64,000 nucleotides of DNA from the NCBI GenBank assembly GCA_027563145.1, contig CP071306.1:1054001-1118000 (forward strand). The letters run 5' to 3'. Positions 1-64,000 of the stretch are shown here, piece by piece (positions within the stretch are counted from its first letter, which is position 1; every line of letters starts with the position of its first letter). Below the pieces are notes generated by a model that did no database searches, was not told the DNA's origin, and saw only the letters and a list, made by a program, of their open reading frames with translations. The DNA is from Halocatena halophila (GTDB lineage Archaea; Halobacteriota; Halobacteria; Halobacteriales; Haloarculaceae). A program made the position numbers and the translations under genes.

Positions 1-242
1 ACCGTCTCGAACTCCGTCCGCATCACGGACGCGAGCGGTCGGGTCTCATCCTCGCCGTTGACGAGCACGTCGAGGAGATCACGAACGCCAACCAGTCCAA
101 CTGGTTCGGTTCCGCGGACAACGACGAGATAATCGGTCGCCTCCGCGAGCAACAGTGCAGCACTGTCGTACACCGTATCGCTTTCGCTCGCACCGACAAA
201 ATCGGGCAAGAGTACATCACGGACCGTGTTATGAGCGACCAT
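1..242 (-). CDS. CBS domain protein (partial, C-terminus outside window)
   Basis: About 80 codons are visible from the ATG at 242 to the window edge; the rest lies outside. The translation begins MVAHNTVRDVLLPDFVGA and has the CBS layout: a V-x-DVLLPDFV opening, an 'S-D-T-V-Y-D-S-A-A-L-L' helix, then the strand pair DYLVVVRGTEPVGLVGVRDL that closes one CBS motif. CBS pairs usually bind adenosine nucleotides and regulate an attached or partner protein. An in-frame TGA two codons upstream fixes the start. Neither the complete length nor a fused effector domain can be judged from here. Confidence 0.75.
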   Translation of the reverse strand, partial: MVAHNTVRDVLLPDFVGASESDTVYDSAALLLAEATDYLVVVRGTEPVGLVGVRDLLDVLVNGEDETRPLASVMRTEFET

Positions 243-290
243 ATCTCACAGTAGTGGACAAACAAAGAAAAAGATGGCCCACAACCACCC

Positions 291-623
291 CTAGAGTCTG
301 TCGGCAACGAGAGCAAACGCGCGACCGGGTTCGACGGTCGCCTGCTGGGGGTTGTACACCACCACCGTCGTGGCGGTGAGTTTTGGCAGGTGGCGATCAT
401 AGAGCTCCCTGCGCACCCGTTCTGAATCTGGGGGAGCCGGTGATTCCGAGGACTGGGTGTGTGGTTCAAGGGTAGAAACGATCGCACGTGCGAGTTCCCG
501 CACGGTTCGGGGACGCTCGTCGCGAGCTAGCGCCCGAAGCAGTGCGCGTCGGTATGGATGGGCCAGCAGCTCGGTGATAACCTCCTCGGGAAGCGAGTGA
601 CCGCGTGAGCGTTCGATCGCCAT
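291..623 (-). CDS. Small haloarchaeal winged-helix-like protein (DUF7344 type)
   Basis: A 110-residue protein. Residues about 12-50 (LPEEVITELLAHPYRRALL onward, then TVRELARAIVS) have the helical pattern of the DUF7344 family, winged-helix-like proteins that are very common in haloarchaea and presumed to be regulators. The segment from about 78 (RELYDRHLPKLTATTVVVYN) matches the helix-plus-wing part of that family. It lies 48 bases upstream of the CBS protein on the same strand and may be co-transcribed with it. The family assignment rests on pattern recognition; the DNA target is unknown. Confidence 0.65.
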   Translation of the reverse strand: MAIERSRGHSLPEEVITELLAHPYRRALLRALARDERPRTVRELARAIVSTLEPHTQSSESPAPPDSERVRRELYDRHLPKLTATTVVVYNPQQATVEPGRAFALVADRL

Positions 624-673
624 ACATTACAGTAGGGGAGAAAGCAACAATAAGTGTGTCGCACGCTGACACA

Positions 674-973
674 CTACGCAGAACCGATCTCGTACGGCCA
701 GTATCCCTGTTTTCTGAGTGAGGTTCCCATGGCCCGATTGAACGACTGGATATCATCAACCGACGATTCGGAAACACCCGACAGCACATCAGAGACGCTC
801 ACGACGGTCTCGTGGTCGATACGGACGGGCTCGTCGCCGTACTCTTCCTCGAACGCGTCGAGATCCAGCGGAAAATCCTCCTCCTCGTCGACTTTCTTCG
901 CGAGAATCGCCTGTCCGTACTTTCGCATGCCTTCACTACCCGCCTGGTCGTCCGGATCGTGGGGCCAGTCCAT
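674..973 (-). CDS. Conserved haloarchaeal protein, DUF5785 family
   Basis: A 99-residue acidic protein starting MDWPHDPDDQAGSEGMRKYG. The start at 973 is chosen because this N-terminus, with the later IDHETVVSVSDVL stretch, is what I recall as the conserved core of DUF5785; an upstream in-frame extension to 1021 looks non-conserved. No catalytic motif is visible, and the length fits the family (about 100 residues). It is divergent from nothing nearby and sits 57 bases downstream of the DUF420 gene on the same strand. Its function is unknown. Confidence 0.7.
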   Translation of the reverse strand: MDWPHDPDDQAGSEGMRKYGQAILAKKVDEEEDFPLDLDAFEEEYGDEPVRIDHETVVSVSDVLSGVSESSVDDIQSFNRAMGTSLRKQGYWPYEIGSA

Positions 974-1030
974 AGCTGACAGTGTGGTCAGCGAATGGTT
1001 AAGCGTTCCTTTCGGTCCCAACCGGAACGA

Positions 1031-1606
1031 TCAACCCGGAAAGATCACGTACAACAGCAGATAGACCACGATCCCAAGCGCAAACGAGATGAGCCACAGT
1101 GGCGCTGCAATCCGGCCGATCGTTCGATGTCTGGTGTCGTAGATCTCGACGACCGATCTGGTGAGCCCGAGCAACAACACGTAGTAGAGCAACGGCAAAC
1201 AGATGATCGCCAGCGCAATGTGAATCGCGAGCAAGGGCAGATACAAATACGACTTGATCGTTTCCGGCCCAGCAAACGTGGTCGGGCCCTCAATCGTCAC
1301 CCGGTAGAGATACAGCGCAAGAAACGCGATGAACAGAAACAACGCCGACATCATCGACCGGCGGTGACGTTCGACCATATCACGCTTGATAAAGCGCCAG
1401 CCACCCAGAATGAAGCCGATGGCAACGGCGCTGATGAGCGCGTTCAGATGCGGAATGGCAACGAGTAGCCCATCGTGATGGGGAAGCTGCTCCGTGGGGA
1501 TGAATCCAAGCACCGCACCAAAGACGACCCCCACCGATCCGATCGTCAGGATAGCTGTCAATCCTAGAACATGATCACGTGCGAACGATGACATACCTGT
1601 GCTCAC
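1031..1606 (-). CDS. DUF420 family membrane protein
   Basis: A 191-residue polytopic membrane protein with about five hydrophobic helices. DUF420 proteins are usually linked to cytochrome oxidase assembly or haem-copper respiratory genes. Features seen here that fit the family are the histidine-containing helix 'AIPHLNALISAVAIGFI', the basic loop 'RRDM-ERHR' (here IKRDMVERHRRSMM), and a second conserved His in LLAIHIALAII. Translation may begin at GTG 1606 or at the ATG four codons later (1594); the sequence does not decide. No oxidase gene is visible beside it, so the respiratory role comes from the family, not the context. Confidence 0.75.
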   Translation of the reverse strand: MSTGMSSFARDHVLGLTAILTIGSVGVVFGAVLGFIPTEQLPHHDGLLVAIPHLNALISAVAIGFILGGWRFIKRDMVERHRRSMMSALFLFIAFLALYLYRVTIEGPTTFAGPETIKSYLYLPLLAIHIALAIICLPLLYYVLLLGLTRSVVEIYDTRHRTIGRIAAPLWLISFALGIVVYLLLYVIFPG

Positions 1607-1684
1607 AACGGGGAGCCTCTTGGGTGTTATCGCTTGGTCGGAGTGGTGACTCGAAGCGAACTGTTTTGTGAGAATTTTGCGTGG

Positions 1685-1718
1685 GTGCTGTCTGCAGATC
1701 CCTCAAGGGGGACAGCAC
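1685..1718. repeat. Inverted repeat (8-base perfect stem)
   Basis: GTGCTGTC at 1685-1692 pairs with GACAGCAC at 1711-1718; the loop itself contains the nested palindrome CCCTCAAGGG. It lies between the DUF420 gene and the tRNA-Leu gene, next to the duplicated tRNA 3' end. It is followed by no T-run, so it is a poor terminator. It could be a recombination or operator site, or the remains of an inserted element. Confidence 0.4.
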
Positions 1719-1743
1719 GTGCACAGTGCCGCAGTGGCAGTAG

Positions 1744-1765
1744 TGCGTGGGACCGGATTTGAACC
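1744..1765 (-). repeat. Duplicate of the tRNA-Leu 3' end (attachment-site-like scar)
   Basis: 22 bases identical to the last 21 bases plus discriminator of the tRNA-Leu at 1826-1910 (T-loop 3' half and acceptor stem), placed 82 bases further downstream in the same orientation. The bases between the two copies do not fold as a second tRNA. A repeated tRNA 3' end is the usual footprint of tyrosine-recombinase integration. Here the two copies are too close to hold an element, so the site may be an old, almost completely excised insertion, or simply a local duplication. Confidence 0.5.
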
Positions 1766-1825
1766 ACGGTCGCAGCAAACTGCTCCCTGCTTCAAACCGG
1801 ACACGCCGTCACTGCGGACGTTCAC

Positions 1826-1910
1826 TGCGTGGGACCGGATTTGAACCGGCGGACCTCTACAGGACAGCGCCCTCAACGCTGCGCCGTTGGCCTGGCTTGG
1901 CTACCCACGC
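1826..1910 (-). tRNA. tRNA-Leu (anticodon GAG)
   Basis: A class II tRNA with a long variable arm. On the minus strand the acceptor GCGTGGG pairs with CCCACGC; the D arm is GCC...GGC; the anticodon stem CAGCG/CGCTG encloses loop TTGAGGG, giving anticodon GAG (reads CUC/CUU leucine codons); the T arm is CCGG-TTCAAAT-CCGG. The discriminator is A and CCA is not encoded. No intron is seen in the anticodon loop. Confidence 0.93.
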
Positions 1911-1997
1911 ACGGTGTGTCGTGTGCATTTACCCCTATTCAGTTAACTAATAAAAGCCCTTCCCTTTCATCGTACGACTGCACAACGTTCGCAGTGG

Positions 1998-2636
1998 TCA
2001 ATGATCGTTGCCAACGCGGATGACCTGCAACAGCGAGAACACCGGCACACCCTCGATTTCTTCGACGCCGCGTTTGTCAGCGAGCACAACACACGCTGCT
2101 GGCGTGCCACCGCGGGCACGGACTCCCTCGATCGCTTCGGTCATCGTGGTCCCGCTGGTAATGATATCATCGACAATGTAGCATTCACGATCCTCGATCT
2201 GGGCGAAATTCCGCGAAAACGATCCCGCGAGCTCTTCGATGTCACCCTCCTCCCACTGGTGTTTCCGGGGCGTGTACGCGCTCAGATCGGTATCCAACTC
2301 GCGGGCAATCGTGGTCGCCAGCGGCGTTCCCGCCTTCTCGATACCAATCGTGAGATCGACCGACTCACCCTCCTTGGAGAGCAGATCCGCCATTGCTTTG
2401 CCAGCAAACGAGAGCCGGCGGCTATCTCGACCGAGCGCGCTCCAGTCGACGTGAATGTCGTGGGGGCCACTGACCGACGGTGCGACCGACGGCGAAGGCT
2501 CGTCGACGCTCCCGCGCTCGATCAACCAGCTGGCCGTGTCCCTGGAGACGTTCAGCTCGTCGGCGATCTCTCCTTTCGAAAGCCCCCGTTCGGTTAGCTC
2601 CGCCGCGCTCTCGATCAGATCGTCAACGTTCTTCAT
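1998..2636 (-). CDS. gfcR: Transcriptional regulator GfcR (PRTase-like with HTH)
   Basis: A 212-residue protein: an N-terminal helix-turn-helix (about residues 18-42, GLSKGEIADELNVSRDTASW) joined to an orotate-phosphoribosyltransferase-like domain. The PRPP-binding motif CYIVDDIITSGTTM is at about 152-165. In Haloferax volcanii the homologous GfcR (PyrE-like) activates genes of glucose and fructose breakdown; it is a regulator rather than a pyrimidine enzyme. The architecture and length match that family closely. The sugar dehydrogenase and PfkB kinase genes just upstream (2906-4959) suit a sugar-control neighbourhood, but a regulatory link is only inferred. Confidence 0.88.
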   Translation of the reverse strand: MKNVDDLIESAAELTERGLSKGEIADELNVSRDTASWLIERGSVDEPSPSVAPSVSGPHDIHVDWSALGRDSRRLSFAGKAMADLLSKEGESVDLTIGIEKAGTPLATTIARELDTDLSAYTPRKHQWEEGDIEELAGSFSRNFAQIEDRECYIVDDIITSGTTMTEAIEGVRARGGTPAACVVLADKRGVEEIEGVPVFSLLQVIRVGNDH

Positions 2637-2905
2637 GTACTGTGGGCTAGCTGGTCAATGCGTATAAACATGGGCGGTGAATCAGAGCTGAACGGTGGTA
2701 ATCGTGGATATCCGGGCCACATTCGATGATCGCGTGTGAGCAAAACAGAAGACTCATAACAATTATATAACGTTTTAAATTTGGCCACAATACCGCCTGA
2801 AACCCTCGATATCACCGATTTTGGAAAATATCGACGCCCTATCCAACGTTTCTTTCCATCTTCATATAGCAATATACATCACCGACAGTTGTATAGTGGG
2901 GTGTA

Positions 2906-4003
2906 ATGACTCCCTCCGGACAGACCGCCATTGGAATCATCGGATTGGGAAACATTGGACAGTATCACGCCAACCAACTCCGATCGCTGGGGACGGAGTT
3001 GCCGGTCACGATCGGTGGTGGGATGGACATCGATCGCACAGCGAGAGATCGATTCACCGAGTCGTTCGGGGTCACCACGTACGAGGACGCCACAACCCTG
3101 TACGACGCCGTTGATGCGGTTATCATCACCACGCCGAATCGATTTCACGAACAGTACGCCGTCGGCGCGCTTGAGGCCGGCCTCGACGTATTGATCGAGA
3201 AACCGATCGCGCACACGATCGAGAGCGCCCAACGCGTCCGCGAGACAGCAGCCGAATCCGATGGCGACTGTATGGTAGGATTTCACAATCGCTTTTCGTC
3301 CTCCGTTCAGGTCCTCAAAGAGTACCACCAGGCGGGGCGGTTCGGAGAGCTGACCCATATCGATGCGAACTACATCCGCCGACGGGGGGTTCCCGGACGC
3401 GGGACCTGGTTCACCAGTGAGGCGGACGCGGGCGGCGGCGCACTCATCGATATCGGCGCGCACGCGATCGATCTCGCGCTGTATCTTCTCGATTTCCCGA
3501 CCGTATCGGAGGTCACCGGTGTCACTCGATCGGAGTTTGGCGGCCGGCCGGACTACACGCATCTCGAAATGTGGGGTGACCACGGCGATGGCCCCTTCGA
3601 CGTGGACGATTCGGCGAGCGCATTCATCCGCTGTGCACAGAATCGAACGATTTCGCTCGATGTGGCCTGGGCGACAAACCGACCACCAACCAACGAGTTC
3701 ATCGTTACCGGCACGGAAGCCGGTGCCCGACTCGATCTGAGCGACGGAACCCTGACGCTGTTCGAGTCCTCTCCGGCCGGCAGCCCACATTTTGCCGACA
3801 CCGAGATCACGACCCGTGATGAGAATCCACACCGGAATGAGCAGCGGTATTTCGTCGAGGAGATCCGGAGTGACTCACCTCTGACGATGAACACGGTCGA
3901 GGAAGGACTCAGTGTACAGCGCGTGATGGACGCGATCTATCGATCGAGCGATCGAGCCGGTGCCGTGCCGATCGAGATGGAACCACTCTCGACGGCCGAC
4001 TAG
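2906..4003 (+). CDS. Gfo/Idh/MocA family NAD(P)-dependent oxidoreductase
   Basis: A 365-residue dehydrogenase. The Rossmann nucleotide-binding motif is GIIGLGNIGQYHA (10-22), and the family signature EKP is at 98-100, carrying the conserved Lys. The second half is the beta-sheet substrate domain, including DIGAHAIDLALYLL with the catalytic His. Relatives oxidise sugars, inositol or sugar acids; the substrate cannot be told from sequence. The gene converges with the PfkB-family kinase and overlaps it by four bases. AT-rich sequence at 2757-2780 upstream may hold the promoter. Confidence 0.85.
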   Translation: MTPSGQTAIGIIGLGNIGQYHANQLRSLGTELPVTIGGGMDIDRTARDRFTESFGVTTYEDATTLYDAVDAVIITTPNRFHEQYAVGALEAGLDVLIEKPIAHTIESAQRVRETAAESDGDCMVGFHNRFSSSVQVLKEYHQAGRFGELTHIDANYIRRRGVPGRGTWFTSEADAGGGALIDIGAHAIDLALYLLDFPTVSEVTGVTRSEFGGRPDYTHLEMWGDHGDGPFDVDDSASAFIRCAQNRTISLDVAWATNRPPTNEFIVTGTEAGARLDLSDGTLTLFESSPAGSPHFADTEITTRDENPHRNEQRYFVEEIRSDSPLTMNTVEEGLSVQRVMDAIYRSSDRAGAVPIEMEPLSTAD

Positions 4004-4959
4004 CGCCGTCCAATCGACTGTTTTTTCTGGAGGGTTTCAATCTCTGTTGCATTCGGAAACGCACTGACTGCACCGCGTGCAGTCGTGGTGAGCGCGCCCG
4101 CTGCGTTCGCCCGATCGAGCCAGCGCCACGGATCGTCAGCGCCGCCTTTTATACCATCGAGCAGTCCAGCCAGAAAGCCATCTCCAGCACCGGTGGTGTC
4201 GGTGACAGAAACCGAGTAGCCGGGATGGTCGATCGCGGTGGGACCAACCGGGCTGTTCGCCGTGGCACGCAACAGTGATCCGTTTACACCCTGGGTGAGT
4301 ACCACGGTGTGAACGCCAGTAGAGAGCAACGACTGGGCAAGCGCCGCCGGGGTTTCTCCGTCGAATCCCGCGGTGCGACAGTCAGCAACGGAGCCACAAA
4401 CGATGTCGGTGTACTCTAGGACTTCTCGCGCGGTTCGTTCGAACGGTTCGTCGGTCCACAGCGATGGCCTGGCGTTGGGGTCGTACACGACGGTACAGCC
4501 GGCCGAGGTAGCTCGTTCGAGGAGCTCGAGAATCGCCGTCCGTGCCCGATCGGTGGCGAGCGCGATCCCACCAACGACGACCCAGTCCAGCTTCGCTAGC
4601 TGTTCGTCCGGTACAGCACCGACAGAAAGGTGTACGTCCGCTGGACGCTCCCGGTAGAACGTGAACGTTCGATCCCCAGCTCCGTCGTGAGTGACGTGGG
4701 CGAGCGTCGTCTTCGAATCTGGAGCCCTCTCAACGTACGGTCCCGCAAGTCCGAGCTCATCGAGCCGTCTCCTGAGAAACGCCGCCATCGGATCATCACC
4801 GAGACAGCTCCACAACAGGGGCGCATTGTCGAGTCGAGCAAGGCCAGCCGCCACGTTGGTCGGCCCGCCCCCGATCCGTCGAACGAAGACGTCGTCGTCT
4901 CCACCAGCTGGAACGAGATCGACGAGCGTCTCTCCCACGACGAGAAAGTGTCCGGTCAT
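4000..4959 (-). CDS. PfkB family carbohydrate kinase (fructokinase-like)
   Basis: A 319-residue ribokinase-fold kinase. The N-terminal glycine pair GGGPTNVAAGLARL (about 30-43) and the C-terminal signature DTTGAGDGF (254-262, catalytic Asp about 260) are both intact. It should phosphorylate a sugar or sugar acid with ATP; candidates are fructose, 2-keto-3-deoxygluconate and similar, and the sequence does not choose. It is convergent with the neighbouring sugar dehydrogenase, so the two are not an operon, but they may share a pathway and GfcR control. Confidence 0.85.
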   Translation of the reverse strand: MTGHFLVVGETLVDLVPAGGDDDVFVRRIGGGPTNVAAGLARLDNAPLLWSCLGDDPMAAFLRRRLDELGLAGPYVERAPDSKTTLAHVTHDGAGDRTFTFYRERPADVHLSVGAVPDEQLAKLDWVVVGGIALATDRARTAILELLERATSAGCTVVYDPNARPSLWTDEPFERTAREVLEYTDIVCGSVADCRTAGFDGETPAALAQSLLSTGVHTVVLTQGVNGSLLRATANSPVGPTAIDHPGYSVSVTDTTGAGDGFLAGLLDGIKGGADDPWRWLDRANAAGALTTTARGAVSAFPNATEIETLQKKQSIGRR

Positions 4960-5054
4960 GGGATGACCAACGCCCCCATCAGGGAAAAGCGGTCGTCTCA
5001 GTCGGGCTTGTTGTGGGCAGATTCCACCGCCTCCGCGTAGCCGTCGTGTAATTG

Positions 5055-5062
5055 CTTAAATA
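5055..5062 (+). promoter_or_regulatory. TATA-like box of the aMBF1 gene
   Basis: CTTAAATA lies centred about 26 bases before the ATG at 5084, the position expected of a haloarchaeal TATA box driving a leaderless transcript. Confidence 0.5.
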
Positions 5063-5083
5063 GCAGCAACCGAATACACGTTC

Positions 5084-5611
5084 ATGGCAAAATACTCGAC
5101 CGGGGGTATCAGCTCCGACGACGACGGGAGCTGTGAGCTCTGTGGAGCCGAGGGGACGACGCTCCAGACCGAGCGAGTGGCAGGCGCGACGCTCGCCGTG
5201 TGTCCCGACTGTCGGTCGCGTCACGGAGAGTCGAATGCGCCGACAGACCGAGACGAGCACGGTCGACCCACAGACTCCCGGGATCCAGACGAGTCGAACA
5301 GAAAGCGTCGTGCGGCCCAGAATCAGGCCCGACTCGACGACGCCCAGCGAACCAATCCCGAAACCTGGGTTGATGGCGCAGAATACGAAGGAGATCCACT
5401 CCCCTATCTGGTGCGTGGCTACGGTGATCGAGTGGCCAACGCGCGTGCAGCCGTCGATTTCGGTACTGCCGATCTGGCGAACGAACTCGACGTGTCCGAA
5501 CAAAAGATTATCGCAATTGAAGCGGGTCGGGCGACCGACGCTGGTGTCGGCGGATCGCTGATCGAGGCGATCGAATCCACGCTCGACATTTCGCTCACCG
5601 AAGAGCGCTGA
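5084..5611 (+). CDS. Archaeal multiprotein bridging factor 1 (aMBF1)
   Basis: A 175-residue protein with a zinc ribbon (CELCGAEG about 17-24, then CPDCRSRHG about 45-53), a charged linker of about 60 residues, and a C-terminal Cro/XRE-type helix-turn-helix (TADLANELDVSEQKIIAIEAG, broken here as two helices about 128-148). This order is that of the TIGR00270-type archaeal MBF1 homologues, which bind DNA or the ribosome and act as general regulators. A TATA-like box 26 bases upstream supports the ATG and a leaderless message. Confidence 0.85.
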   Translation: MAKYSTGGISSDDDGSCELCGAEGTTLQTERVAGATLAVCPDCRSRHGESNAPTDRDEHGRPTDSRDPDESNRKRRAAQNQARLDDAQRTNPETWVDGAEYEGDPLPYLVRGYGDRVANARAAVDFGTADLANELDVSEQKIIAIEAGRATDAGVGGSLIEAIESTLDISLTEER

Positions 5612-5614
5612 TTC

Positions 5615-6907
5615 TCAGGTTGCTTTGAGGTTGTGAATCACAGACAGCCGATCGACGATCTCCGCGGTCGGCTCGATTGCGTTCTCGATCAGTGCCGTGT
5701 CCTTATACGCCCCAGGAGCTTCATCGAGCGTGTCATCTGAGACCGACGTGGAGTAGATGCCGTCCATTTGCGATGTGAACGTGTCCATGTCCAGTTCACG
5801 AAACGCTTTCCGACGACTCATAACACGCCCAGCCCCGTGCGGAGCGGAGTAGTTATAGTCAGCATTTGATTTTCCCACACAGATACAGATCCCATCGCGC
5901 ATGTTGTACGGCAGCAACAGCCGCTCGTTTTCATACGATCGCACGGCTCCCTTTCTGATGATGAGATCGCGGAAATCGATGTAGTTGTGGACCGATTCGA
6001 TCGAATCGACCGACTCGCGCCCGACGATGGCCTCAATCTGGCGAGCCATCTCACGGCGATTTTCGGCGGCATACTGCTGTGCGAAGATCATATCCCGGAA
6101 GTAGCCATCCGCCTCCTCGCCCTCGAGATAGTCAAGGGTCTCATTGCGGTCGGAGTCACCAATCCGCTCGTGGAGCGCATCAATCTGCCGTCCGATCGCT
6201 TCGCCCTGAAACTCCGTTCGGATGCGCTCAATCTCGGCTTCGACATCGATTCCGCGGTGATTCATCCGTTCCGTTGCCCGCGATTGCCAGTGCTGGGCCA
6301 CGTTGTATCCCAGCCCACGGCTGCCGCTGTGGACCACTGCCCAGACGTGGTCAGTCCGGTGAGAGCGGCCGAATTCGATGAAGTGGTTGCCACCACCGAG
6401 CGTTCCGATCGAGTTGATCGCCCGGCGTTCGTTCACGCCAACTCGGTGACAGAGCGAGGAAAAATACGACTCGTCGTACGGTCCACAGTCGAGCGAACGA
6501 CCGTACGTATCCTCGAACTCGCGCAGTATCGACGTTGCCTCCTCGAATGGAAACGAATCGAGCGAATACTCGCTCTCTGACCGGACCGAAGAGCCCATCG
6601 GAATCCGATCGCGGAGTTTTCGATCGAGGCGGTCGTGATCGATCTCGAGATCACCACCGAGATCGATCGCATACAGCCCACAGCCGATATCGACACCGAT
6701 CGTGTTCGGAACTACGCGCTCACCGAGGGGCATTGTAAAGCCGATGACGCTCCCTTTCCCCCAGTGTGCGTCGGGCATCACCCGGACTGGCTGCCGAAAC
6801 GCCGGGTGATCAACCAGCGTCTGGAGCTGCTCGCGGGCCCCATCGCCGAGCTCCTCGGCGTCGAGAAAGACCTCGGCGCTCGTGTGCGCACCCGATATTC
6901 TGACCAT
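5615..6907 (-). CDS. RtcB family RNA ligase (short form)
   Basis: A 430-residue RtcB-like protein. RtcB joins 2',3'-cyclic phosphate and 5'-OH RNA ends using GTP and manganese. Visible signatures: PDAHWGKG with the first metal His (H48), GVDIGCG with the metal Cys (C76), GGGNHFIEF, HSGSRGLG, and APHGAGR with the guanylylated His (H357). The start at 6907 (MVRISGAHTS) is preferred over an upstream extension that lacks similarity. Archaeal tRNA-splicing RtcB is typically about 480 residues, so this may be a second, shorter paralogue used in RNA repair. No intein is present. Confidence 0.85.
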   Translation of the reverse strand: MVRISGAHTSAEVFLDAEELGDGAREQLQTLVDHPAFRQPVRVMPDAHWGKGSVIGFTMPLGERVVPNTIGVDIGCGLYAIDLGGDLEIDHDRLDRKLRDRIPMGSSVRSESEYSLDSFPFEEATSILREFEDTYGRSLDCGPYDESYFSSLCHRVGVNERRAINSIGTLGGGNHFIEFGRSHRTDHVWAVVHSGSRGLGYNVAQHWQSRATERMNHRGIDVEAEIERIRTEFQGEAIGRQIDALHERIGDSDRNETLDYLEGEEADGYFRDMIFAQQYAAENRREMARQIEAIVGRESVDSIESVHNYIDFRDLIIRKGAVRSYENERLLLPYNMRDGICICVGKSNADYNYSAPHGAGRVMSRRKAFRELDMDTFTSQMDGIYSTSVSDDTLDEAPGAYKDTALIENAIEPTAEIVDRLSVIHNLKAT

Positions 6908-7012
6908 GGCCGTGCTATCCGCCTGGCAAACAAAACGCCACCGGAACAAACGCTATTGTTCGACAACAGGATATCCGTGTAGCTTTGTGAGTCCAGACCG
7001 AACAGTTCGGTG

Positions 7013-8179
7013 ATGACACGAGCAAGTGTCGTCGGAGTCGGGATGACGACCTTCGGCGTTCACGACCAACCGCTACCAGAACTGTTTGGACAGGCGGCAC
7101 TGGACGCGATCGATGATTCGGGTGTGACGCCCGGAGATATCGATTCGTTCTACTTCGGGAACGCGATGGGTGGTCAGACCGAAAACGACACACATCTCGC
7201 CCCTACACTCGCCGCCGAGATCGGCCTGGCCGGAATTCCGGCACAGCGATTCGAAGACGCCTGTGCAACGTCTGCGAACGCCTTTAAAAACGCGGTCGAA
7301 GCCGTCGACGCCGGAATTCACGATACGGTGCTCGTCGGTGGCGTCGAGCGATGTACGCCCGAAACCGGCAAGGGAACCGGTGCCATGACGGAAATTTTTG
7401 CGTCTGCGTCCCATCGCCAGTACGAACAGCCCACCGGGCTGACGTTCCCTGGGGTGTTCGCGTTGCTCACGAAGCGACACATGCACGATTACGGAACGAC
7501 AGAGCGCCAGCTCGCCCACGTAGCCGTGAAAAACCACTACAACGGCACCAACAATCCACGCGCACACTTTGGCTCCGAGACGACGGTCGAAGCGGTGCTC
7601 GAGTCGCCGATCGTGGCCGATCCGTTCCATCTGATGGACTGTTGTCCGTTCTCTGACGGCGCTGCGGCCGTGATTGTCACCAGCGACGATCTGGCCGATT
7701 CGTACGACGAGCCAGTCGACGTGACCGGTGTTGGACAGGCCACCGGACGCGTGCCACTGGGACTAAAATCAGACATTCACGCCACACAGCCAGCACGCGA
7801 CGCTACAGCGATGGCCTACGAACAGGCGGACACCACGGCCGATGCGGTCGATTTCGCCGAGGTGCACGACTGTTTTACCGGTGCAGAGATACTGGCCAGC
7901 GAGGCGATCGGATTCTTCGAAGACGGCTTTGGCGGCCCGGCGGCCGAGTCGGGACGCACCGAAATTGATGGCGACCGGCCGATCAATCCGAGCGGCGGAC
8001 TCAAGGCAAAAGGACACCCGATCGGCGCGACGGGTGCCTCCCAAATCGTCGAGCTGACCGAACAGCTCCGCGGAGAAGCTGGAGCGCGCCAGCTCGACGA
8101 TCCAACGCGGGGGCTCGCACACAATCTGGGCGGCGACGCGGCGACGACCGTTATCTCCGTCCTGGAGGTGCGAGGATGA
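7013..8179 (+). CDS. Thiolase family protein (acetyl-CoA acetyltransferase type)
   Basis: A 388-residue thiolase of the archaeal SCP-x-like type. The nucleophilic Cys is C84 in FEDACATSANAF; EVHDCFTGAE and GHPIGATG supply the later active-site residues. GTG at 7010 directly precedes the ATG at 7013; the ATG is chosen because MTRASVVGVGMTTFG is the typical N-terminus. The next gene, a DUF35 protein, overlaps by four bases (ATGA), so the two are translationally coupled. In archaea thiolase, DUF35 and HMG-CoA synthase can form one acetoacetyl-CoA channelling complex; no HMG-CoA synthase is present here, so the pathway (mevalonate or fatty acid) stays open. Confidence 0.85.
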   Translation: MTRASVVGVGMTTFGVHDQPLPELFGQAALDAIDDSGVTPGDIDSFYFGNAMGGQTENDTHLAPTLAAEIGLAGIPAQRFEDACATSANAFKNAVEAVDAGIHDTVLVGGVERCTPETGKGTGAMTEIFASASHRQYEQPTGLTFPGVFALLTKRHMHDYGTTERQLAHVAVKNHYNGTNNPRAHFGSETTVEAVLESPIVADPFHLMDCCPFSDGAAAVIVTSDDLADSYDEPVDVTGVGQATGRVPLGLKSDIHATQPARDATAMAYEQADTTADAVDFAEVHDCFTGAEILASEAIGFFEDGFGGPAAESGRTEIDGDRPINPSGGLKAKGHPIGATGASQIVELTEQLRGEAGARQLDDPTRGLAHNLGGDAATTVISVLEVRG

Positions 8180-8550
8180 CCGACGCGTTCAACTACGACG
8201 CATGGGCCACAGCACTCGAACGCGGCGAACTTCTAGGTGGTCGCTGTCGATCCTGTGAGACGACGTTTGGCACGCCAGTCATGGTCTGTCCGGACTGTTC
8301 ACATCGTGGGCTCGAGCCGACGCCGCTTTCAGAAACGGGGATCATCCACACGGTGACGCGAATCGAGGTTGCACCGACCGGCTTCGAGGGGCCATTCTTT
8401 GTCGGGATCGTCGAACTTGAGGACGCACGGCTCACTGCTCGAATCGAAGCCGACAGCGACGAACCAGAAATTGGCGACAATGTCAGGTTTGCCGGCGGAC
8501 TCAGCGAGGCACCCGACGGGAGTGTGGCCCCGCTGTTCCGCCTCGAATAG
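8176..8550 (+). CDS. DUF35 zinc-ribbon/OB-fold acyl-CoA-binding protein
   Basis: A 124-residue protein. A rubredoxin-like zinc ribbon uses C24, C27, C38 and C41 (CRSC...CPDC), followed by an OB-fold DUF35_C domain with the typical TVTRIEVAPTGFEGPFFVGIV stretch (split about 57-78). It starts inside the end of the thiolase gene (ATGA overlap), which supports a stoichiometric complex. Family members bridge thiolase and HMG-CoA synthase and hand over acyl-CoA. It ends one base before the convergent metalloprotease gene. Confidence 0.87.
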   Translation: MTDAFNYDAWATALERGELLGGRCRSCETTFGTPVMVCPDCSHRGLEPTPLSETGIIHTVTRIEVAPTGFEGPFFVGIVELEDARLTARIEADSDEPEIGDNVRFAGGLSEAPDGSVAPLFRLE

Positions 8551-9501
8551 CTAGATATCCATCCGGGCGAGCCAGAGCGAGGGATCGTCGAGTTCGGTGT
8601 TCGTCGGCAGGTTGTCCGGCTTCTCCCAGACGATCGCGGCGGTTTCGAGGTCGCGCTCGTCTGCAACCTGCTCGAAGAACGTCTTTCCGCGTTCGTACTG
8701 ACGACGCTTGCGGCCAAGCCCGAGCGCATACCGCATCAGCTGCGTCAGGAATCCACCGCTGTGCCGTCTGGCGTCAAGTTTACTCCGGAGATCGTCGTAC
8801 TCTGCATCGAACGTACGGTCCATTAACAGCTCTGCGTACCCCTCAACCGACGTCATCGTCACGTCCACGCCCGTCAGATCGAGCTGGCTGACGTTGCCGG
8901 CCGACAAATCAGCCAACAGCTCTTCTACCTGTTGTTCGAGATGATCGGAGAGCCACGGCGCAGCACCGAATTCGGCGGCGTGAGTCACCTCGTGAAACGC
9001 AATCCACCGGGTAAATCGGTCGCTGTCGACCTCAAGTTCGTTCGCAATCCGCTCAATGTTCGGGTGAACGAAATAGAGCGCGTGATCGTCGGAATCGGAA
9101 AGAAAGAGCGGATCGTACTGCCCGAGCACGTTGTTAGAAAGAAAGCTGACCGAAAGCGCCATCGAACCGGTGTTGATGGTCCTGACGAGACCGGGAAGCA
9201 TGCCGATCTCCGTGTCCATCTGCTCTAGCACGCGCTCGAACGTCGCAACATTCGCGTCGATCCAGTGGTGGCGGTGTTGTATTTCGATCGTCTCCGGGAG
9301 ATCAAAATCGACACCACCAACCGAACGGATCCGATCGCGAGCACTGCGAACGTCGTCACGATACCGATCGATAGCCGCCTCGTCGAGATCGATCGAACCC
9401 GGATCGGTGGCCGCCTTCGCCGATTCAGTGACTGCAGTCCAGTCGATCGGTTCGGAGCCAGAGGCATCCGCAACCGCCCGTACTGCACGATAAAAGTTCA
9501 T
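8551..9501 (-). CDS. Zincin-like metalloprotease, DUF2342 / F420-associated family
   Basis: A 316-residue protein with an HExxH zinc motif (FHEVTHAAEF, H170-H174) and a downstream acidic helix region. This matches the zincin-2 (DUF2342) family, often annotated as coenzyme F420 biosynthesis-associated or zinc-dependent metalloprotease; its substrate is not known. The start at 9501 (MNFYRAVRAVADASG) is preferred over an upstream extension to 9561 that looks non-conserved. No signal peptide is visible, so it is probably cytoplasmic. Confidence 0.8.
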   Translation of the reverse strand: MNFYRAVRAVADASGSEPIDWTAVTESAKAATDPGSIDLDEAAIDRYRDDVRSARDRIRSVGGVDFDLPETIEIQHRHHWIDANVATFERVLEQMDTEIGMLPGLVRTINTGSMALSVSFLSNNVLGQYDPLFLSDSDDHALYFVHPNIERIANELEVDSDRFTRWIAFHEVTHAAEFGAAPWLSDHLEQQVEELLADLSAGNVSQLDLTGVDVTMTSVEGYAELLMDRTFDAEYDDLRSKLDARRHSGGFLTQLMRYALGLGRKRRQYERGKTFFEQVADERDLETAAIVWEKPDNLPTNTELDDPSLWLARMDI

Positions 9502-9548
9502 AGATAGAAAAGATGCGCACTGGCAAAAGGTGTTCCGCCGATTGTAGG

Positions 9549-9926
9549 CTATCGCCACCACTGCCAGCCAGCTCTGGATGTGTCAGCGTCTGTCTCATCC
9601 AGGCCAACGAGCACACTGAGCGAGCAGAGAAACGCCAGGCCGATGAGTGAACGGAGTCCTCCACGATCGGTCGATTTCTCGGTGGCTAGCTCTGGTGATG
9701 GTGAGTTCCCAGTTGGAGCTGGCTCTCCGTTCTGGCGTCGTCGCCACAGAAAGACACCTACACCAACAGTGACCACACTAACCAGTCCGACCAACATACC
9801 GCGGAGACGACGGGGACGTGAGTGTTCCACTGGCGTGTCGGTCGGTTGGCGAACGACCTTATCACCACTGAACGGTGCGTTGACTGTCGGTTCGTCGATG
9901 TCGACTTCGAAGATCGTCAGGTCCAT
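9549..9926 (-). CDS. Hypothetical membrane protein with two TM helices
   Basis: A 125-residue protein. After a polar N-terminus it has two hydrophobic segments (about 44-60, LVGLVSVVTVGVGVFLW, and about 93-108, LIGLAFLCSLSVLVGL) separated by an acidic, Ser/Pro-rich loop of about 30 residues that follows RRRQ. I do not recognise the family. It sits 47 bases upstream of the metalloprotease gene on the same strand and might be co-transcribed with it. Confidence 0.5.
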   Translation of the reverse strand: MDLTIFEVDIDEPTVNAPFSGDKVVRQPTDTPVEHSRPRRLRGMLVGLVSVVTVGVGVFLWRRRQNGEPAPTGNSPSPELATEKSTDRGGLRSLIGLAFLCSLSVLVGLDETDADTSRAGWQWWR

Positions 9927-10080
9927 AGAATGTATTCACTGTCGGCCGACATCAAAATTTGTATCAATCCGAATCTAGCCGGTCAGTTGCACGCCGGCAG
10001 GGAACGGTCTCCAGCGGCTGGAAAACGAGCCGAACGGAAAGGACCGTGGTATTCTTGGGCTGGCTAGCACAACATACGGC

Positions 10081-11151
10081 ATGGACACCGAACAACGCGA
10101 CTTTCTTGAGGCTCTTTTGACCACACCAACGCCGTCAGGGTTCGAGCGAGCGGGCCAGGGGACGTGGCTCGACTACGTCGAACCGTTCGCAGACGAACTG
10201 CGCACGGACGCGTACGGCAACGCCGTTGCGGTCCATCACGGGAGCGACGACGTGGATCTCGAACTGGCATTTGCCGGCCACGCGGACGAAATCGGCCTCA
10301 TGGTCAGAAACATCACCGAAGACGGGTTCATCCAGCTCACTGGCGTTGGGGGTGCAGACAAAACTGTCACTCGCGGCCAGCAGGTCACCGTTCACGCAGA
10401 CGAACCGATTTCTGGCGTCATCGGACAGACAGCCATCCACCTGCGCGATCGGACGAACGGTGAGGACGTGGATGACATCGCCAACCAGCACGTCGATATC
10501 GGCGTCGATTCGAAAGAAGACGCCGAAGAGCTGGTCGAAATCGGCGATCCGATCACGATCGACACCTCGATAACCACACTCTCTGAGACACGACTCACCG
10601 CCCGCGGGATGGACAACAGAATTGGCGTCTGGGCCGCCGCCGAAGCGCTCCGACGGGCGGTCGAACGAGATGCCGACGCGACCATCTACGCGATCGCAAC
10701 CGTCCAGGAAGAAGTCGGACTGAAGGGCGCACAGATGGTTGGTTTCGACATCGCTCCGGACGCGTACTTCGTGGTCGATGTAACCCACGCCACCGACACC
10801 CCAGCCGTACCTGGTGAAGCTTCCACCGCCGTCACTATCGGCGATGGGCCCGTCGTTGCACGTGGCTCAACGAACCACCCAGCACTCGTCGAACGGCTCC
10901 GCTCGGTCGCCGACGACGAATCGATCGATATCCAGCTCCAGGCGGCCGGCTCACGCACCGGGACCGATGCCGATGCGTTCTACACCTCCAACGGCGGAGC
11001 CCCCGCTGTGAACGTTGGACTTCCAAATCGATATATGCACACCCCCGTCGAACTCATCGACACCGACGATCTCGAAGACGTGGCTGCGCTACTCGGTGCC
11101 GTTGGCGGCGAAACAGACACATTAGTTACAGATTTGCTAACAAACAACTAG
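10081..11151 (+). CDS. M42 family aminopeptidase (TET type)
   Basis: A 356-residue dizinc aminopeptidase or related hydrolase. Predicted metal and catalytic residues are H67 and D69 (FAGHADEIG), D178 (GMDNRIG), E210/E211 (TVQEEVGLKGA), the Asp of VDVTHATDTP, and the His of RYMHTPVE. The PDZ-like dimerisation insert lies between about 75 and 165. Haloarchaeal M42 enzymes form dodecameric tetrahedral particles that trim peptides released by the proteasome; some M42 members act as endoglucanases, which cannot be excluded. It is cytoplasmic, with no signal sequence. Confidence 0.88.
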   Translation: MDTEQRDFLEALLTTPTPSGFERAGQGTWLDYVEPFADELRTDAYGNAVAVHHGSDDVDLELAFAGHADEIGLMVRNITEDGFIQLTGVGGADKTVTRGQQVTVHADEPISGVIGQTAIHLRDRTNGEDVDDIANQHVDIGVDSKEDAEELVEIGDPITIDTSITTLSETRLTARGMDNRIGVWAAAEALRRAVERDADATIYAIATVQEEVGLKGAQMVGFDIAPDAYFVVDVTHATDTPAVPGEASTAVTIGDGPVVARGSTNHPALVERLRSVADDESIDIQLQAAGSRTGTDADAFYTSNGGAPAVNVGLPNRYMHTPVELIDTDDLEDVAALLGAVGGETDTLVTDLLTNN

Positions 11152-11245
11152 ATTGATATATTTTCAAATTCATAATTGAATCTGGTTATCACAAGCGTCG
11201 GTCGGTCTCGGTGGGCTTAAGACAGAGGAACGAGGGGAAGGGAAT

Positions 11246-11431
11246 ATGGCTGGACGACCGCTGGATGTACTGGAGGAATCACTTGGAACTGTAGTGACGA
11301 TTTCGCTGAAGGGCGGGGAGTCGTACACCGGACGACTGGCTGGGTACGACCAGCATATGAATCTCGTCGTCGAGTCGGAAGAAGACACAACCGTTATACG
11401 CGGCGATAACGTCGTTTCCATCAACACATGA
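11246..11431 (+). CDS. lsm: Sm-like archaeal protein (LSm)
   Basis: A 61-residue protein consisting of one Sm fold: Sm1 ([24 protein letters not shown], read as about 16-39) and Sm2 ([10 protein letters not shown]). It forms a ring that binds U-rich RNA and small RNAs. A CTTAAG box at 11216-11221 lies 28 bases before the start. The L37e gene starts inside its stop codon (ATGA), the well-known conserved lsm-rpl37e pair of haloarchaea. Confidence 0.93.
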
Positions 11432-11601
11432 CTGGAGCGGGCACCCCGAGCCAAGGAAAGAAGAACAAAACGACGCACGTTCCGTGTCGTCGCTGTGGTG
11501 AAAAATCCTACCACGTGAAAAAGAAGGTCTGTTCGTCGTGTGGGTTCGGTAAAACCGCCAAACGACGCGATTACGCCTGGCAGTCGAAAGCCGGCGAGTA
11601 A
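11428..11601 (+). CDS. rpl37e: 50S ribosomal protein L37e
   Basis: A 57-residue ribosomal protein, [18 protein letters not shown] at its N-terminus, with the zinc finger [10 protein letters not shown]...CSSCGFG (four cysteines), followed by the basic tail [10 protein letters not shown]. Zinc finger and length match archaeal L37e. It overlaps the lsm stop codon by four bases (ATGA), so the two are translated in a coupled manner. Confidence 0.95.
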
Positions 11602-11677
11602 CTGGACTGACCGACGACTATCCTGCGTGTCGGTCGGTTCGCCCGATCGGAACGTGTCTCTCGATAAACAGTAGACA

Positions 11678-13108
11678 ATGCACGAAAAATGCGGTGTCGT
11701 AGGAATTTCTCTTGGGGATCGAACCGCCGCCCACCCACTGTATTACGCGCTGTTCGCGTTACAACACCGTGGACAGGAGTCTGCCGGGATCGTGACCCAC
11801 GACGGTTTTCAACAGCACGACCACGTTGATATGGGTCTCGTCGGCGACGTGTTCGACGAGGACGATCTCGAGTCGCTCAACGGCTCAGTGGGGATCGGCC
11901 ACGTACGATATCCAACGGCAGGAAGCGTCGATGCCTGTTGTGCCCAGCCATTTTCCGTCTCGTTCAAAAGCGGTTCGCTGGGATTGGCACACAACGGTAA
12001 TCTGATCAATACGGAGTCGGTGCGTGATGAGCTCGCCGCACTGGGACATGCGTTTACCTCAGACGGTGATACGGAGGTGATCGCCCACGATCTGGCCCGG
12101 AATCTCCTCGACGGTGGATTGATCCAGGCCGTTCGACAGACCATGGGACGGATTCACGGTTCGTACGCACTCACCATCATTCACGACGATACGGTCGTCG
12201 GCGTTCGCGATCCCGAGGGCAATCGGCCACTCTGTCTCGGGAAGGTTGATGGCGGGTACGTACTCACCAGCGAAAGTGCTGCCATCGATACCCTTGATGG
12301 GGAGCTGATTCGAGACGTTCGTCCGGGTGAGCTGATCAGGCTCGACCCAGACGGCAGCGGCTACACCTCCTATCAGCTCACTGAGCGAGACAACAGCGCC
12401 CACTGTTTCTTCGAGCACGTCTATTTCGCCCGGCCGGATTCCGTGATCGACGAAACGCTCGTCTATGAAGTTCGACGCGAGCTGGGACGACAGCTCTGGG
12501 AGGAGTCGGGCGTCGATACGGACGTTGTGATGCCCGTCCCGGATTCTGGCCGTGCGTTCGCCGGCGGCTACGCCGAAGCCGCAGACGGTGTTGAGTTCGC
12601 TGAAGGGCTGATGAAAAACCGCTACGTCGGTCGGACGTTCATCATGCCGACCCAAGACGCCCGCGAGCGCGCCGTGCGGCTCAAATTGAACCCGATCAAA
12701 TCCACGGTCGAAGGAAAGACGGTCACGTTGATCGACGACAGCATTGTGCGAGGCACCACCTCCACACAGCTCGTGGAGCTGCTCAGGGACGCCGGCGCGA
12801 GCGAGGTGCACATGCGCATCGGCGCGCCAGCGATCATTGCTCCTTGTTATATGGGCATCGACATGGCGAGTAGAGAGGAGTTGATCGCCGCCGACAGAAG
12901 CACAGAATCAATTCGCGATGCAATCGGTGCCGACAGTCTCGCATATCTCTCGATCGACGCCGTGGCAGACGCACTCGAAACCGATCGCGATGATCTCTGT
13001 CTTGGCTGTGTCACCGGCGAGTATCCCTACGACATTCCGGGTGAAACTGCAGACCGCGACGTATCACAGCCCGTCCTCGGCGACGAGCCCGTCTCACACG
13101 CCGACTGA
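11678..13108 (+). CDS. purF: Amidophosphoribosyltransferase PurF
   Basis: A 476-residue enzyme that makes phosphoribosylamine from PRPP and glutamine, the first step of purine synthesis. The N-terminal glutaminase nucleophile is Cys5 in MHEKCGVVG, so a short propeptide must be removed. The PRTase PRPP loop VTLIDDSIVRGTTS starts at about residue 348. A CLGC pair near the C-terminus, followed by TGEYP, fits the iron-sulfur-ligand type of PurF. It lies 76 bases after L37e on the same strand. Confidence 0.95.
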   Translation: MHEKCGVVGISLGDRTAAHPLYYALFALQHRGQESAGIVTHDGFQQHDHVDMGLVGDVFDEDDLESLNGSVGIGHVRYPTAGSVDACCAQPFSVSFKSGSLGLAHNGNLINTESVRDELAALGHAFTSDGDTEVIAHDLARNLLDGGLIQAVRQTMGRIHGSYALTIIHDDTVVGVRDPEGNRPLCLGKVDGGYVLTSESAAIDTLDGELIRDVRPGELIRLDPDGSGYTSYQLTERDNSAHCFFEHVYFARPDSVIDETLVYEVRRELGRQLWEESGVDTDVVMPVPDSGRAFAGGYAEAADGVEFAEGLMKNRYVGRTFIMPTQDARERAVRLKLNPIKSTVEGKTVTLIDDSIVRGTTSTQLVELLRDAGASEVHMRIGAPAIIAPCYMGIDMASREELIAADRSTESIRDAIGADSLAYLSIDAVADALETDRDDLCLGCVTGEYPYDIPGETADRDVSQPVLGDEPVSHAD

Positions 13109-13148
13109 GGCCGACACCGTTAGGTGATCTCCGTTTGATCAGTTAGCT

Positions 13149-13631
13149 GTGCCGTTCACACCGTTTCATCTTGGTCCGGGGTTGCTCGGTGGGGTCCTGT
13201 TCAAACGACAGCTCGATGCGCTCACGTTCGTGCTCGCCAGCGTCATCGTTGATTTTCGGGCAGCCCTGGTCCTGTTCGGTCTGCTCGGTGGACGACTCCA
13301 CGGGCCCGTACACACCTATCTTGGAGCCACAGTTCTGTCGGTCGTGCTCACGGCAACGGTCGTGCTCACGGCACGACATACCCAATCGCTCAACCGAATC
13401 AATTTTTCGCCACATTCGGTCCGTCACGTCCTCGTTGGAGCGATTGCCGGCAGCTGGCTCCACGTGACGCTCGATTCCGTTCTCTACACCGATATTCGAC
13501 CGTTTGCACCGCTTTCTGTGAATCCACTCTTTGGAACTGCTGGATTGGGGCTGGTGTACGGCGGCTGTCTGCTTGCACTCGTCGTTGGTTGCGGTGTCGC
13601 ACTCTCACAGTATCACAGAGCCTCGGTCTAG
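13149..13631 (+). CDS. YdjM/DUF457-like membrane metal-dependent hydrolase
   Basis: A 160-residue membrane protein starting at GTG with PFTPFHLGPGLLGG. The early His (FH) and later conserved histidines (LHGPVHTYLGA and SWLHVTLD) with an Asp in VIVDFRA fit the YdjM/DUF457 family of inner-membrane, presumed metal-dependent hydrolases. About four helices are predicted. The substrate is unknown. It follows purF by 40 bases on the same strand and may be read through from it. Confidence 0.65.
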   Translation: MPFTPFHLGPGLLGGVLFKRQLDALTFVLASVIVDFRAALVLFGLLGGRLHGPVHTYLGATVLSVVLTATVVLTARHTQSLNRINFSPHSVRHVLVGAIAGSWLHVTLDSVLYTDIRPFAPLSVNPLFGTAGLGLVYGGCLLALVVGCGVALSQYHRASV

Positions 13632-13725
13632 CCACCAAATCAATCGAGCAAATATACATACCAATTCGAAACGTATACAACTATATCTACAACACTTATA
13701 GCGTAGTAGTTGGCTACCGACGGAC

Positions 13726-14214
13726 ATGGCGACCGGTCGGACCCACACGCAGGTGAGCACCGTTTTGGATGGTCTCCGCGAGACATACGACTCCTTTTCG
13801 ATCAATCAGTCCTCCGTTACCGTCGATCACGAGACGTTCGAGCGGGTTGCTGAGCGGGCAACTACCCACGTTGTCGATGTTGACGTGAAGGTACAACGCG
13901 AATCAAGCGTCCTCGTCGTTGAGTCGGATGGGATGGTGCGCGCGCCCCATGGAACGGTCACGGTTGAGGAGTCTGGACTCGAAAGCGGAGCCCACAGACT
14001 CGTCGAAAACCAGACCGGTATCGACTGTCACGTAGTGGACGTACTGAGTGCGACAATACTGACGATCACCGACAAATCGCGAACCGGTCGCGATCCCGTG
14101 TATCGACTGTCGGTGTTGTTCGAGGCGATCTACGAGGGTGGTGAACCAGAGGGCACTGCTCGATGGCAAAGCGGGGCTGCAACGTCAACCGTCGCCCATC
14201 CGGCACTGGACTAG
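13726..14214 (+). CDS. Degenerate Nudix-fold protein, probably non-catalytic
   Basis: A 162-residue protein. Residues about 62-110 read like a Nudix domain (SSVLVVESDGMVRAPHG, then GTVTVEESGLESGAHRLVEN), but the catalytic box R-E-x-x-E-E is replaced by HRLVENQTG, so the metal-binding glutamates are absent. Haloarchaea carry several such sequences labelled as Nudix. It may bind a nucleotide without hydrolysing it. TATA-like CTTATA at 13695-13700 is 28 bases upstream. Its stop overlaps the convergent egsA stop by four bases. The assignment is by pattern only. Confidence 0.5.
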   Translation: MATGRTHTQVSTVLDGLRETYDSFSINQSSVTVDHETFERVAERATTHVVDVDVKVQRESSVLVVESDGMVRAPHGTVTVEESGLESGAHRLVENQTGIDCHVVDVLSATILTITDKSRTGRDPVYRLSVLFEAIYEGGEPEGTARWQSGAATSTVAHPALD

Positions 14215-15260
14215 ATCACGCCAGTAACACGTGCGGCCTCAAGGGCGGCAGCCTCGCTCACACCGTTGCCAAGAATCGTATAGCGGTCGCGAATCTCGTG
14301 TGCACTCGTCATTGCCTCGAGGAAGTCGTCCGTGCTGTGGCCCAGTGCTTCGACCGTGGTTGGGGCACCGATGCTCGACAGTGCCCCACGTACGTTCTGC
14401 CAGTTGCCATCCTGACCGGTGTGGAGATACTCCGTTGTGATCGTGGCAACGCCAACCTGATGGCCATGCAGTGCAGTGTCGCCGGCAATCCGGTCAAGCT
14501 GGTGTGAGATGAGATGTTCGGCACCGCTCGCCGGCCGCGAGGAGTCGGCGATCGACATGGCGACGCCCGAAGAAACGAGCGCTTTCATCACAATCCAGGC
14601 AGAGTCCTCAAGACCGGGCTTGATCGACTCTGCGTTGCCGACGAGCATTTCGGCCGTCATCTGTGAGAGTGCACCAGCGTATTCGGAGTATTCCGCGTTT
14701 TTCAGCCGGTGGGCGAGCTGCCAGTCCCGAACCGCAGTGTAGTTGCTAATGATATCAGCACAGCCCGCCGTGGTAAACTGCCACGGTGCGCTGGCGATCA
14801 GTTCGGTGTCGGCTATTACGCCAAGCGGTGGGTCTGCCGCGACGCTGTGGCGCGTGTTGCCGCTCGGAATCGACCCGCGACCGGAGACGATTCCGTCATG
14901 ACTCGCCGTCGTCGGAACGGAAACGAACCCAACGCCGAGTTCGTCAGCCGCCATCTTCGCCACGTCGATCACCGTCCCGCCCCCGATCCCAAGAAGATAT
15001 TCGATCTCCTCCGCCCTGGCGCGGTCGATCACCGCCTCAACAGCGCCAAACCGGGCCCGATCGACGAGCTCAACCGGCGGATCGAAATCCAGTTGCTCGA
15101 TAACCCCGGTGACGGCCAGCTCTCTTGGCGTTTTGCTGGTGACAATCAGCCCATAGCCGGAGAGATGAAGATCGGACAACACCGTCTGTGTTTCCTCGAT
15201 CACTCCGTGACCGATCACCACGTTTCGCGGGAGCCGGATCCACGAGCGCTTCTCGAACAT
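14211..15260 (-). CDS. egsA: NAD(P)-dependent glycerol-1-phosphate dehydrogenase
   Basis: A 349-residue enzyme that reduces dihydroxyacetone phosphate to sn-glycerol-1-phosphate, the backbone of archaeal lipids. Seen are the nucleotide-binding GIGGGTVIDVAKMAA, SVPTTASHDGIVS (substrate and zinc Asp region), and the zinc histidines in GAEHLISHQLD and ALHGHQVGVA. The start at 15260 (MFEKRSWIRLPRNVVIG) gives the usual family length of about 350; an upstream in-frame extension is unlike the family. It lies 52 bases downstream of rqcH on the same strand. Confidence 0.93.
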   Translation of the reverse strand: MFEKRSWIRLPRNVVIGHGVIEETQTVLSDLHLSGYGLIVTSKTPRELAVTGVIEQLDFDPPVELVDRARFGAVEAVIDRARAEEIEYLLGIGGGTVIDVAKMAADELGVGFVSVPTTASHDGIVSGRGSIPSGNTRHSVAADPPLGVIADTELIASAPWQFTTAGCADIISNYTAVRDWQLAHRLKNAEYSEYAGALSQMTAEMLVGNAESIKPGLEDSAWIVMKALVSSGVAMSIADSSRPASGAEHLISHQLDRIAGDTALHGHQVGVATITTEYLHTGQDGNWQNVRGALSSIGAPTTVEALGHSTDDFLEAMTSAHEIRDRYTILGNGVSEAAALEAARVTGVI

Positions 15261-15312
15261 ACCGAGGAGAACAACCCGCGGAGTATATACTGTCTGGTTG
15301 GCTCCGATCGCC

Positions 15313-17418
15313 TCACACGTTCGGCATGCGGCTCCCACCAGCCGGGCAGAACTCCTGGATCAGATCCGGGCTCGCCACTTTCCGGACGAACGTTTCGTCC
15401 GTGAACCGACGCTTTAGCTCCCGGTAGCAGAGTTTTGCGATGTCGTTCTGTGCGTAGCGCCCGGGTTCGAGATCGACGGTTGTCACCGCCTGTTCGGTGA
15501 TCGCTGCAGGCGGGCCACCGATGACACGCGTCTGTGGTTCACAGGTGATTCCGATCGCGACGCCAACCGGTGTATCACGGAAATACGTTCGCTCGCCACG
15601 AATTACGAACGATCCTTTCTCGATGAACTCACCGCTCTCTGGCGTTTTTGTCACCTGATCTGGCTCTGCCATATACACGTCGCCGCTGTAGTGGCCATCC
15701 TTCCAGACTGACGAGTACGATATCGCAAACTGGGCCGCCTCGGATTTGCTCCGGTCGGGAATGTCAATATCGCGCGCCGATTCGCTCGGTCCTGTCGCTT
15801 TGAGAATCGTCACCGGTGCACCGTGTGCCTGGGCGTGGAAGAACAGATCGCCACGCTCCATGTACTTTTTCACGAGCGCTTCGTTCTGGTCGGCGTTGCG
15901 CCCGCCAATGACGAGAAAGCCATCGCTCGTGTGGAACCAGCGGAATCGTTCGTACCAGTCTTCATCCCGACGAACGGGTATCGATTCGCGCGACAGCCAC
16001 TCGTCGTCGGTTCGGCGTTCGTCCGCAGATTCATCGCCCTGTTCTTCGTCGTCTGGAGCCTGCCAGTTCTCACGTCGTTCTTTGATTGCTTCTAGCTGTT
16101 CGCGCGTGTCCGCTATTGCCTCGAGTGCGCCATCGCGCTTTGCCTCGATTTCTTTTGCGGACTGATAGAGCTGGTCTGCGTTCTTTTCGACGCCCATGGT
16201 GACATCGATCGTCACCGTCGTCTCATCGAGATCGAGCGTGACGGTTTTCTCGTTGCCATCGAGGCCAACCACGGCGTTGGCCGCTGGAATGTCCTGGTCT
16301 TTGCCGGCATCAAACCGGGACTCGATCGCTTCGAAGGTGAGATCGTCCGCGCGTGCGGTCTCGATGGCCGACAGCACCTCATCAACCAGTCCATACCGCT
16401 CATAGAGCAGTTCTGCCTTTCGCCGTTCAGCGGCCGCCTCCTGTTCGAATCCCTCGATTGCGCCCGATTGCTGGTCGATGATTCGTTCGTATTTTTCGAT
16501 CTCTGCCTCGAAATCCGGACGTTGTGAGGATTGCTCAGCGGGTTGCTGTTCGTCCTCGGCAAGGTCGCGATAATACTGATCCAGCGCGTCCGTGAACTGC
16601 TCAAACGGCTCTGTGGTGAGCGATTCGTACTCCGCCATCGGAACGGGTGTGACATCGACCGGCGTCTCGTCCTCGTAGTAACAGCGCGCATCGAACGAGC
16701 CATCGGCGATCGTTGTTCGCAGCGAGGACAGCTCCCGAAAGAGCGCATCGAGCGTCGCTTCGGTGATCGACTCGATCGAGGCCGTCTTCTCGACACCGGC
16801 CCGACTGCAGAGCTCTTCAGCCCAGAGGCCACCGAAGTTCAACTGCGTTGCCAGCGTCCGCACGACATCAGTGTCGGAGTCGCGCATCTGCGCGTCGAAC
16901 TGCGAGCGATCCACCGAGAGCGGATCGAACCGTGACTGTGGATACTCATACTGTGCACCGGGGGCAACCGTCCGCGAGGAAAGCCGCACTGTTTCTAAAC
17001 ACGCCAGAATCTCAAAATCAGCGTTACACACGATCACGTTTCCGTCGCCGAACAGCTCGGTGATGACGTACGTATCGCCATCCGGTCGGGAGAACCGAAG
17101 CGTGACGATCCGGTCGAACTCGTGTTGTTCGACCGCCTCGAGATCCGCGCCGGACGTTCGATTCCGGAGTTTCATCGCGAAGTTCGGCGGTCTGCCCGGC
17201 GCGTCTGGAACGTGTTGTGGATCGGCCAGATAGAGCCGCTTTGGATCGCCAATGTCGATCAGCAGCTCTAAGCGCCCGACATCGAAATCCCGCATCCGCA
17301 GCCTGACGAGCGAGTCGTCGTAGAGATATGCCTTGTCGAGCTTGGCACCCTCATACTGTCGCAGTTCCGTAGTGAGTGCCGCGAGGTCGACACTGCTGAG
17401 CTCGCGTTTCTGGTCCAT
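15313..17418 (-). CDS. rqcH: Ribosome rescue protein RqcH (NFACT family)
   Basis: A 701-residue NFACT protein: NFACT-N domain (about 1-170), helix-hairpin-helix and coiled-coil middle (about 270-450), and NFACT-R domain (about 520-640, with WYERFRWFHTSDGFLVIGGR, shown as the start of that domain). Archaeal and bacterial RqcH bind stalled 50S-peptidyl-tRNA and recruit tRNA-Ala to add C-terminal alanine tails for degradation. The start at 17418 (MDQKRELSSVDLAAL) is the typical N-terminus; an upstream extension is not. egsA follows in the same direction. Confidence 0.9.
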   Translation of the reverse strand: MDQKRELSSVDLAALTTELRQYEGAKLDKAYLYDDSLVRLRMRDFDVGRLELLIDIGDPKRLYLADPQHVPDAPGRPPNFAMKLRNRTSGADLEAVEQHEFDRIVTLRFSRPDGDTYVITELFGDGNVIVCNADFEILACLETVRLSSRTVAPGAQYEYPQSRFDPLSVDRSQFDAQMRDSDTDVVRTLATQLNFGGLWAEELCSRAGVEKTASIESITEATLDALFRELSSLRTTIADGSFDARCYYEDETPVDVTPVPMAEYESLTTEPFEQFTDALDQYYRDLAEDEQQPAEQSSQRPDFEAEIEKYERIIDQQSGAIEGFEQEAAAERRKAELLYERYGLVDEVLSAIETARADDLTFEAIESRFDAGKDQDIPAANAVVGLDGNEKTVTLDLDETTVTIDVTMGVEKNADQLYQSAKEIEAKRDGALEAIADTREQLEAIKERRENWQAPDDEEQGDESADERRTDDEWLSRESIPVRRDEDWYERFRWFHTSDGFLVIGGRNADQNEALVKKYMERGDLFFHAQAHGAPVTILKATGPSESARDIDIPDRSKSEAAQFAISYSSVWKDGHYSGDVYMAEPDQVTKTPESGEFIEKGSFVIRGERTYFRDTPVGVAIGITCEPQTRVIGGPPAAITEQAVTTVDLEPGRYAQNDIAKLCYRELKRRFTDETFVRKVASPDLIQEFCPAGGSRMPNV

Positions 17419-17467
17419 ACAAATGCAGTGTTGGAGCAGTCGAAAATGGGTGTCGCTCGCCGCGCGC

Positions 17468-18181
17468 TCACAATCGCCCGGCAAGGCGCTGGAGGTAGTC
17501 GAAGCCATTCTCCGTGAACGGCGATCCATGGCCCATACAGGCGACTTCGAACGGTGGACACCGTTGTGCCAGCGATTTTACGCTCTCGCGAACCTGACGC
17601 ATATCGTATGAATCTCCCCAGAACGGCGTCGTGAGTTCGCCGTCGGTCTCCCAAACCAGATCGCCAAGGAACGCGACGCCGGATTCGTGGACGTACACCA
17701 TATGCCCCGGATTGTGTCCTGGCGTCGCAAACGCTTCGAATCGGCCGATCCACTGTTCGTCAGTGACGCTGTGGAGATCAATCGATTTCGGGAGTGGGAA
17801 CAGCGTCCGTGTTGCCCGGTGGAACAGACCCTTGTGGTGAGAAAGCGGCGGCTGATACTCGCCTTCGGCCAGCTCGATTTCGGTGGCTCCCAGATACACC
17901 GGGCAGTCGACCGGGATGGAGTGGAGCCCACCGGTGTGGTCAAGGTCGTAATGTGTGAGTACAATTCGGTCGATCTCGCCGGTGTCATACCCAGCAGCTG
18001 CAATTTCACTGGCAAGCGATCGTCGATTCCATCGATAGCCGGTGTCAACGAGTGTCAGTTCACCTGCCGTTCGCTCACCGGTTTCCGGGTCGATTGCGTC
18101 GTCAATGAGATACGCGTTCGACCCGAACGGCTCGTGCCAGCCGAGTTCAAGCAACCAGAGATCCTCACGGAGCCGTCGCAT
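17468..18181 (-). CDS. Metallo-beta-lactamase fold hydrolase
   Basis: A 237-residue MBL-fold protein. The metal motif is LTHYDLDHTGG (H77-x-D79-x-D81-H82, so the usual second His is Asp), with later ligands in TPGHNPGHMVYV and FLGDLVW, and a terminal GHG. This is the glyoxalase II/lactonase-like branch; the substrate is not known. It lies 50 bases upstream of rqcH on the same strand and may be transcribed with it. Confidence 0.82.
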   Translation of the reverse strand: MRRLREDLWLLELGWHEPFGSNAYLIDDAIDPETGERTAGELTLVDTGYRWNRRSLASEIAAAGYDTGEIDRIVLTHYDLDHTGGLHSIPVDCPVYLGATEIELAEGEYQPPLSHHKGLFHRATRTLFPLPKSIDLHSVTDEQWIGRFEAFATPGHNPGHMVYVHESGVAFLGDLVWETDGELTTPFWGDSYDMRQVRESVKSLAQRCPPFEVACMGHGSPFTENGFDYLQRLAGRL

Positions 18182-18251
18182 CGTGGCTACCTACCAACGT
18201 TGTACGCTTAATCTTCACGGCAGTCACAACCCAACCGCCGGACCTGTTGGG

Positions 18252-19895
18252 TCACAGCTGCTTTGAGACGTACGGGCCGTCCTGGTAGTATCCTAGCTTC
18301 TCGCGGTAGTACTGGCGGACGCCAATACCGCTGATGACACTCAGCTTCTCGTATCCGGCATCGCGCGCCAGTCGTTCTGCGTGTTCAAGCAGCTTTGTTC
18401 CGTAGCCTTTGTGCTGAAAACCATCAGTTTCGTCCTGACCGAGTCCAACCTGTGAACCGTACACGTGGAGTTCGCGAACGATTGCTGCGCCTTCAAGTTC
18501 GGCTCTGGTAATTGCACCAGGGAATCGCAGTCTGCAAAATCCCACGAGTAGGTCCTTATCAGGGTCTTCGTAGCTGATGAACTGCTCAGTGCCGTCGGCG
18601 ACCTCGTAGGTCAGCACATCGCGTTCGACCGAGTCCGGTGTTTCATCGTTCATACCGACCTCGCGACACCGGATACAATCACACGTCCAGCCGTGCGCTT
18701 CCATCCGCTGGCGAGCGAGCTGTCTGAGATTGGACTTCCAGACACCTCCTTCGATGAAATCCGCGGGGATGTCGCGCTGGACACGCTGGAGACGGGTGTA
18801 CTTCGGGATCATCGATTTGATCTCGGCGACGATCTCCGCGGCTTCGTCGTTCGAAAGTGGCTCGTACTCATCGCGTCGCCACATGTCGTACGTGCGCGTT
18901 CCCTTGACGACGAGTGTGGGGTAGATCTTCAGATAGTCCGGACGCCAGGCCGGGTCCTCGAACAGCTGGCGGAAGTCCTCAAGACACATGTCACTCGTCA
19001 TACCGGGTTGTCCGGGCATCATGTGAAAGCCGACCTTGAACCCAGAGTTGCGCAGCCGTCGATTGGCATCGATCGACGCCTGAATGCCGTGTCCGCGGTG
19101 CATCTCCCGGTTGATCCGCTCGTAGGTCGTCTGCACGCCGAGTTCGACTTTCGTCGCGCCGAGATCGAGCATGCGATCGATCTGCTCGGGGTCACACCAG
19201 TCGGGTTTCGTCTCGAACGTTGTGGCCACATTGCGCACGTCTGCGGTTTCGTTCGCCGCGATCACGTCTTCGAGATACTCGAAGTCGTACGACTCCTGGG
19301 CGAAGCTCTCGTCTTCGGCCGGTTCTGGCTCCTTATTCACGTCGTACTCGTTCATCGCCTGGAGTGCGCGCTTGACGAACCACTCCTGGTAATCGTGCGA
19401 TCTGGCCGTCATCGTGCCGCCCATCAGAATCAGCTCGGCCTTTTCAACCGGATGGCCGATCTTCCGGAGCTGTTCGAGCCGAAGTGTCACTTGGCCATAT
19501 GGATCGTAGTCGTTTTGCACGCCGCGGGCCGCCGCCGGTTCGTGGCCGGTGTAGCTCTGTGCGGAGGAAAACTCCGAAGCTGGCCCACCAGGACAGTAGA
19601 GACACTTGCCATGCGGGCACATGTGCGGTGAGGTCATGATCGCGATCGGTGACACACCCGATTGCGTCCGAACCGGCTTGCGCCGAAGCACCGGCTCAAG
19701 CTCGTCTCGCAGCTCGGGGCCCCCAAAGTCGAGCAGTTCGGAGTTTTTCGGCACTTTCGGCGAGGAAAACTCCGAGCAGACCTCGAGTTTCGCGTCTTCG
19801 AGATCGTCGCGTCCAATCGACCCATCGAGTATCCGATCGATCAGCGTCTCACAGACCCGCTCGAAGGCGTCGGTTTCGGTCGGGTGTGTACTCAT
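18252..19895 (-). CDS. elp3: tRNA uridine-34 carboxymethylation enzyme Elp3
   Basis: A 547-residue protein with a radical SAM domain fused to a C-terminal GNAT acetyltransferase domain. The cluster motif CPHGKCLYC has C93, C98 and C101 (CX4CX2C), followed by PGGP. The GNAT part (about 440-547) contains ELHVYGSQVGLG and HKGYGTKLLEHAE for acetyl-CoA binding. Archaeal Elp3 acts alone to make carboxymethyluridine at wobble position 34 of some tRNAs. Length and order match archaeal Elp3. Confidence 0.95.
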   Translation of the reverse strand: MSTHPTETDAFERVCETLIDRILDGSIGRDDLEDAKLEVCSEFSSPKVPKNSELLDFGGPELRDELEPVLRRKPVRTQSGVSPIAIMTSPHMCPHGKCLYCPGGPASEFSSAQSYTGHEPAAARGVQNDYDPYGQVTLRLEQLRKIGHPVEKAELILMGGTMTARSHDYQEWFVKRALQAMNEYDVNKEPEPAEDESFAQESYDFEYLEDVIAANETADVRNVATTFETKPDWCDPEQIDRMLDLGATKVELGVQTTYERINREMHRGHGIQASIDANRRLRNSGFKVGFHMMPGQPGMTSDMCLEDFRQLFEDPAWRPDYLKIYPTLVVKGTRTYDMWRRDEYEPLSNDEAAEIVAEIKSMIPKYTRLQRVQRDIPADFIEGGVWKSNLRQLARQRMEAHGWTCDCIRCREVGMNDETPDSVERDVLTYEVADGTEQFISYEDPDKDLLVGFCRLRFPGAITRAELEGAAIVRELHVYGSQVGLGQDETDGFQHKGYGTKLLEHAERLARDAGYEKLSVISGIGVRQYYREKLGYYQDGPYVSKQL

Positions 19896-19991
19896 CTATG
19901 AACAGTGTCGCGATCCAGCAATAAGAGGTTGCGGTTGCACGACTGACGGATTTCCCAACAGTTATCTCAGTATCAACTGTTTCGCACAACT

Positions 19992-20594
19992 ATGGTCGAT
20001 ACTCGGTTCGCAGTTCTCGCGCTGGTCGGACTGTTGCTGGTCGCAGGCTGTTCTGCGCCATCGACTGGTCCGGAGAACGACGCCGGCACCAGCACGCCAG
20101 CATCACAAACAGAAACGGCGACATCTACTGCCACCGCTACGCCCTCACCCACAGAGAGCACGTTCGTCATGACGGCACCCGGTGAGGAATCGAGCAAGTG
20201 GACGGAACCGAAGCCACCGAAAGATCCCGAAGACAAACGGCAGGATCGAATCTCCAAAGTGGAGTTCGTCAACACAGAGGCCGCGGGTGACGGAGCGGTC
20301 TCGAATTTCGACCTTGAGGTGACGGCAGACACGATGATGAAAGATGTCGATCCCACGCCGGATGTCGACGGTGAGCCCTACTTTACGGTCGTGGTCAACG
20401 GACAGCTCATCGATCGTGAAGCGGTGAACATGCGAGAGGATGGAACATTTGTCCTGACGATACACAGCGGTGCACTCGGACAGTTCGATGCTGGCACGCT
20501 TGACGTTCGCGTGACGATGTACGATGTCGATCACTATCACGACGATCGCTACGATGTGTGGGACGGATCGGTCGATTTCCAACCGGCAGAGTAA
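19992..20594 (+). CDS. Hypothetical lipoprotein
   Basis: A 200-residue exported protein. The N-terminus FAVLALVGLLLVAGCS carries a lipobox ending at Cys20, followed by a Thr/Ser/Pro-rich tether of about 45 residues typical of haloarchaeal surface lipoproteins. The C-terminal part looks like a small beta-sandwich, with no catalytic motif visible. It should sit on the outer face of the membrane. The signal lacks an obvious twin-arginine pair (only one Arg before the core). Function unknown. Confidence 0.7.
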   Translation: MVDTRFAVLALVGLLLVAGCSAPSTGPENDAGTSTPASQTETATSTATATPSPTESTFVMTAPGEESSKWTEPKPPKDPEDKRQDRISKVEFVNTEAAGDGAVSNFDLEVTADTMMKDVDPTPDVDGEPYFTVVVNGQLIDREAVNMREDGTFVLTIHSGALGQFDAGTLDVRVTMYDVDHYHDDRYDVWDGSVDFQPAE

Positions 20595-20950
20595 TCGACT
20601 GTTTCAGCGGGTTCGGTGATTGTTCTCCGTCGTGGTGCGGTCAAACCGCGGTAAATGATTAGGAGAGAAAGATACGAGACTGTAGCTACTGGGCACGGAT
20701 GCGAAGATATCAATTCCGTGTGGTTTTCTCTTGGAACTTGAGTCACCATCCTCAGCGAGCGCCGGCCGAGGAGAAATACGCGAGCATGGTGAGGATACTG
20801 CGTTTACCAGAAGCCTCCAGCTTTTGAGTAGAGTGCGATCCGGGTATAGTATCAACAGCCCAAACGCCAGCCGGTAGGCAGACTGTCCAGTTGCCACCGG
20901 GAGAATAAATATCCAAACGGATTGATGACCGAAAAGTGGACACCGAACGT
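20595..20950. other. Intergenic region without a convincing gene
   Basis: 356 bases between the lipoprotein and the DHH protein, which converge here. Open frames on the minus strand are short, overlap one another and lack haloarchaeal amino-acid bias. No hairpin with a T-run or tRNA is seen. Confidence 0.5.
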
Positions 20951-23083
20951 TCAGTTCGCTTGTGGTGCCTGCAGCGTCGCGGTGATCGCATCGAAGACGT
21001 GCGCTTCGATCGCGGTCCGCTCGCCGACAACGAAACCGATGCGGTTGTTGCCATCGCGTGCGGTTACGCCCGCGTTTGGAACGGTCTCGTCGAGATACTC
21101 GACAACGGCCTGGAGATCGACTGGCGTCGTCGAGCGAATGGCGATCTCGTCTTCGTCAACGCCGATCGTGACAAAGGTTCCATCCCGGTTACGCCGGTGG
21201 ATTTCATCGAGTAAGAGCTCCGTCGATGGGAAATCGAACCGGTGTGTGAAGGCGTCCGTATCGAGTACCGCAAACGCGACACCATTCTCTGCCGTTCGAT
21301 CGAGGTTCGCCTCTGCGGTTTCGAGCTCCGTATCGAGCTTTTCACGGAACTGTTCGCTGACCTGCTCGATCAGGCCTTCAGAGACGGATTGATCGAACAG
21401 CAGGTCGCCGATCAGCTCGCGTTTGCCGTCGTAGGACTGGTAGTAGGCCTGCAGGGCGATCGATTCACGGAGCTGATCGATCTCGGTCTGCTCGTAGCCA
21501 AATGGGCCTCGTTCTGCGAGATCTGCATACACTGCTGGAGGCGTCTCCCAGAAGCTCGCTGCCGGGAGATGGCCGAGATCGGAACGGACATCTGGTGAGA
21601 CGTGAACGGCAACGCCACTGGCGAGTGCCGTCGTGCTCGTTTCGGAGTGCTCACCAGCAAGCCTCGGATTGATCAGCACTTCGATTGCGTCTCCGATGGT
21701 CGCCTCACCGGGCCCATCGTCGATGACGATCACGTCGACATCGTACAGTTCGAGCAGCTCGAGTCCGTCAAGCGAATCCGTCGTGCTCCCGGTCGCCACG
21801 AACACGAACAGCGGTGGCTGCTGGGAATGTCGGTCCTGAGAGGACAACAGTGACGTGACATCGTTCGTCGCGTCGTCCATGTCGTACGCTCCCTGGAGCG
21901 GCCGCCGATCGAAGAGATGGTAGATGGCATCGCCACCAACGTGTTCGTCCTCAATTCGAGGTTCAACCGCGTGCTCAATCGCCGCGCCGGCGAGATAGCC
22001 ATCAACAGTCGTTTCGTGGCGGACAACAATCGGCCGAGATTCGATCACTGCCCGGCGGATTTTCGTTGCAGCGGTGCGAATCCCATCGAGAACGGCCTCA
22101 ACAGCTGGATCGTTGGCCAGCGGTTCGACGTCGTCCACGGCAGCCTCAGCCTGAATTGCGTCGTCCATCCGGGACGCCACACTCGATGCGCCGTCGTCGG
22201 AGAGGGCTTCGAGGGCTTCGGTCTCAATCTGGAGTTCGCCGCGTCGTTCTCGCACTTCACCCGTGAGCCGGACGTAATCGCCGGATTCGATCTCTGGATA
22301 CGCACGAACGCCGGCACCGTCGAACGCCGCACAGTCGACCGTAGCAGTTTCGTCCTGAATCGAAAAGACCGTTGGACCGCTTGTCTGTCGAACATCCGTG
22401 ACGACGCCTTCGAGCCGGACGACATCGCCGATCTGCTCGGAAAGGCCGCCGATCGATGCGCGCTGGAGATCACCCGTTGGCTGGCCGGCGTCGGGTGCTG
22501 TCTCCGTCACTGATTCAGATTTGGATTCGGATTCTGTCGATTGCGGGTGGTCGGATTCAATCGAAGGTTTTTGCTCTTGTTCTGTTGTCGAAGACTGTGC
22601 AGTCTCAGTTCTTGGTTGCTGCTCGGTATCGGTCGTTTGTGGCTGTTCCGTGTCGGTCGTCTGTGACTCCACATCGTGAGCGTCGTCGGTTGCAACAGCC
22701 ACGTCGGATTCATCAAGCGTGTCCTCGGGGTCGTGGACGTACTGCCCACGGAATTCGCGCAGTGAATCGCGAAGTGACCAGCCGAGATCGACGTTGCCGT
22801 TGTCTCTAACGTTTGTCACCTGGACGAACACGTCGTCGCCTTCGTCCCAGTTGAGACTCTCGAGACGCCGTGGAATTTCGCTTCGATGGAGAAGACCGGT
22901 AACGTGGTCTCCGAGATTGACGAAAATGCCGAAATCTGCGTAGCCATCGACAGTACCGCGATAATAACAGTCAACGATGAGTTGGTCGGGTCGCGTCCCG
23001 GTGAAATCGAGGACGACATCCTCCTTGTGGAGATTGCCGATTTGACCCTCCAAGGAGTCACCGGTGACGATCTGCTCGCTCAT
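20951..23083 (-). CDS. DHH family phosphoesterase with S1 and OB domains (RecJ-like)
   Basis: A 710-residue protein. In order: an N-terminal segment, an S1 RNA-binding domain (about 38-105, YYRGTVDGYADFGIFVNLGD opening it), a low-complexity Thr/Gln/Glu/Ser linker (about 118-200), an OB-fold nucleic-acid domain (about 215-290), then a DHH/DHHA1 module related to RecJ and archaeal GAN nuclease/Cdc45. The canonical DHH tripeptide is not visible; motifs such as VRHETTVDGYLAGAAIEHA and VIVIDDGPGEA stand in for the phosphoesterase motifs, so activity is uncertain. A role in DNA replication, repair or RNA turnover is inferred from the family. Confidence 0.8.
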   Translation of the reverse strand: MSEQIVTGDSLEGQIGNLHKEDVVLDFTGTRPDQLIVDCYYRGTVDGYADFGIFVNLGDHVTGLLHRSEIPRRLESLNWDEGDDVFVQVTNVRDNGNVDLGWSLRDSLREFRGQYVHDPEDTLDESDVAVATDDAHDVESQTTDTEQPQTTDTEQQPRTETAQSSTTEQEQKPSIESDHPQSTESESKSESVTETAPDAGQPTGDLQRASIGGLSEQIGDVVRLEGVVTDVRQTSGPTVFSIQDETATVDCAAFDGAGVRAYPEIESGDYVRLTGEVRERRGELQIETEALEALSDDGASSVASRMDDAIQAEAAVDDVEPLANDPAVEAVLDGIRTAATKIRRAVIESRPIVVRHETTVDGYLAGAAIEHAVEPRIEDEHVGGDAIYHLFDRRPLQGAYDMDDATNDVTSLLSSQDRHSQQPPLFVFVATGSTTDSLDGLELLELYDVDVIVIDDGPGEATIGDAIEVLINPRLAGEHSETSTTALASGVAVHVSPDVRSDLGHLPAASFWETPPAVYADLAERGPFGYEQTEIDQLRESIALQAYYQSYDGKRELIGDLLFDQSVSEGLIEQVSEQFREKLDTELETAEANLDRTAENGVAFAVLDTDAFTHRFDFPSTELLLDEIHRRNRDGTFVTIGVDEDEIAIRSTTPVDLQAVVEYLDETVPNAGVTARDGNNRIGFVVGERTAIEAHVFDAITATLQAPQAN

Positions 23084-23190
23084 ATGAATACGAGCCGGTC
23101 CGGCTTGAAACGGTTGTCGGAATCACTCGCGGTACATCGACAGACGACACCATGTTGCACAGTACCCAACCGCTGAACCAAGCCAGTCCG

Positions 23191-23805
23191 TTACAGAATC
23201 GCCATGATCGCCGTTCTCGCGCCAAACACGTAGCCAAAGAGAATCACTGCCGGCACGAGTGCACTGATGGTGGCCCGAGCGATCGACGTCTCGTGGACGA
23301 TCGCCGTTCCGTACACTAACAACACTGCGCCGTAGCTCGTCGCGAGCACCCAGATGAGCGCACCCATCGTTGCGAGAACGCCTTCTGTGGTGGCGACGAG
23401 GACGGCACAGACGCCGGTCACTGCACACGGGGCGATCGCGTAGGCGATCAGCTGGACGGTCTGTGAGACACCGGCGCGATCGGGTTCGACGGCCAACAGG
23501 CCGACCGTTTCGAGCGCCGCCACGAGATGGAGGCCAACAGGAGTGACGAAAACGGCGATCAACAGGAGCACCAGTAATCCTTCGAGGACCTTCGCGTCGA
23601 GTGAGCCCCCCGAATCGGCGAGCACTCGCGGCAGCGCAGCGATAAGCGAGACGGTGATGGCGAACGTGAGCCCCGGTGCCTGATCACCGGTTGAGATCGC
23701 GCTCGTGAAAAATTCACGGGGAGCGAACAGTACCCGGGCCCAGGCCGTAATCGTGCCGGCAACCCCACGTTCGCGGCCGCCGCTCGCATCGATCCACGTA
23801 GTCAC
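23191..23805 (-). CDS. Yip1 domain membrane protein
   Basis: A 204-residue protein with five predicted membrane helices after an amphipathic N-terminus that contains ARVLFAPREFF, the usual Yip1-type entry segment. YIP1-domain proteins in haloarchaea are of unknown function. It precedes the DHH gene's direction in tandem (same strand, 107 bases upstream), but there is no functional connection that I can see. Confidence 0.7.
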   Translation of the reverse strand: MTTWIDASGGRERGVAGTITAWARVLFAPREFFTSAISTGDQAPGLTFAITVSLIAALPRVLADSGGSLDAKVLEGLLVLLLIAVFVTPVGLHLVAALETVGLLAVEPDRAGVSQTVQLIAYAIAPCAVTGVCAVLVATTEGVLATMGALIWVLATSYGAVLLVYGTAIVHETSIARATISALVPAVILFGYVFGARTAIMAIL

Positions 23806-23998
23806 TGTCAGTGGATTGGTGAGGGCGGAAAATGAGCGTTCCTGTTTGTGGGCTCTCGTGTCTATCCACTCAGTCGTCAGCGCTCCCTGCGGAAGGGGGC
23901 TTAGCGCCTACACTTCCGCTAATAATACTATAAATTTTTGGCCCTGTTGAAACCTTATCAGTTCGACACAGTTCCTACTGAAACAGCCGGTGGTTTGG

Positions 23999-24553
23999 TC
24001 ATCGGAGGCTATAGTCAACCAGGACGGAGCCGTCGTCGAAACGACGTGTCGTGTCGAGAGTGAGATCGACCCGAACAGCGTCGGGGAGGGCTCGGGTTCC
24101 CCCACCGACGATCGTCGGGAGCACGCGCAGTACATACCGGTCGACCAGACCTGCCCGAATGGCTTCGCCAGCGAGGCCGGCACCACCGATTTGCAGGTCC
24201 CGCTCTGCGGTGTCTTTCATGGCCTGTACCTCCTCGGGATCGAACGTCCGCTCCAGGCGGGTTCGCGGTTCCGGCACGGTGTCCAGGGTGGTTGAGTAGA
24301 CGACTTTGTCGGTATCTCGCCACGCCTCGGCGAACTCGCGTTCTACCGCGGAAAGGTCGTTGAGGACTACTGTGTCCCATACCCGCATCGTCTCATACAT
24401 GCGACGGCCACAAAGGAAGGTGGCGACCGATCGTTGGAGATCGTTGAAGAAGGCATGCGCGTCCTCGGATGGCTCTGACCAGTCGAAGTTACCGTTTTCG
24501 TCGGCGATGTACCCATCAAGTGATGCGTTGATGCAGAAGATGAGATTGGCCAT
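23999..24553 (-). CDS. Dihydrofolate reductase family protein (RibD C-terminal type)
   Basis: A 184-residue reductase-fold protein starting MANLIFCINASLDGYIAD, the classic entry of the RibD C-terminal/DHFR-like family. The NADPH-binding part contains FLCGRRMYETM and IGGAGLAGEAIRAGLVD; the C-terminus is HLP-type 'VLPTIVGGGTRALPD'. The substrate is unknown; few of these proteins reduce dihydrofolate. The ATG at 24553 is preferred to an upstream extension that is not family-like. A fragment of a related sequence occurs at 42715-42856. Confidence 0.82.
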   Translation of the reverse strand: MANLIFCINASLDGYIADENGNFDWSEPSEDAHAFFNDLQRSVATFLCGRRMYETMRVWDTVVLNDLSAVEREFAEAWRDTDKVVYSTTLDTVPEPRTRLERTFDPEEVQAMKDTAERDLQIGGAGLAGEAIRAGLVDRYVLRVLPTIVGGGTRALPDAVRVDLTLDTTRRFDDGSVLVDYSLR

Positions 24554-24697
24554 GGGATCCGCTTGGTTGTCGCGCGTATTAACTATCGGCAGCAGACGTG
24601 GTAAAAACTGATCACGCACTATCCATCTTCGTAGTACACCTTCTCGAAGGTGATTCCAGTGTGAAAGCCCAATCAGTGTGAACAGCAGAACGAGCGG

Positions 24698-25276
24698 TTA
24701 GTCCTCTGCGCCGACGTTCTCGGTGCTTGCCACGGTGTGTTGTTCCGGTTCGATCGTTGCGTACTCGACGGCCCGCTGTCCAAGCGTCACAACACGGTCT
24801 TCGATGTCAGGATCGACAAACGCACCGTCATCAATCTGACTGTTCACGGATGGAATTGCCACCTGGTGTGGTATCACCCAGGCGTTCAGCGACCGACACA
24901 CCGATCGTAGATGGTTCAGCGTCGGGACCGGGAACGAACCACCAGAAACGGCCAGCAGCCCAACGGTCGTGTTTTCGAACTCGTCGAAGCCACAGTAATC
25001 CAGCGCGTTCTTCAGGGCACCCGAGTACGAGCCGTGATACATCGGGGAACCAAGAATGACGGCATCAGCCGCTCGGACCGAGGATCTGAGCGCCACAGCG
25101 TCGCCGGCATCACTGTTGTCGGCGTTGAACACCGGCAGTTCCATCGTTTCGAGATCGATGAACTCCGTCGATCCATCCATCGATCTGACCGTCGTCAGTG
25201 CTCGTTCGAGTGCAATCCGCGTGTAGCTGTCAGCTCGGAGGCTGCCACAGACCGCAACGACGTGGGGAGCAGTCAT
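24698..25276 (-). CDS. NADPH-dependent FMN reductase family protein
   Basis: A 192-residue flavodoxin-fold protein. The phosphate-binding loop is GSLRADSYTR (about 11-20), and the isoalloxazine loop is GSPMYHGSYSGALKNALD (about 77-94). Such proteins use NAD(P)H to reduce FMN, quinones, chromate or azo compounds. It is followed on the same strand, 144 bases on, by the RibD-like reductase. The promoter probably lies in the 63-base gap shared with mutY upstream. Confidence 0.85.
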   Translation of the reverse strand: MTAPHVVAVCGSLRADSYTRIALERALTTVRSMDGSTEFIDLETMELPVFNADNSDAGDAVALRSSVRAADAVILGSPMYHGSYSGALKNALDYCGFDEFENTTVGLLAVSGGSFPVPTLNHLRSVCRSLNAWVIPHQVAIPSVNSQIDDGAFVDPDIEDRVVTLGQRAVEYATIEPEQHTVASTENVGAED

Positions 25277-25339
25277 GAGAGAAACACATCTCTGTGTGTG
25301 AAAAACATTCCGAATGTCGATATCGAGAGGGTTCGGCTT

Positions 25340-26239
25340 CTACCGTCGAAGCCGGACGGTTGCATCCTCGAGTTCGACGAGATCGTCGGCGGCCAGATCC
25401 GAGCAGAGATCCCTGAGCCACTCGCGGCCATGGGTGCCAGCAGGCGTATAGTCAACACGCACGCGTGGCCCGAGCCGATCGAGTTCGAGTTCGTCGTGCT
25501 CGGAGAGCACGCTAATCACCCGTCCCCGGAGCTGTCTCCGACTTCCCTCGAAGCTGGGCTGGGTCGGAACGTCTGGCGCGGTGAAATCACCGCTCTGATA
25601 GGCATCACAATGGTCGCGCCACGGACAGCCAGCAGCCTCACAGCGGGGTGTTTTCTGACAGGCAACGGCGCCGAGTTCCATGATCGCGTTGTTCCAGACG
25701 CGTGAGTTCTCATCGGGCATGCACTCGTTTGCGACCGACTCGAACGCCGCGTCGTCGTCTTCGATATCGAACAGCCGATAGTAGACCCGCTTGACGTTCG
25801 TGTCGACGACTGCGTTTCCGTTGTTGAACGCAAAGCTCGCGACGGCGTTGGCCGTGTAGGGTCCGACACCCTGGAGCTCCTGGAGGGTTGCTGGATCCTG
25901 GGGAAACGCTCCGTCGAACTCCGAGCAGACCTGATTGGCAGCCGTGTGGAGATACTTCGCCCGGTTGTTGTATCCAAGGCTGTGGTTCGACCAGAAGCCG
26001 ACCACGGCCGCCTGATCGACCGCCGCAAGCGCATCCACCGTGGGCCAGCGCTCTAGGAAGTCATGATAGGCAGCCTCTACCCGATCCAGCTGTGTCTGCT
26101 GGCTCATCACCTCCGAGATCAGAATGGGATACGGCTCGGTGGTCTCTCGCCAGGGATACGATCGGTGGTCGGACTCATACCACGCGATGAGCGACGAACG
26201 AAGGGATGCGAGCCCGTTCGATGTGAGCGCCTCGGCCAT
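25340..26239 (-). CDS. mutY: A/G-specific adenine DNA glycosylase MutY
   Basis: A 299-residue HhH-GPD glycosylase that removes adenine mispaired with 8-oxoguanine. Seen are the catalytic Glu in LISEVMSQQT, the hairpin LQGVGPYTANAVASFA, the catalytic Asp in VVDTNVKRV, and a 4Fe-4S set CQKTPRCEAAGCPWRDHC (spacing 5-4-5 rather than the bacterial 6-2-5). The MutT-like 8-oxoG recognition domain is missing or very short: only about 85 residues follow the cluster. The start MAEALTSNGLASLRS at 26239 is favoured. It is divergent from tenA. Confidence 0.87.
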   Translation of the reverse strand: MAEALTSNGLASLRSSLIAWYESDHRSYPWRETTEPYPILISEVMSQQTQLDRVEAAYHDFLERWPTVDALAAVDQAAVVGFWSNHSLGYNNRAKYLHTAANQVCSEFDGAFPQDPATLQELQGVGPYTANAVASFAFNNGNAVVDTNVKRVYYRLFDIEDDDAAFESVANECMPDENSRVWNNAIMELGAVACQKTPRCEAAGCPWRDHCDAYQSGDFTAPDVPTQPSFEGSRRQLRGRVISVLSEHDELELDRLGPRVRVDYTPAGTHGREWLRDLCSDLAADDLVELEDATVRLRR

Positions 26240-26331
26240 CGACCGATGACTCCGCGACCGATCCGCTTGAACGTGGCGTTCTGGAACCACGATCAGTACG
26301 CTAATGGCTGTACTCCCCCCACCAGTCGAAT

Positions 26332-26994
26332 ATGTCGTTCACGGACGAACTCAAACCGATTGCCGAGCCGATCTGGGAGGCAACGCTCGAACACCCGATG
26401 GTCAGCCAGCTCGGCGAGGGAACGCTTGAGCAGTCGCCGTTCGAACAGTGGGTACGGCAGGATTATGTCTTCTTGATCGATTACAGCCGCGTGTTTGCGT
26501 TGGGGGCGGCGAGCGCGCCGGATCTCGAGCGGATGGGTCGGTTTGCAACGCTCCTTGAATCGACAGTCAACACGGAGATGGATCTGCACCGCTCGTACGC
26601 AGAGGAGTTTGGCATTACCGAATCCGAACTGGAAGCGACGGTGAAATCACCCACAACGCAGGCGTACACTGACTTTCTCGTTCGGTGTGCCCACGAGGGA
26701 TTCGGTGCGACGGTTGTCTCGCTATTGCCGTGTATGTGGGGCTTCAACGTCACCGCGAAACGGCTTGCCGAGTCCGGGCTGCCCGACCATTCGGGCTACC
26801 GACAGTGGATCGAACTGTACGCCGGCGACGAGTTCACCGAGCTGACCGAGTGGTGTAAAAATCTCGCCGATGATGTTGGTGCGACGGCGACTCCCAGCGA
26901 GCAAAATCGTTATGAGGAGCTGTTTCAGACCTCCGCACAATATGAGTATCTGTTCTGGGACGGTGCCTGGAACGAGGAGTCCTGGCCAGTGTAA
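26332..26994 (+). CDS. tenA: TenA family protein (thiaminase II / aminopyrimidine salvage)
   Basis: A 220-residue all-helical protein. The catalytic Cys is C134 (LLPCMWGF) and the partner Glu is E205 (YEYLFWD), matching the Cys135/Glu205 arrangement of Bacillus subtilis TenA; this is the Cys-containing class. It would hydrolyse aminopyrimidine thiamin breakdown products to HMP for thiamin salvage. No TPP riboswitch or thiamin gene lies next to it. It is divergent from mutY. Confidence 0.9.
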   Translation: MSFTDELKPIAEPIWEATLEHPMVSQLGEGTLEQSPFEQWVRQDYVFLIDYSRVFALGAASAPDLERMGRFATLLESTVNTEMDLHRSYAEEFGITESELEATVKSPTTQAYTDFLVRCAHEGFGATVVSLLPCMWGFNVTAKRLAESGLPDHSGYRQWIELYAGDEFTELTEWCKNLADDVGATATPSEQNRYEELFQTSAQYEYLFWDGAWNEESWPV

Positions 26995-27043
26995 CGTCCG
27001 TCTCGCAACCCCTTTTTTCGCCGACGCCGTTAGTCGGCTATCG

Positions 27044-27364
27044 ATGACACTCGATGACCTGACGGAGACCGTCGAAACCAGCTATTCGGCGTTCGACGAC
27101 TCACTCGACGTGGCTCTCGATCGCGAGACGAAAAACGAGCTCTCATTGCTTGAAGCGGCGCTCGAACCGAACAACACCGACGAACTCGTCCGCCGCGCGA
27201 TCCACATGCTCTTTCAGACCACCGTCGACACCGGGTCGATGGATTTCCACCTCCGCAGGGGCTTCGACGTCACCTACGATGAGTATCTCTCTGGGATGAC
27301 GTTCGATGAGATGACTGGGGGGTACGACACCCATGACAGCGATCCACGACGCTACCAGTTCTGA
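27044..27364 (+). CDS. Conserved small acidic haloarchaeal protein, function unknown
   Basis: A 106-residue acidic protein starting MTLDDLTETVETSYSAFDDS. It has alternating helices and a C-terminal YDEYLSGMTFDEMTGG segment; no cysteine pairs or membrane segments. It follows tenA by 49 bases in the same direction and may be its operon partner. I know similar sequences in haloarchaea only as hypothetical proteins. The start at 27044 is chosen because the longer open frame upstream overlaps tenA and is not protein-like. Confidence 0.6.
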   Translation: MTLDDLTETVETSYSAFDDSLDVALDRETKNELSLLEAALEPNNTDELVRRAIHMLFQTTVDTGSMDFHLRRGFDVTYDEYLSGMTFDEMTGGYDTHDSDPRRYQF

Positions 27365-27418
27365 ATCCACCTAGTTACTATCCAGAAAGCATTTGTCGTA
27401 AGAAACACTACATCTGGT

Positions 27419-27649
27419 ATGGATCCAGGTGTCATTCTGATCGTCGTTGTGATTTTCGGACTGATACAACTATTTCGCCGACTCGCATCCGACGATTCGA
27501 AGCGTCGGTCCCGAGGGTCAAGCGCCTATCACGATCACACCAACGGCGACGACGGTGCAACCGACGGTGGCGGGGGCGGGGGCATTTTCGGCGGTGATGG
27601 TGGCGGTGGCGGATTCGGTGGCGACGGCGGCGGTGGTGGCGGCGAGTAG
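27419..27649 (+). CDS. Small membrane protein with glycine-rich tail
   Basis: A 76-residue protein: one N-terminal membrane helix (about 4-19, GVILIVVVIFGLIQLF), a basic stretch (RRSRG), then a His/Asp linker and a Gly-Asp-Phe repeat tail of about 28 residues ending GGGGGGE. The arrangement resembles the glycine-rich tails of TPM/DUF2207-type envelope proteins. The function is unknown. It ends three bases before the convergent aminotransferase gene. Confidence 0.55.
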   Translation: MDPGVILIVVVIFGLIQLFRRLASDDSKRRSRGSSAYHDHTNGDDGATDGGGGGGIFGGDGGGGGFGGDGGGGGGE

Positions 27650-27652
27650 GTG

Positions 27653-28993
27653 TCAGGCCGCTCGATCGACGGCACTCGCGAGCAGTTCGACGGCCAGATC
27701 AATTTCTCGTTCTGTCACATCGAGCGGCGGCAACAATCGCAGCGTTTTCTGCCCGCAGCCCAACGTGAGCAAGCCTTCGGCCAGTGCCGCATCCACAACG
27801 TCATCGCGCAACGATTTCGACTCGAACTCAACGGCGAGCATCAATCCGAGTCCACGTACGTCGACGACACCCTCGAGCGGCGTGTCATCCAGCAGTTCGA
27901 TGGCCTGACGACCCCGTGCCGTCGCGTTTGCCAACAACCCCTCGTTCTCGATCGCTTCGAGCGTGAACACGCCCAGTGCGGAATCAATGATTGCACCCGC
28001 ACCCCATGTCGATGAGATGCGCGCTTTCTCCTCGGGGAACACGTCTTCGCTGGCTATTGTCGCCCCAACACGGAGCCCCTTCGCGCTGGTGATCACGTCG
28101 GGTTCGATCGGGAACTGATCGGAGGCCCACAGCTCTCCGGTGCGACCGATTCCGGCCTGAATCTCGTCGGCGATCAACAGAATGTCCCGTTCGTCACAGA
28201 CTGTTGCGAGATCGCGCATGAACGCATCGCTCGGGAGTCGGTAGCCTCCTTCTCCCTGAATTGGCTCAACGATACAGTATGCCACGTCGGACGCCCCAAC
28301 GGCACCACGGTCCGGGTCCAGTAGCGATCGGAGCTGTGAGCCCTCCGCGGTGAAATACCCACAGCCACACGGTTCGGTACCGCTCGCGTTCGTATCGTCA
28401 CAGAATGGGATCGTGTGAACGTCCGAAATCGACGGATAGCCGCGTCGATGAACGGCTTTCGATCGATTGAGCGACAGTGCACCGAGCGTCCGGCCGTGAA
28501 ACGCCCCGTCGAACGTGATGGCGTACTCGCCGCCGGTATGGTCGTAGGCGATTTTGATCCCGTTTTCGACGGCTTCGGCCCCCGAGTTGGAGAGAAACAC
28601 CGTGTCAAGTCCGTACTGACTCGTCGTCCCAACGAGGCGTTCCATCAGTTCAGTTGGACCGGGAAGCCCAGATTCTCCCACGTTCTGGCCACTAACGTAG
28701 AAATCTTGCCCGGCAATCGTGAGCGGATCCACGAGATCGAACTCACGGAGGCGCTCTATGACGGATGGATGGTTGTATCCCAGCGGTGCTCCACCGACGT
28801 GACTGGTGAAATCCATCAACACGTTGCCGTCGATATCCGTACAGAACGGCCCGGTCGCCGGCGCGGCCGGATCCCAGACGAAGTCATAGACGTACGTACT
28901 CGGAGCCGCGTGTTCGTGATGGCGGTCCGCCCAGCGCTCTGCGTTCGGTCCGGGCATCGACGTTACCGATGGGGTTGTGGTCTCACGGTTCAT
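27653..28993 (-). CDS. Class III PLP-dependent aminotransferase
   Basis: A 446-residue aminotransferase. The PLP pocket has SNSGAEAVENGIKIA (phosphate-binding), FDGAFHGRTLGAL, EPIQGEGGY, and DEIQAGIGRTG; the lysine is in ITSAKGLRVGA. Family members act on ornithine, GABA, 2,2-dialkylglycine and similar omega- or alpha-amines; haloarchaeal members near this sequence are usually annotated just as aspartate aminotransferase family. The ATG at 28993 starts MNRETTTPSVTS; the much longer open frame upstream crosses into the MgtC gene and is rejected. Cytoplasmic. Confidence 0.87.
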   Translation of the reverse strand: MNRETTTPSVTSMPGPNAERWADRHHEHAAPSTYVYDFVWDPAAPATGPFCTDIDGNVLMDFTSHVGGAPLGYNHPSVIERLREFDLVDPLTIAGQDFYVSGQNVGESGLPGPTELMERLVGTTSQYGLDTVFLSNSGAEAVENGIKIAYDHTGGEYAITFDGAFHGRTLGALSLNRSKAVHRRGYPSISDVHTIPFCDDTNASGTEPCGCGYFTAEGSQLRSLLDPDRGAVGASDVAYCIVEPIQGEGGYRLPSDAFMRDLATVCDERDILLIADEIQAGIGRTGELWASDQFPIEPDVITSAKGLRVGATIASEDVFPEEKARISSTWGAGAIIDSALGVFTLEAIENEGLLANATARGRQAIELLDDTPLEGVVDVRGLGLMLAVEFESKSLRDDVVDAALAEGLLTLGCGQKTLRLLPPLDVTEREIDLAVELLASAVDRAA

Positions 28994-29058
28994 GTTCGGG
29001 CGTTGGAACTCCAGTAGTAAATAATGGATTGGGTTTAGTGCAGTATTTACCTGGACAA

Positions 29059-30312
29059 TCACACGACGACGATTCCCGTCAACAGGACACCGAGTGCAGA
29101 AAGCCCAATCGAGAAGACCACCACTCGCCGTCGCAATGTCTGTGATGGTCCAACGGAGATGAGTGCCGCCTTGACAAGAATGCTGGTGACGGTGGCGACC
29201 ATGACGGCAACGATCGTGGTCGCCGCAGTGATCGCACCCCCGTTGTACAGAACGATCGCGGAGGTAGTCGCCCCGGCACTCGAAATGAGGCTGCCGAGAA
29301 ATGCTGCGACGAAAAAGCCGGCATTGCCGAAAATGGCTGTTGCAATCGCCGCCCCAACGAGAACGACCGCGAACAGCGCTCCAAAGCCGAGCGCGTTGCG
29401 GAGTGAGAACGGGCTTTCGAGCGAGAGATCGAGCTGTTGTGACCAATCAGCCGTGAGATAGGCGATGACGATGCTTGCAATGATGAGTCCACCCAGTGGG
29501 ACGATGAGCGTCCGAATCTGCCAGCGCTCGGTTGCAAACGCCACAACGATCGCCAGATTCCGCAGCGCCATCGCGCCGTCGGCGAGCAAGATTGCTGCCA
29601 CGGCGTACGACACCGTCTGTTCGTCGCTGCGGACGTGATCGACCATCGCGCCAACCACGGCAGTAGAAGAGACAAGGCCGCCGAAAAATCCCGTGACAAC
29701 CACGCCTCGACCGCCGTAGGACCGAACCACGGCGTAGTTGATGATCCCAATTGCAGCTATGCTCACGACGAGCAGCCAGATGACGCGTGGTTCGATGGCA
29801 ATCCGGAGATCAGCGATCCACACCGGCGTTTCCCCCGGTGGAAGCAGTGGATAAATGACGAACGCGAGCACGCCGAATTCGATCGCCGATCTGAGTTCGG
29901 CTCGCGAGAGCCCCCAGGCAAAATCGTGGAGTTCGCGCTTCAACACGAGTAGCATCGACGAGAGAATCGCGACCGTGACACCAGCAAGCAACAGCTCCGA
30001 GCCAACGAGTACGCCAACGCCATAGGCCACCATCATCGACACGCCTGTCGTCAGCCCCAATCCGGTATCGTCCTCAAGGAGTCCTCTGACAGCGAGCATT
30101 GTTCCCTGGAGCACGATGAGCAACCCACCAAGGGCGAGCAGCCATGGCTCTTCGAGGACGGTGAACACCGCACCGAGCAACGAGATCAGCGAAAACGTAC
30201 GGATGCCCGCCGACCGATGCGACCATTCGCGCTCGATGCCGAGAAACAATCCGAGCGCAGCCGCCAGCAACAGCCGAACGAGAACGGGGGCTGTCAGCTG
30301 GGTGAGTGCCAT
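29059..30312 (-). CDS. MgtC/SapB family membrane protein with DUF4010
   Basis: A 417-residue polytopic membrane protein. The N-terminal third carries the MgtC/SapB signature (LLAAALGLFLGIEREW, then AGIRTFSLISLLGAVF), and the remainder is a DUF4010 domain with about eight more helices, including GFFGGLVSSTAVVGAM. MgtC-type proteins are linked to magnesium and acid stress in bacteria; the function of the MgtC-DUF4010 fusion is unknown. It is divergent from the AI-2E family gene. Confidence 0.85.
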   Translation of the reverse strand: MALTQLTAPVLVRLLLAAALGLFLGIEREWSHRSAGIRTFSLISLLGAVFTVLEEPWLLALGGLLIVLQGTMLAVRGLLEDDTGLGLTTGVSMMVAYGVGVLVGSELLLAGVTVAILSSMLLVLKRELHDFAWGLSRAELRSAIEFGVLAFVIYPLLPPGETPVWIADLRIAIEPRVIWLLVVSIAAIGIINYAVVRSYGGRGVVVTGFFGGLVSSTAVVGAMVDHVRSDEQTVSYAVAAILLADGAMALRNLAIVVAFATERWQIRTLIVPLGGLIIASIVIAYLTADWSQQLDLSLESPFSLRNALGFGALFAVVLVGAAIATAIFGNAGFFVAAFLGSLISSAGATTSAIVLYNGGAITAATTIVAVMVATVTSILVKAALISVGPSQTLRRRVVVFSIGLSALGVLLTGIVVV

Positions 30313-30391
30313 TCTGTCTCATCGTTCGCCCGGCATGCTAATCACGATTGTGCCGGGTGGATTTTTGCGCCCACTCGATCAAGACCGTGCT

Positions 30392-31519
30392 ATGGGCTCA
30401 CCGCAGACGAACTGGCACCGACGCGCGTGGATCGGCGTTGGCCTGCTCCTGGGACTGTTTTTTCTGTTCGTCGTCTACTCGTTCATCGGAACGGTTGTCT
30501 TTGGGATATTCATCTACTACGCCACGAGACCGGTGCATCGACGACTCGACGACCGACTCAGATACGACAGTCTGTCAGCACTCATCGCACTGGTCGTACT
30601 GGCGCTCCCTGCGCTGGTGTTGTTCTCGCTCGTGGTCGCCGTTGGTGTTGAGCAGTTGTCACGGCTCACCAGGACGATCGATCCGGCCGTTTTTGGCGGG
30701 CTAATGGGCCCCATGCTAGAGCTCCAGGCGAGTCTCTCCGATCCAGCGACGCTTTTCGATCGACTCAGCGGTATTGATCTCGGCGTCGTCGGCCAGATAC
30801 AGGGCGTCTTCGGACACGTTGGGCGCTATCTCGCCACCTTTGGCAACGTTCTGTTGCACCTGTTCGTGATGTTCGCGCTCGCGTTCTATCTCCTCCGCGA
30901 CGGTGAGCGTGGCTATCACTGGTTTGTCGAGCAGTTCGACGACGAGAGCCAGTTGCTTGCCCGCTATCTCCGGGCTGTTGATACGGATTTTTCCTCCATT
31001 CTCTTCGGGAATATACTCAACGCCGTGTTGACCGGGCTGATCGGTGCCATCGTCTATGGACTGCTTAATCGACTCCCACACGGATCGATACCGTATCCCG
31101 AGCTGCTCGGGCTGTTGACTGGCGTTGGGAGTCTGATTCCCGTCGTTGGAATGAAACTGGTGTACGTCCCGGTTGCGCTGTTGCTGGCCGTCCAGTACGG
31201 TAGGACGCCGGGGGGAGCGGGGTTCGTCATCGTGTTCGCCGTCGTCTCGTTCGTGATTGTGGATACGCTGCCGGATTTCATCCTCCGACCGTACGTCTCG
31301 GGGAGGAATCTCCACATCGGGATGGTGATGTTCGCGTACATCCTCGGCCCGCTTCTGTTTGGCTGGTATGGAATCTTTCTTGGCCCGATCTTGCTCGTGC
31401 TTGGCTTTCATTTCGCGAGGATCGTGCTGCCGGAGCTGCTCGGTACCGAAGAAAACGAGGACAGCAACCAGACACAATCCGATGAAGCAAAAGAAGAACC
31501 TGATGGTGCCAGCGGATAG
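30392..31519 (+). CDS. AI-2E family transporter / permease PerM-like
   Basis: A 375-residue membrane protein with about eight helices arranged as in the AI-2E exporter (PF01594) family: an N-terminal pair, a long amphipathic soluble segment (about 95-165), then the conserved LLGLLTGVGSLIPVVGM and DFILRPYVSGRNLHIG motifs. Bacterial relatives export signals or move Na+(Li+)/H+. The ATG at 30392 is preferred over a longer frame that reads antisense through the MgtC gene. The C-terminus is acidic and soluble. Confidence 0.87.
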   Translation: MGSPQTNWHRRAWIGVGLLLGLFFLFVVYSFIGTVVFGIFIYYATRPVHRRLDDRLRYDSLSALIALVVLALPALVLFSLVVAVGVEQLSRLTRTIDPAVFGGLMGPMLELQASLSDPATLFDRLSGIDLGVVGQIQGVFGHVGRYLATFGNVLLHLFVMFALAFYLLRDGERGYHWFVEQFDDESQLLARYLRAVDTDFSSILFGNILNAVLTGLIGAIVYGLLNRLPHGSIPYPELLGLLTGVGSLIPVVGMKLVYVPVALLLAVQYGRTPGGAGFVIVFAVVSFVIVDTLPDFILRPYVSGRNLHIGMVMFAYILGPLLFGWYGIFLGPILLVLGFHFARIVLPELLGTEENEDSNQTQSDEAKEEPDGASG

Positions 31520-31524
31520 CTCGT

Positions 31525-32679
31525 TCAGAAGCCCTTGTCCATCAGCTCGCGCGCGATGACGTTCTTCTGAATTTCGGAGGTGCCCTCGTAGATCTGGGTG
31601 ATCTTCGCGTCACGGTAGAGCCGCTCGACGTCGAAGTCATTGACATAGCCCGACCCGCCGTGGATCTGGACGGCTTCGTTCGCACAGTCGACTGCCACGC
31701 GGGAAGCGTACTCTTTGGCCATCGATGCGAGCGTGGTGAGCTGATCGTCAGCGTTCTCGACGCTCCATGCCGACTTGTAGGTGAGCTGGCGTGCGGCCTC
31801 GGTCTGGGTGTGCATATCAGCGAGCTTGTGCTGAATTGCCTGGAAGTCGCCGATCGGACGGCCGAACTGTTCGCGCTCTTTGGCGTATTCGAGTGCGCGT
31901 TCGTTTGCACCTTTGGCGATACCGACACCCTGGGCGGCCACCATCGTCCGCGTAATGTCGAAGAACTGCATGAGCTGCAAAAAGCCCATTCCACGCGTGC
32001 CAACGAGGTTGTCCTCGGGAACGCGAACGTCATCGAAGATGAGTTCGGCCGTGTCGCTCGCACGAATGCCGAGCTTTCCCGTGATTTTCTCGCTTTTGAA
32101 TCCGTCACGATCCGATTCGATGACGATCTGGGAGAAGCCGTTGTACCGGCCCTCGGCGTCAGGATCGGTCTCACACATTGCAACAAAGTAATCCCCGACC
32201 GATCCGTTGGTGATCCACATCTTGTTCCCGTTGATCACCCACTCGTCGCCGTCTTTTTCGGCCGATGTGGAAACCGATGACACGTCCGAGCCGGTGTCAG
32301 GCTCCGAAATTGCAGCGCCCATGATCGCTTCGCCAGTTGCGACGGGCTCCAAAAAGCGCTCTTTCTGTTCTTCGGTGCCGTATTCGATCAGCGCGTCACT
32401 ACCAAAGGCCGTGGCCGTGAGCGACAGTGCAATGCCAGGATCTGCGGCGAACAGTTCCTCGACGATGATCGCCGTCTCGAGTGCGCTGTAATCAGCACCG
32501 CCGTATTCGATCGGAATCGACGCGCCGTTCAATCCCATCTCGGTTGCCGCCTCAAGCACCTCGAACGGGAATTTTTCCTCCTCGTCGTACTCAGTTGCGA
32601 CCGGTTTGATTTCGTTTTCCGCAAATCGGCGTACTTCTTCCCTGATCTGTTGTTGCTCCTCGGAAAGTTCGAAGTCCAT
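31525..32679 (-). CDS. Acyl-CoA dehydrogenase
   Basis: A 384-residue FAD enzyme of short/medium-chain type. Seen are MGAAISEPDTGSD (flavin contact), the WVINGNKMWITNG strand, and the C-terminal YRDAKITQIYEGTSEIQ with the catalytic glutamate of the EGT motif. It introduces the trans-2 double bond in fatty acyl-CoA or branched acyl-CoA. The ATG at 32679 (MDFELSEEQQQIREE) is chosen; a GTG three codons upstream is possible. A TATATTTTAA-like element (minus strand) sits at about 32700. It is divergent from the hydroxyacyl-CoA gene, which acts on its product. Confidence 0.93.
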   Translation of the reverse strand: MDFELSEEQQQIREEVRRFAENEIKPVATEYDEEEKFPFEVLEAATEMGLNGASIPIEYGGADYSALETAIIVEELFAADPGIALSLTATAFGSDALIEYGTEEQKERFLEPVATGEAIMGAAISEPDTGSDVSSVSTSAEKDGDEWVINGNKMWITNGSVGDYFVAMCETDPDAEGRYNGFSQIVIESDRDGFKSEKITGKLGIRASDTAELIFDDVRVPEDNLVGTRGMGFLQLMQFFDITRTMVAAQGVGIAKGANERALEYAKEREQFGRPIGDFQAIQHKLADMHTQTEAARQLTYKSAWSVENADDQLTTLASMAKEYASRVAVDCANEAVQIHGGSGYVNDFDVERLYRDAKITQIYEGTSEIQKNVIARELMDKGF

Positions 32680-32797
32680 GCCCTCCACTCATACTGGTTA
32701 AAATATAACGATTTTGCGCAGCCGATAAACCTGTAAACGGTTGTTACGGGGGCAATGGGAAACGTTGAACACCGCTCAGTTGGATCCACTAACCGTC

Positions 32798-34765
32798 ATG
32801 GAAATCGATGACATCGACACCATTGCTGTGCTCGGTGCGGGGAATATGGGCCACGGGATTGCAGAAGTGGCCGCCCTTGCGGGTTACTCGGTGAATCTCC
32901 GGGATATCAACGAGGAGTTCGTACAGAACGGCTACGAGCAGATCGAGTGGAGTCTCGGAAAGCTCGCAGAAAACGATCGGATTACCGACGACGACGCCGA
33001 CGCGGCGCTCGATGCGATCACGCCGCTGGTTTCGATGGAAGAGGCTGTCGGGGACGTGGACGTGATCATCGAGGCCGTTCCCGAGCAGATGTCCATCAAA
33101 CAGGACGTGTACGGTGAGGTCGAGGAGTATGCGCGTGCGGACACCATCATCGCGTCGAACACCTCCTCGCTGTCAATCACGGATCTCTCGGAGGTCACCG
33201 AACGAGAATCACAGTTCTGTGGGATGCACTTTTTCAATCCGCCAGTGCGGATGCAGCTCGTCGAGGTCATCTCCGGTGCGCACACTGACGATTCGACGCT
33301 TGACGCCATTGAGGCGCTCGCAGAGGATTTCGGAAAGACGCCAGTTCGCGTGCGAAAAGACACGCCCGGCTTCATCGTCAACCGGATTCTCGTTCCGTTG
33401 ATGAACGAGACCTGTTGGCTGGTGTCCGAAGACGAGTCCACGATCGCCGAGATCGATTCCACCACGAAGTTCGACGTTGGGCTCCCGATGGGCGCGTTCG
33501 AGCTGGGCGATCAAGTGGGCAACGACGTGACCTATCACGTTCTCGAGTACATGAACGACGTGCTCGGCGATGCCTACGAGCCAGCACCGCTGCTCGAGAC
33601 GGTGATGGAAGAAGAGCGCTTCGGGAAAAAGACCGGCGAGGGATTCTACGACTACGAGAACGGCGACGGCGTCGATATCCCAACCGACGCGGGGAGCGAG
33701 GAGATCAAACAGCGGTTGCTCGCCACGATGGCCAACGAGGTTGGTAATCTCGTCGGCGACGGCGTCGCTCCGCCCGAAGACATCGATCAGGCCGTCCAGC
33801 TCGGTGCTGGCTACCCCGAGGGGCCCGCGAAGATGGCGGATGCGGCCGGTCTCGAATCGCTCGTCGAACTCCTCGATGAGCTCTACGAAGAAACTGGTGC
33901 AGAGCGCTATGCGGTCTCTGATGGGCTTCGTGAGCACGCCGACGCAGGCGGCTTCTACGATGACGACGAGGAGGAGGGCATCGAGTACGACGCCGTTCGC
34001 GTCGAGTATCCCGGCGAGATGGTCGGTCAGATCGTTCTCGATCGCCCACACCGGATGAACACCGTCAGCCCGCAGCTGCTCGAAGAACTTGAGCACGCGA
34101 TCGAGACGCTCGAAGATGACGACGAGGTCCGGTCGATCCTGCTCACCGGCGCTGGCGATAAGGCGTTCTCGGCCGGCGCGGACGTGCAGGCGATGGCTGC
34201 CAACGCCGATCCGCTTGAGGCGATCCAGCTCTCGCGGACGGGCCAGCAGGCATTCGGAACGCTTGAGGAGTCCGATCTCCCGGTCGTTGCTGGTATCGAT
34301 GGCTACTGTCTCGGCGGTGGCATGGAGCTGGCCACCTGTGCGGACATGCGCGTTGCAACCGAGCGCTCTACCTTCGGTCAGCCCGAACTCGATCTCGGAT
34401 TGCTTCCCGGCTGGGGTGGCACGCAGCGCCTCCAGAAGATCATTGGCCAGGGACGTGCCAAGGAGGTCATTCTCACCGCAGAGCAGTATGACACCGAGAC
34501 GATGGCCGACTACGGCTTCGTCAATGAGGTTGTCGACAACGACGAGCTCGAGGACGCTGCGTTCGAGCTTGCTGCCGATCTCGCAGCTGGCCCACCGGTC
34601 GCCACCCGATTCACCAAGAAGGCGATGCTCCGTGGCTGGGAGGACGTTGACGCCGGTTTGGAGATTGAATCGCAGGCGTTCGGCCATCTCATCAACACCG
34701 ACGATCTGATGGAAGGCATCACCGCGTTCATGGGCGACGGCGACCCCGAGTTCGAAGGGAAATAA
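32798..34765 (+). CDS. 3-hydroxyacyl-CoA dehydrogenase / enoyl-CoA hydratase fusion
   Basis: A 655-residue bifunctional beta-oxidation enzyme. The N-terminal dehydrogenase has the NAD loop VLGAGNMGHGIA (about 11-22) and the catalytic region HFFNPPVRMQLVE, with a C-terminal HAD domain to about 395. The C-terminal crotonase part (about 405-655) has AGIDGYCLGGGMELA (oxyanion hole) and GLLPGWGGTQRL (catalytic Glu region is GQPELDLG). The order dehydrogenase-then-hydratase is that common in archaea, the reverse of bacterial FadB. It is divergent from the acyl-CoA dehydrogenase. Confidence 0.93.
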   Translation: MEIDDIDTIAVLGAGNMGHGIAEVAALAGYSVNLRDINEEFVQNGYEQIEWSLGKLAENDRITDDDADAALDAITPLVSMEEAVGDVDVIIEAVPEQMSIKQDVYGEVEEYARADTIIASNTSSLSITDLSEVTERESQFCGMHFFNPPVRMQLVEVISGAHTDDSTLDAIEALAEDFGKTPVRVRKDTPGFIVNRILVPLMNETCWLVSEDESTIAEIDSTTKFDVGLPMGAFELGDQVGNDVTYHVLEYMNDVLGDAYEPAPLLETVMEEERFGKKTGEGFYDYENGDGVDIPTDAGSEEIKQRLLATMANEVGNLVGDGVAPPEDIDQAVQLGAGYPEGPAKMADAAGLESLVELLDELYEETGAERYAVSDGLREHADAGGFYDDDEEEGIEYDAVRVEYPGEMVGQIVLDRPHRMNTVSPQLLEELEHAIETLEDDDEVRSILLTGAGDKAFSAGADVQAMAANADPLEAIQLSRTGQQAFGTLEESDLPVVAGIDGYCLGGGMELATCADMRVATERSTFGQPELDLGLLPGWGGTQRLQKIIGQGRAKEVILTAEQYDTETMADYGFVNEVVDNDELEDAAFELAADLAAGPPVATRFTKKAMLRGWEDVDAGLEIESQAFGHLINTDDLMEGITAFMGDGDPEFEGK

Positions 34766-34820
34766 CGACCGCGGCTATCATTTTCCGAACCGTGAAGTGA
34801 TCGGTCGCTGTCCGGTCCCT

Positions 34821-35252
34821 ATGGCGATCCATCCTACTGCGTCAATCCAGGACAGCACCGTCGAGACCGAGCACGTTCGCGAGTTCGTCACCGTGCACGA
34901 TTCGACGATCGAGGCAGACAGTCGGCTCTACGAGCGTGTTTCAGTGAAAAAGTCGGTGGTGGGTCCGCACGTCGATATCAACGCCGGCAGCTATATTGAA
35001 AACGCGGCGATTGAATCGCACGTGCAGATTGGCCCGAACGCGTCGGTTGTGGGCGTCACCCATCGGCTCAGCGAGGCGTCGGGGATGGAACACCGCAACG
35101 ACCAGTTTGAGGAGATCGTCCTCGAAACGGGGGCGTTCGTTGGCGCTGGGGCAGTGGTGCTTCCCGGCGTTACGGTGGGAACGAACGCCGTGATTGGGGC
35201 GAACGTCACCGTGACGGATGATGTGCCCGAGGGGGTTGTTATCCGTGGGTAG
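34821..35252 (+). CDS. Hexapeptide-repeat (left-handed beta-helix) acyltransferase-like protein
   Basis: A 143-residue protein made of [LIV]-G-x4 hexapeptide turns, for example VVGPHVDINAGSYIENAAI and GAFVGAGAVVLPGVTVG; it should form a trimeric beta-helix. It belongs near the gamma-carbonic anhydrase/acetyltransferase group. The anhydrase zinc histidines are not clearly present, so an acyltransferase or binding role is as likely. ATG at 34821 is used; a GTG eight codons upstream is possible. It is the last core gene before the accessory region. Confidence 0.8.
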   Translation: MAIHPTASIQDSTVETEHVREFVTVHDSTIEADSRLYERVSVKKSVVGPHVDINAGSYIENAAIESHVQIGPNASVVGVTHRLSEASGMEHRNDQFEEIVLETGAFVGAGAVVLPGVTVGTNAVIGANVTVTDDVPEGVVIRG

Positions 35253-35319
35253 CTCTCCCATGTGGTTGGTTGCATAAGCGGCCACGAAAGGCCATGCTTA
35301 TTACCCAGTGGTGCTCACC

Positions 35320-35403
35320 TGGTAATACGCTCGGTTGGTGTAGCCCGGCCAATCATGCGGGCCTTTCGAGCCTGCGACACGGGTTCAAATCCCGTACCGA
35401 GCA
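35320..35403 (+). repeat. 84-base direct repeat, left copy (includes tRNA-Glu)
   Basis: Identical over 84 bases to 40683-40766. It includes the whole tRNA-Glu gene and the nine bases before it. Flanks differ on both sides. The two copies are 5363 bases apart in the same direction and enclose the accessory cassette. Confidence 0.9.
35329..35403 (+). tRNA. tRNA-Glu (anticodon TTC), copy 1
   Basis: Acceptor GCTCGGT pairs with ACCGAGC; the anticodon stem CGGGC/GCCTG encloses loop CTTTCGA, giving TTC; the T arm is ACGGG-TTCAAAT-CCCGT. The discriminator is A, and CCA is not encoded. 75 nucleotides without an intron. An identical gene lies at 40692-40766. Confidence 0.95.
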
Positions 35404-35543
35404 CATAATAAATCCTTCACTTCTTAGTGTAGCAAATAACTGAGTGGCACTTACAGTCCTTTCATGGTGTTGTCGGTATAGCGGACGAATGGTACAGTCT
35501 GCGAGCCTTCAGCAGTACGTTTCCTTTATTTTGGAGTATCTCT

Positions 35544-36140
35544 TCAGACTCCATCCGGTCGCCCGTAGTCAGCCAAGAAGGGTTCATCATCAATCACGAC
35601 GAAGTTTTCTGCCCGAAGCTCTTGGAGGTTGAGCGGAAACATTGCCAGCTCCGCCGTGGCCCGCTGTAAAAGTGGACGTCCTTCTTCTTTTGGTAGCTCC
35701 GTGAGTGGTTCACCATATGGCATGATTAGCCATCGGAATCGACGCTGATGATGATCTGGAACTGGGAGCAGCGGCCAATCGCCCGAGATACCGTGGCGAT
35801 GCCATAGTACAGCTTCACGTTTATTTTGGACAAACCCGCTGGAAAACAGATCGTCTCCGAACCGGGCCAATTTCACGACATAGTTTGCGAGCGATGACTC
35901 GACGGGAAACTGAAGCACACACCGTGCAACACCGATGCCAACGAGATCAAAGCCGTCGTCAAGTAACGGTGATAGTATTGTTTGTTCACTTTCGTGGATT
36001 GTCGATCGTTCCTCACTATCCGGTGAGCAGCCATCTCGCACCGCCTCCTGATCAAGTCTGTCGGTACAGTAACACAGATCAGTTGCAATGCGATTGATTC
36101 TCTGTCGCTCATCCTCTGGTAGTAACCGTTTGGTGGACAT
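35544..36140 (-). CDS. Degenerate protein-kinase-fold protein, haloarchaeal
   Basis: A 198-residue protein. I read kinase-like landmarks: NYVVKLARFG with a VxK-type lysine (K90), KREAVLW with a possible helix-C Glu (E109), a hinge-like RWLIMPYGEPL (about 136-146), then LRAENFVVIDDEPFLADYG (about 175-193), in which N179 and D191 correspond to the catalytic-loop Asn and DFG Asp. The catalytic HRD-type Asp is absent, so it is likely a pseudokinase or small-molecule kinase relative. It is divergent from the peptide gene across a 156-base AT-rich gap. A role in the RiPP cassette is not shown. Confidence 0.45.
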   Translation of the reverse strand: MSTKRLLPEDERQRINRIATDLCYCTDRLDQEAVRDGCSPDSEERSTIHESEQTILSPLLDDGFDLVGIGVARCVLQFPVESSLANYVVKLARFGDDLFSSGFVQNKREAVLWHRHGISGDWPLLPVPDHHQRRFRWLIMPYGEPLTELPKEEGRPLLQRATAELAMFPLNLQELRAENFVVIDDEPFLADYGRPDGV

Positions 36141-36260
36141 ACACCATACTGAAGAATGGGATAAAATAAATCATTTTAACAATATTGGTATCACAGAAAT
36201 GGATGCCAGTGAATTTGATTTAGTGACATGTAGAATATAATACCTAATAATACAATAGAT

Positions 36261-36270
36261 TTTTATATTA
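36261..36270 (+). promoter_or_regulatory. TATA-like box of the 41-residue peptide gene
   Basis: TTTTATATTA is centred about 31 bases before the ATG at 36297, so a transcript would start only a few bases before or at that ATG. This is the main support that the small ORF is expressed. Confidence 0.55.
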
Positions 36271-36296
36271 TATGTGCGTGTATAGTACAGTAGACA

Positions 36297-36422
36297 ATGG
36301 GTAACGATAATAATGTCCTCGATTCAGGCACAGGCAAAGCACCAGAATACAACAAATCTGATACTGTGAGTCTCATCTCTTTGGCCCAGAAAGGGATTAA
36401 AGATAAGCTCATACGAAAGTGA
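36297..36422 (+). CDS. 41-residue peptide, candidate RiPP precursor
   Basis: Encodes 41 residues: an acidic/polar N-terminal half beginning MGNDNNVLDSGTGKAPEYNK and a C-terminal half that would form a cationic amphipathic helix (SDTVSLISLAQKGIKDKLIR, ending in Lys). A TATA-like box 31 bases upstream fits a leaderless message. It stands 79 bases before an asparagine-synthetase-like gene of the lasso-cyclase group, the usual place for a precursor. Against a classic lasso precursor: no YxxPxLxxxG leader motif is clear, and no acidic residue sits 7-9 positions after an obvious cleavage site. It resembles no family I know. Confidence 0.5.
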   Translation: MGNDNNVLDSGTGKAPEYNKSDTVSLISLAQKGIKDKLIRK

Positions 36423-36501
36423 AGACACCAACAGTATTCTATTATAAAATACCATATCTTTACTAGTACATCTTAGCAACCTCTGATTTGTTTTCCATAA
36501 T

Positions 36502-38328
36502 ATGAAGAGTGAATTTCATGCATGTATTGATCACCAAGAGAGGACTACAGAACCTTGCTTTCGTGAATATTGGATAAAAGATCGACTGAAAAGAGAATCC
36601 ATCCGTGAGGGGAATGTATCTCTTCATGTCGATAAGTACGAGCACCTTCCAATTTTGCACGAATTGTATGTGACCGACAACGAATTGCTCATCGCCTTTT
36701 CGGGCGAGCTACACGATATAAGCCATGATTTCCATCGCCAGTCAGAAATATCATTCACTACAAGAACGACGTACGACATTCTTGCAGTTGCATATCGAAC
36801 GTTCGGCTGGTCATTTCCCAAGCATTTAATCGGTGATTATCACGTTCTCATAGCCGACTATTCACAAGATCGACTACTCGCTGGCCGAGATCACGTAACA
36901 GCAGATCCACTCTACTTCGCAGTAAAGGACGGTGCAACGTTGGTGAGCACCGATCTGAGTGCCCTAGCTAACGAAATTCAGGCCGATGTGAACGAAACAT
37001 ATCTGGGACAGTATCTGACCGGTACCATCGAATCTCCTCGTAAAACGTTTTATGACAACATATACAGAGTTCCACCTGGTTGTGTCGTGGTGTCGTCACC
37101 CGATACGACACAAGTGAGGCGATACTATCATCCCCATCCTGATAATCGCACTACGTATCGATCCAAATCCACCGAGGAGTTGGCAGAGACTTTGCGAGAG
37201 TTACTTGAAGACGCTATCGACTGTCGAACCATTCAGACGGAGACAGTAGGGGTATTTATGAGCGGTGGAGCCGATTCGACAGCCCTTGCTACCATCGCGA
37301 ATGATCAAGCTTCGTCGTCCTCTCTGAAGACGTATTCCTACACGTATCCATCTACCACTGCAATCAACGAGAATCAAGGCATTGAGGCCGTCGTCAGCGA
37401 AAAAGGACTCCACAACGAACAAATCAGCGTCGACGATTACTGGGTGCTGAAGGATAAGACACTCTACGAACGAGCGTGGGCCTATGCCCCTGCTGTCGAT
37501 TCTCTACTCCAACCGAAACATGAATTGATACAACGAGCAGCAGCTGATGGCGTAGGAACGGTGCTTGTCGGTGACAACGGTAATATGCTGGATGGTTATC
37601 GAATATCAATAGCCGATGCGTTCGCCACCGGACAGTACCTTGATGCGATTAAAACAGCCCAGGAAGATCCAACATACACGACTCTGGCCTGTCTAGTACA
37701 GTACGGTCTTTTTCCGCTCTTGTCAATCGGCGAAGTAGAGTATCTACCTCCAAGACAGGTTCAATCGCCCGTAAGAGATCGGCTTTCCGACCACATACGA
37801 ACTCAGGTGGAGGATATTCGGCGATCGCCCCGGCGATGTAAATCACTTCAAGCTCACAGTGACCAAGCTCTCTATCGTGCGCTCACCTCCCCGATTTTCG
37901 ACTACCGATACGACATTTTCCGTAAGATAGCTAAGTATCACGGGGTAAACGTCATTGATCCCTATCAAGACCTCCGCCTTGTTGAGTTTGTGTTCGATCT
38001 TCCGCTGACAGCGAATCTCCAACGCGGATATAACAAAGCTATCTTCCGCCGTGCACTGTCTGACGTATTACCGAAACAGATCCTTACTCGACGCAAAACA
38101 GACCGCGTGGAGGAAGAGGTAGCGGACGGGTTGCGCCAGGAAATAGAGTATCTCGGATCACTTCTTTCGGAGTCATATCTTACTGACTACGGTATTGTCT
38201 CCGATCGTCGTTCAATCCCTGACCTACACCAAGCTATAGACGCGTTCGGGTCACTCGAAACGGCTGATGTAGATCTATGGCAGCACATATCTGCGCAAGC
38301 ATGGCTTGAACAGCGACAGAGCAAGTAA
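36502..38328 (+). CDS. Asparagine-synthetase-like protein (lasso cyclase type)
   Basis: A 608-residue protein with an N-terminal Ntn-like glutaminase domain (about 1-215) and a C-terminal synthetase domain. The N-terminal Cys nucleophile (M-C) is absent (starts MKSEFHAC), so it cannot release ammonia from glutamine that way; this is common in enzymes that use a peptide amine. The ATP-pyrophosphatase loop SGGADS (254-259) is intact, but the second nucleotide motif reads GDNGNMLDG (357-365) instead of G-x-G-G/S-D-E. Size and architecture match lasso peptide cyclases (ring closure between an N-terminus and an Asp/Glu side chain). An asparagine synthetase paralogue with another amide product is the alternative. 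Base composition is AT-richer than the core genes. Confidence 0.65.
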   Translation: MKSEFHACIDHQERTTEPCFREYWIKDRLKRESIREGNVSLHVDKYEHLPILHELYVTDNELLIAFSGELHDISHDFHRQSEISFTTRTTYDILAVAYRTFGWSFPKHLIGDYHVLIADYSQDRLLAGRDHVTADPLYFAVKDGATLVSTDLSALANEIQADVNETYLGQYLTGTIESPRKTFYDNIYRVPPGCVVVSSPDTTQVRRYYHPHPDNRTTYRSKSTEELAETLRELLEDAIDCRTIQTETVGVFMSGGADSTALATIANDQASSSSLKTYSYTYPSTTAINENQGIEAVVSEKGLHNEQISVDDYWVLKDKTLYERAWAYAPAVDSLLQPKHELIQRAAADGVGTVLVGDNGNMLDGYRISIADAFATGQYLDAIKTAQEDPTYTTLACLVQYGLFPLLSIGEVEYLPPRQVQSPVRDRLSDHIRTQVEDIRRSPRRCKSLQAHSDQALYRALTSPIFDYRYDIFRKIAKYHGVNVIDPYQDLRLVEFVFDLPLTANLQRGYNKAIFRRALSDVLPKQILTRRKTDRVEEEVADGLRQEIEYLGSLLSESYLTDYGIVSDRRSIPDLHQAIDAFGSLETADVDLWQHISAQAWLEQRQSK

Positions 38329-38422
38329 CAATACATTTTATTTGTAATTTGTGAGTGCGTTAAAGTATCACATTTACTCCACTGCTCCGTACTACTAACT
38401 CGCTGTCTGTGGTAGAGGAAGT

Positions 38423-40201
38423 ATGACACAGTCAGCGCTTGATATCTTTTCTTCCCTTCCATCGTTCGCGGCTCCGACGGTACTTCCCGAGGAAGAGGCT
38501 ATCGCATACTGGTGGTCTGTGGATGACACGGTTTCTCTCCGGATCCATGACCTATCACAGGACACAATCAATATCATCCCACTCGATCGTCATTCACTCA
38601 CATTAGAAGGAGAAGAACCCCTACATTGGATCGGTGATGGGTTTCTCATACAGAGCGATCCCAATGTTTATTTTTGCGAGTGTGACGGCAGTGTCGAGAC
38701 TGTTTCGTTTGGTGCTCCCGAGACGTACACGTATATTATCGACATCGATTCCAAGACACATCGTGTCTTGTATACCCACTACGATGATCCGTGGACGCTC
38801 CGACTTTCGGAGGCCGATGGAAAGCAGTCAAAAGTGCTGACAGAGCATCCCGAGCAAAGTGGCCACGCAGGGTTTAGTCCGGATAGACAGTGGCTTGCCT
38901 ATCGTGAAAATCCCACCGAATCGTTTGGGGCCGGTCGGATCGTCATTACCGATCGGGCTGGCGAGCAAGTGAAGACAGTTAATATCGGGGAGGCCTCAGC
39001 ACGGACTCGCCTCCGAGGTTGGCACCCAGACAGTCAACGGCTGCTCATTGATGATCGTTCAACGGGCTGGTATCGTGTCGGCCTCCATGACTGGCAAGTC
39101 GAGGACACCACGTGGTTCGGGGACGGCGAGTACAACGAATATCCACTCACCATCACATCTGCTGGTAGCCAACTCATTACAGTTCGCAGTCACGCCGGCC
39201 GTAGGAGTGCGATCGTTTATTCTATCCACAACCCAGCAGATGGCTGCCAATTTGATCTCCCCGAAGGTGTGGTGGATCGGACGCCTGTACAGCCTCCGGG
39301 CATGACGTTTGCGTCCGATATGGTCTATCTCGTTCACGAAACGGGGACATGCCCGCCTCAGCTTCTTCAGTATGACCTTGAGACGGACACCATTACGGTG
39401 CTCATCGACACCGCGACGTCAGCACTCACTGCGTGTTCACTCGTTGAACCCGCACATGTAACCTACGATGCCCCCGATGGACAATCGATCAATGCCATAC
39501 TACACCGAGCATCAGAAACTCCTTCGCCCGCCGTCGTGGTCGTGCATGGTGGACCAACAACGGCTGTTACTTGCGGTTTTGACCCATTTGCGCAGTATCT
39601 CGTATCCGAGGGATACACAGTCCTTCAGCCGAACTATCGTGGATCAACTGACCAGGATCGTGGATTCGAGCGAGCCATTAAGGGCGATCTCGGCCGGGGC
39701 GAGGTAGATGATGTTGCAGCTGGTGGCCAGTGGCTGGCTGAACAGCCGTGGGTTGATGATAACCGGCTTGCAGTCTTTGGGCATTCTCATGGTGCGTACA
39801 ATGCGGCCCTACAGGCGGTCAGTTATCCCGAATTATGGAGGGTCGTTATCCCCGAAAATGGATATCTTGACGCCGTGGCAGTGTTCAACGAGCCAAATCT
39901 CTATGCACAGCGTCGCATCATTGATAACCAGACGTGTGAAACGACTAAAGCGTATCTCCAGTCCGTAAGCCCGATTCACCGTACAGCAGACGTTGGATGC
40001 CCGGTCTGCATCATTCAAGGAGAGGACGACGCCACTGACCAAGCTAGAGCGTTTGCCGACGGGCTTCGAGAACGAGGTTGGACAGCTGGTGAACAGTTTC
40101 GACTCGAAATTATTGAGGGAGAAGGGCACGTTATTCAGAATAAGGCCCAGCTCTGGGGGCTTATTACCGATATACTTGAAATATATGTCGGATGCTATTA
40201 A
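38423..40201 (+). CDS. S9 family (prolyl-oligopeptidase-like) serine peptidase
   Basis: A 592-residue protein with an N-terminal beta-propeller (about 20-345) and a C-terminal alpha/beta-hydrolase domain. The catalytic triad is visible: Ser455 in FGHSHGAYN, an Asp at about 535 (GEDDAT), and His569 (GEGHVI); the oxyanion strand is VVVHGGPTTA. S9 enzymes cleave short peptides inside the propeller cavity. Known lasso-peptide isopeptidases (AtxE2 type) belong to this superfamily. Lying 94 bases after the cyclase-like gene on the same strand, it may process or open the peptide product, or serve for immunity. A free-standing oligopeptidase is the alternative. No signal peptide. Confidence 0.8.
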   Translation: MTQSALDIFSSLPSFAAPTVLPEEEAIAYWWSVDDTVSLRIHDLSQDTINIIPLDRHSLTLEGEEPLHWIGDGFLIQSDPNVYFCECDGSVETVSFGAPETYTYIIDIDSKTHRVLYTHYDDPWTLRLSEADGKQSKVLTEHPEQSGHAGFSPDRQWLAYRENPTESFGAGRIVITDRAGEQVKTVNIGEASARTRLRGWHPDSQRLLIDDRSTGWYRVGLHDWQVEDTTWFGDGEYNEYPLTITSAGSQLITVRSHAGRRSAIVYSIHNPADGCQFDLPEGVVDRTPVQPPGMTFASDMVYLVHETGTCPPQLLQYDLETDTITVLIDTATSALTACSLVEPAHVTYDAPDGQSINAILHRASETPSPAVVVVHGGPTTAVTCGFDPFAQYLVSEGYTVLQPNYRGSTDQDRGFERAIKGDLGRGEVDDVAAGGQWLAEQPWVDDNRLAVFGHSHGAYNAALQAVSYPELWRVVIPENGYLDAVAVFNEPNLYAQRRIIDNQTCETTKAYLQSVSPIHRTADVGCPVCIIQGEDDATDQARAFADGLRERGWTAGEQFRLEIIEGEGHVIQNKAQLWGLITDILEIYVGCY

Positions 40202-40682
40202 ATAGCACCAAAGTGCAAGTTTGTCACTATCTAGCTGAGTAATATTGAGAAGTGACCTGGTTGATAATATTCTCGTGAAAAGATGCTTGCAGACATGATC
40301 ACTGAGAGCTATGGAACTGACTAGGAAGAACCCAGCGAACATTTCGAAATCGCATCTTTCAGGTCATCAAGTTCTCCCGACAACTTCGAGGTCGATATCC
40401 GCAGTAGCCATCCCACCGGTGTCAATTTCGCCGGATGACTGATTGAATAGCCGTTGTGATTGTTTGACTGCTGAGACGTATCGACAAAGATCTTCGCGGT
40501 GATCAAGCGCGTGGTACCATCCGTCCCCACTTCCGATATACCCCGCATCTCGAAATCGCATGAGGGTGGTTATGGCAGTTCAATGTGGATAGCAAGTTCC
40601 TCAGTAGTTTTGTAACCTGTCCGCAGGAGCTTTACTTCAGTCCTGGTGATCGCTTCAAACCAACTACGGTAGTTCTGTAACT
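40202..40682. other. Intergenic region with a possible decayed gene (minus strand)
   Basis: About 480 bases between the S9 peptidase gene and the second tRNA-Glu. Two minus-strand open frames at 40321-40561 overlap in different frames: one contains HNGYSISHPAKLTP, the other GDGWYHALDHREDLCRYV. Neither is convincing by itself, which suggests a small gene broken by a frameshift. No RNA gene or terminator is clear. Confidence 0.35.
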
Positions 40683-40766
40683 TGGTAATACGCTCGGTTG
40701 GTGTAGCCCGGCCAATCATGCGGGCCTTTCGAGCCTGCGACACGGGTTCAAATCCCGTACCGAGCA
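40683..40766 (+). repeat. 84-base direct repeat, right copy (includes tRNA-Glu)
   Basis: Right-hand copy of the repeat at 35320-35403, identical base for base. It marks the right edge of the cassette with the peptide, cyclase-like and peptidase genes. Confidence 0.9.
40692..40766 (+). tRNA. tRNA-Glu (anticodon TTC), copy 2
   Basis: Identical to the tRNA-Glu at 35329-35403, including the folded arms and discriminator A; the eight bases before it are also the same. It appears functional. Confidence 0.95.
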
Positions 40767-40958
40767 GTGGTTTTTCAAGCGGTCAACGTGGATAGCTCAG
40801 CTCTTAAGATTGGGTGGCGACTGCTGAGAGGTCTTACGATAACGATCAGTGGACCGTACTCGATCGTTCAGTAATTGCTTCTATGGGTCTTTATGAATCT
40901 CGGAGGACTGCTTGGTCTCTAAGCAGTCAATTGTGGTTTCCACATCGATTGGATCGGG

Positions 40959-41280
40959 TCAGTTGGAGACGATATCGACAGCGCCATTCATTGACATGTA
41001 CGTGTCGCCGTTCCACTCGTTCCAGCCCAGCAGCTCCCGCTTGGAGATAATGTGATTCATTAGCAGATGGTCCTTCATGACCAGCGTCGGGACCCGTACT
41101 GCGTGACTTCTGGGCCGGCGTGACCTTCATTGGTATCAGCAGTCAGGTCCTTACGCACAGCAATCTCCAATCCAGTTACGTCCACAATCTACGAAGTGAG
41201 ATCAGTGTGATCGCACCCTGGTTCATGGCTGTTCAGCCAATTCACGGTACTGTCACGGTATGGACCTGAAACACGATGAC
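40959..41280 (-). pseudogene. Decayed thioredoxin-fold-like gene
   Basis: Two minus-strand segments read as one protein in different frames. The first, about 41280 to 41085, gives RDSTVNWLNSHEPGCDHTDL, then a TAG, then VDVTGLEIAVRKDLTADTNE, and ends TQYGSR. After a frameshift the second gives VPTLVMKDHLLMNHIISKRE and stops at 40959. The 'xYGxRxVPTLVxxxxL' join is the cis-proline region of thioredoxin-like folds, and PGCDHTD could be the decayed active-site turn. One internal stop plus a frameshift indicate a dead gene. The family call is inference. Confidence 0.4.
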
Positions 41281-41336
41281 AAAGTGAGCAACGGGCGAGA
41301 ATCAGGAGATTACAGCGCCGAATTCCGCTTGCTTTT

Positions 41337-42055
41337 TTAGGGGATTTCGAGGAGCTGATGAGCCAGTTCCCGAGGCATCGACACCATTGGCCAATGTCCC
41401 GTCTCTAGTTCGTGAAGCTCCCACTCCCTCTGGTCGCACAGTTGTCGAATCGTATCGAGAATGGAGTCGTCCATTCCGTTCTGGGTGCAAAGGATGTAGC
41501 TAGTGGGTAGTGCTGCAGTGTCCGGATTACCGACGTTCACCGACTGTTTGAACGTGTTCAGTGGATGCGGGACTGCGTTTTCCCGCAGCCACTGCGTGTC
41601 CTCATCCGAGATACCCACCCAGCCCGGATGGGAATCTGGCAACGGCCAGCCACCAGCATGGTCTTTCGCGGCACGTTCCATCGCGTCCCATTCGTCAGGG
41701 GGATAGAACGCTGATACCGAAATGGGTTCGTCATCCATCGGGACCAGTGCATCCAGATAAATGACGTGTGCGAGCCGTTCAGGAACCCGTTCTGCTACAC
41801 CCGTCACTACAAGCCCAGCATAGCTATGTCCGAGGAGGACAACGTCCGTGAGCTCGTTGTATTCCAGCGTATTCACAATGTCAGTGATGTGTGTTTCGAG
41901 GCTGATCTCTTGGCACATGAGTGTTCTCGTTCACCAAGTCCAGTGAGCGTCGGAGTATGGACGTCATGGCCTTCATCACGGAGCAACGGAGTGAGATACT
42001 TCCAGCACCAGCCGCCAAGCCATGCACCGGGGACGAGAACGTATTGCCGTGCCAT
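41337..42055 (-). pseudogene. Alpha/beta hydrolase, frameshifted
   Basis: Two overlapping reading frames together form a complete hydrolase of about 235 residues of the RsbQ/pyrethroid-hydrolase-like group. The first part starts at 42055 with MARQYVLVPGAWLGGWCW and reads to TPTLTGLGEREH; the second continues from MCQEISLETHITDIVN (41918) with the nucleophile elbow LLGHSYAG and a C-terminal His in ELETGHWP. The homologous text would run GERxHLM..., so the loss of one base near 41920 explains the shift. A sequencing error would produce the same pattern. All later catalytic parts remain intact, so the loss is recent. Confidence 0.75.
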
Positions 42056-42145
42056 GGTTCTCAAACGGGTGTGAAGGTGATATAGTTCTCCGTACCAGAA
42101 TAAAGGTGAGTTCGTTAGTGACGGCATCTATTGCATCCCACAAGG

Positions 42146-42156
42146 AAATATATAAG
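42146..42156 (+). promoter_or_regulatory. TATA-like box of the small membrane protein gene
   Basis: AAATATATAAG is centred 30 bases before the ATG at 42181; it is a close match to a haloarchaeal TATA box. Confidence 0.55.
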
Positions 42157-42180
42157 ATTCTATATGGATATTCCATACAC

Positions 42181-42645
42181 ATGGTGAATATTGGAACGGG
42201 ATCCACATCTAGTCACACTAAAAAAGCTCCGTGGCATCTGTGGTTTGTGGCGCTATTTTTTCTACTACTGAATATTTTTGGGCTATATGATTATATTATG
42301 GTTCTTGAACTCAATGAAGCATACTTCAAATCACAAAACTTCGGAGCATCCATCATCACTTATTTCACAGATTATCCGCTGTTGCCACGGATATTCTGGA
42401 CGATAGGTGTTGTGAGCGGTGTGATCACACCTGTTCTGCTGATGTTGCGAACCCGTTGGACAGTGTGGCTTGCCCTCACTTGTGTTATTTCCCGAGGATG
42501 CCTACATCTTATCACGTTTGGATTTATGGATCGGTGGAATGTGTTTGGACTCTGGCTGTCTCTTTTCGATACATCAATTTTCCTGTTGACTGTCGGACTC
42601 TATCTCTATTGCCGGCGAATGTCTGCTCGTGGTGTGTTGCAATAG
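42181..42645 (+). CDS. Four-helix membrane protein, unknown function
   Basis: A 154-residue protein with four predicted membrane helices (about 17-37, 62-85, 92-112 and 119-140), a pattern seen in small haloarchaeal DoxX-like or sensor-like membrane proteins. No catalytic residues stand out. The ATG at 42181 is chosen because a TATA-like box lies 30 bases before it; a longer in-frame extension would overlap the hydrolase pseudogene. The gene is AT-richer than core genes. Function unknown. Confidence 0.6.
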   Translation: MVNIGTGSTSSHTKKAPWHLWFVALFFLLLNIFGLYDYIMVLELNEAYFKSQNFGASIITYFTDYPLLPRIFWTIGVVSGVITPVLLMLRTRWTVWLALTCVISRGCLHLITFGFMDRWNVFGLWLSLFDTSIFLLTVGLYLYCRRMSARGVLQ

Positions 42646-42714
42646 ATTTTTTCTGAGGAGTATTTCGCAGGAGAGACCGTTGCATATATGTAGTCCAGAT
42701 TAGATGTGTTGAAG

Positions 42715-42856
42715 TGGTGAATCCGACCACGGCGGCTGTATCTTTCGATTCGAGTATGGCAACGACATCGACGAGTTCAAAACTACAGAGGTGGCCGAGA
42801 GCGACGGGCTCTTGCTCGGCCAAAAAAAAACTTTTGAGCGTGAGAATAATCCGTGA
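42715..42856 (+). pseudogene. Fragment of a RibD/DHFR-like reductase gene
   Basis: About 46 codons in one frame read SDHGGCIFRFEYGNDIDEF, then EVAESDGLLLGQKKTFE before a stop. This resembles the 'FxYGDDxDxFKxxEVxExDALLLGRxTYE' stretch of RibD-C reductases, with no start codon and no remainder of the enzyme. A run of nine A at the GQKK position may be the site of a frameshift. It is an isolated remnant. Confidence 0.5.
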
Positions 42857-42959
42857 AGCACGATAATCAGACTGAGAAAAAGGGTGAATGACTTTTTCTT
42901 ATCTTATATATCCCTAATAATCGCGAGTTTATTATTATTTGCTATACATCTGTACTACT

Positions 42960-43370
42960 ATGGAATGGTCACCACTCACACCAGAATTACTTGTTTCAGA
43001 TTATCAGAAGAGCCTCTCGTTTTATGTTGAAACGCTTGGATTTACCGTTGAGTATGCCCGTGAAGATCCATTGTTCGCCTATCTTTCCATAGAAGGTGCT
43101 CAGCTCATGATTGAAGAGCGGTCGGATAACGAATGGTGGGTAACAAGTGAGCTGAGTCATCCATATGGAAGAGGAGTGAATTTTCAGATAACAGTCAATT
43201 CTATTGATCCGTATGCAAACCGCCTCATGGATGATGGCTACCAGCTATTTGAAGAGATTCGGGAAGAGTGGTATCAGGTAGACGAAGTTGAACGTGGTAA
43301 TAGACAATTTTTAATTCAAGACCCGGATGGGTATCTTCTCCGGTTTATGGAACACATAGGCACGCGTTGA
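42960..43370 (+). CDS. VOC family (bleomycin resistance/glyoxalase-like) protein
   Basis: A 136-residue protein with two beta-alpha-beta-beta-beta modules. The first is LLVSDYQKSLSFYVETLGF, and the end has the typical FLIQDPDGYLLRFMEHIG. This pattern is that of the bleomycin-resistance/glyoxalase superfamily; metal ligands are not complete, so a binding protein is more likely than a glyoxalase. The ATG at 42960 has a TATTATTA-like box (42928-42937) 27 bases upstream. It is a single-gene transcript in the accessory region. Confidence 0.8.
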   Translation: MEWSPLTPELLVSDYQKSLSFYVETLGFTVEYAREDPLFAYLSIEGAQLMIEERSDNEWWVTSELSHPYGRGVNFQITVNSIDPYANRLMDDGYQLFEEIREEWYQVDEVERGNRQFLIQDPDGYLLRFMEHIGTR

Positions 43371-43639
43371 GTGGTTGCACTCCGTGGGGAGTCATTGCGA
43401 TTGGCGAAGTACGTACTGACGAGCGGACATACCTACCATCGTTGGTCTATGACGCACAGCATTAGCCCACAACAGATAGTAACAATCATGCAGATGATAA
43501 ATTTCTACTAATTAATTATTGTAAATTAACTATAATTTCGATATCTTGGTGGCTAAATTCGTACAATTGTCAAAGAGAGTGCTTATAGAGACTGTTCTGA
43601 TTGATCACACAACGCCATTGAAATCCAACACATACGAAA
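43371..43639. other. AT-rich intergenic region, no gene seen
   Basis: The gap between the VOC gene and the next promoter. The stretch around 43500-43545 is very AT-rich (AATTAATTATTG and similar). No convincing ORF, RNA fold or terminator was found. Confidence 0.45.
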
Positions 43640-43648
43640 CTTTATAAC
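43640..43648 (+). promoter_or_regulatory. TATA-like box of the micro-operon
   Basis: CTTTATAAC is centred 32 bases before the ATG at 43676. It would place the transcript start at or just before that ATG, driving the three-gene set 43676-44422. Confidence 0.5.
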
Positions 43649-43675
43649 CCAGTGGGTTGGCACAATCAATTGGGA

Positions 43676-43792
43676 ATGCCAGCCCGCGATGTGGACGCGC
43701 GTATCAAATCGCGCCGGGTGGTAGGACACCCGACGCTGGGGTTCCCATACGGTGAGGTAACCCATGAAGGGAAATGCACCGCGGTACTGTAA
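43676..43792 (+). CDS. 38-residue peptide of the zinc-protein micro-operon
   Basis: Encodes 38 residues starting MPARDVDARIKSRRVVGHPT and ending GKCTAVL. A TATA-like box 32 bases upstream makes it the first ORF of the transcript. It is basic at the start and holds one Cys and two His. It resembles no family I know. It could be a leader peptide or the 5' piece of a larger, disrupted zinc protein, as the next small ORF begins only 16 bases after its stop. Confidence 0.4.
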   Translation: MPARDVDARIKSRRVVGHPTLGFPYGEVTHEGKCTAVL

Positions 43793-43808
43793 TCCTGTCG
43801 TATCGTCA

Positions 43809-43901
43809 ATGACTAGCACACGGTGTGCTCGCTGTGGGCAGCCGGTGGCTCGTCCACGGGCACACGCAACGGGCTGTCCGTCGTGGAGGGTTGGCTCGTG
43901 A
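43809..43901 (+). CDS. 30-residue zinc-finger microprotein
   Basis: Encodes MTSTRCARCGQPVARPRAHA followed by TGCPSWRVGS. C6 and C9 form a CxxCG knuckle, and H19 and C23 could complete a zinc site. CPxCG-type microproteins are frequent in haloarchaea. Its stop TGA overlaps the GTG start of the next gene (GTGA), a strong sign of translational coupling and hence that it is real. Confidence 0.5.
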   Translation: MTSTRCARCGQPVARPRAHATGCPSWRVGS

Positions 43902-44422
43902 GTCTCCCGCAGTTCAGCTTCCGGACGGTAGATGGTCAGGTCAGCACACTCGAAGGGATCGATGATCGAGACGAGCTTTCCTCTGCTGAACTGCATCACG
44001 TCGTGGATATCGCCGAGAATTGCTGGTGTCGGCCTTGTCAGTCAACGGAGTGCAGACACAGTCGTCAGGTGGAGGAAGTGCTGGCGATCGCTGATCTGAG
44101 CGAGCGCTCGGGCGGGGGTCCTGATGCGCTTCCGTCCCTGGATCGGATCACTCGGTTCCGTTCGCAGGGCGAGACGATCTACACCGCCTGGTTCGACAAT
44201 GATGCTCGGCTTCGGGCGCATGAACAACGGAGCGGTGACGTTACGCTGCTGGCGTTCTCGCCTGATCGTCCGGAGGATCCGGCTCGAGCGCAAACACAGG
44301 ATGAGGCTGTGTCTGCCGCGAGCTGTTTGCTAGAGGCTGTCGTTCCGTTCTGTGAGGCGCGGTCAACCGAGGAACTTCCAGTGATCCTCCAGCTGTTGGT
44401 CTCTCCAGCGCACGACGAGTAA
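43898..44422 (+). CDS. SWIM-type zinc-finger-like protein, unknown function
   Basis: A 174-residue protein from GTG 43898, which overlaps the stop of the microprotein. The segment CWCRPCQSTECRH (about 47-59) has the C-x-C-x7-C-x-H spacing of SWIM zinc fingers, which bind DNA or proteins. The rest is a mixed alpha/beta region without a motif that I know. Similar small SWIM proteins occur on haloarchaeal plasmids. An in-frame extension upstream to 43823 exists, but the overlap argues for 43898. Confidence 0.55.
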   Translation: MSLPQFSFRTVDGQVSTLEGIDDRDELSSAELHHVVDIAENCWCRPCQSTECRHSRQVEEVLAIADLSERSGGGPDALPSLDRITRFRSQGETIYTAWFDNDARLRAHEQRSGDVTLLAFSPDRPEDPARAQTQDEAVSAASCLLEAVVPFCEARSTEELPVILQLLVSPAHDE

Positions 44423-44469
44423 CCTCATCGGAGGGATTTTTCGAAACCGCGTGTGGCTAGAATCACCCA

Positions 44470-44496
44470 CCGCGAGCGCAGCGAGCGGCCTTTTTT
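44470..44496 (+). terminator. Hairpin with T-run after the SWIM gene
   Basis: CCGC and GCGG (44470-44473, 44485-44488) close a short stem, and six T follow at 44491-44496. The stem is only four to five pairs, so it is a weak terminator; archaea often need only the T-run. It lies 48 bases after the stop at 44422. Confidence 0.4.
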
Positions 44497-44518
44497 CATC
44501 AACGTTTTTTGATCGAGC

Positions 44519-44836
44519 GGTTGCCGAAGGCAACCCGAGATTAAAAAAGGTTGGGCAGTGTGACCACAGACCCCCCAATAACCCCTGACCCCAGGGAGGT
44601 CTGTGGTATATGACTGTTCGATGAACGAATTAACGACCCGAGAACTCCCAGATCGCCCGAAGGCTTCAGCACAAGCGCAATCACAGTTTCCAACCAGAAC
44701 GACTGTAATCTCACCTAACACTTCTATCGAAATTCCATCACATACTAATAGTGGTAATTCGATGTGGTAAGTATACACATCCTACTGGGACAAAACCGGT
44801 TGCCCGGTTTCCCCCGGACGTGCTTCAACACGTCCG
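44519..44836. repeat. Group of four perfect or near-perfect palindromes
   Basis: Within 320 bases without a gene: GGTTGCC/GGCAACC at 44519-44535 (3-base loop); ACCACAGACC/GGTCTGTGGT at 44563-44607 (10-base arms); AAACCGG/CCGGTTT at 44793-44810; CGGACGTG/CACGTCCG at 44815-44836, ending 20 bases before the coiled-coil gene. The density is unlike the other gaps of this window. They could be operators, a replicon or single-strand-origin remnant, or RNA hairpins in the leader of the next gene. Confidence 0.5.
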
Positions 44837-44855
44837 AGGATGGGTTGGATTGAAT

Positions 44856-45683
44856 ATGAGTTTCAAACCCAACAACAACGACGGACGGAGCATAGATAAT
44901 ACTACTGATGGCAGCGATGTTGGCGGCTTTCTCCCAGAGTCACTTCAAGCATGGAAAGCTGAGATAGAGGAGTGTATCTCCCGAAAGGATACACAGATTG
45001 ACGCTCTGCAATCACAAGTCGATGAGCAACAGGCAAAAATTGAGACACAGCAATCAACGATTGACAGCCAAACAACGGCGTTGCACCAGAGCAAAACGAG
45101 AATTGCGGAACTGGAGTCCACAGTTGCGGCGCTCAAACGGGAGCAGACGGACTACCGCGAGACAAACGAACGGGACAAAGCCGAGATCAGACAGGACGTA
45201 ACGGAGAACGCTCGCCAGACGGAGGCAGCAGAGAAACACACTGAGGCCGTTGCGCGGAAGGTCGAGACGCTCGATGGACGCGAACAACGAACCCCGCTGG
45301 AGCAGATCGTTCGATTGCCGGAGGAAATAATTCATAAAGCGAAGCTGACGGCCAATCAACGCCGGGCCAGAGCCATCGCGATGGAGATCGGTGGACTGGC
45401 CACGACAGTCCCGAAAGGAAAGCGCCTGGATTCAACGACGATCAAACAGGAGCTCAAACAAGCGTATGGATCGGCCCACGACCAGACGGTCGCACGCGTA
45501 ATGGCGTTCCTTGATCGCCTCGGTGGCGATCGAACGGAGGTCGTCCACACCGGCCAAGGAAAGGCGGTGATATTCGACGACTGGCTCGCCAGACGCCTCA
45601 AGACCGCTGAACAGTTCACTGCTGAGGCTGTTGATCGCGTCCTCACGAACGTTGTGAGTGTTGCTCCCGGGAGGGGCAGCTAA
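44856..45683 (+). CDS. Coiled-coil protein with C-terminal wHTH-like domain, plasmid type
   Basis: A 275-residue protein. Residues about 35-165 form a long Gln/Glu/Thr-rich coiled coil (for example QSQVDEQQAKIETQQSTIDS). After LEQIVRLPEEIIHKAKLTAN, a C-terminal domain of about 85 residues (IGGLATTVPKGKRLDSTTIK, later VARVMAFLDRLGGD and VIFDDWLARRL) looks like a winged helix. Proteins of this build are common on haloarchaeal plasmids and integrated elements, where they are probably DNA-binding partition or regulatory proteins. ATG 44856 follows two hairpins. The identity is tentative. Confidence 0.5.
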   Translation: MSFKPNNNDGRSIDNTTDGSDVGGFLPESLQAWKAEIEECISRKDTQIDALQSQVDEQQAKIETQQSTIDSQTTALHQSKTRIAELESTVAALKREQTDYRETNERDKAEIRQDVTENARQTEAAEKHTEAVARKVETLDGREQRTPLEQIVRLPEEIIHKAKLTANQRRARAIAMEIGGLATTVPKGKRLDSTTIKQELKQAYGSAHDQTVARVMAFLDRLGGDRTEVVHTGQGKAVIFDDWLARRLKTAEQFTAEAVDRVLTNVVSVAPGRGS

Positions 45684-45797
45684 GGTGTGAGCAAGCGCCC
45701 TCCGATAGGGATCTATACAGGACACACATTTCAGCACGAATGACAGTCGGTTCGGTAGTAGCAGCAGGTGTGAGCAAACGTCCTTCCTTTCAGTAGT
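45684..45797 (+). repeat. Imperfect direct repeat after the coiled-coil gene
   Basis: GGTGTGAGCAAGCGCCCTCC starting at 45684 recurs at 45777 as GGTGTGAGCAAACGTCCTTC (three differences), 93 bases apart. The first copy begins immediately after the stop of the coiled-coil gene. It may be a duplicated binding site; no function is evident. Confidence 0.35.
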
Positions 45798-45935
45798 CGT
45801 ACGCTGGATATTGCTAGCTATTGCGATCCTCATAACATCCATCTAGAGACTAGCTCACGACGACCGTGAGCGGAAATATCAACCCAAACCCTCAAAGGTG
45901 GATAAAGTCCCATTTACAATCAGACCTCACTAACG

Positions 45936-46115
45936 ATGAAGATATCCTCGAAAGAAAATATATTAGCAATCACGCTTGGAGCATTGTCCTTGGCTATCGT
46001 AACATTCGCCGGTTATTTTCTCATCGATTCGAGCAGATCGTGGATTTGGATCGGACTCGCTGCTGGTTTTGCTATTCAGAGGATCGTTCGGAATCGCACG
46101 GAGATCGACAGTTAG
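45936..46115 (+). CDS. Small two-helix membrane protein (59 residues)
   Basis: Encodes MKISSKENILAITLGALSLA, then IVTFAGYFLIDSSRSWIWIG, then LAAGFAIQRIVRNRTEIDS. Two hydrophobic helices (about 9-29 and 36-49) and a positive C-terminal end. Its composition is far more protein-like than the overlapping frame at 45866-46183, which is rejected. The family is unknown. It is convergent with the Lhr helicase gene. Confidence 0.55.
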   Translation: MKISSKENILAITLGALSLAIVTFAGYFLIDSSRSWIWIGLAAGFAIQRIVRNRTEIDS

Positions 46116-46196
46116 ATTATATTCCATTTCATGGCTGTTTAGTATCCAAGGACATATTCTACTCGCCCATTCACATCAATTAATAAATTATTCTTG

Positions 46197-49022
46197 CTAC
46201 CAGAACGCCTTCGTTCTGGCATACTGCTGTTCCTGGGCGAGAATATCCCGGTAGAAATCGTCCTCGTTCTCGCGAAGCTTTGCGATAATCCGCGCGGCGT
46301 TGTGCGGCCCCACCCCCCGAGCAGCGAGCGCAATCACCGCCTGCTTGCCATGAGCCTGCACCAGACTCGCGGACTGATAGGCCCGCTTTGTCATCTTCTC
46401 TTGCTCGTCATCCTTCTCGGCCGCTGTCACCGCATCAACCACCTCATCCGCCCACGGATTGAGCGCGGCGATCTGCGTCGATTCACAGAGCGGACACTGT
46501 GGCTGGTCGGGAACCCGCTTGACAGACTGTTCTCGCTCGAACTCCTGGCAATGAAGACAGAACAACAGAATCCGGTCCTCCTGAATCCGCTCTTTGACCG
46601 TCTGAATAACGCTCGCGTCAGCGTTCTCTGGCGTGAGTAACTCCCGTTTCGAGGACCGACCACCAGTCCCGATTGGCGTCCGTCCGGAAACGGTCTCAAC
46701 GCCGAGCGCACCCGACTGAATGCGTTCCAACACACCAGCCGTCCGTTCCACGTCGAGCTCCTCGTACAACACCGCACGGACGGCCTCATCATACACCGGC
46801 GTCTCTGACAGCGCATCGAGCAACCGAGTGCGACCGATCGATCCCGATCCACGCCAGCGCTTGAGCGCACCAAACTTGCCGGCCACCTGCGCGAGCATGA
46901 ACTTCAACACATCCGAATTTTTCAACGCGAGCTCGATGATACCGGCGACGTGAGCTGGCTCGGTCGTTTCGAGCAGCTCAACGACCGTATCCCGACTGAC
47001 GCCACGCGGCAGCTCGAACTCGATCCGATACGGATCAGTGTCCATCCCAACGGAAGAGCCGGTCTGCTGGCCGATCAGTGCCGAAAGCACCCGACCAAGC
47101 GTCTCGTTGACCGTGTGACCGAAACAGGCGTTGAGCACCATCTCGCGGCCACGGGACTCAATGACGAGCGTGTCTGCGTCGGGAAGCGCCTGTGTGTGTC
47201 GCTCTAGCTGTTTGAGCGCCTGCCCTGCGGTGTGGTCATCCGTCGGATACCGTTCACAGAGCCACGCTGCAACCGCCTCCATCGACTCACCCGCGTCGAA
47301 CTGGTCCCGAACAGCCCGCCTGAGCGAACCAACATCCTGCGCGACGGCGTACGGCACCGGAATCTCCTTGCCGGTCCAGGAGGGCACCTCCCCGCCTGGA
47401 TCCTCGATCGGCGACACCGTCACCGATCCGTCCTCCTCATCAACCTCCACGATCCGCCACATCTCACCCTGCTGAATGAACACCTCGCCCGGCTCTGCAA
47501 AGTTGACGACGAACTTCTCATCCAGCGTGCCGATCTGGCGACCACTCGCCACGTCGTCAACGGCGAACGTCTCCTCATCGGGGATCATCGAGAGGTTCTC
47601 ATAAAAATACTGCCACGTTCCGCCGGATTTCTCGAGCCGATCCGCGGACTCCTCGAGCCAGATGAGCCGATTGTTCGACAGCTCGCGGACGATCTCCCGG
47701 AACGTCGACTCATCGAGCGACGAAAACGGATACGCGCGGGTGATGATCTCATACGCACGCCGAGCACTGATCTCGCCGTGACCCATCAACAGCCCGGTAA
47801 TCTGATTGGCGACCGTATCGAGACTCCCCTCGTGGATTGGCGTCGGCTCGACCGCGCCGCGTTTTGCTCGCTCGGCGATCACGAGCGCCTCGAAGGTATC
47901 GTCCGGCCGCGTTGTGATGATCGTTCCGTGCGAGCGCTCGTCTCGATGATGGCCAGCCCGGCCAACCCGCTGCAGCAATCTGGAAACCTCCCGCGGGCTG
48001 GAATACTGTATCACGTGATCGATCCGTCCCACATCGATTCCAAGCTCCATTGAGGAGGTGCACAACAGCGCATCGAGTTCACCGGCTTTGAACCGGTTTT
48101 CAACGTCGATACGCGCCCGTTTCGAGAGCGAGCCGTGGTGAACGCCAATGTTGGCATCGATCGCTTTGAACCGCGAGCCGAGCGCTTCGGCCGTCTGTCT
48201 GGTGTTGACGAAAATGAGCGTCGACTCATTTGCCGCGACGATCTCATCCATGGCGCGGACGTGACTTGCCACGTCGGCTTCCGTCATCAGCTGGCCGGCA
48301 AGTCGTTCGTCCTCTGGCGTGATTTCAGGCGTCGTAACCGTGAGCGAAAGATCACTCCCGGCGTCGATTTCGACAATCGATATGGGGCGATCCCCAGTCA
48401 GAAACGCACCAACGGCGTCGGGATCGCCAACGGTCGCCGAAAGTCCAATCCGCTGGCTCTGGCCCGCGAGGTCGCGGAGGCGCTCCAGCGCAATCGAAAG
48501 CTGCGCACCGCGCTTCGAATCAGCGAGTTCGTGGACCTCATCGACGACAATGTGGTCGACCGTCGACAACGCACGGCGGAGTTTCGAGCCAGTGAGCATC
48601 GCCTGGACGGTTTCTGGCGTGGTAACGAGCACGTCCGGAGGGTCGTTCGCCTGTTGGGTTCGGCGGTATCGGCTCGTGTCACCGTGTCGAACGTCGATAT
48701 CGAGATCGAGTTCTTCGCCCCACCACTCCAGTCGATCGCGCATGTCCCGGTTGAGCGCGCGCAAGGGTGTGATATAGAGCGCACCGATCCCTTCACGGTC
48801 GCCCCCGTCCACGAGCGCATCGAACACCGGAAGCATCGCGGTTTCGGTTTTGCCAGTGCCGGTTGGAGCAATGATGAGTGCGTGAGAACCCGCGGAAAGC
48901 ACCGGAATGGCGCGTTGCTGGGGCTCCGTCGGCGTCTGAAAGCCGCGTTCAGAACAGACTGCACGCACCGTCGGCCCCAGCTCCGTAAACGCATCCACTC
49001 CACCACCAGACTGGCGATCCAT
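46197..49022 (-). CDS. lhr: Lhr-type ATP-dependent DNA/RNA helicase
   Basis: A 941-residue superfamily 2 helicase. RecA-1: Walker A APTGTGKTE (52-60) and DEVH (161-164), with SATVGDP as motif III. RecA-2: VGRAGH of motif VI with LLQRVGRAGHHRDE. After these come the Lhr winged-helix and beta-barrel core and a C-terminal part with CLHCQEFEREQ...CPLCES, a four-Cys zinc site near residues 840-870, typical of archaeal Lhr-like helicases. Lhr enzymes unwind DNA-RNA hybrids and branched DNA in repair. The start at 49022 (MDRQSGGGVDAF) is preferred over 49058. Confidence 0.9.
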   Translation of the reverse strand: MDRQSGGGVDAFTELGPTVRAVCSERGFQTPTEPQQRAIPVLSAGSHALIIAPTGTGKTETAMLPVFDALVDGGDREGIGALYITPLRALNRDMRDRLEWWGEELDLDIDVRHGDTSRYRRTQQANDPPDVLVTTPETVQAMLTGSKLRRALSTVDHIVVDEVHELADSKRGAQLSIALERLRDLAGQSQRIGLSATVGDPDAVGAFLTGDRPISIVEIDAGSDLSLTVTTPEITPEDERLAGQLMTEADVASHVRAMDEIVAANESTLIFVNTRQTAEALGSRFKAIDANIGVHHGSLSKRARIDVENRFKAGELDALLCTSSMELGIDVGRIDHVIQYSSPREVSRLLQRVGRAGHHRDERSHGTIITTRPDDTFEALVIAERAKRGAVEPTPIHEGSLDTVANQITGLLMGHGEISARRAYEIITRAYPFSSLDESTFREIVRELSNNRLIWLEESADRLEKSGGTWQYFYENLSMIPDEETFAVDDVASGRQIGTLDEKFVVNFAEPGEVFIQQGEMWRIVEVDEEDGSVTVSPIEDPGGEVPSWTGKEIPVPYAVAQDVGSLRRAVRDQFDAGESMEAVAAWLCERYPTDDHTAGQALKQLERHTQALPDADTLVIESRGREMVLNACFGHTVNETLGRVLSALIGQQTGSSVGMDTDPYRIEFELPRGVSRDTVVELLETTEPAHVAGIIELALKNSDVLKFMLAQVAGKFGALKRWRGSGSIGRTRLLDALSETPVYDEAVRAVLYEELDVERTAGVLERIQSGALGVETVSGRTPIGTGGRSSKRELLTPENADASVIQTVKERIQEDRILLFCLHCQEFEREQSVKRVPDQPQCPLCESTQIAALNPWADEVVDAVTAAEKDDEQEKMTKRAYQSASLVQAHGKQAVIALAARGVGPHNAARIIAKLRENEDDFYRDILAQEQQYARTKAFW

Positions 49023-49091
49023 CACGGTTACTAGTCGAAGGAATCGATTAAGCCTCACGCGGTGTGTGTCAGCAGTCCACCAGATTGGCGC

Positions 49092-49766
49092 TCAGCCCTC
49101 CGGGAGCGGTTCGATCGCTCCACGGCGACCGTCGAGAATAGAAAACTGCTCGTCACGATCGCGTTCGAGCCAGTACAGCAGCCGTTCGGCCCAGACGAGC
49201 TTTCGGCGTTTGACCGGAGCAACCGAGGGATCTTCGAATGACCACCCGGCGAACTCGATTGCTCCTGCGCCACAGTGATCGACGATGAACGCGGCGCGAT
49301 CACCATCAGTGAACCCGCCAACGTTGCACAACGGGTCAACCGGCCGGGCCTGTGTCGTTCCGAGGACGTTTTGCTGATCCATCGACGGCACGTACTGAGA
49401 AAGCTGCTCCTGGTTATCACCATGCGCCGCAATTGCAACCGGTACACCCTCGGTGGTGAGTTCGACGACGCGTTCGGGATCAGTGTCGAGATCAGTGACG
49501 ACGAGATCGATCGGCGTCTCGTCTGGAACGTGTCGGAGGCCACTGCCGGCGACAGCAAGCCGCTCGGCGTCGTCCAGTGCGATCGTCTCAGCGAGCGGTC
49601 CGCCACCGACGAGGAGGACCGTCTCCGCCCTGAAATCCAGTCGTTCCGTTTCGAATTCGGTACACACTGTGGCGAGGTGATCGCGTGCACGTCGATCTGC
49701 ACTCTGATCGTAGCCAAACGCCTCGCAAATGGCGGTGTAAATCGGCTCCCATCGCTCGAACTCCAT
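49092..49766 (-). CDS. mptE: 6-hydroxymethylpterin pyrophosphokinase MptE-like
   Basis: A 224-residue protein of the DUF115/MptE family. The core has VLLVGGGPLAETIA (about 49-62), VAGSGLRHVP, and VVTDLDTDPE, the acidic motif for magnesium-ATP, then IAAHGDN. MptE activates 6-hydroxymethyl-7,8-dihydropterin with ATP for archaeal folate or tetrahydromethanopterin synthesis. The start MEFERWEPIYTAICEAFGYD at 49766 is the classic N-terminus; the longer open frame upstream is unlike protein. It is 69 bases from lhr. Confidence 0.85.
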   Translation of the reverse strand: MEFERWEPIYTAICEAFGYDQSADRRARDHLATVCTEFETERLDFRAETVLLVGGGPLAETIALDDAERLAVAGSGLRHVPDETPIDLVVTDLDTDPERVVELTTEGVPVAIAAHGDNQEQLSQYVPSMDQQNVLGTTQARPVDPLCNVGGFTDGDRAAFIVDHCGAGAIEFAGWSFEDPSVAPVKRRKLVWAERLLYWLERDRDEQFSILDGRRGAIEPLPEG

Positions 49767-49911
49767 CAGTGGGCTGTTATGAGTCACCACCAATAGGGTG
49801 TCCGATCCAGCGGTCAACTCCCAAACCAAAACCTCTACACCGATCGGTAGCGTTTTCTTCTCACGAACAGAGGGTCGGTCGGCGATTCGGTGGCTGACTG
49901 AGCAGTGAACG

Positions 49912-50634
49912 ATGACCAGGGGTATCGGGGTAGTTGTCGACGGTTCGCACCTTCCAGAGTGGCTCATCGCCCTCGCTGGGGTGGTGACACAGCTCGGTGA
50001 TCTCTGGTTCGTGCTGGCTATTGCGACCGTAGTAGTTCTCATGGGAACCCGACAGAACAGAGTGACACGAACCCCCATCGAAGACAGCGCGTTCTTGCTC
50101 GCACTCGGGCTCGGTGCGTATGCTCTCACTGTGATTCTCAAGGCGGCGTTCGCGCTGCCACGGCCACCCGGCGCTACGTCAGCGGTGATCCCGGTGTGGG
50201 TTCCCCCACCAACGGCTGGGTTCTACGAATCACTCGTTACGGCCAGTGGCTTTGGCTTTCCGAGCGGGCACGCGCTGAAATCCACGGCCGTCTATGGCGG
50301 GGCTGCACTCCTCTTTGGAGACGTGGCACGGCGACGGATTCGAATCCTCGCCGCCACGACCATCGTGGGGCTCATTGGCTGCTCTCGAATCATTCTCGGC
50401 GTCCACTACACGGTTGACGTGCTGGTTGGTACCGTCTGCGGTGTGCTCTTTTTATGGGCAATGTGGACGACGACACGTCGCTCTCCTCGGCGTGCGTTGG
50501 GAGTAACGGCCGGACTCGGGGTAGTGGCGACGATCGTCACACTGGATTCGAACGCAGTGTTGATTGTCGGCGGAGCGGCCATCGCGCTGGTAGCCTGGCG
50601 ATACTGGCGATCGCACCACGGCACGCACGGGTGA
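49912..50634 (+). CDS. PAP2 family membrane phosphatase
   Basis: A 240-residue protein with six membrane helices. The three phosphatase motifs are present: KAAFALPRP (KxxxxxxRP), PSGH in FGFPSGHALKS, and SRIILGVHYTVDV (SRxxxxxHxxxD). PAP2 enzymes dephosphorylate lipid phosphates such as prenyl diphosphates at the membrane surface. It is divergent from mptE, and its ATG at 49912 overlaps no other gene. Confidence 0.9.
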   Translation: MTRGIGVVVDGSHLPEWLIALAGVVTQLGDLWFVLAIATVVVLMGTRQNRVTRTPIEDSAFLLALGLGAYALTVILKAAFALPRPPGATSAVIPVWVPPPTAGFYESLVTASGFGFPSGHALKSTAVYGGAALLFGDVARRRIRILAATTIVGLIGCSRIILGVHYTVDVLVGTVCGVLFLWAMWTTTRRSPRRALGVTAGLGVVATIVTLDSNAVLIVGGAAIALVAWRYWRSHHGTHG

Positions 50635-50671
50635 AGTGGACGTATATGGTCGTCCGAGCGGTAGCACGACC

Positions 50672-51226
50672 ATGGGATTTCACACCTACGACATCGAAAA
50701 CGCAGCAGCGATGAACGATCCCGATCGGTTTCGGTTCTGCTCGGTCGAAGAGCTGCTCGGGCTGTTCAAACCCGAGGGCACGATTGCGGATCTCGGCAGC
50801 GGAACCGGGTTCTTCACCCAACACCTGGCCGCTCACGCTGATCGGCTCATAGCGATCGACATCCAGCCAGCCATGCACGAGTGGTTCCGACGGGAGGGAC
50901 TCCCCACAAACGTTGACCTACTGACAGCTCCGATCGGTTCGCTTGGCCTTGCCGATGACGCGCTCGATGGGGCGATCTCGACGTTTACGTTCCACGAGTT
51001 CAACAGCCAGTCGGCAATCGACGAGCTGGCGCGGACGATCCGTCCTGGTGGACAGATCGCAATCGTCGACTGGACGGCCACCGGTCCCGGTGCAGAGGGC
51101 CCACCCACCGACCACCGGTACTCGCTCGCAGAGGCGACTGCAGCAGTGGCTGACCAGCCGTTCACGGTCGAAGTGGCGAGCGAGCGCGATGAGACGTTTG
51201 CAATGGGCCTCCGTCGAGACGCCTAG
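50672..51226 (+). CDS. Class I SAM-dependent methyltransferase
   Basis: A 184-residue methyltransferase (Methyltransf_11 type). SAM motif I is IADLGSGTGFFTQHLA (about 37-52), with the acidic end of strand 2 in IAIDIQPAM. The product is unknown. ATG 50672 (MGFHTYDIENAAAMNDP) is chosen; an in-frame GTG 12 codons upstream overlaps little. Its end overlaps the convergent hypothetical gene by four bases. Confidence 0.82.
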   Translation: MGFHTYDIENAAAMNDPDRFRFCSVEELLGLFKPEGTIADLGSGTGFFTQHLAAHADRLIAIDIQPAMHEWFRREGLPTNVDLLTAPIGSLGLADDALDGAISTFTFHEFNSQSAIDELARTIRPGGQIAIVDWTATGPGAEGPPTDHRYSLAEATAAVADQPFTVEVASERDETFAMGLRRDA

Positions 51227-51678
51227 AACTCTGGAAGATCGTCTGGAGGCTCGTAATCGGACTCCCAGTCGATATACTCCGCTTCGAGCACGTCACAGAC
51301 CTCCTGTCCGAACTCCGTGAGCGTGGCGTTGATCGTCGAAACGGTCTCCCAGGAATCAATAGCCGGGTGTATCTCGCGCTCGCGCCAGTCTTCTGGCAGT
51401 CCAGGCGCGTGATAGCCAACCCGATCGGCGAAGCTGTCCCAGAAGAAATCGAACTCGGCGAACAACTCCAGATCGGTGACGATTTCGAACGTCTCCTCAT
51501 CCATCGAGGTGTCCTGTGTCCATCGGTCAAACGCACGTTCCCAGGCCCCCTCGACGAGAAACGATTCGAGTTCGTCGCGCCGATACTCTTCGCCCATCAC
51601 GGTCGCGTCCTCGTACGCGTCAGGATCGAGCGCCGTTTCGAGATCGGGTGGATCAGGCAGCGCAAACGTGTCGCTCAT
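51223..51678 (-). CDS. Conserved haloarchaeal hypothetical acidic protein
   Basis: A 151-residue, very acidic protein starting MSDTFALPDPPDLETALD. Trp- and Asp/Glu-rich helices, with no cysteines of a zinc site and no membrane segment. I know similar proteins in haloarchaea only as hypothetical. It follows the fibrillarin gene by 35 bases on the same strand, so it is probably the last gene of the nop5-flpA operon. The upstream extension to 51717 is not used. Confidence 0.6.
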   Translation of the reverse strand: MSDTFALPDPPDLETALDPDAYEDATVMGEEYRRDELESFLVEGAWERAFDRWTQDTSMDEETFEIVTDLELFAEFDFFWDSFADRVGYHAPGLPEDWREREIHPAIDSWETVSTINATLTEFGQEVCDVLEAEYIDWESDYEPPDDLPEF

Positions 51679-51713
51679 ACGCGTCGTTCGAGGGGCGTAG
51701 AAATAAATGGGCC

Positions 51714-52343
51714 TCACTCAGGCGTGGCAATAACCGCAAGATGGTCGTCGTGAAACGGATCGAGACGCTCGGTCTCCAGCACTGAATACCCCTCCAGGCG
51801 ATCAAGAAACCGATTGAAGACCGTCTCAGGATCGGCCGTCACGTCTTCGCTGCGGGCTTTCACCACCGCGAGCAATCGGCCGTCATCCGACAGAAACTGT
51901 CGATTTGCGTTCGCGACCTGGGCCTGATCTCGCGTCGCCACATCCTGGACGATCACGTCAACGGGTTCGACGACGTGTGCGTACTCCGACGGTGATCTGG
52001 CGTCTTCGAGCAGAACAAAGAGGTTGGGCCGTTCGGCAGCAACCTCCAACAGATCGGCAACCGGACGGGCTGCGAACTCAATGGCGTACGTTGGCCCGGC
52101 GAAATCTGCCACGTGACTCACGGTCGTTCCGGCGGCTGCACCGAGATACAGCACGGTTTCGTCTCCTTCGAGCCCGGTGTCCATCCCGCGCTCGAACATT
52201 GCCCCGAGCTTCGAGCGTCGAACGTCCCAGGCGCGCCACCCCTGGCTCGTCGGCTCACCGTACACTGGTGGCCCCTCGGTGGCGAGTCGGTCCGTCCCTT
52301 CGAACGGTCGATAGGTAACGCCCGACGGGAGACGGTCACTCAT
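51714..52343 (-). CDS. flpA: Fibrillarin-like rRNA/tRNA 2'-O-methyltransferase
   Basis: A 209-residue archaeal fibrillarin. Motifs include GEPTSQGWRAWDVRRSKLGA, VLYLGAAAGTTVSHVAD (SAM binding) and VDVIVQDVATRDQAQV. It methylates the 2'-OH of rRNA and tRNA as the enzyme of the C/D-box sRNP, with Nop5 and L7Ae. Its start (52343) overlaps the end of nop5 by eight bases, so the two partner proteins are co-translated. Confidence 0.94.
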   Translation of the reverse strand: MSDRLPSGVTYRPFEGTDRLATEGPPVYGEPTSQGWRAWDVRRSKLGAMFERGMDTGLEGDETVLYLGAAAGTTVSHVADFAGPTYAIEFAARPVADLLEVAAERPNLFVLLEDARSPSEYAHVVEPVDVIVQDVATRDQAQVANANRQFLSDDGRLLAVVKARSEDVTADPETVFNRFLDRLEGYSVLETERLDPFHDDHLAVIATPE

Positions 52344-53208
52344 TTCCGTCACCCCGTGATTGAATCGTCGCAATGCGCTCGTCAAGTTCGGCCTGCAGTG
52401 ATGGCCGGCGGTCGCCGGCGTAGTGATCAATTCTGGCGGCTATTGCGAGCTTTCCAGCCAGCGCTCTGGCCGCCGATCCACGCTGGGACGGCTCAGTGCC
52501 TGAAACATACTCGTGGACGAAAATGACGCCGTGTTTCGGCGAGCTGCCCCGTCCTGCGAGATGCGCGAACAGCGCGTCCTCAGCGCCGAGCACCTGAATC
52601 GTGCCGCTCGGTTGTTTTGCGAGGGCCTCAAGTCCGCCAGCGAGCGCGATCAGTCGCGCCCCAAGAACTGGCCCCGCCACCATCGAGAGATTCGGCGCGA
52701 CGGTGGGCATCGATTTCTCGATCGTTTCGCGGAGTGCGGTTGCTTGATCATCGAGCGCCACCACCTGTTCTGCGAGCGACACCAATTGCTCGTCGGTCGC
52801 GGCGGCGATTGCATCATCCGTTCGTGTTGGTGACCGCGAAAGCAGCTCGCGAGCGCCATCAATCCCTGAAACCGACGTGTCCGTTGTCGACGACCAGGCA
52901 CTCACGCGCTCGGCCAGTTCGTTAGCGACTCGCTCGGTGTCGTCCATCGCACGAATGCAGTGAATCAACCGCTGATCGTCAGTTCGCTCGCGCCGGCGCA
53001 CCTGTGCGCGCGCGGTGGCCTGTGTCGCAGCATGGAGCAGTTCGTAATACGTAGACTGATCGGGAACGACACCCGACTCGATCGCGCGCGCCGGCCAGTC
53101 GGCCGGTTCCGTGGCACTACCGTCTGCGATAGCTCCGACGTACGTTTCGGGATCGCCGGGTGTCACCGACGAAAACCAGCCCCGATCGTTTCCCCGATCT
53201 GCGTTCAT
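52336..53208 (-). CDS. nop5: Nop5 (NOP56/NOP58 family), C/D-box sRNP core protein
   Basis: A 290-residue Nop5. The N-terminal part binds fibrillarin; the middle is a coiled coil; the C-terminal Nop domain has APNLSMVAGPVLGARLIALA (about 180-200) and FVHEYVSGTEPSQRGSAARA, the signature of this family, which contacts L7Ae and the kink-turn RNA. The start at 53208 (MNADRGNDRGWFSSV) is preferred to the GTG/ATG five codons earlier. It heads the operon with flpA. Confidence 0.92.
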   Translation of the reverse strand: MNADRGNDRGWFSSVTPGDPETYVGAIADGSATEPADWPARAIESGVVPDQSTYYELLHAATQATARAQVRRRERTDDQRLIHCIRAMDDTERVANELAERVSAWSSTTDTSVSGIDGARELLSRSPTRTDDAIAAATDEQLVSLAEQVVALDDQATALRETIEKSMPTVAPNLSMVAGPVLGARLIALAGGLEALAKQPSGTIQVLGAEDALFAHLAGRGSSPKHGVIFVHEYVSGTEPSQRGSAARALAGKLAIAARIDHYAGDRRPSLQAELDERIATIQSRGDGNE

Positions 53209-53428
53209 AGCCCACCATACCACCGGCGAACCAAAGGTGTTCTCGAATCGAATGGCCCGCCCGTAGATATACTATACACGTAAATTCCGAACGTAATTAA
53301 CTATCAGCAGCCAGGCGGTATTTTGTATATGTGTAAATTTGATTTCTGAAAATCGAACTCTAACACGAGCGTTACGAAAAGATTATACGCGACACGATCT
53401 GATCACAGGACAAGAAGGTGCGCACGTC

Positions 53429-54337
53429 ATGGCACAATTAGAGATCAAAAACCTTCATGCGAAGGTAAACGAAGACGGTGGAGAAGAGATTCTGAACGGC
53501 GTTGATCTCGTGGTCAACTCCGGTGAGATCCACGCGCTGATGGGTCCAAACGGGAGTGGGAAATCCACGACGGCAAAGGTCATTGCCGGTCATCCAGCCT
53601 ATGAGGTCACCGACGGGCAGGTGCTCATTCATCTGGATGATGAGGAGTTTGGTGACGAGGAGGTCCCAGAGGAGCTTCAGACGTGGGAACTGCTCGATCT
53701 TGAACCGAACGAGCGGGCTGCACTCGGCGTCTTCCTCGGCTTTCAGTACCCGGCCGAGATCGAAGGCGTAACGATGGTGAACTTCCTCCGGACAGCACTG
53801 AACGCAAAGCTCGAGGAGCGCGAAGAGCTGTTCGAGGGCGATGAGTCCGAGGATGACGAAGACGATGAGGCTGGCTACGAGACCAGCCCGATGGAAGGTG
53901 CCGCAGACGAGGGCGAAATCGGTGTCGCCGAGTTCCAGCAGCTGCTCAAAGAGAAGATGGAACAGCTCGACATGGACGAGGCGTTCGCTCAGCGGTATCT
54001 GAACGCTGGCTTCTCCGGCGGGGAGAAAAAGCAAAACGAAGTCTTGCAGGCTGCGATCCTTGAGCCATCGGTTGCCGTGCTCGATGAGATCGACTCCGGG
54101 CTGGATATCGACCGACTGCAGGATGTGGCGACTGGCATTAACGCACTCCGCGACGAACAGGGCGCAGGCATCTTACAGATCACGCACTATCAGCGCATTC
54201 TCGACTACGTCGAACCCGACCACGTGCACATTATGCTCGACGGAGAGGTCGTCATGAGCGGCGACGCGGATCTGTCGGTAAAACTCGAAGAGAAGGGATA
54301 CGACTGGGTTCGCGAGGAAGTGTACGGAACAGCCTGA
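53429..54337 (+). CDS. sufC: Fe-S cluster assembly ATPase SufC
   Basis: A 302-residue ABC ATPase. Walker A is GPNGSGKST (39-47); the signature is FSGGEKKQNE; Walker B is AVLDEIDSGLD; and the Suf-type H-loop is ITHYQRIL. A very acidic insert (about 140-172, EGDESEDDEDDEAG) is typical of haloarchaeal SufC. It powers cluster assembly on the SufB-SufD scaffold. Start MAQLEIKNLHAKVNED at 53429. It is the first gene of sufCBD. Confidence 0.95.
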   Translation: MAQLEIKNLHAKVNEDGGEEILNGVDLVVNSGEIHALMGPNGSGKSTTAKVIAGHPAYEVTDGQVLIHLDDEEFGDEEVPEELQTWELLDLEPNERAALGVFLGFQYPAEIEGVTMVNFLRTALNAKLEEREELFEGDESEDDEDDEAGYETSPMEGAADEGEIGVAEFQQLLKEKMEQLDMDEAFAQRYLNAGFSGGEKKQNEVLQAAILEPSVAVLDEIDSGLDIDRLQDVATGINALRDEQGAGILQITHYQRILDYVEPDHVHIMLDGEVVMSGDADLSVKLEEKGYDWVREEVYGTA

Positions 54338-54367
54338 TAAGTGTAGAGGACCAACAATTCACAACTA

Positions 54368-55798
54368 ATGAGCTCCGAACAAGACCATCTCAAAGAAACC
54401 GACACGGAGGCCCGCTTCGGATTCAAAAAGGAACAGCAATCCGCGTTCCAGACCGAAAAAGGGCTGACTGAGGAGACGATTCGGCTCATCTCCGAGGACA
54501 AGGACGAACCCGACTGGATGCTCGACCGGCGGCTCCGTGCCCTCCGGCAGTTCCACGAAATGCCGATGCCGACCGACTGGCCGGGACAGCCCGATCTCAG
54601 CGAGGTCGACATCGACGAAATCGTCCCGTACATCCGCCCGGATATCGACGCCCGTGGTGGCGTCGACGACTGGGAGGACCTGCCAGAGGAGATCCAGGAC
54701 ACGTTCGATAAACTCGGCATTCCCGAAGCGGAGAAGAACGCGCTTTCAGGGGTTGGTGCCCAGTACGAGTCCGAGATCGTCTATCAGAACATGCAAGAGC
54801 AGTGGGAAGAGAAAGGTGTCATCTTCTGTGACATGGACAAGGCGGTCCAGGAGTACCCCGACCTCGTCGAGGAGTACTTCATGACCAAATGCGTTCCGCC
54901 AAGCGACAACAAGTTCGCTGCCCTTCACGGGGCGGTCTGGTCCGGCGGATCGTTCGTCTACGTTCCAGAGGGTGTCACGGTGGAGATGCCAGTGCAGGCC
55001 TACTTCCGGATGAACTCCGAGGGGATGGGTCAGTTCGAGCACACGCTGATCGTTGCCGAGGAAAACAGCGAAGTCCACTACATCGAGGGCTGTTCGGCAC
55101 CGAAATACTCGGCGTTCAATCTCCACTCGGGCTGTGTCGAAGTCTTCGTGAAAGACGGCGCACACGTCCAGTATTCGACCGTCCAGAACTGGTCGAAAAA
55201 CACCTACAACCTCAACACCAAGCGTGCAATCGTTGAACGCGACGCTACGATGGAGTGGGTGTCCGGATCGATGGGCTCGAAGGCGACGATGCTCTATCCG
55301 TGTACGATTCTCAAGGGCCCGGGCGCGACGGACAACCACATCACGATCGCGTTCGCGGGCGAGGGCCAGGATATCGACACCGGCGCGAAAGTGTATCACA
55401 ACGCGCCGAACACCAAGTCCACGATCGAGTCCAAATCCATCTCGAAAGACGGTGGGCGGACGAACTACCGTGGACTGGTTCACATCGCCGACGGCGCAGA
55501 AGACTCCTCGACTAGCGTCGAGTGTGACGCGCTGATGTTCGACAACGAATCGACCTCCGATACGATGCCGTACATGGAGATCGAGGAGTCGAAAGTTGAC
55601 GTGGCTCACGAAGCGACCGTCGGAAAGATCGGCGACGAGGACGTCTTCTATCTGCAGTCGCGTGGACTGGATGACGACGACGCAAAGCAGATGATCGTCG
55701 CCGGCTTCATCGAGCCGATCACGGAGGAACTGCCGATCGAATACGCAGTCGAGCTCAACCGTCTCATCGAACTCGAGATGGAGGGAAGTCTCGGCTAA
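54368..55798 (+). CDS. sufB: Fe-S cluster assembly protein SufB
   Basis: A 476-residue SufB with the beta-helix core. Characteristic segments are GLTEETIRLISEDKDEPDWM near the N-terminus, FVYVPEGVTVEMPVQAYFRM and EGCSAPKYS (a conserved Cys), and the C-terminal YLQSRGLDDDDAKQMIVAGF. SufB forms the scaffold with SufD for 4Fe-4S building. It follows sufC by 30 bases and is followed by sufD after 15 bases, a single operon. Confidence 0.96.
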   Translation: MSSEQDHLKETDTEARFGFKKEQQSAFQTEKGLTEETIRLISEDKDEPDWMLDRRLRALRQFHEMPMPTDWPGQPDLSEVDIDEIVPYIRPDIDARGGVDDWEDLPEEIQDTFDKLGIPEAEKNALSGVGAQYESEIVYQNMQEQWEEKGVIFCDMDKAVQEYPDLVEEYFMTKCVPPSDNKFAALHGAVWSGGSFVYVPEGVTVEMPVQAYFRMNSEGMGQFEHTLIVAEENSEVHYIEGCSAPKYSAFNLHSGCVEVFVKDGAHVQYSTVQNWSKNTYNLNTKRAIVERDATMEWVSGSMGSKATMLYPCTILKGPGATDNHITIAFAGEGQDIDTGAKVYHNAPNTKSTIESKSISKDGGRTNYRGLVHIADGAEDSSTSVECDALMFDNESTSDTMPYMEIEESKVDVAHEATVGKIGDEDVFYLQSRGLDDDDAKQMIVAGFIEPITEELPIEYAVELNRLIELEMEGSLG

Positions 55799-55813
55799 TT
55801 TCGCTTACAATCT

Positions 55814-57037
55814 ATGAGTAAACAGGTACACAGAACATTATCGGAGAGCCAGGTGACGGCGATCAGCGAGGAGCTGAACGAACCCGACTGGCTGCGGGAG
55901 CTCCGCCTCGACGCGTTGCAGTCGCTTGATGAGCTTGAGTTTCCGGACGTCATTCAAACGCCGGGTCGGACGTGGACGGACCTCTCGAAGCTGGATTTCG
56001 AGGCACTCGTCGATCCCGAGGGCGCACTCGAACAGAAAGAGCGTGTCGCACCGGAGGGCGTCGAAGTGCTCTCGTTCGCAGAAGCGCTTGAGGCACACGA
56101 ATCGCTCGTTCGCGAGCATTTCGGCAGCGTCGTCGATCCCCAGGAAAACTACTTGACCGCACTGCAGACGGCCCTGTTCACGACCGGGACGGTCATCTAC
56201 GTTCCAGAAGGCGTCGAGGCCCAGGCCGCGACGATTCGAACGACGATGGCGGGCCAGTCGCTGTTCAACTACACGCTAATCATCGCCGAGCAGTCGTCCT
56301 CAGTGACGATCTTAGAACGGCAGGAAACAGCCGACGAAGGCGACTTCGACGAGCGCTACTACAGCGGAATCGTCGAGTTGGTCGCCGGCGAGAACAGCTA
56401 CGTGCAGTACGGCTCGTTGCAGGATCTGACCGAGAACACCTACAACTACGGGCTCAAACGCGCTGACACCGACACGTACGCCACCGCCAACTGGATCGAC
56501 TGTAACGTTGGATCGCGGCTGACGAAAACCAGCGTCGAAACGGTCCTCTCGGGTGAGGCCTCCGAGTCGCAGATCGTCGGAGCGTTCTACGGACACGACG
56601 ACCAGCACTTCGACGTGGACGCCCGCGTCTGGCACGAAAACGAGCACACCACGGCTGATCTCGTCACGCGCGGTGTCATCGACGATGAGGCCCGCTCGGT
56701 GTACGAAGGCGTTCAGGACGTTGGCCGTGATGCCTGGAATACGAGTTCCTATCAGCGAGAGAACACGCTGATGCTCTCAGATGAGAGCGAGGCCGACGCA
56801 TCGCCAAAGCTGATCATCAACAACCACGACACCGAAGCGAGTCACTCAGCAACCGTCGGACAGGTCGACGCAGAGGACCTGTTCTATATGAAATCGCGCG
56901 GTGTTGATGAGCATCTCGCAAAGAACATGCTCGTCAGTGGCTTTTTCGTTCCGGTGCTTGAGGAGATCGAGGTCGAAGAGCTTCGTGAGGATCTGAACGG
57001 GCGTATTCAGGATCGACTGGCCCAGCGGACGGCCTGA
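55814..57037 (+). CDS. sufD: Fe-S cluster assembly protein SufD
   Basis: A 407-residue SufD, similar in fold to SufB but without a cluster-forming Cys set. Seen are TVIYVPEGVEAQAATIRTT, NYTLIIAEQSSSVTILE, and the C-terminal FYMKSRGVDEHLAKNMLVSG with an H-L-A-K motif of the SufB-SufD interface. It pairs with SufB to receive iron and electrons. The operon order C-B-D is typical of archaea. Confidence 0.95.
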   Translation: MSKQVHRTLSESQVTAISEELNEPDWLRELRLDALQSLDELEFPDVIQTPGRTWTDLSKLDFEALVDPEGALEQKERVAPEGVEVLSFAEALEAHESLVREHFGSVVDPQENYLTALQTALFTTGTVIYVPEGVEAQAATIRTTMAGQSLFNYTLIIAEQSSSVTILERQETADEGDFDERYYSGIVELVAGENSYVQYGSLQDLTENTYNYGLKRADTDTYATANWIDCNVGSRLTKTSVETVLSGEASESQIVGAFYGHDDQHFDVDARVWHENEHTTADLVTRGVIDDEARSVYEGVQDVGRDAWNTSSYQRENTLMLSDESEADASPKLIINNHDTEASHSATVGQVDAEDLFYMKSRGVDEHLAKNMLVSGFFVPVLEEIEVEELREDLNGRIQDRLAQRTA

Positions 57038-57145
57038 GATCGGGGGTTATTTTTCCCGCGTCGCAAGAGGGAACCACTTAACTGTAACCATCACCGATTA
57101 GAGGTATGACCGTATCGTTCGTCGAAGATACCTGTATGAGCAGCT

Positions 57146-57634
57146 ATGAGTGTCACACGTACTGTTGGATCTGATCATCAGCTCGCGCGACTCCTCCAGA
57201 TCGGGATGGTCTTAGAGGAGGTCGTCGAGGCCCGGGCGTACAAACACGCGCAGTCAACTGATATCGATCTCGAGGAGGACGTGCTCGAACTGCTCGAAGA
57301 GGCCGCCGAGGAGTCGGCCGAACATCGCAGTCGGCTCGAAGCACTGATCGATGAGCTCGAAGCAGAGCCGGTTGCATTCGAGAAGATCGAACCGCTCGTC
57401 GAGGCACAGTACGGCAAGACCAAGCCCGACGATTTCGACGGCGTGCTGTACGATCAACTCTGCAACGAAGAGACGGCGTATAAGTTCTACGACGACGTGA
57501 TCGGTGCAATTGCGGCCTCTGAGACCTCGTTCAGCATCGATCGCGCAGAGCTGGTCTCCGTGTTGGAGTCGATTCGCGAAGAAGAACGGGAGGGAGTTGA
57601 GGAGGTAACCGAACTCATGGAGACGCACCAATGA
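57146..57634 (+). CDS. Ferritin-like domain protein in the suf operon
   Basis: A 162-residue, four-helix acidic protein. Helix 1 carries LEEVVEARAYKHAQS with Glu/His in the spacing of a diiron ferritin-like fold; later helices have AAEESAEHRSRLEALID (an E-x2-H pair) and CNEETAYKFYDDVI with Glu and YxFYD. Such proteins follow sufD in many haloarchaea and may store or deliver iron. It lies 108 bases after sufD; its stop overlaps the DtxR gene start (ATGA). Confidence 0.7.
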   Translation: MSVTRTVGSDHQLARLLQIGMVLEEVVEARAYKHAQSTDIDLEEDVLELLEEAAEESAEHRSRLEALIDELEAEPVAFEKIEPLVEAQYGKTKPDDFDGVLYDQLCNEETAYKFYDDVIGAIAASETSFSIDRAELVSVLESIREEEREGVEEVTELMETHQ

Positions 57635-58080
57635 ACACGTCTGATCAGTATCTCAAAGCGATCTATCTGGTACAACAAGTCGAAGACGGTCCCGCAGCGA
57701 CGGGGAAAGTCGCTGATATGCTCGATGTGAGTCCGGCCAGCGCCAACGAGATGATTGGCAAGCTCGAAGCCGATGGGTTCGCCGACCACGAGAAGTACAA
57801 AGGGGTGTCGCTCACCGATGAGGGGATCGTTCGCGCCGAGCAAGCGCTCCAGACCTACTGCATCATCGAGCGGTTCCTGATCGAGGTGCTCGAAGTCGAG
57901 CGCTTCCGCGAGGAGGCAAAGGCGCTGCAAACGGTGATCGATTCGACCGTGGCAGAGCGATTGGATACGATCATCGATCGCCGGTCTGAGTGTCCGTCCT
58001 GTTTCAGCGCGGAGGATGACGTCTGTCAGCACATCGAGTGTGAGCTCGTCGAGACGGCCGATTCTGAGATTGCAGATTAA
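57631..58080 (+). CDS. sirR: Metal-dependent transcriptional regulator, DtxR/SirR family
   Basis: A 149-residue repressor. The N-terminal winged helix (about 3-62) starts SDQYLKAIYLVQQVEDGPAA and has the recognition helix VSPASANEMIGKLEADG; then comes the dimerisation and metal domain (about 65-115, ALQTYCIIERFLIEVL), followed by a Cys-rich end (CPSC...CQH). DtxR/SirR proteins bind Fe(II) or Mn(II) and repress iron uptake. It is translationally coupled to the ferritin-like gene and close to sufCBD, so it probably senses iron for this operon. Confidence 0.88.
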   Translation: MNTSDQYLKAIYLVQQVEDGPAATGKVADMLDVSPASANEMIGKLEADGFADHEKYKGVSLTDEGIVRAEQALQTYCIIERFLIEVLEVERFREEAKALQTVIDSTVAERLDTIIDRRSECPSCFSAEDDVCQHIECELVETADSEIAD

Positions 58081-58339
58081 TAGAACGCTGACGTTTTATA
58101 TTGGGATTCCTGCGTCTGGCCAGCCACCGTTTATCAACCCACACTGAATAGTTGACATTATATACCATACTTTCCTTGTGAATGAAGGCTCGTGAGACTT
58201 CTGTTTGCAAACCATCAACCACTGACGAATTGAAGATGCCCCTGGATCGGATACTCTCTGATAAACAATACCACCTAAACTTTTCATATCTAACAACTAG
58301 TTCGATGGTTTTTAGACACACTGTATTCGTCGATTACAT

Positions 58340-59245
58340 ATGCAACGCCGTGCCACAGCAATATACGCGACGTTCTTTTTTGTGATCGCAATCGGGTCGT
58401 ACGCCGGGCTGGGACTTATCGCACAGCCCGCGCTCTCGATGGACAATCCGGAGCAGACGCTCTCTGTGAACGATACGTTCTCAGTTGGTGACCGGTCGTA
58501 CACCGTCACCGCAATCGACGGCGGGGCTGACAGCGACGGGAACCTCCAGCGCTCGGGAACCGTCGAATGGGTGAACGAAACGGGAACCCACATCAGCGAG
58601 TGGGCGAACAACTCGACGTTCGAGCACCAAAATGAGACGTACTTTCTGTTGACAAACACCTCTGGTGAGCAACCCACGGCAACGCTGACCCAACCAGTCA
58701 ATCGAACGGCAATCCTCGTGAATGATTCCGCAGCTCGCAACGAGCTCGTCACGTCGAACGGCACCGACTACGTCGTCATCGGTTCCAACGACAACCAGGA
58801 GATGGTCAGGGCAGACGAATACTTCCCAACACCACCGACGCAAACGTTGGAAGCCAACGAAACGTTCGACTTTTACGGCAACGAGACGACCGTCACCGAG
58901 ATCACGAACGACTCGGTGACCGTCCAGTGGCAGGCACCAAAAACGAACACAATTGATCTGGGTGCCACGACAACGCACACAACGACGCTCGTTCGTGGGG
59001 GCCTCCCCGCCGATAAGACAATCGCTGCCGGAGCGAACGTCACGCTGAATGGCGAGCAATTCGCGGTCCACTACCCCGACAACACGACGGCAACGCTCTC
59101 GAGCGATCCAGCAACGTATCACAACTCACTCGCAGAAATCACCGATTGGTTCGATCGAATCAGGGGGCTCTGGGCTGTCACTGTGATGAGCGCACTGGCT
59201 GGACTGTTGTTGATTGCGCTCGCCGCACTCCCGCGACGGGGGTAA
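58340..59245 (+). CDS. Exported or membrane-anchored haloarchaeal protein, unknown
   Basis: A 301-residue protein with an N-terminal membrane helix (about 7-29, AIYATFFFVIAIGSYAGLGL) and a C-terminal helix (about 279-297, VTVMSALAGLLLIALAAL). Between them is an Asn/Thr/Ser-rich beta domain of about 245 residues with many N-x-S/T sites (for example NETG, NNST, NDSA), so it is likely glycosylated and exposed outside. Two internal repeats with 'ANETFDFYGNETTVTEI' and 'VNDTFSVGDRSYTVTAI' suggest duplicated beta units. Function unknown. Confidence 0.65.
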   Translation: MQRRATAIYATFFFVIAIGSYAGLGLIAQPALSMDNPEQTLSVNDTFSVGDRSYTVTAIDGGADSDGNLQRSGTVEWVNETGTHISEWANNSTFEHQNETYFLLTNTSGEQPTATLTQPVNRTAILVNDSAARNELVTSNGTDYVVIGSNDNQEMVRADEYFPTPPTQTLEANETFDFYGNETTVTEITNDSVTVQWQAPKTNTIDLGATTTHTTTLVRGGLPADKTIAAGANVTLNGEQFAVHYPDNTTATLSSDPATYHNSLAEITDWFDRIRGLWAVTVMSALAGLLLIALAALPRRG

Positions 59246-59286
59246 CCGACCGCCACACACATTCCGGTTGCGCCCGTTCGTCCGGT

Positions 59287-59814
59287 ATGGAGTATACGGT
59301 GATCGGCTGGCCTGAAGACGAACCGACGCTGCGCCTCGATCATCGCCAGTTCGCCTACGCCGGGAAATTCGTCATGTCGAACACGGGCAAAGCGGTCGTT
59401 CGCGGCCCCAGAGGGACGCTACTGAGTGCGGTGGCGTTCAACGCAGATCGAACCGACGACGACCGGCTCCGCCTTCGGTATATCACCACCAGAAACAGCC
59501 ACCGTGGCCAGGGAATCGGCACCCGTCTCGCGTCGTTCATCACGGCGCGCGCCCACGAACGTGCGTTCGATACCGTCACGATTGCCGTCAACAATCCGTT
59601 CGCGTTTCACGCACTCTCGAAGGCGGGATTCGGATTTACGGGCGAGCAAACCGGTATGGCAGAGCTCGTCCTCGCACATCCACACGACCGGTCGAGCTAC
59701 CAGACAGGCCTCGATCTGTTTCGCGAACGCGACCTTTCGATGGCTGAGCTGGCGTTTTTACAGCGCAAAGCCGACACGTCACCCCCGACAATCGTTCCCG
59801 ATCCTAGCGGATAG
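59287..59814 (+). CDS. GNAT family N-acetyltransferase
   Basis: A 175-residue GNAT. The acetyl-CoA loop is RNSHRGQGIGTRLASF (about 74-89, R/Q-x-x-G-x-G/A), followed by a conserved strand and helix NNPFAFHALSKAGFGFTGEQ. The substrate is not known. ATG 59287 (MEYTVIGWPEDEPTLRLDH) is chosen over a longer frame that overlaps the previous gene. It lies 41 bases after the exported protein and 45 bases before fen, so a loose operon is possible. Confidence 0.82.
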   Translation: MEYTVIGWPEDEPTLRLDHRQFAYAGKFVMSNTGKAVVRGPRGTLLSAVAFNADRTDDDRLRLRYITTRNSHRGQGIGTRLASFITARAHERAFDTVTIAVNNPFAFHALSKAGFGFTGEQTGMAELVLAHPHDRSSYQTGLDLFRERDLSMAELAFLQRKADTSPPTIVPDPSG

Positions 59815-59859
59815 GACAACGCCAGACCGCTTTTATCTGCCGGGCGGGTAGCCACACCA

Positions 59860-60834
59860 ATGGGAAACGCTGCGTTCCGAGAGATCGCGACGATCGAAGC
59901 GGTCTCCTTTGATGAGCTCTCTGGCGTCGTTGCGGTCGATGCACACAACTGGCTGTATCGATATCTGACCACGACCGTCCGATTCACGTCGAGTGACGTC
60001 TACACTACTGAGGACGGCACCGAAGTCGCAAACCTCGTTGGCGTCGTCCAGGGACTCGGGAAATTCTTCGAAAACGATCTCGTTCCGGTGTTCGTCTTCG
60101 ATGGGGGCGTCACCGAGCTGAAAGCCGAGGAGGTCGATGACCGTCGCGAACAGCGCGAAACGTACGAACAACAGCTCGAAGACGAACGCGAGGACGCGGA
60201 TGCAACGCGGATCGCCCAGCTCGAATCGCGAACGCAGCGACTGACAGATGTGATCCACGAGACGACCCGCGAACTGCTCGATCATCTCGACGTGCCGGTC
60301 GTCGAAGCGCCGGCCGAAGGCGAAGCACAGGCCGCCCACATGGCACGCAATGGCGGTGTTGACTACGTTGGAAGCGAGGATTACGACACGCTGTTGCTCG
60401 GTGCTCCGGTAACACTCCGGAAGCTCACCAGCTCCGGGAATCTCGAACGAATGGACTTTCAGGCGACGCTTGAAGCGCACGATCTCACGTGGGAGCAACT
60501 CGTTGACGTGGGGATCCTCTGTGGGACGGATTTCAACGACGGTGTCGACGGAATTGGACCGAAAACGGCCGTGAAAAAGATCCACGAGCATGGTGATCTC
60601 TGGAGTGTCCTCGAAGCAGAAGACGCGTATGTCGACCGGGGCGACGCGATCAGGTCACTGTTTTTGAATCCCGATGTTACTGATGATTATTCCGTTGATA
60701 CCGACGTGTCGCCGGATATTGACGCCGCAAGGGACTACCTCACCGAGTGGGAGATTCCACATAGTGCGGTCGAGCGTGGACTTGAACGGATAGAGGATGC
60801 GACCGCACAGACTGGACTCGATGAGTTTTTCTGA
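59860..60834 (+). CDS. fen: Flap endonuclease-1
   Basis: A 324-residue structure-specific nuclease. The N-domain has [14 protein letters not shown] with the first metal Asp; the I-domain has VFVFDGG and [27 protein letters not shown] with further metal acids, then a helix-hairpin-helix [18 protein letters not shown]. The C-terminus QTGLDEFF is a PCNA-interacting (PIP) peptide. FEN-1 removes RNA-primed flaps during Okazaki fragment maturation. Confidence 0.95.
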
Positions 60835-60885
60835 GTATAAATGTAATAAATCACCCGCCCATCTGTTTTAAGATTCAGCTAGTTG

Positions 60886-62400
60886 TTAGTTCAGGCGATC
60901 GGCGATGTGTTCACGGAAAAACTGAATATCTGCCTCCTCAATCCCCAGAAGATACAAACTAGAGGCATAGACAAGTGTTCCCAAGAGTCCACCGACGATC
61001 AACAAGATCAATCCAGAGAACATAATCGAAGGAATGTACAGGGCGATAGCCGCCGCCATTCCAGCGACTAGAGGCTTATAGAAAGATAATGAATACGGCG
61101 AAAGTCCTTCCAACTGCCGAATTTCGATCCACCTGATGATATTTAACAACCCAAGAATGCTTGCTGTTGCAATCGCCGCACCGACAGCCCCAAACTGAAG
61201 TATGAAAATATAATTCAGAACTACATTTATCACACCGATGACCCAGTGATTAATGAATGATACATACTGATGATCTGTCATCATCAGTAAATAATTACTG
61301 GGCCCTACAGATGCATTCAGGAGTTGGCCAACTGCGAATAGCACCAAAATAGGTGTCCCCTGGACATACTCAGGACCGATAAGACCCAAAATGTCTTCTG
61401 CATACAGAGCTGTGCCGAGTGCAGCTAGTAACGATACCGTAAACACCCATCGAGTGATTGTTGAATAGATCTCATTCAAATCATCCAACTGTTTCTCATC
61501 ATACATGCGGGACGCTACCGGAGCAAACAATTGGTTGCAGCCTACAAGTGGGAGCGAAATGAGGCTGGAGAGTAGAAAGGAGATATTATAATAACCCACA
61601 ACAGTACTAGAAAAGAATGCCCCAACCATGAAAACATCAATGCGGTTGTAGAGGATCGTCCCAGCCTTCGACAGCATAAGTGGTAGGGAATAATTGAAAA
61701 AGCCAGACACCTCGCTTGTGGAAACGGACGGCCGAAGCGGATTTGCTGGCCTGAGTGACGTCCTGGAAAATAGCAATTGAAATCCACCTACGACTGCAAG
61801 ACCACTGGCGACCACAAGTGCTGCGACCGTATCAAAGAAAGACAAACCGATGCCTAACGCGATTACTACCGCGCAAATTCGTGCACTTGGTCTAATAATT
61901 TTCTGGAGTAAGATCTGCTCTCGGGGTCGTTCTATGCCCCTGAAAACCCCTACCAGCACCTTCGTTAATGTATCGAGTGGAAGTATGAGCGCCACAATTC
62001 GAAGAACATCTACAAACAAAGGTTGCTCAAGTGTGTATTGGTTGATCACTGGGGCGAAGAGATACAGTCCGCCTGCTATGAGAAGACTCCCCACAATCGT
62101 TGAAACTACCGATAAACCGAGCACCCAATTCTGTTTTTCTTGATTCTCGGTGTACTTTGGGAGATATCTAAGGACCGCCTGATCTGATCCCAGACCTGCA
62201 AACATCGTCGAGACAGTTACAAACGCATAGGCGTAAGAGTATACTCCATAAAAGTTGGTTCCAAGTGCCCGTGCCAGTAGAAGGTTCAGTAGAAATGCCG
62301 AACCCTTATAGAGAACTTCTCCGACGAAAAAAATGGTTGCTCCATCAACAATCGAGCCAAGCGAAGACTGATCCGACTCAGAAACAGATTCTTCTGTCAT
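60886..62400 (-). CDS. Polysaccharide flippase (Wzx/AglR-like)
   Basis: A 504-residue membrane protein with about 14 helices of the MVF/MATE-like polysaccharide transporter family. Typical are the N-terminal FLLNLLLARALGTNFYGVYS, the RIDVFMVGAFFSSTVVGYYN stretch mid-protein, and the late LNYIFILQFGAVGAAIATAS. It should move lipid-linked oligosaccharide across the membrane for surface-layer glycosylation or exopolysaccharide. Start 62400 (MTEESVSESDQSS). It is AT-richer than the core and belongs to the glycan locus that continues beyond the window. Confidence 0.88.
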   Translation of the reverse strand: MTEESVSESDQSSLGSIVDGATIFFVGEVLYKGSAFLLNLLLARALGTNFYGVYSYAYAFVTVSTMFAGLGSDQAVLRYLPKYTENQEKQNWVLGLSVVSTIVGSLLIAGGLYLFAPVINQYTLEQPLFVDVLRIVALILPLDTLTKVLVGVFRGIERPREQILLQKIIRPSARICAVVIALGIGLSFFDTVAALVVASGLAVVGGFQLLFSRTSLRPANPLRPSVSTSEVSGFFNYSLPLMLSKAGTILYNRIDVFMVGAFFSSTVVGYYNISFLLSSLISLPLVGCNQLFAPVASRMYDEKQLDDLNEIYSTITRWVFTVSLLAALGTALYAEDILGLIGPEYVQGTPILVLFAVGQLLNASVGPSNYLLMMTDHQYVSFINHWVIGVINVVLNYIFILQFGAVGAAIATASILGLLNIIRWIEIRQLEGLSPYSLSFYKPLVAGMAAAIALYIPSIMFSGLILLIVGGLLGTLVYASSLYLLGIEEADIQFFREHIADRLN

Positions 62401-62728
62401 ACGATCAGCTTCCCCCGTGTTCTTCGATATTAAGGTCGTGGTTGATGAGACGGCGAGCAACTAGAAGGTCAAATGCCATGGGCTCTACCTAATATGGAAA
62501 ATCAGGGGAAGAAACCTATACGTTATGATTTTACACTTCAGAATCGGTACCCCGATATGAGCTTTTCATATTATTAGGATGGTGCCTATGAATCCATCTC
62601 GATAGCTCCGATAACCACCATCCAATTAATATAATCACTTTATAAACAACAGTATCGGCTCCTTTGTCGAACAGTGTAGGAATCGTCATTGAAAACGGCT
62701 TTTACTACGAAGAAAATAGCTACATTTC
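62401..62728. other. AT-rich intergenic region of the glycan locus
   Basis: 328 bases between the divergent flippase and alkaline-phosphatase-fold genes. AT-rich, with TATA-like elements such as CTTTATAAAC near 62637, and no convincing gene, tRNA or hairpin. It presumably holds both divergent promoters. Confidence 0.45.
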
Positions 62729-63676
62729 ATGCTCGGATCTGGGCGTTACACTCTCGACAATTTGATCGATGCAGCTCGCAATCCTAAGATATTTTTGGGG
62801 GAGTTTCACCGGCTTGGATTTGAAGTCAATCGGTCGATTCACCGACGCATGGGAGATTCCAAGGGGGATCCGGTGACAGAAGAAGACTGGGATGTTCTCC
62901 ACATTCTAGATGCATGCCGCCTAGATATGTTCAGAGATCAAAATACAATCGATGGTGAGCTTGAAAGTCGATATTCTTTAGGAAGCGAGAGTTGGGAATT
63001 CCTTAACAAAAATTTTGCCGGGGACACATTCCATGATACGGTGTACGTGACTGCAAATCCCCATGCGCCATCATTACCAGAAGACACGTTCCACGCCACG
63101 ATTAATCTACTAGAGAGTGACTGGGACACAGTCTTACAAACGGTCCATCCAGAGGACGTTACCAAAGCCGCTCTCAAAGCCAATAAAAAATTTCCTGATA
63201 AGCGGTTGATCATCCACTTTATGCAGCCCCACTACCCCTTCATTGGAGAGTTTGGACAACAACTCGACCATAAGGGATACGATAATCCTAACGATGAAAG
63301 CAAAGACGATAGCACTCCTCGCGAAGTCTGGGGGAGTCTCGGTCATGGTCGAATCTCTAAAGACGATGTCTGGAGAGCGTATCGGGAAAATCTCGATGTT
63401 GTACTTCCCCATGTACAACAACTCGTTGATGAAATTACAGGGAAAGCTGTGGTTACAGCTGATCACGGCAATCTAGTCGGTGAACGTACCTCTCCACTGC
63501 CGGTGCGCGGATATGGCCATCCACGAGGAGCAATTGCTCCCGAGCTTCGCGAAGTGCCTTGGCTTATAGTCGAAGACGGAGCTCGCCGGACAATCTCGAA
63601 TGATCCACCAGTGGAAACTGATCGTATGCAAGATGACCTAGTGGAAGATCGTCTCGCTGCGCTAGGATACCGATAA
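62729..63676 (+). CDS. Alkaline-phosphatase-superfamily protein (sulfatase-like) of a glycan locus
   Basis: A 315-residue protein of the alkaline phosphatase/sulfatase fold. I recognise DVLHILDACRLDMF (metal Asp with the Cys/Thr-type nucleophile position, here LDACR), IIHFMQPHYPFIGEFG (metal His) and VVTADHGNLVGERTS (DHG metal motif), then a final RGYGHPRG His. Members in haloarchaeal glycosylation islands probably handle sulfate or phosphate groups on sugars; the reaction is not known. No signal peptide is clear, so it seems cytoplasmic. It is divergent from the flippase. Confidence 0.75.
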   Translation: MLGSGRYTLDNLIDAARNPKIFLGEFHRLGFEVNRSIHRRMGDSKGDPVTEEDWDVLHILDACRLDMFRDQNTIDGELESRYSLGSESWEFLNKNFAGDTFHDTVYVTANPHAPSLPEDTFHATINLLESDWDTVLQTVHPEDVTKAALKANKKFPDKRLIIHFMQPHYPFIGEFGQQLDHKGYDNPNDESKDDSTPREVWGSLGHGRISKDDVWRAYRENLDVVLPHVQQLVDEITGKAVVTADHGNLVGERTSPLPVRGYGHPRGAIAPELREVPWLIVEDGARRTISNDPPVETDRMQDDLVEDRLAALGYR

Positions 63677-63689
63677 ATGGAGCATCTGA

Positions 63690-64000
63690 TCAGCAGAGTT
63701 CTTCGTACAGGGAAAGATGTAACTCCGCAGTTCGTTCGATATCAAAAGTGGAGAGAGCCCTTTCATATCCTCTAGTTCCATACGGTTCATCGCTTTTAAA
63801 TACACGAGAGATAGCTTCGGCTAGCTCAGATGGGGATGACGGCGAGACGAGATATCCAGTTTCGCCATTTTTCACAACCTCATTGGCTCCAGGGATATCA
63901 GTCGAAACCACTGGGAGTCCCGCAGCCATCGCCTCAACGAGAACGATACCGAAACTTTCTGAGACGGACGAGAGTGCAAATACGTCACCGATTGCGTAAT
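63690..64000 (-). CDS. Glycosyltransferase family 4 protein (partial, N-terminus outside window)
   Basis: The last 103 residues are visible. They hold the GT4 C-terminal signature: DVFALSSVSESFGIVLVEAM (the E-x7-E motif that binds the nucleotide-sugar phosphate), then AAGLPVVSTDIPGANEVV and NGETGYLVSPSSP. The reading frame is open to the edge at 64000. It should add a sugar to a lipid-linked glycan, and belongs with the flippase and sulfatase-like genes. Confidence 0.88.
   Translation of the reverse strand, partial: YAIGDVFALSSVSESFGIVLVEAMAAGLPVVSTDIPGANEVVKNGETGYLVSPSSPSELAEAISRVFKSDEPYGTRGYERALSTFDIERTAELHLSLYEELC

Follow-up and report, generated by a model that had tools for sequence, protein, structure and literature searches.

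A candidate leaderless, lasso-like peptide cassette between duplicated tRNA-Glu genes in the haloarchaeon Halocatena halophila

Lasso peptides are defined by a ring in which the amino end is joined to an Asp or Glu at position 7 to 9 (passages of PMC10368454). The typical pathway comprises three genes, encoding a leader-bearing precursor, a B protein that combines an RRE with a leader peptidase, and a cyclase (passages of PMC13352647 and PMC10368454). In archaea, lasso clusters that have B1 and B2 were noted earlier (passages of PMC10093198). A cluster of this kind, with B1 and B2, is annotated in Halopiger xanaduensis. Judging by the title of Zyubko et al. 2019, the lasso peptide pseudomycoidin can reportedly be produced in vivo without leader and leader peptidase. 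The natural pseudomycoidin cluster has a B2 protein and a bacterial host. Related clusters are described in passages of PMC8498205. The open-licence literature searched revealed no archaeal lasso system that is leaderless or core-first.

The window analyzed here is a stretch of 64,000 nucleotides of the Halocatena halophila contig CP071306.1 (positions 1,054,001 to 1,118,000), and its relevant features are collected in Table 1. An earlier note on this DNA, made from the sequence alone, had proposed a lasso-like (RiPP) cassette, perhaps a reduced or different peptide-amide system. The lasso idea holds in kind, but the build appears to be inverted rather than reduced. The reading we prefer, to which we give about an even chance, is that the island produces a leaderless, lasso-like ring peptide, with the core first and the follower last; the ring and threading of such a product are inferred.

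Table 1. Features of the island (positions in the window).
Feature	Position	Strand	Evidence
tRNA-Glu (TTC), left copy	35329-35404	+	ARAGORN
tRNA-Glu, right copy	40692-40766	+	ARAGORN
84-bp identical direct repeat around both tRNA-Glu genes	35320-35403 / 40683-40766	+	Script
198-aa ORF divergent from the cassette, without family assignment	35544..36140	-	No Pfam / NCBIfam match
TATA-like box of the peptide gene, predicted	36262..36273	+	Sequence
41-aa precursor peptide MGNDNNVLDSGTGKAPEYNKSDTVSLISLAQKGIKDKLIRK	36297..36422	+	Homologues in G041 and P0030; same peptide in G044
Predicted ring segment, Gly1-Asp8 once Met is removed	36300..36323	+	Inferred; acid at 8/9 in 15/15 peptides
608-aa lasso-cyclase-like enzyme	36502..38328	+	NCBIfam, tree, motif columns, fold
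592-aa S9 peptidase	38423..40201	+	Pfam PF00326 (111.8 bits), invariant columns, fold

The two identical tRNA-Glu genes that had been described as bracketing the cassette are confirmed by ARAGORN and by the identical direct repeat, and the 41-aa, 608-aa and 592-aa ORFs do share one strand. The GC content inside the island is 0.489, versus 0.593 in the left flank (25000-35328) and 0.553 in the right flank (40767-51000). The description of the cassette as AT-richer than its flanks is thus plain on the left side only, as the first 4 kb of the right flank are AT-rich too (GC content of 0.50). GC3 is 0.44-0.51 for the three cassette genes and 0.76 for the left neighbor gene. The ORF list of the island contains no exporter, as the note had remarked, and no integrase was noticed among the ORFs. 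The 198-aa ORF has an identical copy in the sister genome G044 and was not found in the remaining loci covered by the same tblastn search; whether it belongs to the peptide-cyclase-S9 system is unsure. In two other genomes (G042 and G043), a single tRNA-Glu lies in the 12.3 kb past the same left neighbor, and no cyclase occurs on the contigs carrying that neighbor. This site is not a clean empty one, since 1.3 and 5.5 kb of other DNA intervene. No tRNA was found in the corresponding 12.3 kb of G040 and G039. A scan of viral contigs returned 105 pattern matches, none of them a relative.

The 608-aa enzyme has an intact SGGxDS motif and no Cys-2, its N-terminus reading MKSEFHAC. This agrees with the earlier description of an asparagine-synthetase-like protein of lasso-cyclase build without the glutaminase Cys. 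In the profile comparison that had been proposed as a check, the lasso cyclase is the best NCBIfam model (192.5 bits) and leads asparagine synthase (157.7 bits), with neither score reaching its cut-off (525 bits for NF033535 and 267.1 bits for AsnB). Eight other B2-less cyclases score 119.5-311.4 bits against NF033535, and two canonical controls score 606.1 and 585.8; in all nine B2-less cyclases scored, the lasso model outscores the AsnB model. In a phylogenetic tree that leaves out L032 (a near copy of the window) and L045 (a cyclase cut to 529 aa), a branch with 100/99 support separates all 15 B2-less cyclases from 25 cyclases of the canonical haloarchaeal type (B2 plus YxxP leader). None of these 15 rows has a Cys-2 at the likely start, and an MCGI start is present in eight of nine "other" rows. 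Public records name relatives of the enzyme "asparagine synthase-related protein" or "asparagine synthetase B." However, an ordinary asparagine synthetase next to an unrelated short ORF is hardly credible here: the missing Cys-2, the score below the cut-off and the tree position, which separates the B2-less cyclases from the MCGI proteins, speak against an ordinary AsnB, and the short ORF is conserved.

An alternative that we regard as unlikely is that the cyclase works on a small molecule, like beta-lactam synthetase, or amidates proteins, the small ORF then encoding a regulatory or immunity peptide. This would suit the fold comparison, in which TsnB9, beta-lactam synthetase and AsnB are the closest solved structures and no entry is named a lasso cyclase, among the matches listed. 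Lys512 of the enzyme aligns with a Lys of beta-lactam synthetase, and this position is substituted in 2 of 15 cyclases (L043 and L107). The consistent lead of the lasso model argues against the alternative, and so does a same-strand peptide gene of similar size at every clade locus read. The sequence of this peptide differs between families, and such variation is easier to reconcile with substrate peptides than with a fixed regulator.

The B protein had been reported as missing from the cassette, and none was recognized in the window's genome, which is 94.6% complete. No match to a PqqD-type RRE (B1) was found in that genome, which is the one that the B1 search covered, and PF13471 gave a single match of 27.8 bits (cut-off of 26) that spans 45 of 117 positions inside a 773-aa frame. 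We do not take this frame for a lasso B2. The match does exceed the cut-off, which speaks for an ordinary lasso cluster whose own B gene is gone and whose B function is supplied in trans, or for a decaying one. Such an origin seems quite improbable. Some PF13471 match is present in 100 of 146 genomes of the family, many of them equally partial, and a B protein in trans was rejected on these grounds together with the lack of a PqqD match. The cyclase clade is also separate, with both the cyclase and the peptide of the window intact. Purifying selection acts on the peptides at other loci, as seen in two peptide pairs (dN 0.06 / dS 0.43 and dN 0.11 / dS 0.36); in two further pairs dS is saturated, with dN of 0.40 and 0.48. 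A home-made profile revealed no B2 in the stretches examined around the B2-less loci; for G261, G147 and G152, these stretches were the full extent of the B2 search.

On sequence grounds, the 41-codon ORF is a real gene; in Halocatena pleomorpha (G041), the ORF before the cyclase is a homologue with 15 identical columns, which goes beyond chance. In addition, a metagenome protein (P0030) shows 55% identity over 73% of the 41-aa query, and its contig and that of the cyclase P0005 are both 3,023 bases long. The reading frame opens one codon upstream of the Met. The TATA-like box attributed to this ORF is borne out, with six-base TATA-like words beginning 35 to 29 bases upstream of the ATG.

Reading each peptide from a Met places G/A/S/T at position 1 and D/E at position 8 or 9 in all 15 peptides and 10 of 10 families. 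For seven of the 15, the start used is an internal ATG of a longer ORF (G041, L036, L037, L074, L107, and the family D peptides of L043 and L045). Residue shuffles reached 10 of 10 families in 2 of 100,000 cases, a figure that is flattering because seven families (D to J) were chosen once the pattern had been seen in A to C. A wider scan around 15 B2-less cyclase genes, without L032 and L045, yielded 30 nearby ORFs, 11 of which fit the pattern (2.1 expected). At L033, L038, L074, L107, L108 and L111, loci whose peptide lies within 500 nt and was chosen once the pattern had been seen, six of eight ORFs fit (0.8 expected). The same scan at B2 loci, leaving out L041, L049 and L035 (no B2 in the stretch examined), found 11 of 36 ORFs to fit (3.7 expected), and each of the 11 is a canonical YxxP precursor whose acid lies in the leader. 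The acid at position 8 or 9 is therefore not specific by itself, as canonical YxxP leaders also carry it.

The peptides might instead follow the usual order, with an N-terminal leader and a C-terminal core, as macrolactam RiPPs or lasso peptides whose peptidase is encoded elsewhere or is the S9 protein. Lasso precursors generally have N-terminal leaders (passages of PMC13352647), and a [QED]Y[ND] motif in the peptides of families A to C recalls the Tyr of leader motifs. We nevertheless consider the usual order rather improbable. A same-strand small ORF with YxxPx[LIVMFAT] lies within 450 nt of 18 of 21 B2-locus cyclase genes, always downstream, and within 450 nt of 0 of 17 B2-less ones (cyclases under 370 bits were left out of this count and of the acid-8/9 scan). 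The genome of the window, as noted above, has neither a PqqD match nor a full B2 match. Moreover, five families resemble each other over the last 18 residues (a likeness matched by 0/400 shuffles) but not over the first 20 (p 0.47), while in families A, B, C, D and G neither end is significantly alike between families (C-terminal p 0.17, N-terminal p 0.21); a joint alignment of all 15 peptides gave nothing useful. In the Lys-rich C-terminus of the window's peptide, the Gly is not followed by an acid at a distance of 7-9 residues. A point against the core-first reading is that the putative N-terminal cores of this peptide and several others are very hydrophilic, unlike typical lasso tails; the cores that look most like those of lasso peptides are in G152 (C26, GIGFYPAYD...) and G261 (GLWLTGTD...). 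Together, the separate cyclase branch, the missing YxxP ORFs and the core-first reading of the peptides speak against the "reduced" lasso cluster of the earlier note.

Comparison of genome neighborhoods, also suggested beforehand, indicates that the peptide and the lasso-like cyclase travel together. A peptide gene of 38-53 residues adjoins a lasso-cyclase relative in Halocatena and a few relatives, the family D gene lying 1.1 kb away from its cyclase, and a peptidase gene often joins the pair in Halocatena, where several loci carry an S9 gene. The refuting outcome named in advance, that relatives in other genomes would never have the small ORF or the S9 gene beside them, did not come about. 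Diverged peptide-cyclase-S9 cassettes recur within Halocatena, and gene order varies, being cyclase-S9-cyclase-peptide (L036 and L037), cyclase-peptide-S9 (L051) or cyclase-S9-peptide (L071). A class-wide search with a clade profile (391 genomes, E 1e-100) matched 19 genomes, including one (G478) that was matched only in this search and scores in the canonical range. Both wide searches missed copies, since only three candidates were scored per genome, and L051 and L071 are not in their lists. Searching proteins with the 15-row cyclase profile yielded 29 matches, namely the window's own, 10 that come close to the window type, and 18 that are not among the rows of the tree.

The S9 prolyl-oligopeptidase-like identity of the third protein is confirmed at the family level, and its likely triad (S455, D536 and H569) is invariant in 10 of 10 aligned S9 proteins. 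The comparison with lasso-type isopeptidases fared less well, as the protein scores 20 bits against the lasso isopeptidase model NF033523 (cut-off of 400). Its predicted fold (mean pLDDT of 71.9) points to S9 and acylaminoacyl peptidases, with no entry named lasso isopeptidase among the 50 matches listed. It is predicted to be a processing or linearizing peptidase. Searches with the cassette S9 queries in the stretches near the loci found no S9 gene around the clade's cyclases outside Halocatena, except for a weak 81-residue match in L108 (E 3e-4). Over 123 residues, the S9 gene of H. pleomorpha shares only 25% identity with that of the window; the catalytic part of the H. pleomorpha gene lies off the contig.

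In the preferred, core-first reading, the start methionine would be removed from the 41-residue peptide, freeing the amino end of Gly1, and a general methionine aminopeptidase would thereby stand in for the B2 leader peptidase. The cyclase would adenylate the Asp or Glu and close a macrolactam of 8 or 9 residues, which in the window's peptide would link the Gly1 amino group with the Asp8 side chain. The C-terminal half may act as a follower held by the cyclase. The steps of which we are least sure are the action of the S9 peptidase, which may trim the follower or open the product at a later stage, and a threading of the tail as in true lassos. Somewhat more tentatively, at a little under an even chance, haloarchaea may possess a second natural lasso class that combines an N-terminal core, methionine aminopeptidase in place of the leader peptidase, a C-terminal follower in place of leader and RRE, and a distinct cyclase clade, with the S9 protein of Halocatena finishing or untying the product.

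If true, N-terminal ring closure after Met removal would be a new way to build lasso-like peptides, and a natural two-gene route of peptide and cyclase would show how little ring-tying needs. Archaeal products of this kind would be missed by searches that rely on B proteins, on YxxP leaders or on the NF033535 cut-off, and the compact cyclase could serve for engineering N-terminal macrolactams.

Among known systems, lasso clusters (A, B1/B2, C) share with the window a Cys-less cyclase of AsnB build, an adjoining small precursor gene, and a distance between amino end and acid that suits a ring of 8 or 9 residues. They differ in that the window type lacks a nearby B2 and a YxxP leader, its core is read as N-terminal, and its cyclase scores under the NF033535 cut-off on a branch of its own. 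In isopeptidase-bearing clusters (AtxE2, SpI-IsoP), an S9 gene for a beta-propeller plus alpha/beta-hydrolase adjoins the cyclase, as in the window (passages of PMC9266682), but the window's S9 protein is nearest to acylaminoacyl and other S9 peptidases. Bottromycin, a follower RiPP, is alike in logic only, with the core first, the Met removed and a C-terminal follower, and it differs in its enzymes, an amidohydrolase and an M17 peptidase (passages of PMC10885120). Compared with pseudomycoidin, whose natural cluster retains B2, the natural gene of the window type would itself be leaderless.

The window lies on a haloarchaeal chromosome (G000:C1:1054001-1118000), in a genus group that includes Halocatena pleomorpha and Halocatena salina; the nearest genome found was that of Halobacteriales archaeon YIM A00013 (cyclase identity, 99%). 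An identical 84-bp repeat, each copy with a tRNA-Glu gene, brackets 5.3 kb of low-GC DNA (GC, 0.489), and GC3 is 0.44 to 0.51 in the three cassette genes versus 0.76 in the left neighbor. The sister genome (G044) has the same arrangement of island and tRNA-Glu genes. Two further genomes, G042 and G043, carry a single tRNA-Glu gene and no cyclase beside the same left neighbor, with other DNA in between. Because of its repeat-flanked low GC and GC3, together with these two genomes, the island looks acquired. Among the loci compared, a 198-aa ORF within it was not found outside the window and the sister genome. To the right, the 41337-41918 part of an apparently split alpha/beta-hydrolase matches its profile from position 56 onward.

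Features near the island and the compared cyclases
Feature	Location	Strand	Remark
198-aa ORF, no known family	window 35544-36140	-	within island; identical in sister genome
Alpha/beta-hydrolase	window 41337-42127	-	apparently split between two frames; immediately to the right of island
ABC transporter, exporter type	L033 3856-5781	+	near B2-less cyclase
ABC transporter, exporter type	L036 14499-15941	+	near B2-less cyclase
Glycosyltransferase	L036 6038-7186	-	adjoins B2-less cyclase; scored by profile
Glycosyltransferase	L037 13063-14226	+	adjoins B2-less cyclase
Phosphotransferase (APH)	L043 8120-9175	+	adjoins B2-less cyclase; scored by profile
Window-type S9 remnant	L043 817-1131 (G043:C4)	-	76% identical; ~5 kb from a different B2-less cyclase
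S9 gene	L073 5502-7268 (G000:C1, 61-74 kb)		59% identity to L051 cassette S9
Canonical lasso precursor	L044 8865-9020	+	tail of repeated Gly-Arg/Lys (KGKGRGRGRG...)
Family D peptide ORF	L150 5717-5881 (H. salina plasmid)		missing from the plasmid's gene table, itself incomplete

The 41-aa ORF of the window is a gene. H. pleomorpha (L034) has a 42-aa frame in the same place, ahead of a cyclase with 52% identity to that of the window, and the two peptides have 15 identical columns in common. A metagenome peptide, P0030, closely resembles the two; we infer that it shares a contig with cyclase P0005, because their contigs are equally long. In the same genus, cyclase-like genes with 19 to 24% identity to the window cyclase adjoin S9 genes in stretches L036, L037, L051, and L071, the first two having two cyclases around one S9 gene. 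Each carries a same-strand 41- to 42-aa peptide gene whose slot varies: downstream of the second cyclase, between the cyclase and S9 genes, or downstream of the S9 gene. The dN/dS ratio is ~0.14 for the L036/L037 pair and ~0.3 for the L043/L045 pair.

Fifteen peptide sequences from 10 families, P0030 included, were collected beside cyclases without B2, the transglutaminase-like leader peptidase of lasso pathways; each family is represented by one to two genomes. With numbering from the residue after Met, 15/15 have a G, A, S, or T at position 1 and a D or E at position 8 or 9. The starts read GNDNNVLD (window), GDKKKSKHD (H. pleomorpha), SKGDSGTD (L037), SGKGNITE (L051), GTDHVKAD (L033), GLWLTGTD (L074), AYTGTEPD (L038), GGACGCTSD (L107), GIGFYPAYD (L108), and GDYRGSSD (L111), while family D gives STPPDSIE from its second Met and GQKMSTPPD from its first. 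Shuffling the residues of one representative per family reached 10/10 in 2 of 100,000 trials (7 of 100,000 when only the first 25 residues were shuffled); families A, B, and C had been found by adjacency and homology, and the remaining seven were chosen after the pattern was seen. Family A retains G1 and the acid despite differing residues between them and one insertion. For seven of the 15 peptides (G041, L036, L037, L074, L107, L043, and L045), the start used is an internal ATG of a longer ORF; the GTG upstream of the L036 peptide is GTC in L037, and P0030 is predicted to start at the same Met as the G041 (H. pleomorpha) peptide. On the H. salina plasmid, the cyclase is cut to 529 residues.

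A complete S9 neighbor is present in six loci (the window, G044 C1, L036, L037, L051, and L071). The H. pleomorpha contig carries only the first 162 residues of its S9, which match the profile of the S9 set. Their identity is low to the window S9 (25%) compared to L077, another S9 of that genome (37%), so a different S9 fills this slot. The 105-residue remnant in L043 is possibly a trace of a lost cassette. Searches with three cassette S9 queries found nothing at E ≤ 1 in L033, L038, L045, L074, L107, and L111 and a weak match in L108 (81 residues; E 3e-4). No cyclase match was found in the 13 kb fetched around the L073 S9 gene, or likewise for the S9 gene of its G044 counterpart, L072. The window S9 protein has a propeller-hydrolase build, nearest to S9 and acylaminoacyl peptidases, with its likely catalytic triad intact. 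It may trim the putative C-terminal follower, complete the C-terminus, or, like lasso isopeptidases, open the product; with low confidence, trimming is favored, since most other families of the cyclase clade seem to be without S9. Among the other neighbors, the glycosyltransferases and APH are possible tailoring enzymes, and the L036 transporter gene ends after 480 codons, inside its ATPase domain.

A branch with 100/99 support sets 15/15 B2-less cyclases apart in a maximum-likelihood tree of 49 proteins (midpoint root, for drawing only); L038 has a long branch (1.94), and letter make-up is unusual in 15 rows. The 25 canonical cyclases group together with a single additional row (L050); the third group consists of eight asparagine-synthetase-like MCGI rows. 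The B2-less cyclases form one group. SGGxDS is kept in 15/15, and the lasso model outscores the AsnB model in 9/9 scored, by 10 (L051) to 93 (L074) bits.

A profile from 14 cyclases had at least one match in 64 of 392 genomes of the order (E 1e-60); three candidates were scored per genome, so copies were missed. Cyclases (counted above 370 bits) and B2 (profile built from one seed) were scored in 20 further fetched stretches and the earlier ones. Of 21 cyclase genes in stretches with B2, 18 are accompanied within 450 nt by a small YxxPx[LIVMFAT] ORF on the same strand, downstream in 18/18 (e.g., MSGNKDSSQYSPPELTEYGSIESVTEQVNKEGVASDQWSENTPLLGSIQPAPT in L112). These B2 and YxxP loci are canonical lasso clusters, and two canonical cyclases scored 606 and 586 bits on the lasso cyclase model NF033535 (cutoff, 525). 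The canonical precursor in L044 has a tail unusual for a lasso core. A YxxP ORF within 450 nt was found at 0/17 cyclase genes in stretches without B2. No B2 was found in the stretches of four more canonical-branch genes; a YxxP ORF accompanies those of L035 and L049 and neither of the two of L041. The B2-less type was placed in nine census genomes (G000, G028, G041 to G044, G147, G152, and G261), the surroundings of most lower-scoring matches falling outside this count. The open-licence literature searched, subscription papers being outside the search, yielded no core-first, B2-free lasso-like clusters.

The last 18 residues of the L033, L074, L107, L108, and L111 families are alike, above all 400 shuffles (e.g., PPEEIKELFELE, APEEVKHQLR, PPKDVEDFIRTRR, EDVQVSDFLRRNGD, and SAASRILRRNR), and their first 20 are not significantly so (P = 0.47); the other five families show significant likeness at neither end. 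When every ATG ORF of 34 to 56 codons on the cyclase strand within 500 nt was scanned, 11/30 fit the pattern at the 15 B2-less genes versus 2.1 expected, with a fit at 11/15 genes. The remaining four are the L036 and L037 cyclases distant from the peptide plus the L043 and L071 cyclases, whose peptides are beyond 500 nt. At six later-picked loci with the peptide in reach, 6/8 ORFs fit versus 0.8 expected. The 21 genes of B2 loci gave 11/36 versus 3.7 expected (9/21 genes with a fit), and 11/11 of these ORFs are canonical precursors with an acid near the leader Tyr. Because B2 loci give fitting ORFs too, the acid at 8/9 by itself does not separate B2-less from canonical groups; its weight comes in combination with the absence of a YxxP leader and of B2 and with the similarity of the C-termini.
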